The notes under the pieces: generated by a model | Seen by the model: only the letters and a program-made list of their open reading frames with translations | Told to the model about the DNA's origin: nothing | The model's database searches: none | Position numbers and translations under genes: made by a program | In this document: positions 1 to 64,000 of the stretch, piece by piece | How positions within the stretch are numbered: position 1 is the stretch's first letter | How the letters are laid out: each line of letters opens with the position of its first letter | NCBI GenBank assembly: GCA_032358255.1 | Contig: JAULBX010025153.1 | Coordinates: forward strand, 1 to 64,000 | DNA: 64,000 nt | Direction of reading: 5' to 3' | Source: Heterotrichella gracilis | Taxonomy: Eukaryota; Sar; Xanthophyceae; Tribonematales; Xanthonemataceae

Positions 1-3000
1 TTCCGGGGATGGGCGCAGTACACATCGTACATGCAGCTGCAAGGGGCAGCAGTGGTGCTGCAGGTGAGGTGGCATGAGCTGTGGTATACCACATTGTAGA
101 GGCTGTGACAGAAGCAGCCAGATTGGGATTGCGCAAACATTGCTTCTGAACCGTGCTGGCATTGCTGCTGGTGCTAGTTTTTAGTAGGCAAAGAGGTGGT
201 GTCAGTGTATGGCTGGAGACCCCAAGACCCTTGATCACAACTGAACTCCTCAAATCGACACCTTGATCGCCTGGTCTATCAATCGCAGGTGCACTGGCGG
301 GGCAGGCAGGCACGCCTGCTGCTGCGGGACCACGAGGCCGCAGCCGTTGTCCAGAAGTACACCAGGCGACACCTGGCCCGCTGCATGGTTGCGCGGCAGC
401 AGGCAGCTGCGGTCACCATCCAACGGGCAGTGCGGCGGCATGCGGCGGCCAAGCGGTATGCATCATTCCCCGTCCGCATGTTGTATGTTGACTGAAGTGT
501 TCAACTGTTGATTGGTGCACAAAAAGTGGTGTGTTGCATGTTGCAAGCAATATATGAAGGCTGTGGAACAGATGTTGTCAAAGCAATGGTACAAACACTT
601 TGTTTTAAAAGTCAAAAATGCATTCAATTGGCGGGAATATTGCCTGTAAATGGTGCACCTCATGACTTTTGAGGGCGTGCAATGTTCGTGCTGTTTTAGA
701 GCTGTAAATGAAATTGCATGGCAGCAGTACAAGGTCTCCAATTCATGCACCCATGAGACTGATTACGTGCATGTCACATGCTCACATGCATATAAATCAA
801 AAGTGAATTAAATTATGAGTTTTCTGTTGCAGTGTGCGCGCCACCCTTGAGCTGAAGGAGGCCATGAAGGAGCTGCAGCGCGTGGCGGAGCAGTACAAGC
901 GGCGCCTGGTGGCGGCCATGCGCATACAGGAGGCGTTCCGCTGCCACCGCGCGCGCAAGGCCACCATGCAGCGCGTGCACCAGCGCCTGGCGGCCCTGCG
1001 GGTCATCGCACCCTGGGCGCACACCGCAAGGGACAGGCTGCACTTTGTGCGGCTCAGGTGGGGACCCCTGCATGCTCATCGCACTTCATGGATGAGTTTT
1101 TGCAGTCATGTGGGGGTTGTGGAAGGTGGAGGGTTGATGAGGTGGGGTTCATGTGGTTAGGTAGGAGTCCTGGTAGGGTGTAGTTCGGGGAGCCAGGTCA
1201 TTGAGTGAGTAAATTCATTAAAGGACTGAAATATTCTCATTGAGTTTGCAGGGTTCTCACAGGGTTATGCGTGTGTGCAGGCGTGCTGCCATTGTGGTGC
1301 AGCGGCGCTGGAAGTGCATCATGGCCAGGCGCACGGCAGCAGCGGTGCACATCCAGCGACATGCGCGGGGGGTGATTACCCGCTTTAGGCTGCAAGCCTC
1401 CCACAGCGCGGCAGCTGCCATCCAGGTATGGCTTCAAATGCTCAAGGCCATGGCTGGCTGAATTCCCGGGTGGTGGGCCTGAGGCCTTGGGAGTCCATAG
1501 CACAGTTTCTCAACTGCATCAGAAGGTCACGCTGCAGGCACACTACGGTTCGAAATGACTGCATTTACAAAACTATATATATTGGGTTCCTACTATAAAA
1601 CCAAGTGTTGTCTGTGGGGTATTATCACACCCTTTGATTGCAAGCGCATTCAGCAGTTTGGTCGGCTGAGGAAAACCAATGTATTTTTCCATTAAAATAC
1701 CCTCCTGTTTCATGTCCATAAAGTGATGTTGCCTCACGTCGCGCAGGCGCACTGGCGTGGGTACCGTGTGCGCAAGCAGGCGGGCCTGAAGAAGAAGCAA
1801 GCGCGGGAGGCCATCGAGGCAGCCACCAAGCGTGCTGCGCAGCAGGTGTCTGTGCTAAGCATTGGGGAGCGCAGTCGGCGGTCGCTGCAAGTGCTGCTGC
1901 AGGAGCGGAAGGACCTCACCAAGGTGACTGTCTCTCTTTTGCCGCTTGTAGCTGGCTGAACTGCTGTAGGCATGGTGAATGGTGCATGGAAAGGCCCTGA
2001 ACTGCACTGTGCATCACCACTGACATATCCCAGTAAACGGCGCCTTGGTGTTGGCATGCACATCAGTGGAGCAGCTTGTGCATGTTCGGCATCATCCCTG
2101 AATCCCAGCATATGCTGCATTAGAGCCCTGACCATGGCCCCATGTTGCATCTCACAGGCAGTGGAGGCCTGCTCCTCCATCAGCAAATACACAGGCTGCA
2201 GCCAGGCATGCTGCGAGTTGGTGGCACGCGACGGCGGTGCAGAGGTGCTGGTGACCTCGCTGCACAGCCTGTGCGGCCGCAGCACAGAGAAGCGTGAGTT
2301 GCTGCGCCAATGCCTGTCCATCCTGAACAACGTGTGCAAGTATGATGAGCTGGCGGGCATCGTCTTCAGGATACGCGACAGCGTGGAGATCGTCGGGATT
2401 GTAATGCAGAATCATAGGGACAACTTGGAGGTGCGCCCGACAAATGCTTGTGTGGTGCAAGTCACAGTGTGGAAGTATAGTCTGAGGTCTGAATTTCTGG
2501 GTAAACCATCATAAGGGTCAATGACATAGGCCGGCAGTGTGGCATGCTGGTGGTAAATGATTTTGCATTAACACTAACATTGCAAGAGCAGGCTATAAAT
2601 ACAGGCAATAATTTTCTGCACAATGTTGCATGCACCACCGGATGCAGGTGCATCTCGACCATGCACCATGCCTGGGATTTCCCTAAGGTCAACCCTTTAG
2701 AGTAGTTTATAGATTACACTTGTTATACACATTTTGAAAAGTGTTAATAAAGTAAGTCAACCCTTTAGAGTAATAATGCCCATGGATGCACACTGACACG
2801 CATGGCCGCCATGCAGGACATCTACTTCCTGACAGTGAGCATCCTCCGCCGCATCACACGCCATCCGCAGCGCGCCGCCCAAATCAGCACTCGTGCAGAT
2901 GTTGTGGGGCAGCTGAGCAGTATCGCCAACCTTCTGATGATTACGAGGGATGAGGCGCGCAAGCGGTTGGAGCGCTTGCAAGGTAGGTTTGAGGGGAGGG

Positions 3001-3423
3001 GAAGCGTGGGAAGGGGTGCAACCTGCTCCAGGCGCACAGGCCGCTCCTAAAGTTCCTGGCTTGCTGCACCCAAGTTTGTGTCAAGGCGATCGCTTAAATC
3101 GATGAGCAATGCATACCCAGGCACCCAGCAATGGTCTGCAGCTGGTGAGACAACTCTTCCCTTCCTGAGCAGGGGCGGCAGGACGGTTTTTCTCAGACGC
3201 GTCTGCTGAGACAGTCACTCGCAGTTATGTGATGGCGCAGCGCAAGCTGGAGGAGCTACGCAAGGTGCTGCAGGCACTGGGAGTAAACCCAACACCCGGC
3301 TCGCAGCCAGGCTCACCAACACCGCTATGCGGCACCAACATGCGTGTGCGGAACGCGTTGAGGGAGCGGACCAATGAAGCAGCTTTGAAATCCACACATG
3401 TCAAGCCGCCACGGCGCAGCTGA
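1..3423 (+). CDS. ASPM-like IQ-motif / armadillo-like protein, C-terminal part
   Basis: The 3' part of a gene whose 5' end lies outside the window. Frame-consistent exons: 1-63, 289-455, 833-1057, 1281-1425, 1747-1923, 2158-2430, 2817-2982, 3173-3423 (488 codons plus TGA). The first five exons encode a run of IQ motifs, the calmodulin/myosin-light-chain binding helices (for example AAAVVQKYTRR, AAVTIQRAVRR, AAIVVQRRW, AAAVHIQRHARG). These are followed by a helical region with ISKYTG and LSILNNVCKYDELAG, which resembles the armadillo-like C-terminus of abnormal-spindle (ASPM) proteins. A basic, Pro/Ser-rich tail ends the protein. ASPM proteins act at spindle poles with calmodulin and katanin; that role is inferred from the family. 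The calponin-homology domain that would settle the call is upstream of the window. An unconventional myosin neck is an alternative, but the helical region after the IQ array argues against it. Confidence 0.7.
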
Positions 3424-4975
3424 ATGGCATTCCCGTGAGGCGGAGAGATACACAACTTGAAGTGGGCACAATTTCTGCCAGTGTTAATGAGTAACCAATA
3501 GACTACCCTTCAAGGGTCAACATTGAATGTTACAATAGGCAGGAGAATCTGATTTTATCCTGTTTCCTGGCACTGCAAGTTGCAGTCTTGACTTTTAGAA
3601 ACACTCAGATTAAAATACTAACGAGTAGTAACTATAGGCTTTCCTGCATTGTTTTCTGATGCGAGACTTATTTTCGCACTCTACTAGTGACTATGTCATG
3701 ACTGTCATGACATTGTGGACTTAGTGTCCGGGACCCACATGTGTGCCCTTCAGGGGCACACAAGGCAATACGCCGATGACGGCTGGGAATGCCTTTTGTT
3801 TGTTTGTTTGTACCTATAGGCTGGTGTCACACTGGCACAATTGATATGCTACTACAACAAAACACGTTTAAAATTTACTTTGCTCTGGGACGCACAAATT
3901 GGACCAACCATGCGGTTCAACCGTTTTGTATGGAACGTGTTGCTGTAACAGTTACTGGCTGGGCCTTTCGATGGTTATGGTAGCTTGTTATAGACACACA
4001 ACTGAACCACAGTGACTGGTTCAGGAGAGAGCACCTGGCAGCCTGAGGTGTTCTCTCAAGCCATCCTCTACGTACTGCAAACAAAGTACCCTTTCCTGAT
4101 ATAGATTAGCAGTCTGCAAGGGCCAGAGGCGACTAGGAATATTCGATTGAAGCTATAGCCCCAGTGCCCCAGTAGCTAGCTTGGTACCACAACGTACAAA
4201 AAAAAGGGTTTACTGTGTTGGATTGTCCTACAATGCTATTCACCTGTTGCAGCCTGCACCTGTCCACGGGATCACTCATGAAAAGGCAATGGCATGCCTT
4301 GTGGGGTAAACCTGCCACAAGCACTCGTTTAACTACTCATTGGCGGGCAGTGTGCCATGGTGTAATAGAAAGAAGAAAGAAAGAAAGGGGACGCACAAAG
4401 GCGTAGTTGGGGGGCCACTGGCTCGCACCAGGGCACCGACCAGCCAGAACGGCTGGTCAAGCACAGGCCTTAGCCAATGCCAGTATGCATGGCATGCAAA
4501 AGCGTTTGACGTTTGGTGTACACAGAATAGGTAATAAAAATAAAGGCATGCAGTGTCGTTGCTCCTGACCCGGCGCAATTTGTGAATGCGCAATGGCACA
4601 CCCTGCGGGCCCACGCTACCCTTTTACTGTACGGGGTGAAAAAAAACTTGGCGCAATGCACTTGTACCACTTGTGGCACAATGCCATGATTGCAATAAGA
4701 ACAGGCACGCCTGGCGTTACCAAAGCACACAGGACACTCCTGCACACTCCTGCTGCATGTAAATCCCACGAATCTCCCTCAACACACCGCAATCGGCTGA
4801 GTGTCTCAGCACATAGCCAGGTGCATGCCATTGCACCCCCCACATGCCCCGGCAGCAACACAATTAAGCAAGCTCCTGCGCCCAATTCCCCTCCCAACCC
4901 GCCATCACACACTCCCCCTTCGAGCACTTTACCTCTTTCTTACCCCCTTCGATGACTCATTGCTGCCCAGGGCCC
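3424..4975. other. convergent intergenic region
   Basis: About 1.55 kb between two genes that converge. No coding exon is supported. A GAAA-rich dispersed element lies at 4367-4395. Both 3' UTRs must lie here. A TGTAA motif, the usual green-algal poly(A) signal, is present near 3945 on the + strand, rather far from the stop at 3423. Confidence 0.5.
4367..4395 (-). repeat. (GAAA)n-tailed dispersed element, copy 1
   Basis: A GAAA run followed by ACGC. The same layout recurs at 16631-16661, 34360-34391 and 35539-35576. Read on the minus strand it is a GCGT-type end followed by a (TTTC)n tail, as expected for the 3' end of a non-LTR retroelement or SINE. The family is not identified. Confidence 0.5.
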
Positions 4976-7900
4976 TCACAGTGCCGGCACCAGGTAGGCG
5001 CCTGGCGCGGTGCTGTCCTCCTCGTCTGAGTCTGAGTCCGAGTCCCGAGTTGCAAATCCGTATCCCAGGGACGAGCCGCTGCTGGCAGCAAGAACCTGGG
5101 ACAGGGGATGGAAGGGAGGTGAGCGGGTGGAATTGAGGGTGAGTGATATGGAACGTTGCAGCACCCTGGTTGACTCCACAATGCAAGGCCAGCCGGTCAT
5201 CCACCCAAACACATCCAATCGCACAACCCTACAATACTCCAAACCTTTCACACCCACGTATAAAAAACCCCCTGTTTTGATCCTTGTTTGTTCATACGCA
5301 GTGAGTCTAGTATCTTGACCCCATTTCCCCCTAGCCACCGCCCCTGCTCACCTGCAGCTCTGCTAGGTGGTTCTTCCTGTAGTTGCGGATCAGCTCAGCA
5401 GTCTCATTGGAGCTCATGCCCAGCTCGGTCATCACCGCCGCGGCAAGCTGCAGCGAGGGCTCAAGGGTCTCGGGCACCACCGCGGTTGCTCCAGCCTTCT
5501 CCAGGTTGATGCCGTGGTCCACGTCGTGTGCGCGCACAAACGTCTTCACGTTGGGGAAGTTCTTGTTCATGGCCCACACGGAGCGGTAGTTGGCGCCTGG
5601 AAGCGAGGAATTTGGGTGAGTGGGCAATTGGGTGGCATTTTGCACACTGCCAGCCGAGGTTGTGTCATGTTGGAATCATCATGCAGAATGTTGCAGCGAC
5701 AGCTGCAGCAATGAAATGTGGCGGAAATCCGTAGTCATCACCACCATGGCCACCAACATGCCATGCATGGGCCTGGGTTGAAGCATGGGCAGGGCCCATG
5801 CACAGGCCACCTAGGCATTTGCCATGTGGGCACGTCTATGCTTTGCCCCTGCCCACCTGGTGTGTCCAGCGTGATGACGGAGCATGCTGCGCGGTGGGCA
5901 CCCACTGCGTGCAGCACGGCAGGGGAGCCGGCGTCGCCAAAGTACACGGGGAGGTCAAGCTCCTTGCCAGCCTGCAGTACACAAAGTAGTTTAGAGAGGA
6001 AGTCTATCGAGGGTAAATGATGGTTCACACAATCAAGAACCCTTACAATCGCCATCAACCCCTCTCCGGCACTTGCACAGATGGCACAGCCCTGCACACC
6101 CCATCTGCACCCTTGCACCATCAACAACCACGACAGGGCAATATCTGGCTGCCTCATAGACATCAATCAGGCAGCCAGCACAGGCAATAACGCCCTCCAG
6201 CAAACCCCTCCTGCACCGACGCCGCATCCACACAATCGCTAGCACCATGCACCTTACCTGCACACGTGCGGCGTCCACGTCCAGCGCCACAAACGGCACC
6301 AGCCTCTCGCTGAGCAGCTGTGCAATAATCTGGCCCACACGCCCAAAGCCTGCGATGATGACGTGGTCGCGCAGGGACTCAACCTCCTCGCCTCGCGGGG
6401 CCATGGCCTGCAGGGTGAGCGAGAGCAGGGTGAGAGGGGGGAGAGAGGGAATGGATTGGAGCGTACACGCCAGCCGATGGGTGCCGTCACATCCACACAG
6501 AGGTTGGGTACATCATGAAGTCCCAAGTTAGATACAAGCAAGTACGTTGAGTGTAGTAGTAGACAGGGGGCATCAACATGGGAGTGGGCAATTGCATATG
6601 AGTGTGCGTAAACGTGCTGCATGTGCAACCATCCCAACCCCACCAGCTGCACGCGCAAGCATGCTCATGCCACCAGTCTTTCATGACCCGTCCACATCAT
6701 CCAACCCCCATCCCCCCGCTCCTTACCTTCATGTCATTCTTCTCAAACACCTTGCCCAGCCGGGCGCCCAACTCAGCCAGGGCAGGCGTGAGCGCCATGG
6801 TGAGCGCAACCACCAGGAAAAGCAGCTGGCTCATGGCGGGGTCCATGATCTTCTGGGCCACAGCCTCCCCAAATGTGACGAACGCAAACTCGCCCCCGGG
6901 TGCCAGCAGCAGGCCCGCGCGGATGGCTGTGAGGGTGGACAGGCCAAAGAAGGTGCCCACGCCCGCAACCACCAGTGTCTGCAGTGGGGAGGTGATGGGT
7001 GGTGTGGGGGCGTTGCATTTTCCGGAATGCGTCTGTGGTTCCAATCACTCCATCGCAACAACCTCTCTGGCTCTATCAGCATTTCAGATTCCTATCACAA
7101 TGGCCTCCCACCATGTGCAAAATCAGCCCCACAGAAGCAATACACATCAGAATGGTCTCGTATCCTGCACCCACCACCCTTCTAGCTGTTCTGGATCGCA
7201 GTGTGCCCCTCCCCCCTCGTTGCACGCACCTTCCCCGCCACCAGCATCGCAATTGCCGACAGGATGACCTTCCACTTTGCAAAGAACAGCCCCACGCTGA
7301 TCTCCATGCCCACAGTCATGAAGAACAGGCCCATGAACAGGCCCTTGTAGGGCGCGATGTCAGACTCAACCTGCATAGCAAACTCGGTCTCCGCCACCAG
7401 CAGGCCGGCCTGCAAGGGGGGAGGCGGGGGAGGCAGTAAGTAAGGACATAGGTGGCTATGCCCCTCGTTTGAGCAGCACGGGCGGTGGCTGGGAAACAGG
7501 GCGAGGAGCGCCTGTATGCTAATATTAAGCTATTACAATGACATGTCCTGCCATCAGGTTTGCATGACAGGTCAGTGCAGGGTGTGTGCAACAACTCCAG
7601 ACGCCTCATGACTCATGATGCATTCATTGGGCGGTCTGTGCTTGAATGCCAGATCTTTTCAAGAGCTGAAGGTGAGCGCTGGCTGCTTTCCTAGGCGGAA
7701 TCACACCCACCCCTTCTCCACTAGTGGCATTGCAACTCCAGCACAACCCCCCAGCCCTTCCCCATCACTCCCTGTTTACCAATTAGAGTTTAGGGTTTAG
7801 GGTATCCCTCCCCCCCCCCTCACCAGGAACGCGCCCAGCGCCAGCGACAGCCCCGCCAGCTGCGTGATGAGGCTGGTCCCCAGCACCACCAGCAGCGTGC

Positions 7901-10900
7901 AGGCGGCAAAGATCTCGGGGTTGCCCAGCTGTGCGATGCGGTTGTACACGGGGCGCAGCACCGTGCGGCCGCCCATGATGATTGTGCTGATGCAGATGAC
8001 GGCCTTCACGGCGGCCACGCCAATGGCCTTGCCAATCTTGGCCAGGCCAAGGGCTGCAGGGGTGGGGTGGGCAGGGTTCAGCGGGGTGCAGCTGGGGTCA
8101 GCGGCAGAGGAGCAGAGTGGGATGAGAAGCCGGTGAAGGGGTGGTAGGATGTGCAGTTGGTGGCATTTAGTGAGAGGGCAAGTACCCTGCCAGGGGCATC
8201 CGGCACAACCCTCAATGCACACAGCAGCTCCACGAGGATGGAGCAAGGCAACATCCTTAGCAATCATGCAACACATCACTGCAACACAATGGTGCACACC
8301 AAGCCAGCTTCCCAGTCCGCTCACAGCATGAGGCGCCCACAAACCCTCAACCCTAAACCCTAGCCAGCATGTGGCACCCACCTCCCGCCGCCCCCTCCTG
8401 CGGCGCCAGCAGCGGTATGAGCATGAGCAGCACCACCACCGCCAGGTCCTGGAACAGCAGCACGCTGAAGGTGGCGCGGCCGTGGCGGGAACCAGTCTCA
8501 CCGCGGTCCTGGAGGATCTGGGGGTGAGGGGAATGGGGTCAGATGGCGTGAGCAGGTAAGCGCATGTAGTGCGGGGGGTCAATGTCCTAGGGATTGTGGC
8601 CGTGGTGGTGGATGTGGATGCTCTGATCAATGTCCGGCTAAAGTAGATGCCAAAATGGACCTCCCACCCAAATGTGGGAAAACAATAAGGGGTTTATTGA
8701 TCCTATAGACGCCTTGCCACATGCTACCGCAAGCGCGCATAAGTGCGTGGTGTCAGGGCTTGCACTACTACGCACTGATTGATTTACAGCACCCCTGCAA
8801 CATGCAACTTTATACAAAACCATATTAAATACCGTTCGTTGTTATTGCCATTACATACTCCCTTGCCCCCACCTGCATCGCCACCGCCGTTGACGACAGC
8901 GCCAGCCCCCCGCCCAGTATGATCGAGGCGGGCCCCGATATGCCTGTCAGCGCTGAGGCCACCCATGCCACCGCCGCCAGCGTGGCCACCACCTGTGCTG
9001 TGCCCAGGCCAAACACCATCTTCTGCATGCTGCGCAGGCGCTCAAGGCTCAGCTCAAGGCCTGCAAGGGGTGGGAGGGAGTGTGAGGTGCAGATGGGGGG
9101 GTGTGGGGTGTGGGGTGAGGCAGGCAAGGGTTGGGTGAACGAGGGTAACAGTGAGGTGAGGAGGGGTTTTGGTGGCGGGGCGCGGTTGGGGTCCATGTGA
9201 TACTGTGCCATGGGCTGTGTGTGGCGGGGCGCGGTTGGGGTCCATGTGGTACTGTGCCATGGGCTGTGTGTGGTGGGGCCGGGAGCATGGGTGCATGTTC
9301 AGTGGCAATCACCAGCGCCAAACAGAGCCATGCACAAGCACGGCACATCCCATCACCCCTCCTCCCTCCCCCTTACCTATGTTGAACAGCAGGAACACCA
9401 CCCCCAGCTCCGCCAGGTGCCGCACCCGCTCCACATCCTGGATGATGCCCAGCGCATGGGGGCCGATGATAGCGCCGCCAGCCTGCAGGCCCGAGGTGGC
9501 ATTGGTGAGGTGCGAATAGCGTGGGTAGGGTCCAGGTGGCCCTGGCGTGCGGCGATGGATGACGCCATGGGTGAAGGCCATGGAGGCAGATGCGGGAGGA
9601 AGGCAGAATGGTGCTTGCATGCAGAATATTTGGAAAGCATGTGGTTGCGCCCAGGCAGTGCCAGCTACAGCTTGGTGTACCGCTTATACCCCAAAATGAC
9701 TTTGGGCAGTCAAATTGGGGCAGCGCGTGGCTGCCTCCAACACAGCGACATGGTAGTGCGCAAGGTTTTAATGGGCAGGGTGTCGCCACGTACCAAGAAC
9801 CCTAGGATGGGCGACCCTCCAGGCACCATGCACACCAGCGGCACTGCGATGACCGATGTCAGCAGCAGCCAGATCGTCTCCAGCAGCCCCTTCTCCCCCT
9901 CGTGCACATGGGGCCAGGGCAGGCGCTGCCACTGGGCGACCAGGATCGAGGGGAGGGCGGCGAGGGCCTGCGGGCGGAAGATGGGGATTAGTGGTGTGGT
10001 GGGGATGGTGTCATGGGCCTGAAGGGAACCGCTCCTCCTAGCACCAGGAGGTTGGCAGACCCGAGCGTGACATGCAGGAGAGGTTCCCTTCAGGCCCCTT
10101 GCCATTCACCAGATACCTCCTCCATCCCTCACCCAGCCACCCCTCTATTCAGGCACATCCCACTCACAAGACCACTCCTCTCACCACCCATCCCACCGCA
10201 TACCATCAAATTCCCCCCTTTGGCGCTCACCTGCCCCCACTGCACCATCTGCGCTGCCACCGCCTGCCCCCACTCCGTGAGGCTGATGCCGTACAGCGCC
10301 GCAGCCACCAGGCAGGCCACGCCCAGCACCAGGGGGGCCTTGGAGGCAGCGGCTGACGCCATGGCGCGCAGGCGCTTGGAGGCCGTGCCCTCCTCCTCCT
10401 CATACTCCCTCAGGTTGGTGGGGCCCTGGGGAGGGAATGGCCGCAGGTGAGGGGTATGCAACAGTGTGCACATGCCTGAGGGCGTGTGGTGGGGCCGTGC
10501 AAGGGCCTCATGCAACATTGCATGCAAGGATTGCGAAGGGATGTGGAGGCGCGCATGCGTTTGTCAAGGGCCCACGCTCTCACATTGACCCACCCACCAG
10601 GTAGAAGCCACCCAGCTCCAAAAAGCAAGGCTCTAAAGCACACCCTGGTTAGCCATTCAGTACAATTGCCACGCACATGTGCTGATGAAGCCGTACCCTG
10701 GCGTGAGACTGACATGGCGCTTAAAACGCAGCCCATTCTCCTCCCCACCCACCACCTTGCGCTTCTCCAAGGTGATGACCTACCTTGTCAAATTGCTCCT
10801 TCACCCAACAACGATCGATCCAAGCAAAGCTCACCCCACCCTCTACCAGCACCCACACCCATCGCTGCACGCGAGCACCACCCCAACCCCAACCCCACCT

Positions 10901-13240
10901 TGGGCTTTGTGGCAGTGGTGACCTCATCGAAGCGCTCCTTGAGCTGCGTGCCGTTGGTGAGTGCTGCCTCCAGCTCAGCAGCGGGGTCTGCCACCACGCC
11001 TGCGGCCTTGTCCACAGCTGCGGCGGCCTTGGCCTTCAGCTCAGCCTTCCTGCGGGAGGGGGTGGAGCGTGCACAGGTCAAGGGGTGGGGCAGAGTTGTG
11101 ACCTAGCATGGGAAGGTGAGATGGCAATACGCAGACATGCACCATTTGCTATACCATTGCTGGTCATGCGGCCCTCTGTTATCACATTGCAACCTGTCAT
11201 CACCCTATCCTCGCCTTCCCCTCGTCCACCACAACATGCAATGACCCCACCACCACCATCCCTGTGAGTGTTCCACAGGGGCAAAGGCAACATGGGCATT
11301 CCGCATGGGTGCAGCGGTTCAGTGCCTTATTGAAGTCGACATGGGCGAGTCTGGTCCCATGTCCCAACCCTGCACCCCTTCCCGGCCCCGTTAACGCCAA
11401 CATGAAGTCACCACCACCACCGCAGATGCACCTTTCAACCGCTCATCCCTCCCCCATGTCCGCCACCTCACATTCATGTCAAACGCCACCCCAAACCCCA
11501 ATCTTTCTCCCCATCAACATGCATTCCCCTCTCCCACCCCTCCTCTCCACCTCCCTTCCACCCCACCCCACCCCACTCACTCCTTGTCCGCCCGCTCAAA
11601 CTTCATGTCCATGTCCTTGTCGGTGGTGTCCAGGTACCGCAGCTCGCTCAGTGCCTTCTGGAACGCGCTCTGCGTCTCGCGCACCACCGCCTCAGCCTCC
11701 ATCTCGTCGCGCACAGCGCACTCGGCGGCCTCCATGGCGGCGGCGGCGATCTCCTCCGCGCGCAGCGCCGCCTGCTCAGAGGCCAGTGCGCGCTCCTGGA
11801 GGGCTTTGACCTGCAGGTTTTCGATCCAGAGTGTAAGTTTGGACGGTTTTAGGGTTTATATGTAGGGGGGAGGTTGTGCAGGGGGTTGAGGACAGCGAGG
11901 GTGGTGGATAGATCACGGCATTTGGGTGTGCAGCTTCGTCATGGCCTTATGTGGACTCGTGCGTTCTAGCCATGGGCCCCTGAACAGTCAAGTGGGTAGG
12001 TAGGCCGGCTGCGGTGCGATGGCATGGCGTGGTAAGATCAGTAGATGCAGTGTTGGCTCATGGTGGGTTGCTAAACAGTGCATCGGTCGAGTGGGCCGGC
12101 GACTGCCATGCGCATGCCATGGCCCAACGCAAGGTGGCCAGCACACGCCATGGCGGCTCGGCGCTGGGCTATTTAAACAGATCATTATGCAATTTTGAGT
12201 GAACCTGGGGAGCATGGCCAGCAACTCTGCCAAATCCCTGCTGGCATGTAATCTTGACTGCAATGCATTTCATGCAATAACTTGCATGCCAATGCCCCGG
12301 CCCTACCTTGTCCTCCAACGCATCCAACTCCCGGGTCAACCCCCTCAGCTTGAGCGACCGCTCCAGCAGCAGTCCATCCACCTCCTCCCCATCTATTTGC
12401 ATCTCCACTTCCTCCCCACCCTGCCGCCGTGCCTCCAGCTCGGCCTTGGCGGCATTCAGCTCCTCCACGCCAGCTGCCAGCTTGGCTTTGACCGCCACCG
12501 CAGCCTCCGCCTCCTCGCGGGCATCGGCAACTTTGGCGAGGGTCTTCTCATAGGTCTCACGTGCGTTGATCGCTAACTGAGCAACCTCCTGGGCCTGCAT
12601 GATACAGAGTGGGGCACTCAGGGAGAGGTGCAACGTGCCAGCAGCCTTGACAGTGTCAGGCGGGGTTGTGCTCTCGCAACAGCGGATAGTGCAATAGCTG
12701 CGGTCCCCACCTCTGCTTCTAGCGCCTCCCTGATGCTTGCCGCCTCTTCCTCCCTCAGCTTTGCCCTCAGGAGGCACTCTTTGAGTGGGTCGAGTTCAGG
12801 GATCTCAAGCTCAAGCTGCGGGGATGGCAAGCACCCTGTCAACTACACTGCTGGTACGTCTCATACAAGATTCAAGAGCGCAAAAAAAGGCTTTGTTCTA
12901 CCTCCTCCTCGTCGTTTGCCGACTCATCACTGGACTTGAGAGCCGCTGCATAGTTTGCATCGCTGGTGGAGTCCTTGCACCACAGCCTCCTGCGCAGCAA
13001 CAGGTAGTTAAAACGCTGCCTTCTATGCATAGAAACGTAAAAACAAAAACATTGCAATGGGAGGTAATACCGGTGAGTGTACCTGTTCAAGTCTCTGGAG
13101 TATCGCAGCGGTGCTCGTGTGTGGAGCAGGGGTGGTGTTGGCCGAACCAAGTGGATGGATCCCCGGCCACAGGTGAATGCATGGCACTGTATACCTCTCA
13201 AAGCCCTGGTGCCAGCGCTGCTTTGGATAGGTTGCAGCAT
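4976..13240 (-). CDS. KEA: chloroplast K+ efflux antiporter, KEA1/KEA2 type
   Basis: A CPA2 cation/proton antiporter expected in the inner plastid envelope, exchanging K+ for H+ and tuning stromal pH and osmosis. Eighteen frame-consistent exons give 1036 aa: 13240-13083, 12989-12902, 12815-12711, 12594-12307, 11810-11581, 11049-10899, 10425-10231, 9967-9794, 9482-9377, 9060-8873, 8517-8382, 8053-7824, 7409-7230, 6978-6727, 6407-6258, 5971-5857, 5596-5352, 5095-4976. Residues 1 to about 60 are basic and transit-peptide-like. Residues 85-340 are a long Ala/Glu/Lys coiled coil. Residues 385-815 hold about 12 hydrophobic segments with the CPA2 landmarks GPHALGII, FLLFNIGLELS and LLFQDLAVV (the Q-D pair). 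Residues 830-990 form a TrkA-N/RCK domain with the Rossmann motif GFGRVG. The C-terminus has an acidic DSDSDSDEED patch. The start is the first in-frame ATG before the transit-like segment. The long N-terminal coiled coil separates KEA1/2 from KEA3. Introns hold TTTAGGG-type repeats at 7787-7802 and 8343-8362. Confidence 0.94.
9172..9269. repeat. 49-bp tandem duplication in KEA intron
   Basis: Two adjacent, nearly identical 49-bp units (9172-9220 and 9221-9269), with a partial third, inside the intron between the exons at 9482-9377 and 9060-8873. They have no coding effect. Confidence 0.85.
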
Positions 13241-13934
13241 CGCGTTCAAGCTTGCACTCAATTAGCCCCTATTATTGCATGCGACACTCTGCCACCTAGC
13301 CTGACGCTTGTTTTCAAGTAGCACACAGGGAGAAACGCCCAGATCACAGTTGCCGAAGCACTGCATACAGACTTTTAATATAAGCTATCGTGCAAAGCGC
13401 TGCAGCTACAGGAACGACTTGCACCGCAGTGTTTCGTCAGCATCGGCGTGGTTTTCAGAATGGGACACCTCAGAGATGGGACAATGTGCGATGTGGATAC
13501 GGGGCTGGCTGACTCTGGCCCAGGGAATGCCCATATATCAACGCAAGATTGAGCACATCTGGCAGCCGTTGTGCGCTATTTCTGCCTCCCGATTGGGCCT
13601 GTGAGGTGCCTTTGCCCAACTCTTTCAGTAGGCAGGGGGGCCTATAATAAAACCTCCTCTTGCCCGCCTACCGACTACTTTCCAAAAGCCCAGTAATGGG
13701 CTTTGTCTGTTGGGTAGAAAGCAGCGACGAGGCCCTCCAGTGGCAGATATTTCCTGCTTTTTGCTGTGGGCTACCTTGCTCTGCCCAGCTGCCGCAAATG
13801 GTGCGAGTATGACGGCAACAACCGTGCATCACCCGTTGGCCTGGCACAGCAGTAATAGCTGGGGTTCGTGACTTGGCAACCGCATTGGACACGCTTTTCC
13901 ACTTGATTCCACGGCCCTTGTGGCTGGCAGAGAA
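13241..13934. promoter_or_regulatory. shared upstream region of KEA and CK1
   Basis: A 694-bp gap between divergent start codons. It must hold both promoters. An A/T-rich TATAATAAAA stretch at about 13643 is the only TATA-like sequence I noticed, some 290 bp before the CK1 ATG. No transcription start can be assigned from sequence alone. Confidence 0.45.
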
Positions 13935-15505
13935 ATGTCTTTAGACATACGCATAGCCGGGAAGTATAGGCTGGGCAGGAAAATCGGCAGTGGTTCTTTC
14001 GGCGATATCTACCTTGGTGCGTTTGGCTCGTGCTTTGAGGTGGTTTGGTACCTTCATCGCCCAGATTCAGCTCACATATCTCGGGTTTGGCACCTGCAGG
14101 TACCCATATTCTGACCGGCGAGGAGGTTGGGATAAAATTGGTAAGTCTTGCGGTTGCACGCGTTGTGCAGGGCAGCTACCAAAGAGGGAACCATATGGTG
14201 TTGATTATGCTGCGTTTGTGTTGCAGGAAAGCGTGAAAAGCAAACACCCGCAGCTTCTGTACGAATCGAAGCTGTACAAGATCCTTCAAGGAGGAAGTAG
14301 GTTTTGTGGCTGCATCACCTCTTGCATTGTTGTCAGTGCTGACGCAGGGTGAACCTGACCTGTGAAACTTTGCATACAGCTGGCATCCCCAACATCAGAT
14401 GGTATGGAGTGGAGGGGGACTACAACGTGCTGGTGCTGGACCTGCTGGGGCCAAGCTTGGAGGACTTGTTCAACTTCTGCAACCGCAAGTTCAACCTGAA
14501 GACAGTGTTGATGCTTGCTGACCAGCTGGTAAGGGTTCTGGCCGCAACCTGTATACATGGGCACTTTGGGGAAGAACATATATTGACTCAAAACCACCTT
14601 GTATGCGCAGATATCTCGCGTGGAGTATGTGCACTCAAAGAGCTTCATCCACCGGGACATCAAGCCGGACAACTTCCTGATGGGACTGGGCAGGCGGGCA
14701 AACCAAGTCAATATCATTGACTTTGGGCTTGCCAAGAAGTACCGGGACCCCAAAACCCACATCCACATCCCATACAGAGAGAACAAAAACCTCACCGGAA
14801 CAGCGCGCTATGCCAGCGTCAACACCCACCTGGGGATTGAGCAAAGCCGCAGAGATGACATAGAGTCTCTGGGCTATGTGCTGATGTACTTCCTGAGGGG
14901 CAGCCTGCCGTGGCAAGGCCTGAAAGCTGCCACCAAGAAGCAGAAGTACGAGAAGATCAGCGAAAAGAAGATGTCCACCCCCACTGAGTTGTTGTGCAAG
15001 GGCTTCCCAGCGGAGTTTGTTGCCTACTTCCAGTACGTCCGCTCGCTGCGCTTTGATGACAAGCCAGACTACTCGTACCTGCGCAAGCTCTTCCGGGACC
15101 TGTTCCAGCGGGAAGGTAGGAGCCTGTGCTGTACGCTACACGCACTGCACTTGTCTGATATGGGTAGCCATTGCATTTTCTATTTCCATCTTGGGCAGGC
15201 ACAAACTTGGGTCATACTTGTCACCTTGCAGGGTACCAGTGGGACTACGTGTTTGACTGGACGGTGCTCAAGTACCAGCAGGGCCAGCAGGCGGCAGCTG
15301 CACGCCTCCCAACAGGTGATGCCACCGCCGCGGGCCCCTCGCGGGATCGCGGGGATGACAAGGACGATGCGCTGTACAGAAGGTGCTTGTCTTGTACCAT
15401 GTCCACACTGCGCTTATGTGTCCTCCCATGGGACAAGGGTTGAAATATCCTGTGCTTTGTAGGAGGCCCCGGTATCAGACCCAAGGCCTGGTGCTGATAC
15501 TGTAA
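13935..15505 (+). CDS. casein kinase 1 (CK1) serine/threonine kinase
   Basis: A protein kinase of the CK1 family, active in the cytosol and nucleus on acidic or pre-phosphorylated substrates. Seven frame-consistent exons (13935-14016, 14100-14140, 14227-14296, 14380-14528, 14611-15115, 15232-15382, 15463-15505) give 346 aa. Visible motifs: glycine loop GSGSFGDIY (residues 19-27), ATP lysine in GIKL, catalytic HRDIKPDN (Asp about 130), DFGLAKKY (about 151), and the CK1 signatures [13 protein letters not shown] and [11 protein letters not shown]. The domain ends near residue 285 with [10 protein letters not shown], also typical of CK1. The remaining tail is short and Asp/Arg/Ala-rich. The ATP-loop alanine usual in VAIKLE is a glycine here (VGIKLE). 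The length matches short plant/algal CK1s. The last exon is tiny (13 codons), so the C-terminus is the least certain part. Confidence 0.95.
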
Positions 15506-17127
15506 ACCGCTGATTTCTTGAGCTTCCTAGCTGCTAATATAGTCTTTGCTTTGCAGGTGAAAACCTGTAGTGGACTGCTATTGCGCCAACAGCGCGGGAT
15601 CAGCCATATACTTCACATAATACGTTGCACACTGGAACAGCAGCCTGACCATTGTCCAGCATAGCGTGGCGGGTGCAGTCATTGGCTTGCTTACTGCAGC
15701 AGCGCAGCGGGATACTGTGAGTGGAGTCAAGTCAGTGTGCAGCCCGGCCTGCTCAGGTTCTCTGTTTTTTGGGGTGGAAGGACAAGCAAAGCCTTGTCTT
15801 AGTTTGGTGTTTAGTTGCTGTGCGTTGGGAGCTTCCAGTGTAGATACAACTTTGTCTTCCTGAGTCCTCTGGGCTTACTGGGGTGTTGATGCATCACAGA
15901 GCATCAGGTTAGTGTTGCAGCACTTGAGCGGGGTCTTGTATGTGCTGTCCCTCCTTCAAGAGGTATCAGCCAGGGAATTTCCATAGCCACTTGGCTTCAA
16001 CAACGCTTGTATACGTATTGAAAGTTGTACGGGGGTAAGATACCTCTCTACCCAGGTCCACTTTTTGTTGGCTGACAAATTGCCCCAGTGTGCGTCAGCT
16101 GGTGTGGTGCTCAACACCCAATGGTGGCTGCCAGTTAGGTGTGCGCTGACTTTGCGTGGTCATATCTCTCTTGGGTTGGATCAGCACTGCTTTGCCACCT
16201 AGATATGGGTTGAGCACTCTTAGCGGACAATGGGCCACTTCAAAAGCTTTTGACTATGCTTGCCTTGGTCCAGTTGAGTTACTGAGGGACCAAGGCTTTG
16301 TAAACAACCGCAAAGACGACTGTTGAGTGTGAGCTTCACTTGTTGCTTCCGAGCAAGGTGCCAACCTAACAGGGTTGCAAGGCCTTTGCTGCATGCAGTC
16401 CCCGGGTGAAGAGGACTGTGCTCAAGTGTTCTTGTTTGCACTGCATGTGTCGCTATCAGCCCTTGCGTTACGTGTACGTTCTTTGTTCGTCTTCCAGTTG
16501 GTATGCATACCAGTCCTTGCTGGAAACTACTGCCATGCACGCTTCCAGACATTTGAGCTGATATTGACCACGGTAACAACCCCACCTGGTGAACCTGGGA
16601 AACACCACCCAGTGGCGCATGTTCTAGTACAAGAAAGAAAGAAAGAAAGAAAGGAAACGCCCACAGGGCATAGCCAGGCACAACACACACAACGTGAAAC
16701 AAGTCAGCACCAGGTATGCTGAGCAACACAAGCTGGGGGTTTTACAGCATTCAATGGGAATGCCTGTGCAGCCAACCAAGGCAGCCTCATGCAAAAGACC
16801 GTAGGCAAATAGGCTTCTGCTTGCCACTGTGACTGTGTCCTCCACAATGGGACTGAAATGAGATTCAAGCAGACAAGGGGAATCGTCTTCCGTGCTGCTC
16901 GTCCTTGGTAGGGTATTTTGAACAGTCTGGGACACACCGTTCAGCGAATGACCACTAGGAAGGAAAATTCCAAGCTCACAAGAAAAAATGGGGTCAATGT
17001 CCCCACACAGTCCCTCTTCGAACAAGCAGCTTGAGCAGTCAATCCAGTAGGTGGGGGGAAGGGGGGTGCACTACTGGGGCAGTACACCATCGTGCCAGAC
17101 CCGGGGTGCACAAACCCTACCCCAGGG
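15506..17127. other. convergent intergenic region
   Basis: About 1.6 kb between the CK1 stop and the Nup54 stop. No coding exon is supported. It holds the second (GAAA)n element at 16631-16661. A TGTAA-type signal on the minus strand at 16742-16746 is a candidate poly(A) signal for Nup54. Confidence 0.5.
16631..16661 (-). repeat. (GAAA)n-tailed dispersed element, copy 2
   Basis: Five GAAA units followed by GGAAACGCCC. Read on the minus strand, the roughly 60 bp ahead of the (TTTC)n tail resemble copy 4 (TGTG-rich, then GGGCGTT). Confidence 0.55.
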
Positions 17128-19968
17128 TCATTGTGTGAGCATCGCCTCGTCCCCGTCCTGCTGCTGTTCGCTCATGATGGCAATGTCACGTGCATCGCGG
17201 CGCATCACGTCCTGCGCAGCACCCACAAAAGCACATCAGGGCAACACACAGGTCACACATGCTGTGCGTATCAGGCGCAGGCAGACCGCAGGATATGGTA
17301 GCCCACGAATAATGTACAGGCAGCAGATGCCTTCCTACCAAATAACTTTTACTTTCATCGCCATCCGTCTTGTATAGCTTTGATCCTCACTACCCTGAAC
17401 CCCTTCGAATTGGTTGGCAACAGCTTCAGCACACCCACTTGCAGCTCCATCCATGTATTGCAAAGAACACCCAGCGCAACATCCCCCAGACCGGGCAACA
17501 CCCAACCGCCACCCTCCAGACTTCCCCCTCCACACAATCCCCACCTGCAGCTTCTTGAGCGCCTGCGTGTGCTGCGCCAGCAGGCCAAACACCGCATCCA
17601 GGCTGGGCTCAGCCATGGCCTCATCCATGTGGCTGTCCTCGCCAGGCGCCCCCCCCAGTCGCAGCCGCGCTGAGGCGGCCAGTGCCTCGATGCGCTTCTG
17701 GAGGCCACCTGGCAGCAGGAATGGGGTGGGGTGAGTAGGGACAGAGGGGCGGGGGCCGGGGGAGGGCTACTGTGGTCGCCGGGGTAGCAGTACTGGACGA
17801 AGGAGGGGAGGGGACAAGGGTTGTAATGATACTTTGTGACATTAATTCCTGCTGGCAGGTCGCATGGAATGCCAACGCATGGGCCATCATCATGTCCCCA
17901 TGTAACGCACCCCCTTGTACCCACACAACGAATGGCCCTCCCAACTAACCCCACCTGGGACGCCGGGGCTCAGCCCCACCCTCTCCTCCACCTCCCTCAG
18001 GGTCTGCGCCACCGCTGCGGCCGCCTCCCGCTGGTTGGCCGGCCGGTAGCCCATGGCCCCCGCGAAGCGCCCCTCTAGGGCATCCAGGTGGCGCATGAGG
18101 GACAGCAGGGCATGACTCAGCTCGGCATGGCGGCGCCGCACAGTGTCCAGCCGCTCCCGCACTATGGTTTCCTGGAGGATTTGGGACGGCATGAGTGGTG
18201 TGCTTGGGGCAGGTAATTGGAGCAAAATCTGTGCACCGGTAATGTGTGTGCAAGTGGCTGTGGGACCCATCCTGGTGGCCTGGCGACAGCAGGAGTGGTG
18301 CCAAATGAGGAGCGCAGCAATGCTGAGCTGCTATAGCAACACGATGGAGCAGCAGCAGCAGTGCACCAAGCATCCACGTGCCAAGACCGCTGTCCTCCTG
18401 GGGTGCATGCCACCACTCACAATTCTAATTCCAGCCTAAAATTGTGGCATGTCCCACACCCACCCACCCACCACCCACCCACCTCCCGCAGCACCAGCTG
18501 CCTTGCAGCCGCCACCACCGCCTCCAGGCGCTGCTGCTGCTCTCGCACAGTGGCCTCCTGCACCGCCTTGCGCGCCAGCAGGTCGCCAAACCCAGTGGCC
18601 TGCACGGGCCACAGGCGCTGCGGGTTGTTGGGCCCACCCGTGTCTGCCATGGCCTCCCGCCACTTGAGCTCATCCACCCCTGCGAGGAGGTGTGGGGTTC
18701 GGTGAGCATTCAAAAGCCTGGTGTGGCAAGCAGCGCAGGAAGGCCCCACCATGCTGCACGAGGTACATGAATGACCAGGCGTGTTTGTCCTTGCTGCATC
18801 AATGAACCATGTTGCACGTTTTGTTTCCACTGCCACCCACCACAATGACCCTGCTAATGAACCGCCACCCCCTTCAAAACCCACTGCCACCCCATCGCCC
18901 ACCACCCCCACGCACCTTGCGGCTTGACCCTCTGCTGCGGGTTGTCCACCACGTTGAGGAACAGGTGGCTGAAGCGGTAGCGGCTGTTGCCCGGCCCAGG
19001 CACGCATGTGTCCTTCAACGCCTCCAGCTCACGCACAGCTGATAGGTCAGGGACCGGAGGGCCTGCTTGGCAAGGGGAAGTATGTGTGCGGGAGATGAGG
19101 GCCAGGTGGGAAAGGGGTGCGGCGGGGTGGCGGTGGCATCACATCATATCATATGGAGGTGGGGGTACTGGGTGATGCGATGCACGGTGGATGAGTTCCC
19201 GCTGGGTAGGGAAGCATTTGCGGGGGTGCTGTGGATGCAGCGGCAACGATGCATGGATGCAGTGCAAGCAAGCAGTGCACCTACCTGCGAATGTTGTGGG
19301 CACCGCTACTTGCTGCGCGGGTGCAAACATGGTGGTTGGCGATGGCTGGGCTGCTGGGGTGGTGGTGAGGGCCCCCCCTCCAAAAGGGCTGGCACCCGCA
19401 GGCTGGTTGAAGGAGAAAGTGGGTGTTGTGGAGGCAAACAACGAGCTCCCGGTGGCCCCAAAGAGGGAGGGTTGCGAGGTTTGGGCTGCGGCGGGCGCCC
19501 CAAAGATGGATGGTTGGGAGGTTGGGGTTGGGGCGGGCGCCCCAAAGAGGGAGGGCTGGGAGGTTGGGGTTGCGGCTGGTGTCCCGAAGAGGGAGGGCTG
19601 GGAGGTTGGGGCAAAGGTGGGGAGGGCTGTGCTGGCCGCGGGTTGGGCGGGTGCTCCAAAGGCGGCGGTGTTGAACGGGGAGGATAGGGAGGGGGTGGGT
19701 GGGGGGGCTGAGGCGGCCCCAAAGCTGAAGCTGGGGGCCTGTGGGGATAGAAGGACTTGATGGGACGGCAGGGAGTGTGATAGGGCCACAGGAAGGATCA
19801 TATCATATGCGCGGGGAGTGCTGATTGCAGTGCGACGGTGGTTTGCCAGGTTTGGACCAGCTGATATCCATGCATATATAAAGGCATGGAATGCAATTTG
19901 CAGAACCTGGCCAGAAATGGTAAGGTACGTACCGAAGCAGCAGAGCCGCCTCCAAACGAGAACGCCAT
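17128..19968 (-). CDS. NUP54: nucleoporin Nup54
   Basis: A central-channel FG nucleoporin that pairs with Nup62 and Nup58 in the pore. Seven frame-consistent exons (19968-19933, 19738-19285, 19062-18916, 18679-18483, 18171-17955, 17708-17545, 17211-17128) give 432 aa. Residues 1-160 are an FG domain (FSFG, SLFG, SIFG repeats, including four 14-residue TSQPSLFG units). Residues 165-212 hold the conserved segment ending NPQQRVKPQG, which continues into VDELKWREAM across an intron; this is the Nup54 signature. Residues 215-410 are alpha-helical and heptad-rich, matching the domain that assembles with Nup62/58. The protein ends DEAMLTQ. The start is the first ATG, directly before FSFGGGS. The size fits the family (about 400 aa in plants). 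Confidence 0.92.
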
Positions 19969-21517
19969 GGCGAGTTGCTGGTGCCGCTCCTACTAGTAGT
20001 CCTAGCTTGCTGTCACTCAAATAGGCACTGCATTAACTCCATTCCGTCAAAAGGACCTATCTACCGAAAGCAGAAGTGATACTTGTAGCTTGTGTAGCTA
20101 ACAAAATAAATCCCGGGCGCAAGACGACGGTACTTTAGGGTTCAGTTGGAGAAGGGGAAGCATTGGGTTGTATGTGATGAGTCACAGGCAAGCCACAGCG
20201 CTATTTGGACTGCGTGTGCAGGTCAGGATTAAAACCCACTTTAGCAAACCCAAAGAAAAGGTACAACAGGTTGTCGCGACCAGCTTTTGACTATTTGGTG
20301 CCAGGTAATAACCCGTTGAATATAAACAGTTTTTAACGTCTATTCCCCTTCCTCATCCCAAATCCCCACAGGGTGCACTTTGCATGCACATAAGGCCCTG
20401 TCACACACGTCTTTTCCGCTTATACACGGGTCCATTTGGTTGCCAGGACAAGGCTTTCTCTGTGTCGAGTGGTGGCAGCCTTCGCGTGGAGTGTGTCCTA
20501 CTTGGGTAGCTTCCTCGTCCACGCAAATACAAGCAACTCCAATGCAAATGCAAATGCAGCAACACCTTGGGCCACAGCCAGCGACCCGCCCGTAACAGGC
20601 ACAGCTTATAGTTACTTCCTGCCTCAGCCTTCTCTTTGAGGCGCTGGTATGGTCTAGCGGGAGGCGATCAGGCTGGAGGGTTTCAGCGGGTGGTGCGCCC
20701 ATGGCCCCTCCGTTGCGACTCGCATAGGCCCTTTCCCTGCGCTGCGTTCCGGCTGACAACCTTATTGGGTGGCCAAAGATATTGTCTTGGTGGGGTGTGG
20801 ACCCGACTGGGGACCAGGTACGGGGACCCACAGATACTATGCATGCGTATGATGAGTGCCTAGGCCAACAGGTCACGAGCCAAGCCACACGTTCGCGCGG
20901 GTGTACCAGTTTGGTGTTGTCACGCTACCGACCGGGGTGGGCATGTGTCCGTTTTTGAGGCCGGGTGTCTGTGCTAGCTGCCGCGGCAGGCCGCGCACTG
21001 CTACATACATGATCAAGCTGTGGCCACAGTCACGTCTATCGTATCCCACGCTTGTACTGAAGTGTCGCTCAAACGTTTGCTATACTTCCCTGCTAAGCAA
21101 CCATTGTGCACACGCGTTACACCAGCTGTCAGTCGTTTTCCCACACCCTACTACCCTTCTTCCACAACCCCACCAGTCCAGGCACTGCATGCACAAGCGC
21201 ACACACCACACTTCGTGCACTGTGACACTGCAAAGCAGCACCCATGGCTGTTAAGGACTGCCCAGCCCAGTTTGGCACCCGCAATCTTGTCCCCACTCCT
21301 GTTCCACCCTGCATCACCGCCTGGGGACCTGTCAGCACCCACCTACCCCCCCACCCCCCCCACCCCCCCACACACACATCCTACAGATCCAACCCCACTC
21401 CAAGCCTTGAATCCCCCTGCATGGTGCAGCCAGGCGTCGTAGCTAAGAAGACCTGAGAAGTCCTGAACCGTACACAAGGGTTTTCTGTGAACACCGCCCC
21501 CCAGCGCCTCTGCCACC
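19969..21517. promoter_or_regulatory. shared upstream region of NUP54 and the O-fucosyltransferase-like gene
   Basis: About 1.55 kb between divergent starts. It holds a C-rich run near 21340-21376 and short CA-rich tracts. Open frames on both strands (for example 20340-20888 minus) lack recognisable domains and are not called. Promoters of both genes must lie here, but no specific element can be assigned. Confidence 0.4.
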
Positions 21518-24500
21518 ATGTCAGGGCAGTCTGATGCGGAGGAGCAGCAGCAAGTGATCGGCCACGACTATTACCCCACCGTCATTCACAGGGCAGTGCA
21601 CCATGCCGGTAAGAGTAGATACCCCAAACCCTAGAGCGTTTCCACACCCCTGCGTTGCCGATACTAGCCAGCAACTCTTGACTATTAGGGTGCATGCAGT
21701 GCCCTCACCACACGAACGCCCCTCCCCCCCTCCCTCTGCTATGAACGGTGTATGGGCACCTTGCGCGCACCACGGCCACGCACGAGCTGGCGCAGCAGGC
21801 GGTGGCGTGCAACCATCACAACCCTTGTGCTGCCAACACACAAACCATAACCCTTCCTTCTGCAAGCCGCTCGCCTTAAAACCCAAAACTTTTTTTCCCC
21901 CTTAAATCCTGGATCCTTCCCTTCCTCCCACAGGCGACCGTGTGCACACCATGTCCCATCCACGAGCTGGCGCAGCAGGCGGTGGCGAGCACTTTGCAAA
22001 ACCCTTGCACTGTCATAGGCGTGAACCCTAAACCCTAAACGGTACCCACCGCCCCGCAGGCGACCTTGTGCGCACCATGTCCATGCATGAGCTGGCGCAG
22101 CAGGCGGTGGCACTCGCATCTCAAAACCCTTGCAGTGCTAAACACTAAACCCTAAAATATACCCTTTTCCCCGCAGGGGACCTTGTGCGCAGCATGTCCT
22201 CGCACGAGCTGGCACAGCAGGCGGTGGCGCGCACACAGCAGGCGGCCGAGAGGGTTCGCCCCTACATCCCCTCCTCCCTGCGCCTGCTGCTGCCCACATC
22301 GGTCAAGCTGGAGCACCTGGTGGTGGGGGCGATAGGGCTCATCATAGTGGTGGGCCTGGTGCTGCAGGTGCGCGCTAGGGTTTTGGTAGGGTGTTGAGGG
22401 GCTGGCGTCGCGGGTGTGCTCTAGGGTTCACTAGGGTGTGGTAGGGTCTTGCAGGGCTGCTGCCCCAGAGCGGTTGGGCTGGAGCACCTGGTGGTGGGGA
22501 CCCTGCGTGCTAGGGTTTTGGTAGGGTGCAGGAGGGTCTTGAGGGTGCTGGCGGCGGGGGGTGGACTAGGGTTTGTAGGTTGCGGAAAGGGTCTTGCAGT
22601 GCTGCCCTTGTGGGTGTGGGCCCTGGTGGTAGGGTTTGGGTGGGACGGGTGCTGCAGGGCACAAGGGGCTATGGCGGGGGTTTAGGGTCTAGGGTTTCAT
22701 TACAGGTCCTGGTCCCAGGCAGGCATGTTCTCTGGGATGTGGCAGTGGTACTTAATCCTATGTGCACCTGCGGCGCACCACCACTTTGGGACGGAGCACC
22801 ATACTGCCCCACCACACCCACCACCACACCCAACAGTAGCCTACCTGACCACACCACACGGGAACCGCCACACCATCTCCCCACACATACCCACCCACCC
22901 ACCCACCCACCCGCAGGCCGCCACCATCTCCGCCGCCAAAGCCATGGTGCACAACAACGCAGACACCATGGCCAAGCTCATCGACGCGCGCCACTCTGCG
23001 CTGGAGAGGTTCCAGAAGGCCGAGCTGGAGGTGGCGCTGGCAACAGGCAGCCCAATACCGCACCTGCAGGTAGGGTGTAGGGTCTCGTTGGGGTTTAGGG
23101 TTTTACTGTCCTCATCCATGTCCACCGAGGGCCTCTCCCTTGCAGGAGCTGCTGCAGGCGGTAGAGCACAGGTCAAACAGGGCGGCCATAGGCAATGCAC
23201 AGGCGGCGCACAACAGGCAAGGCGACCCCACCAGCGGGGTCAACCCCACAGACAACAGCGATGCCAGCGCCAGTCAGCCCGTGAAGGTTGCGGGGTCGAT
23301 GGTGGATGATGGCAGCACTGGCTTGACCGACAACACTGAGACCAAGTCCAGCCAGCCTGTGCAGGTATTCAATATAATAAAATGATGATTATATACATGT
23401 TATTATTGATGAATATAATGATAATATGATGATGGTACTCGTTGCTGTGTTGTGGTGGATGCTGCCCCTGTCCCATGATGCTGCCTGTGGGTGCGGCCGG
23501 GTATTCATGATCATTATGGTTTATTAACATCAATATGACAATGATGATAAAAATGTGACTAAATAGACAATGTATACCATATATGTGTGTTCGATCCTGT
23601 GTAGGTTGATGGCTCGTTGGTGGACGAGGGGGATTTGGGCGGCTACCCCAGGACCCGCCCCATCAGCGCCTTGGTGGACGATGGAGACGTGGTGCGACAG
23701 AACCAGGCAGACCCAAACGCGCAGCTGGCGGGGGATTTGAACGCCAACAACGGGACCGACGCTGGGCCCGCTGGGGATGGTGCATCCACGCCTGCCTCCC
23801 AGGGATCTCCTGTGTTTGTGGCTCGCTCAGCCGACCAGCCGGGGGAGCTCAAGGCGCCCGATGAGGTGCCCCTGGATTTCGACTGGCGCATGTACATAGT
23901 TCTCAACCCAGACATCGCCGACCAGGTGCGTGAATAAGGATGCATGCGTGTGGTATCCCTATCTGCAGCACGTATAGTCCCTAGGCAACACGGTGATGTG
24001 GGGGGGGTGCCAGCCTCCGCACTGGTTTGGAGGTGGTGTGAGGGTGTGTGTGTGTGTGGGCACCATGCATGCTGGCCAGATCAGCAAGCAGCTTTGCACA
24101 TGCGGCGCCAAGCATTCATATCACCCCGGCAGTTGGTTGTACCAGTTGGTCCTTGCGTGATCTGAGGGTCTGCTGGACGGCCGGGAAGCCCCTGAAACCC
24201 TAAACCCTAAACCCTAACCCTGTGCCCCACAGGTGACCACTGAGGAGCAGGCGGTGACGCACTGGAAGGAGGTGGGGTACAAGCAACACAGGTGGGTGGG
24301 GCTGGCGCCAGTGGTATATTAGTCAAAAGGACTCGTTTCAGTCAGATCATGGGTACCATCATAGTAGCTTTACCACTTTTCGTGATTACGGCGATGTTTC
24401 ACATTGCTCCCATGGACTACTAAAATTGAAGGTAATAAATATTTATGAGTTAATTCAAGAGCTTCTGTCAAAATTGCCAGTGCGGAGCATTAGATACCAG

Positions 24501-27500
24501 GAGTGTTTTCACTCTGTAATTGATTATTGCACGCCATCCTCCTGACTCTCCCCCTGGCCTTGTTCTCCAGGCACTACAACAAGTGGCTGTGGTCCTAACC
24601 CCTAAACACTAAACCACTATATAATTGCAGGCCATCCACCCGACTCTCCCCCTTACATGTGGTTTCCAGGCACTGCAACAAGCAGCTGGCTGTGGTCCTA
24701 ACACCTAATCCCCACACCCTAAACAGCGTGATGATTACATGCTATCCACCTGACCGCCCCCCTCCCCCGTGGTCCCCAGGCACTACAACAAGCAGGTGGC
24801 TGTGGTCCCCATTGACTTCAACTATGAGACCTACCTCAAACTCAACCCAGACCTGCTGGATGCGGGGTTCAACACCAAGCGGGCAGCGGAGAAGCACTAC
24901 AAGGAGCACGGGCAAAAAGAGGGGCGCAGGTGGGGATGAAATCCTGCTTATCAACCCTTGAAAGTGGTGCTAATTCATGTGGGAGTGGCCATCGCTAGGC
25001 CGAGGATGCTCAGTTGGGTCCACCTCATGTATGCTGCAAGCAGCCCGTGTTGGCATGCACCCCTGAAGGTGCAAGGACCTGGAACCCCAAAACAATTGGG
25101 ACATAAAACCCTAAACCCTGAACGCAAGTCGATGTACCATTTGGACACTCATTGAGGATTGCGTTGCATGGTTCCTTCCCTTCCAGGTATCTCCCCCTGG
25201 CGGAGCTGCCCCCCGACTTTGACTGGGAGGTCTACCTCAAGTTCAACCCCGACCTGCTCACCAACGACATCCAGACCAAGGATGTAGCAGAGTCCCATTT
25301 CCTGACGTACGGCCAGAAGGAGGGGCGCGTGTACCAGAAGTTCGACATGCACTTTAGGTACATGGCGTGCGGCGGGTTGAGCAACCAGATCTACAGCCAT
25401 GTGGCGGCGCTGGCGCTGTTCCAGGAGGTGGCGGACACCATCCCCTACAACAACATGACCGTAACGCTCCCCCCTGCCCTCAGCAGGAGCTCCTACAAGT
25501 GGGTGGATGCCTTGCTTTCCTTATGCCTTGGGAAGGATGCATGCGCCATATTTGCATGCGTGCTCTTGGTATGCTTGTTTCTTGTAGGTCCTTGGGAAGA
25601 TTGCATGCTTGCTCCATTTTTTTATGTAGAATCCATATCTGTATGTAGAACCTTGGTATGCTTGCTCCTTTTTTCCTTTCCCCTCAAATTTTGTACGCAT
25701 CCGGCATGGCTGTCCTGCCAAAACCCACACTTGTTTTCACAGTCCCTGGCCATGTACTGGGATACTTTCCGGCCCCACATACCTTTGTGTGTGCATGGCA
25801 CTGGCCCTGCCTGTTACCCCCCTTGCTAGGCCCTTAACGTTCTGGGGTGTCCAGAAAGTTGCATGATATTTTGGTATTCAGTTGTCAAAAAAGGCCGGTT
25901 TTGTTTACGTGAGTCCATCCCCGCGTGCCATCCCAGGGACGAGTACTACCCCGAGACTGAGCACAGCCGCGAGATGAGCAGCACCACGTGGGAGGGGCAC
26001 CACCTGGAGACGCTGTTTGACGTGGCATCGCTGGGGGTTGGGCTGGAGGACAAGGGGGTGATCATCAAGCATGTAAGTGGGGACGGGTCGGACGCAGGCT
26101 GGGGCGATAACATGGGCAGAAGCCTTAGGGTACATACCTGGAATGGGACCAAGGATAATTGCACATTGCCTTGCTGATCATCTCACAAAGCACCTTGCAG
26201 TTCACCAAGCGGTACACTAAAATGAAAAGTGGAGTATCTCCCTAGTCAACTCGATAAATAAACCAGCGCATTGGTGGCAGGTGGTCGGGGCAATGACATG
26301 GGTCTGTTCATTCGTGGCGCTGGATGCTGTCAGCTGTGTGCATTCCGCAGCAAGTCAAAAGCTAAATCGTCTGCCCTGGGTTGCATTGTGGGTGCATGAT
26401 TCAAGCACAAAATAAACCGGCACTTCTAATCGCCAGGCGCTGGCTCCCCCATTAGTTAAATCTCATATCACCTAGGCTGACTTCTCCTCCCACCTCCCCA
26501 GACCCCCGTCGATTCCCTCCCCGACCTTGCCTCCCCCGACATGGCCTACCCCGCCTGGGAGGACCCCACCCTGCCCATGGAGCGCCGCTTGGAGGTGACC
26601 GGGGTGTTCCGCAAGGGGTTGCGCATGGACACGCTGCTGGCGCTGGTGCGACACTCGCTCACGGTGTTTGTGCGCAAGCGCATGTCGTTTGGCGAGATCC
26701 CGGTGGCGCCGCAGGTGGTGCTGGAGCTGCCCTGCACCTTCTACGCGCTCAACGCAAGCAGGTGGGGGTGGTGGGGACGAGGGGGCAGGGGTTGGGGTGC
26801 TCGATGAAGGGTTCCGCACATGCACAGGGCTAGGTGGGCAGGGTGTGGGTGATTGGGGCAGGGATGTCACCGACGTGGTTCCGCTACTGCCAAGCATAGT
26901 CGCTGTTGTCTCTGGAGCTGATGTACGCATATGTGTAATGTTGAAAATTAAGTACAATCTGTTGGAAACGAGAAGTTATAGCTGGATCGTATGTGTGACA
27001 GGAATGCCTCAAAGGCATGAGGTGCCCCACCCCTCAAGCACTGGATCGGACCCACCGAGCCTTGCACCCTCCCTACCCTACCCTCCCGTTCCCTTCACAT
27101 CCTTCTCCCCCCCTTGCAGCGCACTTGATCGGGTCCAGGCCGTTGTCCGCGCCCTCAAGTACTCCCCTGCGCTGGTAGCCCTGGCCCACAAGGTGACCAC
27201 ACCCCTCGAGGCAAACGGGGGGTTCAACGGCATGCATCTGCGCGTGGAGGAGGGCATGCACCAGTGGATCGACAAGCTGGGGGGCCTGGAGGTGGGTCCC
27301 ATGCATACTATTGCAGTGTACATTTACCACTTACAATCTGTTAAACAAATGGGGTAAATACACATATTGTTTAGTACAATCATAGTCACAAAACATTTGC
27401 AATCGCAAGAAAGACTTCTCGAGCACCGGCTGACACCTAACTAATATCTGCCTGCATATTGTCCCATGCTGGCAAGGAGTTGATAGGTGGACGAAGCTGC

Positions 27501-29365
27501 AGCAAATTAGCAAGGAGGATCGCAGGCGCGATATTGCGCCCCGCATGCTGTCTAATGCCCCCTGCCTCCTCCCACCTGTGCAGTCCGTCCTTCAGTCGTA
27601 TGCCACAGCCGCACTCAATGCCGGATTCACGCGCGACACCCCCCTCTACATAGCATCCGCGCTGCTGTCGTACGGAGCAAAAGACAGTGCGTACACCCTA
27701 GTGTAGGGTTTTGCCTTGAGAACCCTGGTGTCCGGGGTTGGGAGCGGTGCCCATGAGTGGCCACATGGCAGGCGCTGTGCTCATGCTGTTTGCTTGGCAG
27801 CTTGTCAATAAGGAGAAACAAAACCGAATGGGACCAGTGGGCGGAGCTTAACCATGCACACCACAGCAAGTAAAGTCTAGGCACCCATTGGGCACCTAGC
27901 ATATGCACGTCGGACACTCCAATGTGCTTGGCTTGCTTGCATTCGATTACCCCCCTGCCAGCATTGCTCCCTGGTCCTAGGCGCTGATCAGTCCCTTGTG
28001 GTGTGTTTCCTCCCCAGAGCTTGATGAGGTGATCGCCACCTTGAAGAAGCTTGACCTTGCCAACAATGTGGTGTACAAGGAGGATGTGCTCACAGAGGAG
28101 GACCTCAAGGGTGGGTGCCAGCGCAATAAACCCTACACCAAAAACATAAACCCTAAACCCTAAACATCTTAACACAAGGAGGATGTGCTCAAGGGAGGCT
28201 GACCTCAAAGGTGGGTGGCAGCGTAATGAAACCGAAACCCTAAACCCTAAGCCCTAAACATGTTTGTCAGCAATATGGTGTACAAGGGTGGGTGCAGCGC
28301 GCACATGCATTTTCGGTATCAAAGATTGGTTTGCCATAGAGCCCATTTTATCTGCTGCGGCTTTTACCATTGCTCCGTTGTTTTGCCTGTATTTTGAATG
28401 TGGTGCCTTGCACCCGCTTGTATGCAAAGTGCACGGGGTACGTCTTTCAGGGCCCGATACACTGGATTCTCCTTCATCACTAACCTTTAACCCAACACCC
28501 TCTGACCCTCATGCCAACCTTCCTGCAGGCCTCAACAGCGAGCAGCTTGCAGAGGTTGACATGCTTGTACTGATGACCTCCCAGCGCTTTGTGGGCTTTG
28601 GCGCATCCTCCTTCTCCTCCTTCATCAAGGAGATGCGCACACTCAAGGGGGTGCCACCTCAGCGGTCGGTGCTGCTGGACGTACATGAGGTGAGGGGAAC
28701 CCTGATGGAAAACCCTATAGGCGAACCTTTAACAGGTGACCCTAGGGCCTCGATGGGGTGCTGCCTTGCAATCGGTGCTGTTGGACGTATGCGCATGAGG
28801 TCAGGGAAACTCTCAGAGAAAACCTAGTCCTTGATGGGGCGCGGGCGACTGGGGAGTGCAACCGCTGCGAAAATGCTGCGTGGGGGTTGGACAAGTCCTA
28901 TGCATCGGTGCACATTGTGATAACCGGCGAGAAAATATTTGCTGGGTCAAGAATCAATGTGCACATCTTGAATTGAACAGCCTACCACCTTGAAGCATGC
29001 TTACTTACAAAGAGATTTAAGGACTATCATCGTCATATTGCGTATGGTGCTATACCACTTTCACCAAACAGCCCTGCAACAAAATGCTGATTATGTACTT
29101 TTTTATACAAGCAGCCACCAGCTCATTAAAGGCCCGCCTGCCGAAGCATCTCACACTAGTGTTGTAACCCACATTTAGCTCAACTTCTGGAGTGTCATTC
29201 GCGCGCGTTCTAATAGTCCGCTGCTCAACCCCCTTCCAGGTTGAGGTGAAGAAGAAGGACTACATGCTGTTCCGCTGGGGGAGCATGCTCAACGCACCCC
29301 CCGCCACGCTGCGGCGCCGCTTGATACAGATGGCGCACTGGGCACTGCCTGCACTGTTCTTCTGA
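21518..29365 (+). CDS. O-fucosyltransferase-like Golgi protein with three NPDL repeats
   Basis: Fifteen frame-consistent exons give 848 aa: 21518-21608, 22177-22367, 22917-23069, 23146-23364, 23605-23925, 24233-24291, 24780-24929, 25187-25498, 25937-26072, 26502-26761, 27120-27291, 27584-27686, 28018-28110, 28529-28689, 29240-29365. A single hydrophobic segment at residues 72-94 (HLVVGAIGLIIVVGLVLQ) suggests a type II membrane protein. Residues 95-300 are a coiled-coil/linker region. Three repeats follow at about 311-345, 355-394 and 402-440, with the core D-F-x-W/Y-x-x-Y-(I/L)-x-x-NPD and an H-(W/Y/F)-x5-G-x-K-x-x(-R) end. Residues 450-848 carry plant O-fucosyltransferase-like landmarks: CGGLSNQ (compare GGLNQQR), FNGMHLRVEEGMH (compare LHLRFE.DM), DTPLYIASAL and a late DMLVLMTSQRFVGFGASSF. 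The family transfers fucose from GDP-fucose. Acceptor and activity are unknown, and a related glycosyltransferase cannot be excluded. Confidence 0.75.
21743..22230 (+). repeat. four tandem copies of the 5' edge of O-FucT exon 2
   Basis: The stretch encoding HELAQQAV of exon 2 (GAGCTGGCGCAGCAGGCGGT-like) occurs at about 21784, 21964, 22089 and 22206. Only the last copy continues into the full exon. The first three break off just after it and run into AAACCCTTGC-type sequence. CCCTAAA arrays lie at 22023-22040 and 22145-22156. The third copy also keeps an acceptor AG and the reading frame for about 16 codons. Confidence 0.85.
22308..22530 (+). repeat. duplicated 3' part of O-FucT exon 2 in intron 2
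   Basis: The CTGGAGCACCTGGTGGTGGG segment of exon 2 and the exon/intron junction with its TAGGGTTTTGGTAGGGTG tail recur at about 22455-22530. The copy has an internal deletion that removes most of the transmembrane codons. TAGGG-rich sequence surrounds it. Confidence 0.75.
24195..24221. repeat. interstitial CCCTAAA array
   Basis: Nearly four head-to-tail CCCTAAA units in the intron just before exon 6 of the O-FucT-like gene. This is the longest telomere-type array seen in the window. Confidence 0.9.
24510..24812 (+). repeat. three tandem copies of the 5' edge of O-FucT exon 7
   Basis: The acceptor and first ~30 bp of exon 7 (CAGGCACTACAACAAGCAG-like) occur at about 24570, 24669 and 24779, each preceded by the same pyrimidine-rich intron end. 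The first two copies break within GTGGTCC and run into CCTAA-type repeats (24598-24618 and 24700-24724). Only the third copy continues as coding sequence. Confidence 0.88.
28062..28295 (+). repeat. duplicated 3' edge of O-FucT exon 13 with CCCTAAA arrays
   Basis: The end of exon 13 and its donor (GAGGATGTGCTC...GACCTCAAGGGTGGGTG) recur, degenerate, at about 28176-28226. A shorter piece (AATATGGTGTACAAGGGTGGG) follows at 28272-28292. The copies are separated by CCCTAAA arrays at 28147-28165 and 28234-28259. Confidence 0.88.
28660..28830 (+). repeat. duplicated 3' edge of O-FucT exon 14
   Basis: The exon end CGGTGCTGCTGGACGTACAT with its donor recurs at about 28778 as a near copy carrying a small insertion, followed by a similar GGGAAACTCT/GGGGAACCCT stretch. 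Confidence 0.7.
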
Positions 29366-30279
29366 GGGTTCAACCCTGAGACAATGATATATATAGTGCA
29401 GCCTTTTTAGCACAAAAGCCAGATCAGGGGACAATTTCTCCCAAACGGAGAGGCAAAGCACCAATTGCCAAGCACTCACCAATTGGAGCTGGTGTGCAGG
29501 AATTACATAACGCGAGTTTCAACATGGTTATGCATAACTCTCGTGTGGGGTCAAAGTAGTCCTGTGACGTCTACTTTTGGTGCCGTGATTGCCAAGGATA
29601 CTGTGTTCAGCTGTTACGCTTTTCTTCACCCATACATCATGTTTACTCAGTATCCTTGAGGGATGGGAGCTGCCCAGTTCCCAAGTCTAGGAACAGTGAG
29701 TCATTACAACAGGTTGCAGTGTGCTTTTGCTGCCTTTATAACTAGCAGATGTAGTCCCGCTGGGTGAAGTGTCAACCCACCTCAGCAAGACACAAATACA
29801 AAATACAAACGGAATAATCGGTAGGGTTTTTAATATCACTGACCCTAAAACCTGGCTACCACCTGGAGAGGCAGGCTAAGGCAGGTAGTACACTTTCAAA
29901 ACAGTTAATGTGACTATAACAGCAAGGGTTTGAGCTACGTTTATTCAAAGTACAAAGGTTTCTTGAGTTCCACAGGTTGATTTTGCTGGCATGTAATGTT
30001 CATTTGCCTGACCTAAGTTCAAGTTACTGTACAGTAAAGTGACTCTGAGTACCCCAGCAAGCAAGGGCGAGATAGAACCGTTGGTTTGCCCTATGTTGTT
30101 TACGGTTACCCCTGAACAAACGTAGTCCCCAACAGCGCTCTAACCTGCACACTGTTCCATTCGCTTCAGAAGGCAATTGACGGTGCTAAAACGCAAAAGC
30201 AAACACAGGAAACTGGGCAACATTAGGCCGCTGCTCAGCCAGTTAACCCAAAGGCAGCACAAAGCTGCACAGCATTTGT
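29366..30279. other. convergent intergenic region
   Basis: About 0.9 kb between converging 3' ends. No coding exon or repeat is supported. A TGTAA motif near 29993 is a possible poly(A) signal for the O-FucT-like gene. Confidence 0.5.
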
Positions 30280-32372
30280 TCACATCCTCAGCCTTTGGCC
30301 AATGGTGGGCCCACTTGCGCCCCTAGCGCCTGCACTCTGCTTGTGGCCACTGGTTGAGGCCTGCGTGAGCTCCACCTCAGCAGAGCTCATCACCACATCC
30401 TCCATGGCCACCGCCTCCCCCCCCGCCACCTCCACCTCCTCCGCACCCCCAACCATGAAGGTGTGCGGCACCCACTGCCCTGAGGCGTCCAGGGTTTGCA
30501 CCGTGGGGCTCGCGGGGGGGCGTGTGGGGCGCTGGCTAGGTGCCCTAGTGTTGGCCGCCAGCGCCTCGTTAACCTGGGCTAGGGTTTCTGACAGGCGGAA
30601 CTGGAAGCGCTCATTGTTGTGGTTGGAGATGAAGGTCTTGTCCGCCTTGCCAGGCTGCTGGGACAGCCAGTATATGCACTCCATCATCTGGTGGCTGCCC
30701 TCCGCACGCTTGAGGTTGCCAAACAGGATCCTGGGCGTGGCCCGGACCAGCCAGTGGTCGGTGCGCATGTCAAACTGGTGGGCAAGCAGTGACAAACCCT
30801 CTAGGGTGGTGATCTCAAGCGGGAGGTCCACAGTAGGCACGATGGCATGGCTGGAAAGGGTCATGTCTAGGGTCTCCAGGCTGGGCAGCTGGCAGATCCA
30901 GGGCGGGCAGCTGTTGATGAGGTTCTGGCGCACGTTGAGCGTCTTGAGGCGCCGCAGCTGTGAGCAGGTGGCTGGGATGCCTTGCAGCTCGCACTTGGCG
31001 AGGGTCAAGGAGGTGAGGCAGGTGAGCAGGGACAGGTTGCTCAGCTGCGTGTCTCGCCTGCTCAACTCAACTCTGCGGAAGGTGAGCGCCCCGAGCTGCT
31101 TGAGCCCACTGAGCGCGGCAGGCAGCTCCCCCTCCAGCACCACCTTGCGGGTGCCATGCCCCTCCACAGACAACTGCTTTAGCCAGCCCAGCTGGCACAG
31201 CGCCTCGGGAAACTGCGGGAGGGCCGCGAAGGCGAGGCACAGGGTGCGCAGGGCAGTCAGTTTGGTGACCTGGCCGCTGATGGGCAGCACCACGCCGCGG
31301 AGGGTGCAGGTGACCAAGGTGGTTATGGAGCACAGGGCGTCGTCCAGCTTGAAGCAAGAGAGCTCCACTCCCCAGGCGGCAGCCGGGGCTTGGCAGACGT
31401 CCACGTCCAGGTGCTGGAGCGCGGTCAGGGCTGTCAGGTGCTTCAAGGCGCTCTGCAGGGCTGCAGGGTCCATGGTGTCGTTGAGCACCAGCTTGAGGGA
31501 GGTCAGCGTGGACAGCTGAGCCACTGAGGTGAGGAGTCCTGCGCGCCAAGGGGTGCCCAGCTTTAGTATGAGACACACAAGGCGAAGGCGTGCATCCCCA
31601 GGTTGCAATGGCACACCAAACGTTTCAAAATAAGACGTTTTGGGTTTTGTACGCCCCAACACCTCTTCCTCCTAACACAACTGCGGAGGTGTGCCCAAGT
31701 CAATTGTTGGTGGAAACTAGGCAGCAATAAGCACCGGGTACAGCAATCTTACCTGGGTCAGCTCGCAGGATTTCAAGCTTCTCAACTGGGCTCCGGCTGA
31801 GGGCATGGAACACAAAGGGCCAGGCAGCCTCCGCCTCCAAGGAAGGAAGCTTCACAGCTCGAATGTGCGCCACCCTGTTTGCCACCCACTCAGCCAGCTG
31901 CAGCAGCTTCTCGTCTGAAGGGGGTTGAGCACCAAACACTGCTGCGATGTCCAGGCAGCTCCACGTGGGCGACGCTCCTCGTGTCTCTGTGGCGCCACTC
32001 AGGGCAGCCTGCCACTTCTTGCACACCAGCGGCAGCTGTGTCACGCACTTTCCGAAGGAGACGTGGTCAAAGATGACCGGCAGCAGCCCAAACTCGGCCA
32101 AGTCGTTGATGTGGAGCTGGCGTTGGGGTGCCTCATTCGGATCCTGAACAGAGAAGAGAGAAGGTCAGCAGCGGTATGTGGTCAGCGGTTGCATTCACGC
32201 AGGCGTTTTGACCGTGCCAGACAAGGGAGCTGCATGTCTGTGAGACTCGGTCACAATGCATGCATAGTCCGTGTTGCGTTTGAAGGGCTCTTTCCTCCTG
32301 CAGGCTATTAATATCAATAGGACTGGAAAGAGGGTGCCAACGTACCTCGAGTGACAACTCAAACGTGTTCAT
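30280..32372 (-). CDS. F-box / leucine-rich repeat protein
   Basis: A putative substrate-recognition subunit of an SCF ubiquitin ligase. Three frame-consistent exons (32372-32346, 32143-31753, 31538-30280) give 558 aa. An F-box-like segment follows the N-terminus (residues about 22-55, LAEFGLLPVIFDHV ... LPLVCKKWQAAL). From about residue 140 to 420 runs a series of LRRs (LSTLTSLKLVLND, LTALTALQHLDVDV, LTALRTLCLAF, LTCLTSLTLAKCEL, LRRLKTLNVRQNLI, LPSLETLDMTL). The last about 100 residues are low-complexity Ala/Ser/Pro. Similar in plan to the gene at 56305, but divergent in sequence. The 27-bp first exon is small and could be replaced by another start. The substrate is unknown. Confidence 0.78.
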
Positions 32373-33291
32373 GGTGTCTCGCTTTGGGTTTCGCTTTGAT
32401 AGTTGAAACGCGCAAGAGGAAGTTGGAAGGTGCGCCCACCGGCAGATGCAGTAAGCGTTTGCTTTGTTGGTACAGCAGCACAAAAACGTCTCGTGCGCTA
32501 GGAACCCAACAAGCTTGCCGGCACTTCTTCACACCCAACACGGACGGGGCCTTGCTTATTGCAAAGCAACGCTGTAAAGCAACGGACCGCAGGAACGCAG
32601 AAACGCTGTTGGGCGATTTCTTGCGCGACGTCGACCTTGGTCTGCAAATAAAGAGCTTGTGCCCACTATCTAGTTAGTGGTGCGGATTGTCCTTCAACAA
32701 CGATTTACAGAACGTCATCTGCGACAGCTGCACTTTGAACTCTGGGGTAACTTGGGGAGTGAAAAGCGTTGTGAAACGGGGGCGATTGCGTTTTGGGCTT
32801 ACGAGATGATCGCGTAAACGCTGATCTGCTACCCAACACGTATCGACAAACTCGCCCCGAAGTGCTAACGCTGCAACAATCGGGTTGATTATGCTTGCGA
32901 TACCTCTTGGGTCCTGAAGTATATCGCACCACATGCATGCATGCATTTCACCACATGCCACGAACAACGTTGATATCAATAAGTATATGCCCAGGGCTTA
33001 GTTGCATAAATCAGCGGTTCCTATAGACCAGTAGCAGTTGAAGGCAGGAGCACGTTACAGGTCGGTACAACTACAAAGTCGCTATTTGCTGGGCTGCAGC
33101 ACATCCTGACCTAGGTTACACACTGCAGCCCATGCAGTGCAGCCCATGCAGTGCAGTGCAGCCCATGCAGTGCTCTTCGACTCAGCTTGAAACTTGTTTT
33201 CCTACAACTTTGATGCTGTGGTGGTTGTCGCAGTGTAAAGCGCTCCGTTTCGAACAGAAAACGCCCACTTGCTGCGGACAACCTGTCAATC
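32373..33291. promoter_or_regulatory. shared upstream region of the F-box gene and the SDR gene
   Basis: About 0.9 kb between divergent starts. Short direct repeats of a TGCAGCCCATGCAG unit (three copies, 33124-33173) lie about 120 bp before the SDR start. Nothing else is assignable. Confidence 0.4.
33124..33173. repeat. short direct repeats upstream of the SDR gene
   Basis: Three copies of CAGCCCATGCAGTG with short spacers, 120-170 bp before the SDR start codon. They could be a 5' UTR or promoter minisatellite. Confidence 0.7.
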
Positions 33292-35840
33292 ATGGCTACC
33301 GTTCCCAAGGTTGCTGTAGTTGTTGGAGTTGGCCCAGGTGCGCATAACAAGGAAGTGAACACGTCTAGAAAGGAACACCTGCGGTGAATCCAGCACTTTG
33401 GGGTCACCTTGCGCACTTGGGCAGTTGCCATGCTGTAGGCAGTTTATCTATTGTTCCCGCGCTCAAACCCTACCCCACTTTCCCTTGGGACACAGGTTTG
33501 GGTGCGGCGGTGGCCCGCAAGTTTGCCAAGGAGGGGTACAGTGTCGGTCTGGTGGCGCGCCGGCTGGAGAGCATCAAGCCCTTGCAGGAGGAGATTGAGA
33601 AGGCAGGGGGGAAGGCCCTGGCGCTGCCCTACTCGACAGGTGACACACTGTGAGCTGGCAGCTGGCAGCGGTCCGCGAGTCCTATGCAATCACATGAGCA
33701 ATGTTACTCATACTCTGCGCTGGTGCTGGTTGCTTCAACCCATGCAATTGCAGAAGAATCGTGATTGTTTTGCTTCATTAAATTCGTTCCACGATCCTTC
33801 GTAGTTTATGATCCCCTGCAGCACGTTGTCTGTCGGCAAGTGAGGTACCCAGGGCAAAGTAGCAGTAATCCCAGTGTGCAATGACGCAGTCCGCTACTCT
33901 TCCTGCCCTCCCGTACTCACACATAGCACTCCGCTTTCTTCCTGCAGCCTCGGCTGATGACGTTGCAGCCGCCTTTGCAACCCTGAAAGAGAAGCTGGGA
34001 TCCCCGGACGTGCTGGTCTACAATGCAGGGCCTGGGGGCTTCACCTGGCCCCCGCCTTCATTTCTGGACACATCGCTGGCTAGCTTCCAGGCGGCGCTCG
34101 ATGCAGGGGTGACAGGGGCGTTCATGTGGGCCCAGAAGGTGCGGGAAAATATATTATATCTAAAGTTGTGCCAATTTGTTTATGTATGTCAGTCGTGTTG
34201 TGGAATTGGGCCACATTTGTTTGTATATTTTGGGAAGTGCAATGTATGGGTATTGGTGCTGACTACCGGCATACGCACATGCAGGGCCATTACCCTACAG
34301 TGTGAGCATGGCAATGCACAAGTGGTGGCAGTGTTGCTATGACCAATGGACCATTAAGTAGAAAGGAAGAAAGAAACAATACACCCCCACCCACAGTGGC
34401 CCCTCATTGACATTGTTGATGCACCTGAGGACATTGGCAATGAGCAACTATTGCGGACACATGCCACCTGCAGGTCATCCCGCACATGCTGGAGGTCAAA
34501 AAGGGCACAATCATTTTCACGGGGGCCACCGCATCGCTGCGTGGTGGGGCCAAATTCACGCTCCTGACAGTCCCCAAATTTGCTCTGCGCTCCCTGGCAC
34601 AGTCATTGGGTCGCGAATTCCAGCCCCATGTGAGTATCACTGCGAAATACATGTACATATGAATATCCTATTATAGGGGAAAACAATGCTCATCACAATG
34701 TTGCAATCGAATAGACATCTACAGCGGATGTAAGCAGGGTTGCATATATGCCCTGGGATTCTACCATTGGTGCATGGTGGGGCAGTATGTGTCGCAATGC
34801 CATTTTCACCATGGGAATTTTGTGGGGCAGGATATAAATCCTGGCTAGATGCTGGTGGTGACAACAAAAAACGTGGATCGTGGTGCAATGTCGCTCATGT
34901 CCATGCACGGCATTATGCTCCCGTGTGTTCGTTGACAGAGCCCTTGCCGTCAAGTGTGGGAAGAAAGCACTGCAAAATGTCCTCCCCACATATGGTTGAA
35001 ATGTAGACCAATCCAGCCCCTGCAAAAGGCTGGAAACCCATGCATTATGCCCCATTGTGGCCACCTCTTGGGCCCTACATTCCACGTGACCCCTAAGGGT
35101 TTGCCCAGGTCTGTGTGTGTTTCCCCTCAGGGTGTGCATGTGAGCCATGTGATCATCGATGGGCACATCAACGAGCGCGAGGGCTGCATGGCGCCCGCAG
35201 CTATCGCTGACACTTACTGGATGCTGCACACCCAGGTGAGGGTTGAGGGTGGCGGTGGCCAGACTTCTGCAGCAGAAGCATGAATCAATGGGAGTTTGCC
35301 AATGATTTTCTCCTTGTACTCCTCCGCAATGATGTGGCTTTTGTCTGTGCTCCGCATGTAAGCGTGTTTCTAAATTGCCAAGTCAATGGGAGTTGGGTGT
35401 ATCTGCTCAGCAAGATCTGATTGCAGCAATTGCATGGTTAGTAAGTGCTGAACGGGGTTTACAGTTGTTGATCAACTGCAAATGCGGACCAGCTGGTCAT
35501 ACTAAGTGTAATAAAATTTATCACTATTATTAAACTATAGAAAGAAAGTAAGAAAGAAACAGAACGCCCCCACACACGGCGGCAAACCACAACCACCAAA
35601 GTTGAAAAACACAGACAAGCCGGGCAGCAACCAGTGGAACATGGCGTGGGTAACAAGGGCATAGCACCTAAGCATAGCCCCGACTATATCTTAACGCCTT
35701 TGTGGTGCCTGCACCGCATGCCTGGTGCCACCATGATCGAAGCATGTTGTAGGTAACAAGCGCTCGCACCCTGCCTCCCGCAGGACAAGAGTGCTTGGAC
35801 CCACGAGCTTGAGCTGAGGCCCTTCACAGAGAAGTGGTGA
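33292..35840 (+). CDS. short-chain dehydrogenase/reductase lacking the catalytic Tyr
   Basis: An NAD(P)-binding SDR. Six frame-consistent exons (33292-33337, 33496-33639, 33948-34138, 34474-34629, 35131-35235, 35784-35840) give 232 aa. Cofactor motif GVGPGLGAAVA at residues 12-22, followed by GLVARR. NAG motif at about 92. The active-site region reads FTGATASLRGG ... TVPKFALRSLAQ: the Lys is present, but the position four before it is Leu where most SDRs have the catalytic Tyr. The C-terminus has GVHVSHVIIDGHI. I recall a subfamily of bacterial and plant SDRs with a similar ATASLRGG ... AKFALR layout and no Tyr, so this may be a family trait rather than decay. Length is typical. Introns 3 and 5 carry (GAAA)n elements. 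The substrate is unknown. Confidence 0.87.
34360..34391 (-). repeat. (GAAA)n-tailed dispersed element, copy 3
   Basis: GAAAGGAAGAAAGAAAC followed by a C-rich end, inside SDR intron 3 about 80 bp before the exon 4 acceptor. More degenerate than the others. Confidence 0.45.
35539..35576 (-). repeat. (GAAA)n-tailed dispersed element, copy 4
   Basis: GAAAGAAAGTAAGAAAGAAAC followed by AGAACGCCCCCAC, inside SDR intron 5. On the minus strand about 60-100 bp upstream of the (TTTC)n tail look related to copy 2. Confidence 0.5.
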
Positions 35841-38188
35841 GCGCCTGGAAGGCAGGGGTGCAGCTGGATGCGGGCATGTGTTCTTTACAACCTAGGTGTA
35901 CATGGCATACACACTTCAAGCGCACGCGTGCTGTGGCCGCAATGGATAGCCGTGTGGAGCAGCAGGAGCAGAAGGGAGAACGCAGCAGCAAGGTACCAGC
36001 GGCTCAATAAGATGACATCTACCGCGATAGATCTGCAGCAGCTGGCAAGAAATGAGCTCAGTCCTGACTGGTACAGGGTGTCCACTGCTGGTTGCACAAC
36101 ACTGGCTTGATTCGAACCCACTTGGATTAGCTGCTTTGTGTGTTTGCATTGCAATCTGCTCCAAAAAAAATAGTATGGCATATTATGCGGTATTTCATAC
36201 AATGTAGTCCACTGGTAGTACTTGTTTTATTCAGTTGCAGAGTTACACATGCAAGCCTTAGGCTTGACACCTTATTGGCACAGATTGGAAAGATGGTAAC
36301 TACGGGCACCACACTGGCGTACGTACCAGAGTTATTACTCTGCATGTGATCATCACTGGCCTATTGGGATGAGCTTGACCTTGTGCCGGGCCCCGCGAGG
36401 TCCCATCTCTCGTACAAAGGCTTATGACGCATTTGAAATCACAATGGCCGATACGATAATCCAATTGGTGGTTCCATTAATGTGGTTACAACTGAGTTGC
36501 GCAATTGCATTAATGGACCACCAGGTGTGTGCATGGCATGCATTGCATATGAACGTCCAACGCGTCAAAATGGAATTGAACTTCAGTTGAATTTAATCTG
36601 GAATTGTATGACGTTAACGTTGTGATCTTGACAACTTGGACTGGGCTCTTCAACAATACCAAATTGGGATCAGTCCCTATCCGTAAACCGTCTGGCAATT
36701 TTCAAAGTAGTATCACTAAACCACGATTACTCTGCTCAGTTGAAAAGGGCTAAAAGTCACTGTGTCTGAAAAACAATTGGAAACAAAGTCTTGAAACTCC
36801 GGGTCGGAAACTGCATCTGTATTTGAAACACTGTTGATGATCATGGAACCTGATTTGAATAGGCTGGGCAGAGCTGAATGCAGAACTCTGAAGCCAAATC
36901 TAACTCTCCAGCAAAACTGTACTGCTAGTGTCTCACTGGCATGATATGGTGGTGGTCACCAGCATCTGCAGAAGAAAACTGCCCAATATGCTGTTCACTG
37001 AACATGCTCCGATCACCCCCCACTCCAGCCTGGCACTAGCTATCCAAAAGTTGGTGCAGAAGCAATATCTTGTCCTAATTCACATGGCATTATATTGTTC
37101 AGGTGGTCATCTAATACTAAAACTTGAAAACAAAACGAGAAACGATGCGATGGACAGCCTCAGGGCTCCAGTAAACACGGTGTTACCTTCGGAAGACAAA
37201 ACTTTTTCAACACAGCTCCTCAATGGAGAGAAAATTGCACAACTGCACATGTCTGGTACAATTGTATGATACACCCACTGCACATGCAGCTGCAGTTTCT
37301 AAGAGGGACTCCTGGGCAGCTTCAATGGAAAATTGCAAAGCCCTTGCGGCAAACAGTCCTACTTTCACACGGTGTACATCACGTCCAAAGTCTATCCATG
37401 CATTGTGTCAAGAAAAGAAGGGCATATCACGAATGCCAGTGCGCCCTACGAGCCATGACCAGTTGCCACTGGACAATGGTTCATGTCAATAACCAGATGT
37501 GGCACCAGGCAAACATGAAAAATTCAATATATCCCTGCGCAACGTGCTTCATATGGTCTGGCACCCATGAACGTTTGCGAGCTGAAACCAGAAATTGACC
37601 CTGACAGGGTTTAGCCTGAAAAACGCGGTTGGATGGCTGGATGCATTGGAAAAGGGGTTCCGCAGGGAACCAAATATTAAGCAATGAAACGTGTGCACAG
37701 ATGCTCAGTGGCACAGTTGGTGGAAGGTGTGCTACACCACCGAGAAAGGCAAAGAGATCGCAAGCTGTTAAAAATCATACGTTGAAAACATCTGCTGAAT
37801 AGGAAAACTATCAGGCTGTCGCAATTGCTTTCACACACTCTACAACAGACCCAAGTGCAAAGTGGAGTGTCCCTCAGCCACTGCTATGCTAAATCCTTCA
37901 TGGACGCTCACATCAAAATCTTCTCAAAATTCATTGTGCTTCTAGCGACAAAATCACATCTTCTCAAAACTCAACCAAAATCACGCAGCTCTCCCAGGCA
38001 GGATCAAATGCCTCAGCAGCTGCAAATCTCCCTACAGCATTAAAACAGTCCCTCAAAATAGAAAGGGTCCCCATGCCGGCACCACGGGGTGTTGAAGGGT
38101 AAGCGTGTGTACGACGCGCCACAACGTGAGTGTTCAGCCCACGTCACCTATGGATCACGATGGCATGCTCGCATCAGGCGGATGGAGC
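35841..38188. other. gene-poor, A/T-richer convergent region
   Basis: About 2.3 kb between the SDR stop and the kinase stop, visibly richer in A/T than the flanks from about 36150 to 38060. Open frames such as 36928-37269 (+) show no domain or splice support. A GGGTTCGAATC-like B-box on the minus strand near 36107-36118 has no matching tRNA fold. It may be an old, unrecognised mobile element. Confidence 0.4.
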
Positions 38189-41100
38189 TCAGTGGCTGGC
38201 AGTGCGCCGACTGTCATACATTTCCTGCAGCCGATCCAGCACATCCACGATGCGGGGCCTGCAGCGCGAGGATTTGTGTGTGAGAATCAATGAGATTTGG
38301 AAGCTAAAGGTACAGCAGGCTCAACACAAGGTGAACCACATGCTGCCATATGGCGGAGTGCTGCACGAATCCATTAATAACTGAATTGTTCCTAAATGCT
38401 GCGTGACACACCCTCTCCACATACACAAATCTCCTCTGCACACCCTCCCACAGCCCACCCACCTGGCCTCCGGGTCATGAGCCCAGCACTGGGTCATGAG
38501 ATCAACATACTCCTTGGGCAGGTGCTGGGGGATGGGTGGGCGCTGTCGGTTGATGGACACCATGTACAGCACTGCCCCCTGGCGCTGGCCCTCATACACG
38601 AGCTGGCCCATCACCACCTCCCACACTGCAGCAGGCAAAGGAGTGTGAGCCACAGCGGTTGTAAACCCTAATGGGGTTTAGGGTTCAAGGTACCAGCGGG
38701 TTGGTGGTAGATGGCATGCTGGGCAAGTAGCTGACGTGATGGTAGTGGGTGGTGGCACAGCGACAGAGGGTACATGGCACTCTGAGATACAAACACACAC
38801 ATGAAGTGAGCTAAACAACCACTTCTACCAGCAAGCATTAGACACAGCACACGGTTTTCACATGGTGCGCCACTCACTCATCAGGCCAAAGGCGTACACA
38901 TCCGCCGCATATGACAGCCTGTGGTCCGACAGCATCTCAGGCGCGGCATAGGGCAGGGTGCCAACCGTGCTTGTGTAGACGCTCTTGGATCCAGGCTGCA
39001 GCATCCGGGAGAGGCCGAAGTCCGCCAGCTTGCAGGTGAAGCGGCGGGAGTCTGACAGCGTCGTCTTGAGCAGCACGTTGCCTGTGTTGAGGTCACCGTG
39101 GATGACCCCGCAGGAGTGCAGGTACTCCAGCCCAGCGGCGATGTCGATGAGGGTGCTGAACACTTTGCCCTGCATGCCAAGGGGGAGGATGTCAGGCACA
39201 TGACAGCTGCTGGGGGGGGGACAGGACATCCAAATGCCAGTTGTTGCCTCAACGGCAAGTTCATTCTGCCTATATGATTCCTTGACATGAGCCGCTGCTG
39301 ACCTTGAAAAAGTATCTCATGTAAATTGCAATTGTGGGGAGGGCCGGGAGGCGGACGGAAAAATAATAAGAATGGCATAATATGCAATGCATTGCTTGCT
39401 GCTTGTAATCAGTTGGTGTATTGCCTGATTATCCCATCAGTGCTATGGCCAGGCCAATGGTGCCAAACAATGACACATCCATGCATTGGATACAAGGATT
39501 TTCACTGAATCTAAACCTAATCCCTAAATCAATGGTTGCTGCCACCTACCCAGTGCGGTGTGCCGTCCTCAGCCACCGTCCTGCGTGCCTTCAGGGCCTC
39601 ATGTAGGGAGCCGCCGTCGCAGTACTCCATCACCACCCACGTCTTGGAGTGGCGCATGCGGGACACCTGCTCCGCAACCCTAGGGTCTTGCTCCTCCTCC
39701 TGGGAACTCGTGTTGGCGGCCATGCCTGGGGTGTCAGGTGAGTGGGCCAAGGAGAGTTCTGGCATTGTTGTGGAGGGGGAGGCGGGGGGCGATTGGCGAT
39801 CAACGGAGGCGGGGGAGTCGGTGCCACTGCCTGCATGCGGAGGCGCCATGTGGCAGCATGTAACGGGATGCGCCAGGTGGCAATGGGCTAGGAGAGCGGA
39901 GTGCTGCTCAGGAGCAGCCAGCAGGCAAGCGCATGGCGTGGCAAGCACATGTTGCAGTGGCCCATCCTAACAAACAATTGTGCATCTGCAGCAGTGCAGA
40001 TGCATCCACCACCCTTTGCCTCACCTGACTTGGCTTCCTGCTCCTTGCTCCTGTGCGGCGCATGCAGCAGCAGTCCAGGTGCCTGCCTGCTCCCATCCTG
40101 GTAAAGCATACCCAGGCCAGCAACACCCGGCCCACGCAAGCAGCTGGCTTCGTGGGCTCCCGCCCACATGGCCATTGCTGTTGTGCTGCTGCAGTCCATG
40201 GACATGGCGCGCTGCCTGGGCTGGCGTCCCCAGCGCCCGCTGCAGATGACCTGACCAGCCAGGTCCATGCTTGCTCGGCTGCCAAAAGGGGAGGCGTGCC
40301 GGGTGCCGCCAGGGGAGCGCTCGAGGGAGGGGCGGATGACGGGGAGGTCGCCCGCAACGTCCTCGCTTGGCTCCGCAGCACTGTTGGGTGCAGGGGATGA
40401 ACAGCGGGGGATGCCGGATTCCGGGAGGGAGATGCTGCGCAGCACATGCAGGCTGCTGCCCTTGGTACCACCAGACGATAGCCTGGGGATGGTGATTGGG
40501 GTGCTGGAGCCAGTGCTACCAGAGGAGTGGTGTGCCATGTCGTTGCTGAGGTCCAGCTTGGACATGTTGATTGGTGTTGATGAGACTGACAGGGTGTTGC
40601 ATGGCGCGGTGTAGACCTTGAAGGTGGTGACGATGTTGGGGTGTGACAGGTGGCAGCTGAGTACCGACTCGCGCCCCACCGCCTGCAGCTGCGAGGTGCT
40701 GTGGTCGATGATCTTCACCGCCACGTTCACGCTGCGCCACCGGGCTGCGGCGTGTGGGAGGCAGAAGGTGAGGGGCGGTTGGTGTGTGGGGGGCCAAAGG
40801 GTTTTCTGTGGTGGATGGCAGCGCTGTACGGAAGGGTGTCATGTACAAAGTGGAACAAAGGGTGGCAAGTTGTCAGGGTGTTGTCGATATCAGCATGCTT
40901 GCCAAGCTTGTTGTATGCTAGTGAATTAATTCCATTTGTAACTAGCAGGCGTGATGTTTGACTACAAAGGAACCTTTACTGGGCAGCAACATGCGTGAAC
41001 ATGCCGTGCGTTCATGCAGGCCTACGGGGTGTCACATACCTTTGTGCACTCGCCCAAACGCGCCTTTGCCAATAAGGTCGCCCACGCTCAGGCCTTGAAT

Positions 41101-41541
41101 GGGCGACCGGCTGGTGCGCAGGCGGACAATACTCCGCAGCTCGCTGGGGTCCACGATGGCCTCCAGCGAGGGCTCTCCGTCAGCCGCAGGGGCCAGCACT
41201 GCTTCCAGCAGCACTTGTTCGGCTGGGTGGCCCTCCTGTGGCACGGAGTCAAACGAAGAGCCCGAATAGCTGCGCTCAGTTGGGGTGGCAAGCGGGCTAG
41301 CCGGAGGTGACTGGCTCCAGACTGGGTAGCCGCTGGCAGGGACGCACGGCACACCACAGGCGACAAGAGGCGCAGTGCTGTCGGTAGCAACGGCCGGAAG
41401 CTGTTGCTGTTTCTGGGTGTCTTGCTGGACGACAAGGGGCGCGGCGGCCTTGGTCCAAAAGTAGAGCAGCCAAGCCACGCTGGTGGCCGTTGCCGCCAAA
41501 AGCGCAATGACGAGGACTAGGCACGACTCCGCCGGGTCCAT
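38189..41541 (-). CDS. membrane-anchored TKL-like protein kinase with a large N-lobe insert
   Basis: Six frame-consistent exons (41541-41040, 40744-40025, 39830-39550, 39169-38878, 38625-38463, 38258-38189) give 675 aa. Residues 9-30 are hydrophobic (VLVIALLAATATSVAWLLYF), a signal anchor. Residues 30-145 are low-complexity. The kinase domain starts with GKGAFGRVHKG (158-168) and VAVKII (Lys 178). A Ser/Pro/Gly-rich insert of about 260 residues separates HPNIVTTFKVYT from WVVMEYCDGGSL (about 477). The C-lobe has HGDLNTGN (Asp 527; HGD replaces HRD), ADFGLSR (Asp 551) and the APE motif (577-579), then MWEVVMGQLVYEG and RPRIVDVLDRLQ. The C-lobe resembles the tyrosine-kinase-like kinases abundant in green algae. 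The catalytic Lys, Asp and DFG are present, so it may be active despite HGD. Partner and pathway are unknown. A TTTAGGG hairpin lies in the intron after exon 4. Confidence 0.86.
38661..38687. repeat. head-to-head telomere-type motif
   Basis: GTAAACCCTAATGGGGTTTAGGGTT lies in a kinase intron. TAAACCC and GGGTTTA form perfect 7-bp arms around a 5-base loop, so C-strand and G-strand telomere motifs face each other. Confidence 0.8.
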
Positions 41542-43509
41542 TGCTTTGCAAGAATTAGCTTGCGCTGTAGGTCGGAATGCTGGAAGAACCTCAGTTTACT
41601 TCTCGTGCAACCTCTTGGTGCCGCATACTTTCCTGTAGAAGCAGGGAACGGGTTGGAATTGCACGGCAAGCATGGCAAGCATGGCATAGCCGCGGGGGCT
41701 TGACCCGCACATCCTTGCCGTGAAGTACAAGCATGCTTTGGCCAAGTTGAGCTTATAAGCGGTTCGTGTGTGTTTAAGTTGTGATGGTGCGGGTAGAAGG
41801 TGGGGATTAAAGGATGTTCCATTGGAAGGTTTGGGCAAAGTTTCGAGAAGGTTTATTACGTAAGACACCCATGCTGGCAATCATTGGAATGGCTGGGTCC
41901 AACCCTCAAATGGTAGCATGGCACCCAAACACCGTGGTGGGCACTTTGTCGAGTTACTCGCACAAACTTCTTACGCTGGTTAGCTTGGACAGGGACGAGT
42001 GCACGTCCCTTCAGCTCGTCAGCACGTCCCTTCAGCATTCAATCGTCTACCCCACTCGTCTACACCAGTTGCAATCAAGCGCAACATCTTTGGGAAACAG
42101 TTTTACACCTTACAGAACACCACAGCCTTACCGGCGTTTCAGCGCAGGTGAGGTGCCCGAATTGCTGTTCCTCCAAGTGCCGTCGCGCTGAGCTCAACCT
42201 GTGAAACCCTAAAATGTGTTGCAATATGGCACCACCGTATACGTAGCTCGAGTTTTCCCGAGGAGATGAAGCGCTAGCTGCATAGGTGTGCAACTAAGAG
42301 TGCGGCATTGGGTGTTAGACTGAATAGACGTCAATGGTGTACTGCGCCTACACCAAGGGGTGTTCGTTTTGCAGCAGTTTTTGCTCGAGCCGCGGAAGGA
42401 AAGAAGTTTCGATTTCTGAGAAAACCCTTTCGAAGGTTTTATCCTTCCCTTTTTGCCAAAAAGCGGCCCCAAAAAGCGCAAATAGGGCAGACCAATGGAT
42501 TTGATTCGCTTGGAAGGGATTGGACTACTCAGCAACGCCTTTTGGTATGACACCACACCAACTCCCATGGGCACGCAACAAGTGTGGCTCATGTCAGCTT
42601 TTGACCCCAAAGTCGGCTCAACAGCGCCAAATCACGAGATACAACTGGCGTTACGCCGTATCACCTCATAAAGTGCTGGCCTCACGCGAATGGTGGAATA
42701 CTCATTACGCAGTCAGCGACACGTCAGGCGGGCTAGCACTGCTAGTAGCAGGAACTCAATCACATTTCATGTCCAAAAATACAAAAAAATCTAGCGCTGG
42801 CATTTATCTTTATACTTTCAGTCCAAAAGCTGACCAAAGACAACAACCCAAAACAGTATGTACAGCAACTTTACTTGTACAAACAGTATGTACAGCAACT
42901 TTACTTGCACTAAGTACACCAAAGCCAAATACCCCAACTGACAGTCAATTTTGGCTCTCATTTTGAACCCCCCAAAACGCCCTTCTCAATGCGATTCGCA
43001 TCCCCCTCGGGTGCTTGCATGCAGCTGCCTGCACCCTGCGCTACGCTAGTGTTTGCCCAGGAGGCTCCCTGCCAGTGAGTGTAGTTCGCCTCAGTTCTGC
43101 ACCCTACACAATTCCTTGGTCCTGTGCAGCACGCCAACGGCCTACTTCGCCCAGTGACGAGAGGCGACCGTCATTCAGCAGCCGACAGCCAGGGCGCTGC
43201 AGTGTTGGCTGAGTCCTGCCGGCCATGTGGTAGATGGTCGTGCAATATCCTGACCATGAAAACACCTGTACAAGCGCGCAAAGTATCAGAATACACATAC
43301 AGCACCAGCAGTGAGGCATGAAAAACCAACTTCACCAGGGGCTCACAACTGATGTAAGCCCCTTGCCCTTATGATACCAAGCCAAGTGAGAGAGCAACAC
43401 CAGCGACCGCTCAACTGTGCACAACCGCAATGATCCTGCCCCAACAGCATCGTGATGGGTCTTACCTGTCATCCAGCTGTCCAGTGCAGGTTCAAGGTGG
43501 CCGCAGCGC
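41542..43509. other. intergenic region between the kinase start and the PAP/fibrillin stop
   Basis: About 2 kb. It must hold the kinase promoter and the PAP 3' UTR. The part from about 42300 to 42960 is A/T-richer and has a 148-codon open frame (42520-42966, +) without a recognised domain. A 30-bp tandem repeat lies at 42851-42910. A near-palindrome CCCTTTCGAAGG occurs at about 42425. Confidence 0.4.
42851..42910. repeat. 30-bp tandem duplication
   Basis: Two adjacent 30-bp units beginning AAACAGTATGTACAGC (42851-42880 and 42881-42910), differing at one base near the end. The length is a multiple of three, so the surrounding open frame stays open. Confidence 0.85.
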
Positions 43510-44879
43510 CTATGCCTCGGGCAACTCCTTGGGGTTTTTCATGGTCAGCACAAACAAGTTGCCTGCAAACAAACCATATCAAGGGTTTCCAGCCTTCAAG
43601 GTACACAAGGTGCTGCATTTTTTACCGCTGTGGGAGATTGCAGCAGGCACCACCGCAGGTAATCGGCTCTCCACCTTCATGTCAACGCTCCTATCGAGTC
43701 GCCACCCATTTGTATTTTAGCACTCGCATTACATCCACACCGTGCAACAAAACCCGTTCATAAAGCCAACCTATGCAGTCGGCAGCATAGCACAAGCCTA
43801 CCCAGTGGAGACAAGCCCACCTTTATCTCCTCGGCTGATACGCAGCTGCTCATCCACATATGTGGTATCCAGTTCGCCCCGTGCTGAATCCGGTGCAGTG
43901 ATGGGGATGAGGCCGAGGAGTTTGAACTGCTTGAACTGGACAGCAACCTTGCTCTTGGACATGGGCGTCAGATCTGCTTTAACCTACGTGACCGCAATAT
44001 GTCAGGGTGTTAAGAAAAAAATTGTTACTTGCAGAATGGACGTGGCATGGGGCCATGTCACCAGTTCAGACCCTGCCACAGCAGTCTGCAAGTATTGCAA
44101 GCTGTGCAGGACAGTGGATAAGGAGGTGACTTGAACCATGTTGGGTACCTGGTTGAAGAATGGGAAACTCTCCTTGTTCTGCGCCTTCAAGTTGGCTGCA
44201 TCTGCAGCCAGTAAAGCAAGAGTCAGATGGCGCAACTCCCCCGATCAAATGCCTCGGACACGCGCTAGCAGCGGCACCAAGTTGCCAAAGAAAAGACCAG
44301 CCCGATAAAGTAAACGGGCGACTCACCAATGAGTTGGTAGATTGGACCACTGGGTCGCAGGAGAGGTGGCCTTGTGGTGCCCAGTATACTGCTGCTGGTG
44401 GTGTACAGCAGCTCCCACTTGCCGTTGATGAGTGGGGACGCCAGGGACTTTGGGTTGGGGTTTAGCTTCTCAACTTCTGATGCAAGCTTGTTTATCAGGG
44501 CCTTGTCCTCCTCGGATGCAGTCAGGCCGCGTTTCAATGGCTTGATTGCATCAAGTAGCTGCAGTGCACAGGGTGGAGTGAGCGAGAAGCTGACAGCAGA
44601 ACCATTCATATGCATGCACATGCCTGACGTCCAAATATACATTGTTCACTGGTCAAACTTCAAGGTGCGTGAACTTTCACGTACTGCAGCCTTCTTCTCC
44701 TCTCGCTTCTCCATCCCCCCACGCTTCGTGAAAGCTGACAGGAAGGCAGACGTGGTGTGCACTCGCCTGTGCTCCCTGTTCCAAGCTGCGTGGTTGGGGC
44801 GGACGAAGGCTGAGCCTGAGGTGCACGGCTCCGAGAGGAAGGTGGCACGATCAGGCTTTGCAGCAACGCGGGCAAACAT
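43510..44879 (-). CDS. plastid-lipid-associated protein (PAP/fibrillin)
   Basis: A plastoglobule/thylakoid lipid-associated protein, expected in the chloroplast. Five frame-consistent exons (44879-44685, 44558-44327, 44201-44149, 43983-43821, 43562-43510) give 231 aa. Residues 1 to about 45 are Ala/Ser/Arg-rich and transit-peptide-like. The PAP domain follows: [11 protein letters not shown] (66-76), [17 protein letters not shown] (about 107-123), the [10 protein letters not shown] stretch, FPFFNQ (about 155-160), [17 protein letters not shown], and the near-terminal [24 protein letters not shown]. These are the conserved blocks of the family in the right order. The protein ends directly after KNPKELPEA, so it is a compact single-domain member. 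The start is the ATG (MFARVAAKP) that opens the transit-like segment. The exact fibrillin subgroup cannot be told by eye. Divergent from the aldo-keto reductase gene. Confidence 0.94.
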
Positions 44880-45611
44880 GACGACAGTGGTAACCACAAC
44901 TTGTGGTGATCTGGAGTTGGAAATACTTGAAGACAGGATGGCTGGGCACACACAAAGGAAACTTCACTCCGCTATTCTGGAGAAACTGGATTAAGTGCCG
45001 TGTATCTGTGTTGCCTTTTATAACGCAAGCGCACATTGCAAGTTGTGTGGCGGGAATAGAACATTGCCAGTTGTGTGGCGCGCAGTGTTCTGAGCGTGTG
45101 GTTGGGGACTACCCAAACCGCAGGTAGTCCAACGTTGCAAGATGGTTGTCGCTGATACATAGATGCACAGGGCGTTGCCGATGTGACTGCCTCACACCCC
45201 GGAAGACGAACCCTCGAGGTGCGGGTGCATGCATGCATTCTGCATTTGCATGCATGCATCTGCACGCTTGCATATTGTTGTGTGGGGCTGATTAGAAGAC
45301 TATGCTTTACGATATGACGCGTCGGAGCAGTGGTTACGTCCTTGACAACTGTGTTCACACGTCACACTGACACTGTTGAAATGCAGTTGCTGAGAACCCG
45401 GGTTTAGCCAAACGGGAGCGCACGTTTGCAAACGGGTTACCTAAGCACTGCGCTGCCCATGCCCTCTAAAAGGCAACACTGACTTGACAAATCACTCCGG
45501 CTTTGCGGACTTTCACTTCCTGGAAACTTGGCCTACCACCACAACAAGGGCTGCAACCAGGTGAACTGAGGCTACTCAGCTGCAACAGGGTGAACAAGGG
45601 CCGGGTTCAAA
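44880..45611. promoter_or_regulatory. shared upstream region of PAP/fibrillin and the aldo-keto reductase
   Basis: A 732-bp gap between divergent start codons. It contains TGCATGCA palindromes near 45225-45262 and a short repeated stretch (GCAAGTTGTGTGGCGGG / GCCAGTTGTGTGGCGCG) at about 45036-45082. No defined promoter element can be assigned. Confidence 0.4.
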
Positions 45612-48812
<3,201 letters not shown>

Positions 48813-50580
48813 AATATGTGTGGATGATGTGGAGCAGCACCCACCCCCCAGTGTGCTGCATGAATGGCGCAGCACCACCTGAATACCCAGTGCGTAGAAA
48901 ACACGTAGACAATGACAGCCTCCTTTAATTGCCTTTTGCTGTTAGCACAACAGGGGTGTTCAGCGGTAAGTTGTGGCGTGGCCCTGGGGGCATTTCCTGT
49001 GCAGCGCCTGGTCGTACATACATCCTGTTGGCGTCGCCCAGTGTCTGACAGTGGTCTGGCAAGTGGTTGTTGTGGTGTATAAGTTGCCGTTGCCTGGTAG
49101 GTGGGTGATGTTTGAAGAGGCGCTGGTAGGAGCATAATCGAAACACACGTGTGAGTCGTCGTTATCAATCGCACCACTCAAGAGTGTGGACATTACAGAT
49201 GGATTTGTACTGCCCGTGGTGGGCTTCTCGGCATGCTTTCCTTGCACTTGCATTTGTGTTGAGCTGCTATCTTTGCTGGTGCATGTCCCAAGAGGCGGTG
49301 ATAAGAGCAAAGTGCTGTGACCACTATTGATGGCATCACATATCTGCATATATTCTGGATACACGCAGGGCTCCTATCGTCGCGTCCCCGGCCTTTGGAA
49401 CCGAGGTCCCAGGGGCGGTGTGTGGGGATGCAGGTGCACAGTTTTGTTTGGGGTTTAGGGTTTAAACCGCACATGCATGCGCAAAATCGGGTGGTTGTAT
49501 AAGGATTCGTGCGGCACAGCGTTGCTTAAAGTTGTGTTGTCGCCGCAGTTGGTAGGAGGGTGCGTGTGCGTTAAAGACGCTGTCGAGAGCGAGTGTGGCT
49601 GGACTGCTGTGCTGCGTTCCCGCCATGCGTTTGCGATGCTGCACGCTAGGCGACCCGCTGTCGACCGTCTTGCACGCTCGCGCGACCCGCCGCTGGCCGC
49701 AGTCGATGTGGCACCTCTGTGCGTCGTTTTGGTGTGGCCGCCAGCCGCCGATGGCCTGGGGACAGTCCGACATCCCCGTCACCCGTAGTTTTAACGTGCA
49801 CACAGCCAGTCGCTGATGTAGCAGCTCGTGGCGCCCTTGCTGCGTTCCCACCATGCCTTTGCGATGCTGCACGCTCGTGTCGCCCGCCACTGGCTGCAGC
49901 TATGCGCATTCGTGTTGGCCTGGCCGCCGATGCGTGGGATGGTGCAGTCCGACGTCCCCGCCGTTCCGACATCCCCGTCCCGTCCTCGTCGCGTTTGTTG
50001 ACAGCCTGCCCCGTGGAGTTTGGCGCCATTCCGGCGTGGCAGCACGAGGTTGCATGTGCGGTTGCACGTCTTTAGTACATTTTCACACGTTGCAACGTGT
50101 CGTTCATACACAGTCCGACGTGGCATCAACCTCCCCGCCTTTCGGCAGGGGAGCACGCAGTTTCACGTGGCCACAGTTTCCTGGCAGCTGTACGAAATCC
50201 GACGTGTCGTCCATCCAGAGTCCGACGTGTCGTTCATCCAGAGTCCGGCGTGTCGTTCATCCAGAGTCCGACGTGTCGTTCATCTAGAGTCCGACGTGGC
50301 AGCCTGTGCTGCGTTCCCGCCACGCTTTCCTAGGTACCAGCCCGGCCAAAGGCCGGGGATATTTTACCTGCCCATGATAGGCTGCTCCCCTTGCTGGCCC
50401 CACTTGCGCTGGCTGGTTTGCAATAAAGCTGCGATGCTCGTCAACAGACGCAACCAGACGCAGCTATCTTCCAGTCCACTTTCTGTCACATCGCGTTTGT
50501 CACCCGCGTGCATCACGCAACCTGCCTCCCAACCGGTTCCGATACCGACACCACCAATCCCCCCATCCAACTCCGGCACA
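48813..50580. other. intergenic region with degenerate repeats
   Basis: About 1.8 kb between the aldo-keto reductase stop and the DRM1/ARP-like start. The left half has a 134-codon open frame on the minus strand (48960-49364) with no recognised domain. The right half (49600-50330) is a G/C-rich tract of related but diverged repeats, listed separately. Confidence 0.45.
49600..50330. repeat. diverged tandem repeat tract with a 23-bp minisatellite
   Basis: GCTGCGTTCCCRCCAYGC occurs at about 49611, 49839 and 50308. The first two copies share a further ~45 bp (TTTGCGATGCTGCACGCT...). AGTCCGACRT motifs recur throughout. At 50198-50289 there are four adjacent 23-bp units (TCCGACGTGTCGTTCATCC-type). 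The 23-bp period is not a multiple of three, so this is not a protein repeat. Confidence 0.8.
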
Positions 50581-51855
50581 ATGGCATCCTACCTGAAACG
50601 GCTGAGTGCCTCGCTGTCCGGGAGTCACAAGTCCCCCTCATTCAACGACTTCAGCATGGGCTGCCAGGACGAATGTAGGTGCACCACAACTGCCCTTACC
50701 TTCCCCATCACGAGCATCAGTCGGTCATGCCAGATTCGTATCTGTGCGGCCGCGGGCTCCTTACAGGAAAAGGGCCTGTTGAGTGCCTTTATGGGTGGAC
50801 CAGAAACTCGTTGATATTACTGTGATGCGACATAACGTTGCTTTTGCTGGTGTGTTTGTAGCGGACGACAAGGCCAAGCAGACTGGAGATACCCACGTTA
50901 GCGGGGGTGCGACCATGCCAATCAAGACCCCTTCCTCGCCAGGTGAGCGCACGAACACCCCCAAGCTATGGGCTCAGAGCAGATTTAACATTATTGGTGC
51001 AGCAATATCAGTCCCAGCTATGTGCCGTGGGATAAGGCTAAGCTAGAGTAGGCATGCATGACGTGGAATGTATCGGTTGCCCATGCCCAGTCCAGGGCTG
51101 ATCCCTCTTCCAGAGGGCCTAGTGTCAACACAGTATTTCTTTGATCTACAGGAGCACAAGCAAACGTGTGGCATGGCGTCTTCAACCCTGGGTGAGGCGA
51201 CAGACAAGCGAAATGACCCGTTCCGGAGTTGTCGGATTGCCATTGCGCGGGAAAACCCAACTCACCCATCACCCATCACCCTGCCTTTCGTACAAGCTTG
51301 CTCTGCAATTCGACGACACGAGTCGAGCGTAGTTCGAACCACTTGTTGTCTGGTGTCTTGTGCGTTGTCTTCTGTTCCACATCTCTTACTTTTGCATTCC
51401 TGGCTGAAGTGCCACCCTATAGGGCCCCAGCTATCATAGCAACGTACGGCACTGTCCCTCACTAGCTGTTCCCGTGCAGGCGTAACCCCAACATGACGCA
51501 CGGCAGTGACATCTATGACAGCCCTAAAGTGGGCTCAGCACCGTCTACCTGGGACTACGTCCTCCAATCTGAAAGTGGCAAGCATAGGGATGGTGAGCTG
51601 ACTGCCAGACATGTACATACACGCAACTCATTGCACGCTCTTGAAGCTGGTAGTGCTCATTGAAGCTATCTGTAACCCGTTCACATTTTGCTGGTGTGCA
51701 TACCCCCCTCCTGTGCTGTTTCTTTCACACACATGTGCTCAGCGAGACTGGACCACCTGGATGTGTTTAGACCAGTGGGTGTGTGGCGCTGACTGTGTGT
51801 CTGTGCACCTGCAGAGCCCGTAAACTCCCTTCCAAAGGACAAATGGTTCAAGTGA
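50581..51855 (+). CDS. dormancy/auxin-associated (DRM1/ARP-like) small protein
   Basis: Five frame-consistent exons (50581-50674, 50862-50942, 51152-51191, 51480-51592, 51815-51855) give 122 aa. The spliced protein reads TPSSPGAQANVWHGVFNPGR across two introns, then SDIYDSPKVGSAPSTWDYVL and SESGKHRD. This parallels the land-plant dormancy/auxin-associated family pattern TP.TP..NVWRSVFHPGSN ... FDKP..NSPTVYDWLYS..TRSKH. The N-terminus (MASYLKRLSASLSGSHKSPS) is basic and Ser-rich. The family is unstructured and of unknown biochemical role; in land plants its transcripts mark dormancy and growth arrest. The similarity was judged by eye across spliced exons. The middle and C-terminal match is the strongest support. 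Confidence 0.8.
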
Positions 51856-52740
51856 GGGTGGCACTGGAAGGTGCACTGCGCTTGGCTGCGCAACTGGACC
51901 AACGCAGCTGCTGATAGTTGTATCTTGGATAACTAGTGAAAGGGGAATGCTGCGATACCGTCAGTGGAGCTCGCATATGCACTGAGGTCGTTATTTGGGA
52001 TCACATGCCTGGGACATTGTGTTGCTATCACTGAGCCACGCATGCAAGTAGAAGTTGTGCAGTGCACTGTGGCACTAGACCTGTGTTTTGAATAAATCAT
52101 TAACGTATGTACTGTTGTACAATATTCGAACGTTCACTGTTGTGCACATGGGGATCCCTCGAGGATTCTCTGTACTTTATCGCTGCGGGCTGTCGTGGCT
52201 GATGGTATACACGCATGTGCCTACCTGCTTACCGTACGCACTGTTTGGATGATTTGTGTATACATTGTCAAGTATGTTGGATTCGTCCACACATGTTGAA
52301 CTCAAGAGTCTGAGAGTCCTTGTAAATTGGCAAAGCCAATGTGACAGCGGCTTTGTAAACAAAGCTGGATGACCACCCAGGCTGGCGCAGTTCTCTGTAA
52401 CATCTTGTGCCCCACTTGCCATCGTGCCCACATGGTGGCTAAATTAAAAAATAAAAGTGAAGGGCCCCGCCGAGGCCCGGCGCTGTTGGCAACACAAGCA
52501 GCAGGCTGACGAACTGTCGCAATGTTCCTCCATGATATCTATTCTGGCAGACAACCCTCAGCAAGGCCCTCCCCCCCGCACTCGATGCACCATCACCACC
52601 CCATGTCCCCTCAGGGCATTCACTGTTGCCACCACTGGTATAAGATCAGCAGACTACATGGGGCAACCATTGTCATGTGTGTCCCACCAGCTGCGCCCTC
52701 TGCTTGGCAGTCCCTGGGACTGGCCAGAGCCACGCCATCA
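51856..52740. other. convergent intergenic region
   Basis: About 0.9 kb between converging 3' ends. TGTAA motifs at about 52322 and 52395 could serve as poly(A) signals for the upstream gene. No coding exon is supported. Confidence 0.5.
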
Positions 52741-54923
52741 CTATACTCCATCACCACCTAATTGCACATCGGAATGCGGCCCTGCCTCCCCTTGAGGTCC
52801 CCCGTTCCCCTCGCCAACCGGGTCCCCTTGCACATCAATCTCCATACCCTCCCCTTCGGCTCCTGCCAGCCCCCCCTCCACTTGAAGATCCCCGTTCCCC
52901 TCGCCCGCCGCCTCCCCTTGCACACCCACCTCCACAGCCCCCCCTTCCTCTCCTGCCCCCGCGACCCCTGCGCCACTCCCCCCCCTGCGCCCCGCGCTCT
53001 CCGCCTTCATGCGCGCATGCTCCACAGGGTGCACCTGCTTCATGTGGTTGCGCTGCTGGTACACGTTGGCAAAGGTCTTCTCGCAGGATGCCACTGGGCA
53101 GCGCAGGCGCAGCTCCTCCAGGTGGCACAGCTTGTGCTTGTCAAGCTTCTCGGGGTCGGCAAACTTCTTGCCGCAGGAGGGGAAGTCGCACACGTACTGG
53201 CGGTCGGCGTGCACGTGCATGTGCTTGCGCAGGGAGGTGAGGATGGGGAACTCCTGCGGGGGGAGGAGGGGGAGGAGGGGGTGGATGCATGCGCACCATC
53301 ACAGTACTGATACTGCCCCCTTGCGCAGGCAGCGGGACAGGAATTGCGCATGTGACCCATGTGTTGGTTCTTCGCGCATGACTGTGCATGCAGCATGCAA
53401 TGCAGGCGACTGTACCAACGCAATACGCGGTGCGCATGCCACAGCCTGTAATACATGCATTTCTGTCCCACTACAGGCCTGTCCAGCCCTCCCCTGCACC
53501 CCCCCACATCACCACCCACCTTGCCGCATATGGTGCACACGTGGGTGCCCCCAACGCTGCTGGCGCCCTCCCACTCGGCCTTCCAGTTCCCGGCCCCAGC
53601 CCCCGCCCCACCCTTGGGGGGGCCCCCGCTACCCGCAATCTCAGCGCCCACCCCCTCTGCGGGACCGATCGCTACTAGCCGCTTGGACAGCTGCTGCGGC
53701 TGGTGGCTCACCCAGCGCCTGAGACGCACCTTGCCGCTGCCGCTGCCGATGATGGTGGGCACTTCCGACCTGGAGGTGCACATAAATGCATAGATACATG
53801 CAGTGCACAAAACAATGGACAAGTAGATCGGTAAACATGCACATGAAAAAATGAGTAAATGAGAGGTGCAAGGGGCCGGTGTTTGTGGACAGAAGTGGAG
53901 GGAGGAATGTGGAAGGCAAGATGTGGATGTGCAGGGGAAGTGGGTGCAGGCAAAAGTACCCCAGTGGGCTGGTGGAGGGTCGATTGTGCAGAGGCGCGGG
54001 TACCGGCAGATGCAACCATGACCTGGCGCGTCATGGGGTGCAAGGAATTGGGGTGTGATGGATGCAAGAGAACGAATTGGTGCGGTTGTGCTCCATGGCA
54101 CGATATCAACCCCATGGAGGGTGGGTTGTGGCATTTGATTCGTGCAGGTCCACAAATCAATGCCTGGGTGTGCCTTTGGAATGGCGAAACTGTCCATGTG
54201 CGGGAAAAACAATGTGGCTGGTTGCCGGCATCATAGGTCACGATCTGCATGCGGCCTGCTAGGGTTTTCTAGGGTACGCACCACTCCTGCACCCAGCACC
54301 GTGCCTTCTTGTGCCGCTCCTCATCCAGGCTGGTTTCGTTGCCGCCCTCCTCAACGGCAACCTGCAACATCACACTGCCTCACTCCGGGTGACAAGAAGA
54401 CTGTACATATGTATTTTCCTTTGCCACCCCTGCACCATGTGCATCCATAGAGCGCAGTGCTCCACAGACATGCAGAGTCCCGCTAGTGCAATCTTGTAGC
54501 AGGGCTACACGTCACACCGTGGCCTGACAAGCGAATAGCACACCTTCGCACCAACCCTAGGACTGGTGCCAACACAAGCACAAAGCTTACCCGGTCACAG
54601 CCACCCCCCCAGGCCCCATTCCCCGTCAGGTAAGTCACCTGCCCTGAACCTTGGTCTCCCTCCCTTTGCTGCTGCCCCTCATCCCCGCTGCTGCCAGTGT
54701 CAGATACCGGCGCAACACCCCCACTGGCGCCAGACAGCCGCGGCCAGGGGCGAGCGCCACGTGGCACCTCCTCATTTGCCCCATGGCTGGGCCCGGGGGT
54801 GGCCTGAGATGAGGCGCCAGGCTGGGTGCTGGTCTCCCCACCGAAGGGGAGGGAGGAGGCTGGGTGGGTGCTGGCGGTGTGCGGCTGTGGGGGGCCATCT
54901 GGAGGTTGCGGGTGCTGTAGCAT
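52741..54923 (-). CDS. C2H2 zinc-finger protein (three fingers)
   Basis: A likely nucleic-acid-binding protein. Four frame-consistent exons (54923-54639, 54361-54282, 53769-53520, 53253-52741) give 375 aa. Residues 1-95 are low-complexity and probably disordered. A middle block includes KKARCWVQEWSEVPTIIG (about 113-130) and a basic VRLRRWVSHQPQQLSKRL stretch. Finger 1 is built across the last intron (CTICGK joined to EFPILTSLRKHMHVH, about 200-220). Fingers 2 and 3 follow as C-x4-C types (CDFPSCGKKF ... HKLCH; CPVASCEKTF ... HMKQVH). The tail (about 290-375) is Gly/Glu-rich and contains an imperfect internal duplication (QGEAAGEGNGDLQ and QGDPVGEGNGGPQ). The C-x4-C spacing resembles TFIIIA-like fingers, but three fingers are too few to say. 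The start is the first ATG of exon 1; an upstream exon cannot be excluded. Confidence 0.78.
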
Positions 54924-56304
54924 TGTTAGTGAGGATGGCGGAGCGGGGTTTGGAGTGCGTGTGGTGAAAGGGCGCTGGTGTTGGTAATTGCTGGCTGGCT
55001 GTCAAGAAGAGGTGTGGGGGTTGGTGGTGAGTGGGCAAGCGCACACCCTGCTGCAGGCAAAGCATGCTGTGCTCAGATGTGTCTGCATCAGTAGCACTGG
55101 ATGCGAACGCGCCACACTGGAAGGTACTGGCAAAGCCAACACCTTTATTGCCTCACGTCTAATAGCTACCTTTCTCCCCCAGCATATACTCAAAATAACA
55201 GAACCTGCTTATGCATGCATATTGCTAAAAGTGAGCGCTTACCCTCTTCCGAACTACAGAGACGTCATGGCTTGTACCGATAGCATGCTGCAACCTTTAC
55301 GCCCGTTTCTACCGGTTGCTGGGGATATATATCTGCAGCGACAGGTGCTGAAGGTCCACAAGGTATGACTTGGACTTGGTACCAATGTTGGACGACAGTT
55401 GGGGGCTGGAATAGCTTGAGGTTCAGAGAAGTAAAGGAAAGTAAAAAAGAGACCAGTGAGCGCGCTAGTTGTGCTGTGTTACTATTGTGTCCCTAGCAAG
55501 GTGGGGTGACGCTGCTGAAGAGTTTGGAGGGGCGCCGCACGCTGCTGGTTCGGACAATCGGTGCCTGAATTGCAATATCAAGCTATCACTGATAGTATCA
55601 GCACAGTCTTGATGCCCTGTTTTGGCTGGCGTGTCAGTCTTATCCATAGCCGTGTTGGCAACATGCATGCATTGCCCGTTTATTTTTTTGAATACAGACC
55701 CCCTGAACGCATGCATGCATTCGTCCCACTGGGCGGAAGTTAACTGACACCTCGTCAGCAGTTCAACAGAACGGAAGTACCTAGGTGCACATTCACCCAG
55801 CTCTTGATGCGCTGACAGCACGTTGCCAGGGCTGCCTGCTTTGTGTATTGGGGAAGCTTAAGCTAGATTCCTACTTACTCTTGCTTCAAAGCTTGAGCGT
55901 AACCTACTAGTTATCTGAAGGCTTGGGCTTAGCTGCGCCTTGACTTTGCTCTGTCCCAAGTGGCAGCCTCTACGCACGTTTTGGCCATAAGGTAGGCGAC
56001 ATGCATGTTGAAAACCGAATGACTGTGGACTGTGCCCTAGAGGGGTGCAGAAGGCAATACGCCGAATGCGACCGGCAATGCCTTCAAAAGTCAAAAGACA
56101 ACTGCAACTGTATACCTACGTTGTCCTTATACTTTATAGCTTGCATACTTTCAACCTCTGGCGAGATGCCCCAAACCATGTACCCTGGCCATGTACCCTG
56201 GCTTGCCTGCCTCTCCAATGCTGCACGCATGGTCACTGACCAGCCCTCCCCTCTGCAGGCAGTCCCCCTCCCTCCCTCTCAGGCGAAGCACAGCTGTGGG
56301 CCCC
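54924..56304. promoter_or_regulatory. upstream region of the zinc-finger gene and the intronless F-box gene
   Basis: About 1.4 kb between divergent starts. It may contain a small two-exon gene (55267-55568, listed separately). TGCATGCAT palindromes occur near 55215 and 55662. Confidence 0.35.
55267..55568 (+). CDS. possible 55-residue two-exon protein
   Basis: ATG at 55267 opens a 32-codon exon (to 55362) ending in a good donor (AAG|GTATGA). An acceptor before 55497 (CCCTAG) leads to 23 more codons and TGA at 55568, all in frame. The protein would be MACTDSMLQPLRPFLP ... KVHKQGGVTLLKSLEGRR ... RTIGA: small, basic, without a clear membrane segment. I do not recognise it. Correct phasing and good splice sites support it, but a frame this short can arise by chance, and an upstream exon is possible because the frame stays open before the ATG. 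Confidence 0.3.
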
Positions 56305-57633
56305 ATGGAGGGTGCCCCCCGCTTCAACGACCTGGACGAGAACTGCCTCCTCAACATCTTCTCGCGCCTCAGCTTCAAGGAGAAGGCAGCTGTGGTGCCC
56401 CTGGTGTGCAAGACCTGGCAGGCCGTCGCAGCCTCCAACTCGACCCTCTGGAAGACCATCGTGTTTGACTCCTCCCCGTCCGCCCAAGTCCACAGCCCCT
56501 CCCTCACAAACTTCATCGCCACCGTGGGACCCTCAGTAGAGCGCCTGGTGGCTCCCAATGTGCTGGACAGCCTGGGCCGCCAGCTGCAGCAGTACTCCCT
56601 TGCCTACACAACCTTTTTGTCCTGCACCCTCCCCCATGTGGTGCACATCACCCACCTGGAGCTGGCTTATCTCCCGAGGGACGGGGTGTGCCTGCTCAAG
56701 CGCTGCACCAGGCTGCGCCACCTGGAGGTGCAGTGGACCAACGTGTGCTCGCGCTCCGATGTCACCCACCTGCTGCGCTGCCTGGCCACGCTCACCCACC
56801 TCACGCACCTGTCCTTCGGCAAGGGCAGGCACTCGCCCTTCCCCAGTACCTACGCCACCATCGAGGCGCTCCCGGGGCCCCTCACCTCCCTCACGGGCCT
56901 GCGCACCCTCTACCTCAGCCCCGCACTGCCGGTGCGCAGGCTAACCAGGGATGTGGCGGCGTGGCCCGGCATCGTCAACATGCGCATGGAGGTGGAGGAG
57001 TTCCCTGCAGCGGTGGCGGGCCTGCAGGGTCTCGAGTCCCTCCACCTGTGCTACCGATCGGAGACCGTCCCCATCCCCAACCTCTCCTCTCTGACGCGCC
57101 TCCGGGAGCTCCACCTGGCGTCGCGTGGGGTGTCCATCCGCCAGCAGGTCACCGAGCTGGGCGCATGCATGCTCCCCGAGTCCCTCGAGGCCCTCGACAT
57201 ATCGCCCATGGACGCGCCGGTGCACCAATCCGTGCCCTTCCCCACCTTCATCTCAACCCTCACCTCCCTGCGCCGCCTGGCCATCCGCTGCAAGACCGCG
57301 CCCACCCTGCCCGAGGGGCTCTCCACCCTCACCAACCTCACCCACCTGGTGCTAGGGGTGTTCAAGCAATCGCCGGCGGCCTACGTGAGCATGCCCGCCC
57401 TGGCGCTGTGCCGCATGCAGCAGCTGGCGAGGTGCGATGTGGATGCGGATGTGGTGTCGGTGCACCTGCCGGGCTGCACCATGCCTGTCTACCTGCGCAG
57501 GGCGGTTCCCGAGGGGGGTCATGTGAACAGCAAGTGGACCATGGAGCTGGATGCGGGGGCGCAGCCGAGGCGCCGCGCGCAGCTGGATGTGCTGATGGCG
57601 GCAAGCGCGGTGCTGCTCAGTAGCTTGGATTGA
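56305..57633 (+). CDS. intronless F-box / leucine-rich repeat protein
   Basis: A single open frame of 442 codons. The start is the ATG at 56305, which directly precedes the F-box. An earlier in-frame ATG at 56191 would add 38 residues of unlikely composition, and a CTCTGCAG acceptor-like site at about 56258 suggests that stretch is not coding. The F-box lies at residues about 7-45 (FNDLDENCLLNIFSRLSFKE ... VVPLVCKTWQAV). LRR-like units follow (HITHLELAYLPRDG, LRHLEVQWTNV, LTHLTHLSFG, LTGLRTLYLS, LQGLESLHLC, LTRLRELHLAS, LTSLRRLAIR, LTNLTHLVLG). It is a likely SCF substrate adaptor with unknown target. The absence of introns and strong C/G third positions set it apart from its neighbours. Confidence 0.82.
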   Translation: MEGAPRFNDLDENCLLNIFSRLSFKEKAAVVPLVCKTWQAVAASNSTLWKTIVFDSSPSAQVHSPSLTNFIATVGPSVERLVAPNVLDSLGRQLQQYSLAYTTFLSCTLPHVVHITHLELAYLPRDGVCLLKRCTRLRHLEVQWTNVCSRSDVTHLLRCLATLTHLTHLSFGKGRHSPFPSTYATIEALPGPLTSLTGLRTLYLSPALPVRRLTRDVAAWPGIVNMRMEVEEFPAAVAGLQGLESLHLCYRSETVPIPNLSSLTRLRELHLASRGVSIRQQVTELGACMLPESLEALDISPMDAPVHQSVPFPTFISTLTSLRRLAIRCKTAPTLPEGLSTLTNLTHLVLGVFKQSPAAYVSMPALALCRMQQLARCDVDADVVSVHLPGCTMPVYLRRAVPEGGHVNSKWTMELDAGAQPRRRAQLDVLMAASAVLLSSLD

Positions 57634-58877
57634 AGGTAGAGGGTGGGGTGGGGCTGGGTGCTGCGCCTGCCTGCTTTGTGGGTGGGATGGTTGCGGGTCT
57701 GTACAGGTCGTGCAGCCCTTGATGGGGGACAAGAGGCTGCGCCAGGCAGTACCATGTTGAAATGGGTTTTAGGGTTGTGATTTTTCATGGTGCTGGGTGA
57801 AGGGGGTGCTTGTATGATGTGTATATTAAGGTCAGTGCTTGTGGGGATTGAAGCAGTGGTGGTCCTAACAAAGGGCACCCTTGGCTATGGGCTGCAGATG
57901 TTTACTTTAGTGGCGTGTACAAACTAGGTAATTGCATTGACTTGGGCTGATTCGTCTGGACTGGCACTCTGTGCTAGGCAAAGCGGTGTACAGTGGATCG
58001 TTTTTGCGGGCAGCGGTCTTTTCTGGCGGCTTATAAAACAGGCAGTGTATCATCTGCACGATTGCAGGCATTTTTTTTTTTTTGTTGGCGTCTGATATGT
58101 TTTTTGGAAATGCATTTCATGTTACCAGGAAAACCTTGTTATATATGTGCATTGAGTATCTAGCTGTCGACATTTGTGGTGTTCAGGTGCATAAGGTCTC
58201 TCAGTAACTGCACTTGATGGGGTTGTCACTGTGTTCAAGTTGTTCATAACTTCGCAAATGATCGCGTGCATTCCTGGAGTACATCGGATGAAAACTTGTA
58301 TTGGCAACAAGTAAACGGTCCACTGGCAATGTGGCGCGATTAATATGCCCGCCTGTTTGAAAGTACAACGCATTGTGCAGTCCATCACCTGGGACGGTTA
58401 ACCACTCACCAGGCATGGTCATGACAAAAGGGTTACCCTCTCAGTCTGACCATATGGCGCCACAGCAAAATACAGTGGCCCGTGCTGACCTTCAACGTTT
58501 GTCACATGGAGTTTGAGGACGTCCAGTGGTCCCAGCCCTGACAGGACTCCATGATGGCCCATGCTGGCAGCATTCTGCTGGTCCCAACTTGGTGGTGACC
58601 AGTGGTGACCCTTTTCAAGGGTTCTGCTGCAGCCCAACTTGGCTCGAGGCTCGATGCCCACGTATATGCCTTCTGGGACGGCGACTTGCTTCGTAAACAA
58701 CAAGCGGCCACTCTGCAATAAGCATGATCTCCTTTGATGGTCAGCAATCCTGACAAAAGGAACAAAACTCACTTTGGCATGTGCATGCATAATTCTGCAT
58801 GCATCGCTAAATTCGGTTGTTGTGCCGTTTAGCATAAGTACGTGAACCTTGTAACAACAATTCAACTTGCATAAGTC
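57634..58877. other. intergenic region before the rhodanese gene
   Basis: About 1.2 kb. It contains a poly(T) run at about 58071-58084 and a TTTTAGGGTT motif at about 57768. A 148-codon open frame on the minus strand (58419-58865) comes within 13 bp of the next gene's ATG and has no recognised domain. Confidence 0.4.
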
Positions 58878-59703
58878 ATGTCTGTGAGTTTCATAGACCC
58901 AAGCGAAGTCCGGGGCCTCCTCACTGGGTATGACCTGTCTTGTAGCTTGTTGTGATGGGTCTTGGAAGTTGGAACTTTACACTTACAAGTCACTGTTGGA
59001 ACTTTACACTTACAAGTCACTGTTGGCAGGCCATCGCGTGACAGCACACTGGTATTTGATGTTAGAGATGAAGACTATGAAGGGGGCCATATAAAGGGAG
59101 CTGTGAACATCTGGAGTGATAAATTTTACGACGATGACGAGGTGTGGTCCTGTGCTGCATTCTGAAATTGTTTGGGTTATCTTGAAGCTGTTGGCTTAGG
59201 CTTCCTTTATATGGCCCCCCTGTGCCACAGGTGGACGAGATCATCGAAAACCAACTCACAGATGCAGTTGAAACAGTGGTTGTTCACTGTATGCTGAGTC
59301 AGCAACGAGGACCCTTTTGTGGCAGAAGGTAACCGAGCCACCGCCAGCAGCACTGTCTGTTTACTTGCAGCATTCTATACCTTTGTCGTTTTCCACTGTT
59401 TTTATGTTGCTACTAGCTGATTTGCTACAGGTTCTGGGTATTCACGTGGGCACATGGTGCAGGTTGGCAAGCAGGCTAGCTGTTCAGGGAAAGGACAAAC
59501 CGAGGGTCTACATCATGACGAATGGCTTTCAGCAGTTTGCCATGGTAAGCCGTCTGTGTGTGCCCTGGCAGCAGCTGAATATCTCGCTGCACATATGTCC
59601 TATTCACCCCTTGTGGCGGTGTGCCTGGCTGCAGATGTACGCCAAGGACGCGGAGGTGTGCGAGGACATGGGCCAGTTCTGGTTGACCAGGTGCAGACAG
59701 TGA
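58878..59703 (+). CDS. CDC25-like rhodanese-domain phosphatase / arsenate reductase
   Basis: Five frame-consistent exons (58878-58927, 59030-59141, 59231-59328, 59463-59544, 59635-59703) give 136 aa, a single rhodanese domain. Visible features: an N-terminal FIDPSEVRGLL, the substrate-side block LVFDVRDEDYEGGHIKGAVN, and the active-site loop HCMLSQQRGP (Cys 74, Arg 80) matching the HC-x5-R signature of CDC25/ACR2 proteins. After it come VYIMTNGFQQFAM and a C-terminal WLTRCRQ. Plant and algal homologues of this size (Arath;CDC25/ACR2) act as dual-specificity phosphatases in vitro and as arsenate reductases in vivo. The zinc-binding C-terminal cysteines of the plant form appear only partly kept. 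Intron 1 has a 27-bp tandem repeat abutting the acceptor. Confidence 0.87.
58968..59021. repeat. 27-bp tandem duplication at a splice acceptor
   Basis: Two perfect 27-bp units (58968-58994 and 58995-59021, starting GTTGGAACTTTACACTTACA). The next bases GTTGGCAG begin a third unit and form the exon 2 acceptor of the rhodanese gene. Confidence 0.92.
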
Positions 59704-61103
59704 CCCACACGAGCGCAACACCGCAGTGAAGATACAGACTGCAGTTTTACAATTTTCATGACCAGCAAGTCAGCCAACCTGTGTGGATTTGGTGGCGACA
59801 TTGCGTAGCCCTTTGATTCCGGCAAACTTAAACCTATATGCAATTGGTACCAAGAACTTTGCACGCAGGGATTTACTGTCAGCATGCCTACTTTTTTGCA
59901 GCTAAAGCGTACACATTACATTTCAAGGAACTGCAGTCACTGTAGTAGGACTGTCAGCAACAAACCCCCCTGAGAGGGCGCCTCAGAATGCATATTCAGC
60001 CTCAGAATCAGGTCCCTCACTGTTGCTGTATGATTTCCCGTGGTACTACAATATTGTCACAGGCTGATGACAACACTGGTACCGTGGTGCCTGTGACAAT
60101 CCATTTATCAGACAAGCTAGAGCTCCAGTAGAATAGCTGAGCACTTTGACAGTGCAACATGCACACATTTGTCGTAGCCAGCAGCTAAGCCTTCAAGCTG
60201 AAGTTTCCAACTTGGAAGTGACTTTTCCTGTCACTTTCCATGACAGGAAAATGCAATTATTGTACTCCTCTCCACGTTACATACATTATGCTCTCAATAC
60301 CATCTACACACACACACAGCCTACCGTAGGTTGTCAACAATTACTGACAGGCCATCTATTTTGGGCCCTTCCATGCATTAAATTCTCTCCTCTAGTCACC
60401 GTGGCAACCAAATGAAAATTCCGTTATTCCTTCGTGCACGTGGTATACTTTGTACTGAAGGGCGCACCCTGTCGCACTGCGCTCAAGCTGAAAAACACAC
60501 ACTAACAATAGCTCCACGTTGTATGGAATCCAGTTACTCTGCATCAGATCAGATTCAATCTGCATGCAAAACTGAAATAGCTAACAGTTACTAGTACTCA
60601 GTAGGCTACATAAAAAAAGCTGTCCATCATAGTATTCTTGCCCCGGAGGAAGTAGTCTGCACTGGGGAGGAAGTTCAAGGCAGAGGCGAGAACACGACAG
60701 GGCAGAGTCAAAAAGATTAAGGGGGGATGCATATCCCCAGGGCGCTGCTCCAAAACGTTGGCAAGCCGCACCCCTGTACCACCTCTTGAAAATGCCATAG
60801 CAGCATGCTGCTGCCTCACATGCTGCGCAAAATGCATGTCCCAAAATCGAAACACACAACAAATTGAACAAAACGAGTTTACATGCCTGTCGCCCCTGCT
60901 GCAGCATGCATGATGCCGCCAAAAACACTTCCAGATGTGCTCCTAAAACATAGTCCGCTGGCTCCATAAATTTCCTTCAGATTGCCACTGCCCCCTCGCA
61001 TCAGCTGTCACCCAATCCGCTGCAAGTCTGCTCTACCTCACCGCCTTGACTGGAGTGGTCCGGGAATCCCCCAACGACACAGTGCTCTAGGCTGTTCCCA
61101 CCC
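59704..61103. other. convergent intergenic region
   Basis: About 1.4 kb between converging stops. A TGTAA signal on the minus strand (60878-60882) lies about 220 bp past the PFP stop and suits its 3' end. A short direct repeat of TTCCAACTTGGAAGTGAC / TTTCCTGTCACTTTCCATGAC type lies near 60207-60245. An open frame at 60581-60967 (minus) falls in the presumed PFP 3' UTR and is not called. Confidence 0.5.
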
Positions 61104-63689
61104 CTAGCGTACGTGGATGGACTCCCCCCCGTTGACTTCCAGGGACAGCGTAAAGTTCGCACAGTCGGACTCGGGCTCCTCGACACCAAACTGGATGGGG
61201 CCTGGTGACCTGATGATTCAAGGGGGGATTCAACTGTCTGGGCAAGGGAGGGGAGGGGTACATTTTCTTTACGTCTGAAGGACATATTCAACAGGCAGGC
61301 GGCAGGGAGAACTGGAGGGCAAGGCTCGAAGATATATAAACTTCTTGACTCTTACACGTAATTTTGTCTAAGATCAGGACACGGAAAACATAAGAAGAGT
61401 ACAGACAAGTATCTAGAACTAGTGGTGATGCTTACCCACCAGGTACCCGGCACCGTAGTAAGCACCTGTTTACCCTAGCATTTACCCTATTTGGTTCTCA
61501 CCTGAAGCAGTCGTTGAGTGCCCAGTAGTCCCTGACCTCTGCATAGGCCTGAAACACAGGGCCATCCAGGTCGACCAGCGCCTTCTTCACAACAACCTTG
61601 TTCCTGGACAGGTGGGAAGGGACGGTCGACAATAGCGTGCAGAGAGGGAAATGCATCCACCACTACATGGGGCAGGAGTTGCCAACAGTGTGGGATGCCA
61701 AAGGCTGATGCTGGCTTGTTCATGTGGGCATGCCTTCAAGGTGTTCATGCAGCAGCATATTGCAATGACCATGTACATTTCTCCTGCTGATTACGCGGCA
61801 TCTGTTCATGCTGATGATTATGTTGATGCTTCCAGGACCAGTGGTCAGCTCTGGGGATGGCAGGTGGCCCTAGATAATAGCCTTGCTTCGGCCCATGCTG
61901 TGCACTTCTACATGTGACAGGGAAAGCCATCACCTCAATACCCTACACAATATTATGTAAACCTACACCGAAAGCCTCTGCACCAATGCCAGTGTATGGT
62001 CCTTCAACACCAGCACTCCAGCTTAGCCTATTGGACTCACTTGCCCGCCCTGTGCTCCACACACATCATGGAAATGAGCGGGATTCCTCCCACCCCCCAG
62101 TCGCGGGTGGGGTGGTGCAGGTCCCGGCAGATGGCCATCACGCCCGTCTCGCCCGCCTCAATCAGGGCGGCGGCGGCAAATCCTAGGGTGTAGCAGTACC
62201 TGCGGAGGGGGCCAGGGTGGCAGGGGATGATGTGCAAGGGGAGGTGGTTGGTAGGGCAGGGGTAACTGCGTGACCCTCCCATGCAATGCTGCCGCAGTGT
62301 GGCACACGCCAAATGTGCACGTGGCTGCGCCATGTGATGCCCTTTGGTGTCCAGGTTACAACACACATGGACAACAATGCAGCATGCACATAAGTGTAAC
62401 CTTGGTAGCATAGTAGCATCTTGTACAGGCAATGACCAGACAAGTGATGCAAAGACTGCCAAGCGCTGTGAGTGAACCCCAAACCCTAAACCTATTCGGT
62501 GCAGGAGTACCTGCCCATGCCTGCCACTCACGTTGCATCAAAGTTGGTGGGCAGCGCACAGCGGCCCTCGTATCCAAAGTAGTGTGGCAGCGCACTAAAC
62601 TTGCCACTGTATGTGCCCTCCCCCTTGCGCTGCGCCAGCTCAACCTCAACCAGCTTGATCAGCAGCTTCTCGGTCTCTATGCGTGCCACCTGGCGAAAGG
62701 GACAAAATGGCACATCAACAGGGTCTCAAATAAGGCGAAGAATGAGGACGCTATTTGGGCCTAGGGGGTGGAGGGTGGTGACCAATGGCCTTGACTTGCA
62801 CAGTAAAGTGTAACAACCTATAGTGCACGTCACCTAAGTACCACATGCATGGCAACGTAGCCACCCCTGTCCACAGTCCTCGCCCACCTCCAAAACCCTA
62901 CCAAAACCCTATCAACACCCTACCAAAACCCAGCCCGCACCTGCACATTCCCGTGCGGGTCTCTCTCCAGCAGCAGCTCCATGCGTATGCCCAGCGGCAG
63001 CATCTCAAACACAGCCAGCGACTCAGGCGTCAGCTGGTTCACCACCCCCATGCCGTCATCTGTGGCAGTGCTGCCCGCCAGGAGGTCGTTCAGCTCCCCG
63101 ATGAGCACCTTGACCTCGCGCATGCACTCGATGACGCCCTCAGGGATGAGGAACACGCCGTAGTTCTTGCCGTCGGCGGCGCGCGCGCACACGATGTCTG
63201 CCAGCTGGCAGAGGGAGGGGAGGCGTGCTTGTCAGTAGAAATGTGCATGCTAGGGGGTTGCTTAGTGATGGGGACAGCCATGCAATCACTGGCTTGTGGG
63301 GGGAGGGGAGCCATAGTTATCAGGATGTGAAGGGGAGATGTGCATGTGAGGGGGGCATCACGAATGCACCCCTTATGCCTGCTAGCTGGTGGGTGGAGGG
63401 GAGGCGTGCATGTGGGGGGATGCGCTGCAAGCCACAACTCCCCACCAGCTGGCATGAAATTTCAAATACCCCTGCACCCCCCACCCTGCCCCACCTGTCG
63501 CACGATGTCCATGAGCCCCCTGTTCCCCGCCACCACCTCCTCGCTGATGAGCGCGCACTGCGGGTGCGTCTGCAGCGCGCACTCCAGCGTGATGTGGCTG
63601 GCGCTGCGCCCCATGAGGCGGATGAAGTGGTAGTACTTGCGCGCGCTGGCGCTGTCGATCATGATGTTGCCAATCTGCTCAGAGAACAC
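61104..63689 (-). CDS. PFP: pyrophosphate-dependent phosphofructokinase (PFP), C-terminal part
   Basis: Transfers phosphate reversibly from PPi to fructose 6-phosphate in cytosolic glycolysis/gluconeogenesis. Six frame-consistent exons are visible (63689-63495, 63204-62941, 62689-62532, 62199-62041, 61603-61502, 61209-61104), giving the last 327 residues. The 5' exons lie beyond the window. The first visible residues include [20 protein letters not shown], the conserved PFP block around the substrate-contacting M-G-R motif. Later blocks are [37 protein letters not shown] (the FGYE.R substrate motif) and [18 protein letters not shown]. The C-terminus has [14 protein letters not shown] and [10 protein letters not shown]. 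The order matches long plant-type PFPs. The G-G-D-D PPi motif would be in the missing N-terminal half, so catalytic beta versus regulatory alpha subunit cannot be decided with certainty. Confidence 0.93.
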
Positions 63690-64000
63690 CTGGGCACGCG
63701 GGTGGGTGGGTGGGGGGTGGTGGTGCAAGGGCTGTGGGTCAATCGCGCCGTTGCCAAGGCCGGCTGAATACCCCAGGACAGGGCGGGAGGTGTTTTATGG
63801 GTGCTTCAAGCGGCATGCAAGTGGTGCAGCAGCATGATTGATGATGAGCAAAGAGGCAAACACATCTACTTGCGCGACGCTGATACAGGCCCAAGCAGAA
63901 GCGTACTGTGCAACCACGGAGTCACTGTGGTTCAAACCCTACACCCTACCATGTGGCCCAGGGGGTCATTAGGTCCATGGCAATGTTCAATCCCTCAGTC
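63690..64000 (-). other. PFP intron reaching the window end
   Basis: No exon of the preceding PFP segment (expected to end in GFDT.TK-like coding) is seen. The stretch is taken as intron upstream of the exon at 63689-63495. Confidence 0.5.

Follow-up and report, generated by a model that had tools for sequence, protein, structure and literature searches.

In Heterotrichella gracilis, arrays of the telomere repeat CCCTAAA lie between direct copies of neighbouring sequence, 79 to 100% identical, across the genome and more often than matched controls, and these copies frequently take in an exon edge. We consider it somewhat probable (roughly 0.58) that such loci are scars of staggered-break repair in which an end received telomere repeats before it was joined. 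Chromosome ends of this organism themselves carry CCCTAAA: it lies no more than 50 bases from where contigs C526, C609 and C717 start, and TTTAGGG reaches the end of contigs C460 and C607, the terminal orientation in each case. Across the 68.5-Mb genome (903 contigs), CCCTAAACCCTAAA was found 5,629 times (2,784 + 2,845, overlaps counted) and its reversed control 5 times (3 + 2); arrays of four or more units gave 30 matches genome-wide with one pattern. The sequence read comprised 200 kb of contig C2, the window (the whole 64-kb stretch of DNA analysed), stretches L001-L008 and 40 short stretches around arrays.

An O-FucT-like gene in the window (21518..29365, + strand) illustrates the anatomy. 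Its 15 exons (21518-21608, 22177-22367, 22917-23069, 23146-23364, 23605-23925, 24233-24291, 24780-24929, 25187-25498, 25937-26072, 26502-26761, 27120-27291, 27584-27686, 28018-28110, 28529-28689 and 29240-29365) are separated by GT-AG introns throughout and join into a single intact frame of 848 aa, with a C-terminal O-FucT domain (Pfam PF10250, E 2.6e-13) and a best protein match in Parachlorella kessleri (33%). A paralog at G000:C266:174923-175693 (minus strand, 32% identity) keeps a single uninterrupted reading frame across the part that corresponds to exons 8 to 11, and the paralogs thus differ strongly in intron content; no recent O-FucT paralog was close enough to be used as an empty site.

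Self-BLAST and a repeat search confirmed the sequence-only reading that exon edges of this gene are copied into its introns at five places and that CCCTAAA arrays, six of which were located, separate the copies at three of them, exons 2, 7 and 13. Exon 7 is the clearest case in the window, with three copies, two arrays and no array directly outside: two intronic copies of the acceptor edge (24523-24593 and 24621-24696; true edge 24780), 76-79% identical, are each followed directly by an array (24594-24619 and 24697-24724). That copies run straight into arrays, as first described, holds here but not before exon 2, where three intronic copies of the acceptor edge (21754-21811, 21919-21992 and 22052-22111, within 21754..22176; true edge 22177) are interspersed with arrays at 22024-22040 and 22138-22156 that do not fill the spacers, ~26-31 nt of other sequence preceding each array and 11-22 nt following it. 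Translation entered at the copied exon 2 acceptors at 21934 and ~22060 ends within the arrays, at codons 33 and 30; the first copied exon 7 acceptor (24571) also leads to a stop in an array, and the second (24670) is open across all 140 bases translated. We read the readable exon 2 copies and the exon 7 copies as dead copies, not alternative exons.

At the start of intron 13 (28111..28300), the donor is followed by an array (28127-28165), a copy of the exon 13 end and donor region (28174-28226, 85% identical to 28075-28126), a second array (28229-28259) and a third, partial copy (28264-28287). The remaining two places had no clean array between copies. After exon 2 (22369..22605, a TAGGGT-rich region), 22286-22328 recurs at 22456-22499 (86%, a copy of the exon interior) and 22369-22460 recurs at 22504-22605 (76%, repeating the beginning of intron 2); the exon 14 end and donor region (28642-28714) is copied at 28749..28824 (75%) across a 34-nt spacer. 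All of these features read on the + strand. Two further + strand arrays that had been pointed out in the gene both exist, and neither marks a duplication event: no flanking copies were found at 24190..24221, 11 nt upstream of exon 6, and the repeat match 24814/25215 around the intron 7 array (25106..25123) is a protein motif shared by exons 7 and 8. The other genes of the window had been credited with single motifs and no copies; ~three-unit arrays at 7783-7803 and 8341-8362, in another gene and ~20 nt from predicted donors, correct the first half of that statement, and no flanking copies were found beside them. Elsewhere, the window contains a tandem 90-bp unit (52779-52957, 80% identity) and long frames that we take, by their look, to be leucine-rich-repeat-like (30337-31563, minus; 56236-57618, plus), as we do others near one C2 end (C2:626-2221, minus; 7983-8903 and 11024-11860, plus).

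The association of arrays with copies extends beyond this gene. Over C2 and the window together (264 kb), 15 of 62 strong arrays lay between two copies of a local direct repeat, a count that includes the exon 7/8 protein repeat (row 24814/25215), which is not a real event; 14 of 269 other simple repeats did so (Fisher p 2.5e-5), as did 7% of shifted positions. In 9 of these 15 cases the array made up 75% or more of the spacer, as the other simple repeat did in 3 of the 14. On C2, arrays between copies numbered 16/121 at score >=18 (p 1.6e-4), 12/56 at >=24 (p 5.8e-5; shifted positions 5.7%), 9/48 at >=28 and 7/25 at >=34 (p 4.7e-4), with 4.6-5.9% for positions shifted by 150-1500 bp. Local repeats (at least 25 bp, E 1e-4, starts within 600 bp), called with arrays masked, were exclusively direct over the 264 kb (83 direct, 59 on C2 and 24 in the window; 0 inverted), and 37 further stretches at laxer cut-offs gave 35 direct repeats and 1 inverted (L050).

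Two replicates, each with slightly laxer cut-offs and its own control, gave similar fractions. Among twenty arrays taken in listing order from C3, C4 and the start of C5, 5/20 were spanned (L050, L051, L059, L061 and L067; control 7.3%), and both gaps were <=20 nt in only 2/20 (L051 and L061). The second replicate took twenty stretches, each around an array of at least four units; with three that lay at contig ends or close to them set aside, 5 of the 17 internal arrays were spanned (L029, L031, L036, L039 and L042; control 9.4%), only 3/17 with both gaps <=20 nt. The excess of nearby copies that the sequence-only reading expected is thus present, and a chance or uniform background was rejected on comparison with randomly placed positions, locally shifted ones and simple repeats of other kinds. 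Our confidence in the staggered-break reading is slightly lowered because tight cases are fewer than spanned ones, and the roughly three quarters of arrays without flanking copies also count against it.

That the pattern stems from assembly artefact or chance is highly improbable. The assembly is in 903 contigs, the repeats are short and one pair (L061) is 100% identical, but the gene's frame is intact, the pattern is found again, against matched controls, on independent contigs, and most listed copies have diverged, which makes an artefact unlikely: in 19 cases picked by hand as tighter, copies were 26-99 bp long and 78.9-100% identical (median 89.9%). Left out of these 19 were C2:20198, 21271, 59132, 60924/60930, 136917 and 140877, together with L029, L042, L059, L067, the side arrays of L030/L054/L058, the exon 2 rows and the protein repeat.

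Individual loci reveal how closely copies and arrays can abut. The youngest-looking case, L061 on C4, is a 56-bp duplication, identical at 56/56 positions, around a 39-bp array from which a single base separates each copy; the exon, kinase-like and with GLDYCHTL as its last residues, is followed by gtgaggcatg, one base, the array, one base, the 56 bases again and further intron, and with the splice site read by eye the duplicated stretch ends 10 nt into the intron. Gene conversion could be the source of its 100% identity. The L061 array is heterogeneous, and a 22-mer from it had no other occurrence in the assembly at <=1 mismatch; capture from another assembled locus was rejected, no second copy having been found. 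Such an array is expected neither if telomerase had made it cleanly nor if it had been copied from a locus in the assembly. L039 (C225) consists of 45 bp, a 31-bp perfect array and the same 45 bp, with no extra base. At C2:181173-181350, 69 bp at 97% identity surround an array plus CTGCAG at what is, by eye, the acceptor of a minus-strand gene; the CTGCAG lies between the array and the downstream copy and is absent before the upstream copy, so a new 3' splice site may have come with the filler.

Many dispersed insertions beside splice sites could also suggest a mobile or introner-like element that carries telomere repeats, the copies being its target-site duplications. Target-site duplications are typically shorter than 26-99 bp, and this copy length counts against such an element, as do searches with 13 units against ~303 kb, which matched only their own loci except for one 22-bp match of L031 in the window. 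The exon 7 unit has one match in the genome, although this search missed the unit's own 76-79% copies and so excludes only close copies. We give an element of this kind very little credence.

Duplications favour exon edges. Predicted edges came from a small, crude codon-based segmenter that recovered 13/15 known exons and put C2:181173 on the wrong strand, so the fractions are approximate: 13 of 18 array-bearing repeat rows touch exactly one predicted edge, compared with 15% on random non-coding placement (p 1e-7), the 18 including two rows that share one copy (21271/21281) and the exon 7/8 protein repeat. Rows without a telomeric spacer, the majority of local repeats (44/62), are edge-prone as well (24/44 versus 17%), and the preference therefore belongs to the duplications and not to arrays alone. 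It is partly a detection bias, because one of the two copies, the exonic one, is conserved under selection; the most similar pairs also lie at edges (L061, 100%; C2:181173, 97%; L039, 96%; C2:135603, 94%). At C2:29832-29977, C2:169307-169598, C2:181513-181646 and window 28642-28824, exon edges are duplicated around filler that is not telomeric, such as an AT-rich spacer of 54 nt, and by eye these duplications end ~5-25 nt past the donor.

Arrays themselves cluster at 5' splice sites. Among 61 arrays of score >=28 outside predicted coding sequence, 17 lay within 30 bp of a predicted donor edge (2.6 expected) and 4 near predicted acceptors (3.2 expected); with a lower cut-off (146 arrays, within 60 bp) the numbers were 34 versus 10.3 for donors and 24 versus 10.2 for acceptors. 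Counted genome-wide and independently of the segmenter, AGGTGNG followed by an array word at 0-15 nt occurred 575 times with the C strand and 865 times with the G strand, a few arrays being counted twice, compared with 126 and 191 in reversed order and 216 (C strand only) with the array at 40-55 nt. The excess is ~4.5-fold and alike in both orientations (odds ratio 1.01), and telomerase priming at G-rich donors is accordingly not favoured as the cause of the hotspot. Around predicted splice sites of C2 and the window, arrays within 60 bp of acceptors had the C strand in sense in 20/24 cases (score >=18, p 0.0015), and those within 60 bp of donors lay on both strands (14 C, 20 G). Genome-wide acceptor pattern counts (977+931 and 1347+1222), which had no reversed-order control, were set aside because CTGCAGG is self-complementary with donors and TTCAGG is a telomere variant.

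The clustering near donors and the strand bias near acceptors would suit arrays kept as splicing or transcription aids, G-rich after donors and C-rich, CTAAAC-like, before acceptors. We consider such a function very unlikely: both orientations are equally enriched near donors, the acceptor bias fits equally well with avoidance of the AG in each G-strand unit, and the flanking copies are left unexplained.

The staggered-break reading starts from those copies. The left flank with the first copy, and the second copy with the right flank, each read as continuous old sequence, indicating that both break ends kept the same stretch, as a staggered break gives after fill-in of both ends. Beyond this point we infer the break itself, the involvement of telomerase, the fill-in and the joining. 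Two breaks on opposite strands, tens of bases apart, would leave both ends with the stretch between them; telomere repeats would be added to an end or overhang, and the ends would then be filled in and sealed by end joining, giving stretch, telomere filler and stretch in direct orientation. If a splice site falls within the stretch, splicing would keep using the exon-side edge and the rest would turn intronic, lengthening the intron by the array and one copy. The copy-plus-array unit would sometimes be duplicated again later, a step needed for C2:135603 and the exon 2 series. A junction rule in which the primed side is exact and the other ragged was not seen on by-eye comparison, and a staggered-break model does not predict that arrays cluster within ~15 nt of donors. 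The predominance of local repeats that lack a telomeric spacer and yet prefer exon edges also weighs against it.

The order of events could also be reversed, with older arrays, whether telomere insertions or motifs resembling telo boxes, acting as fragile or slippery spots at which a tandem duplication ending in or beside the array copied edge and array together. At C2:135603 a 30-nt degenerate array with identical variants lies before each copy, on the outer side of both, so that array was inside the duplicated unit. C2:122196, C2:140939, L031 and L039 likewise have arrays immediately beyond the copies, and at all five loci the array may predate the duplication. Tandem units that include the array are found elsewhere: among the donor-plus-array matches listed first, once shifted double matches were removed, 20/97 and 11/96 had a same-strand neighbour within 250 bp and none had one on the opposite strand (chance expectation <0.3), and these neighbouring matches are tandem units of donor and array. 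At exon 7, C2:181173, C2:189606 and L061, by contrast, the array lies at the joint and none lies directly outside, that is, n copies with n-1 arrays, and an arrays-first history would require loss of the older array from the outer side. We judge that history unlikely on balance, though well within consideration. Repair with telomere repeats and a second copy, as the sequence-only reading proposed, best fits the copy-array-copy anatomy; its implication that each array is an independent event is not supported, because arrays inside the duplicated unit at several loci make part of the pattern re-duplication.

The components of the staggered-break reading have precedents. In primates, rodents and horse, short interstitial telomeric sequences have been inserted where double strands broke (PMC2246262 and PMC7215372), with duplication, judged against empty sites, at 4.6% of insertions in rodents, 16% in primates and 4.5% in horse; PMC7215372 ascribes the direct target duplications in horse to staggered breaks and reports break-site bases in register with the inserted repeat. 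That nothing of this kind had been described is therefore not supported. As in those mammals, the internal repeat in H. gracilis is the terminal repeat, and part of the loci have a direct duplication or filler at the junction; unlike in mammals, roughly one array in four lies between copies, on a less strict test that uses no empty sites, and arrays are much denser and sit at exon edges. In the available part of PMC8355091, small tandem duplications arise at breaks whose ends carry 3' overhangs, and they are made by way of Ku80, CST and Pol alpha-primase, the complex that fills in telomeres. The duplications here resemble these in being direct and tens of bp long, and the proposed opposite-strand nicks and telomere-end complex would be shared, whereas telomere repeats at the joints are not reported in that part of the paper. 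Our model would thus combine two published processes, CST/Pol alpha duplication and telomere insertion at breaks, into one. Plant telo boxes, over-represented in 5' UTRs and in the first and second introns, are likewise short telomere motifs in genes, and flanking copies are not mentioned in the accessible text (PMC3022908). Among the titles and abstract openings listed, a set that most subscription journals fall outside, we found no description of telomere-filled exon-edge duplications; the ingredients are known, and the scale and the focus on exon edges are new to us.

Under the tandem-duplication model of intron gain, copies form both ends of a new intron and coding resumes after the second copy. 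By eye, no such arrangement was found at the window sites, L061, L039 or C2:189606, so the proposal that the process makes introns fails for the cases read, and what survives is that one-sided duplication lengthens an existing intron. Direct repeats close to intron/exon borders (mean 11.4 bp) are ascribed to break repair in the accessible part of PMC11782384; ours are also direct, near splice sites and open to a break-repair reading, but in the cases read they lie on one side of an existing intron, are 26-99 bp long and enclose telomeric filler.

Tentatively, and as something we hold to be possible without expecting it, the chromosome-end machinery (telomerase and fill-in) would be a routine route of break repair in this lineage. 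It would act mainly at exon edges, most of all close to 5' splice sites on their intron side, and repeated edge duplication interrupted by telomere repeats would enlarge introns, occasionally supply a splice site and serve generally to make intron sequence. If the staggered-break reading is true, one small genome holds many repair scars, each tagged by a telomere repeat and timed by the divergence of its copies. Counts and tests could then address how telomere machinery is linked to ordinary break repair and where intron sequence comes from. In that case, the concentration of arrays at 5' splice sites would point to breakage linked to splicing or transcription, or to strong selection on the sites where scars survive.
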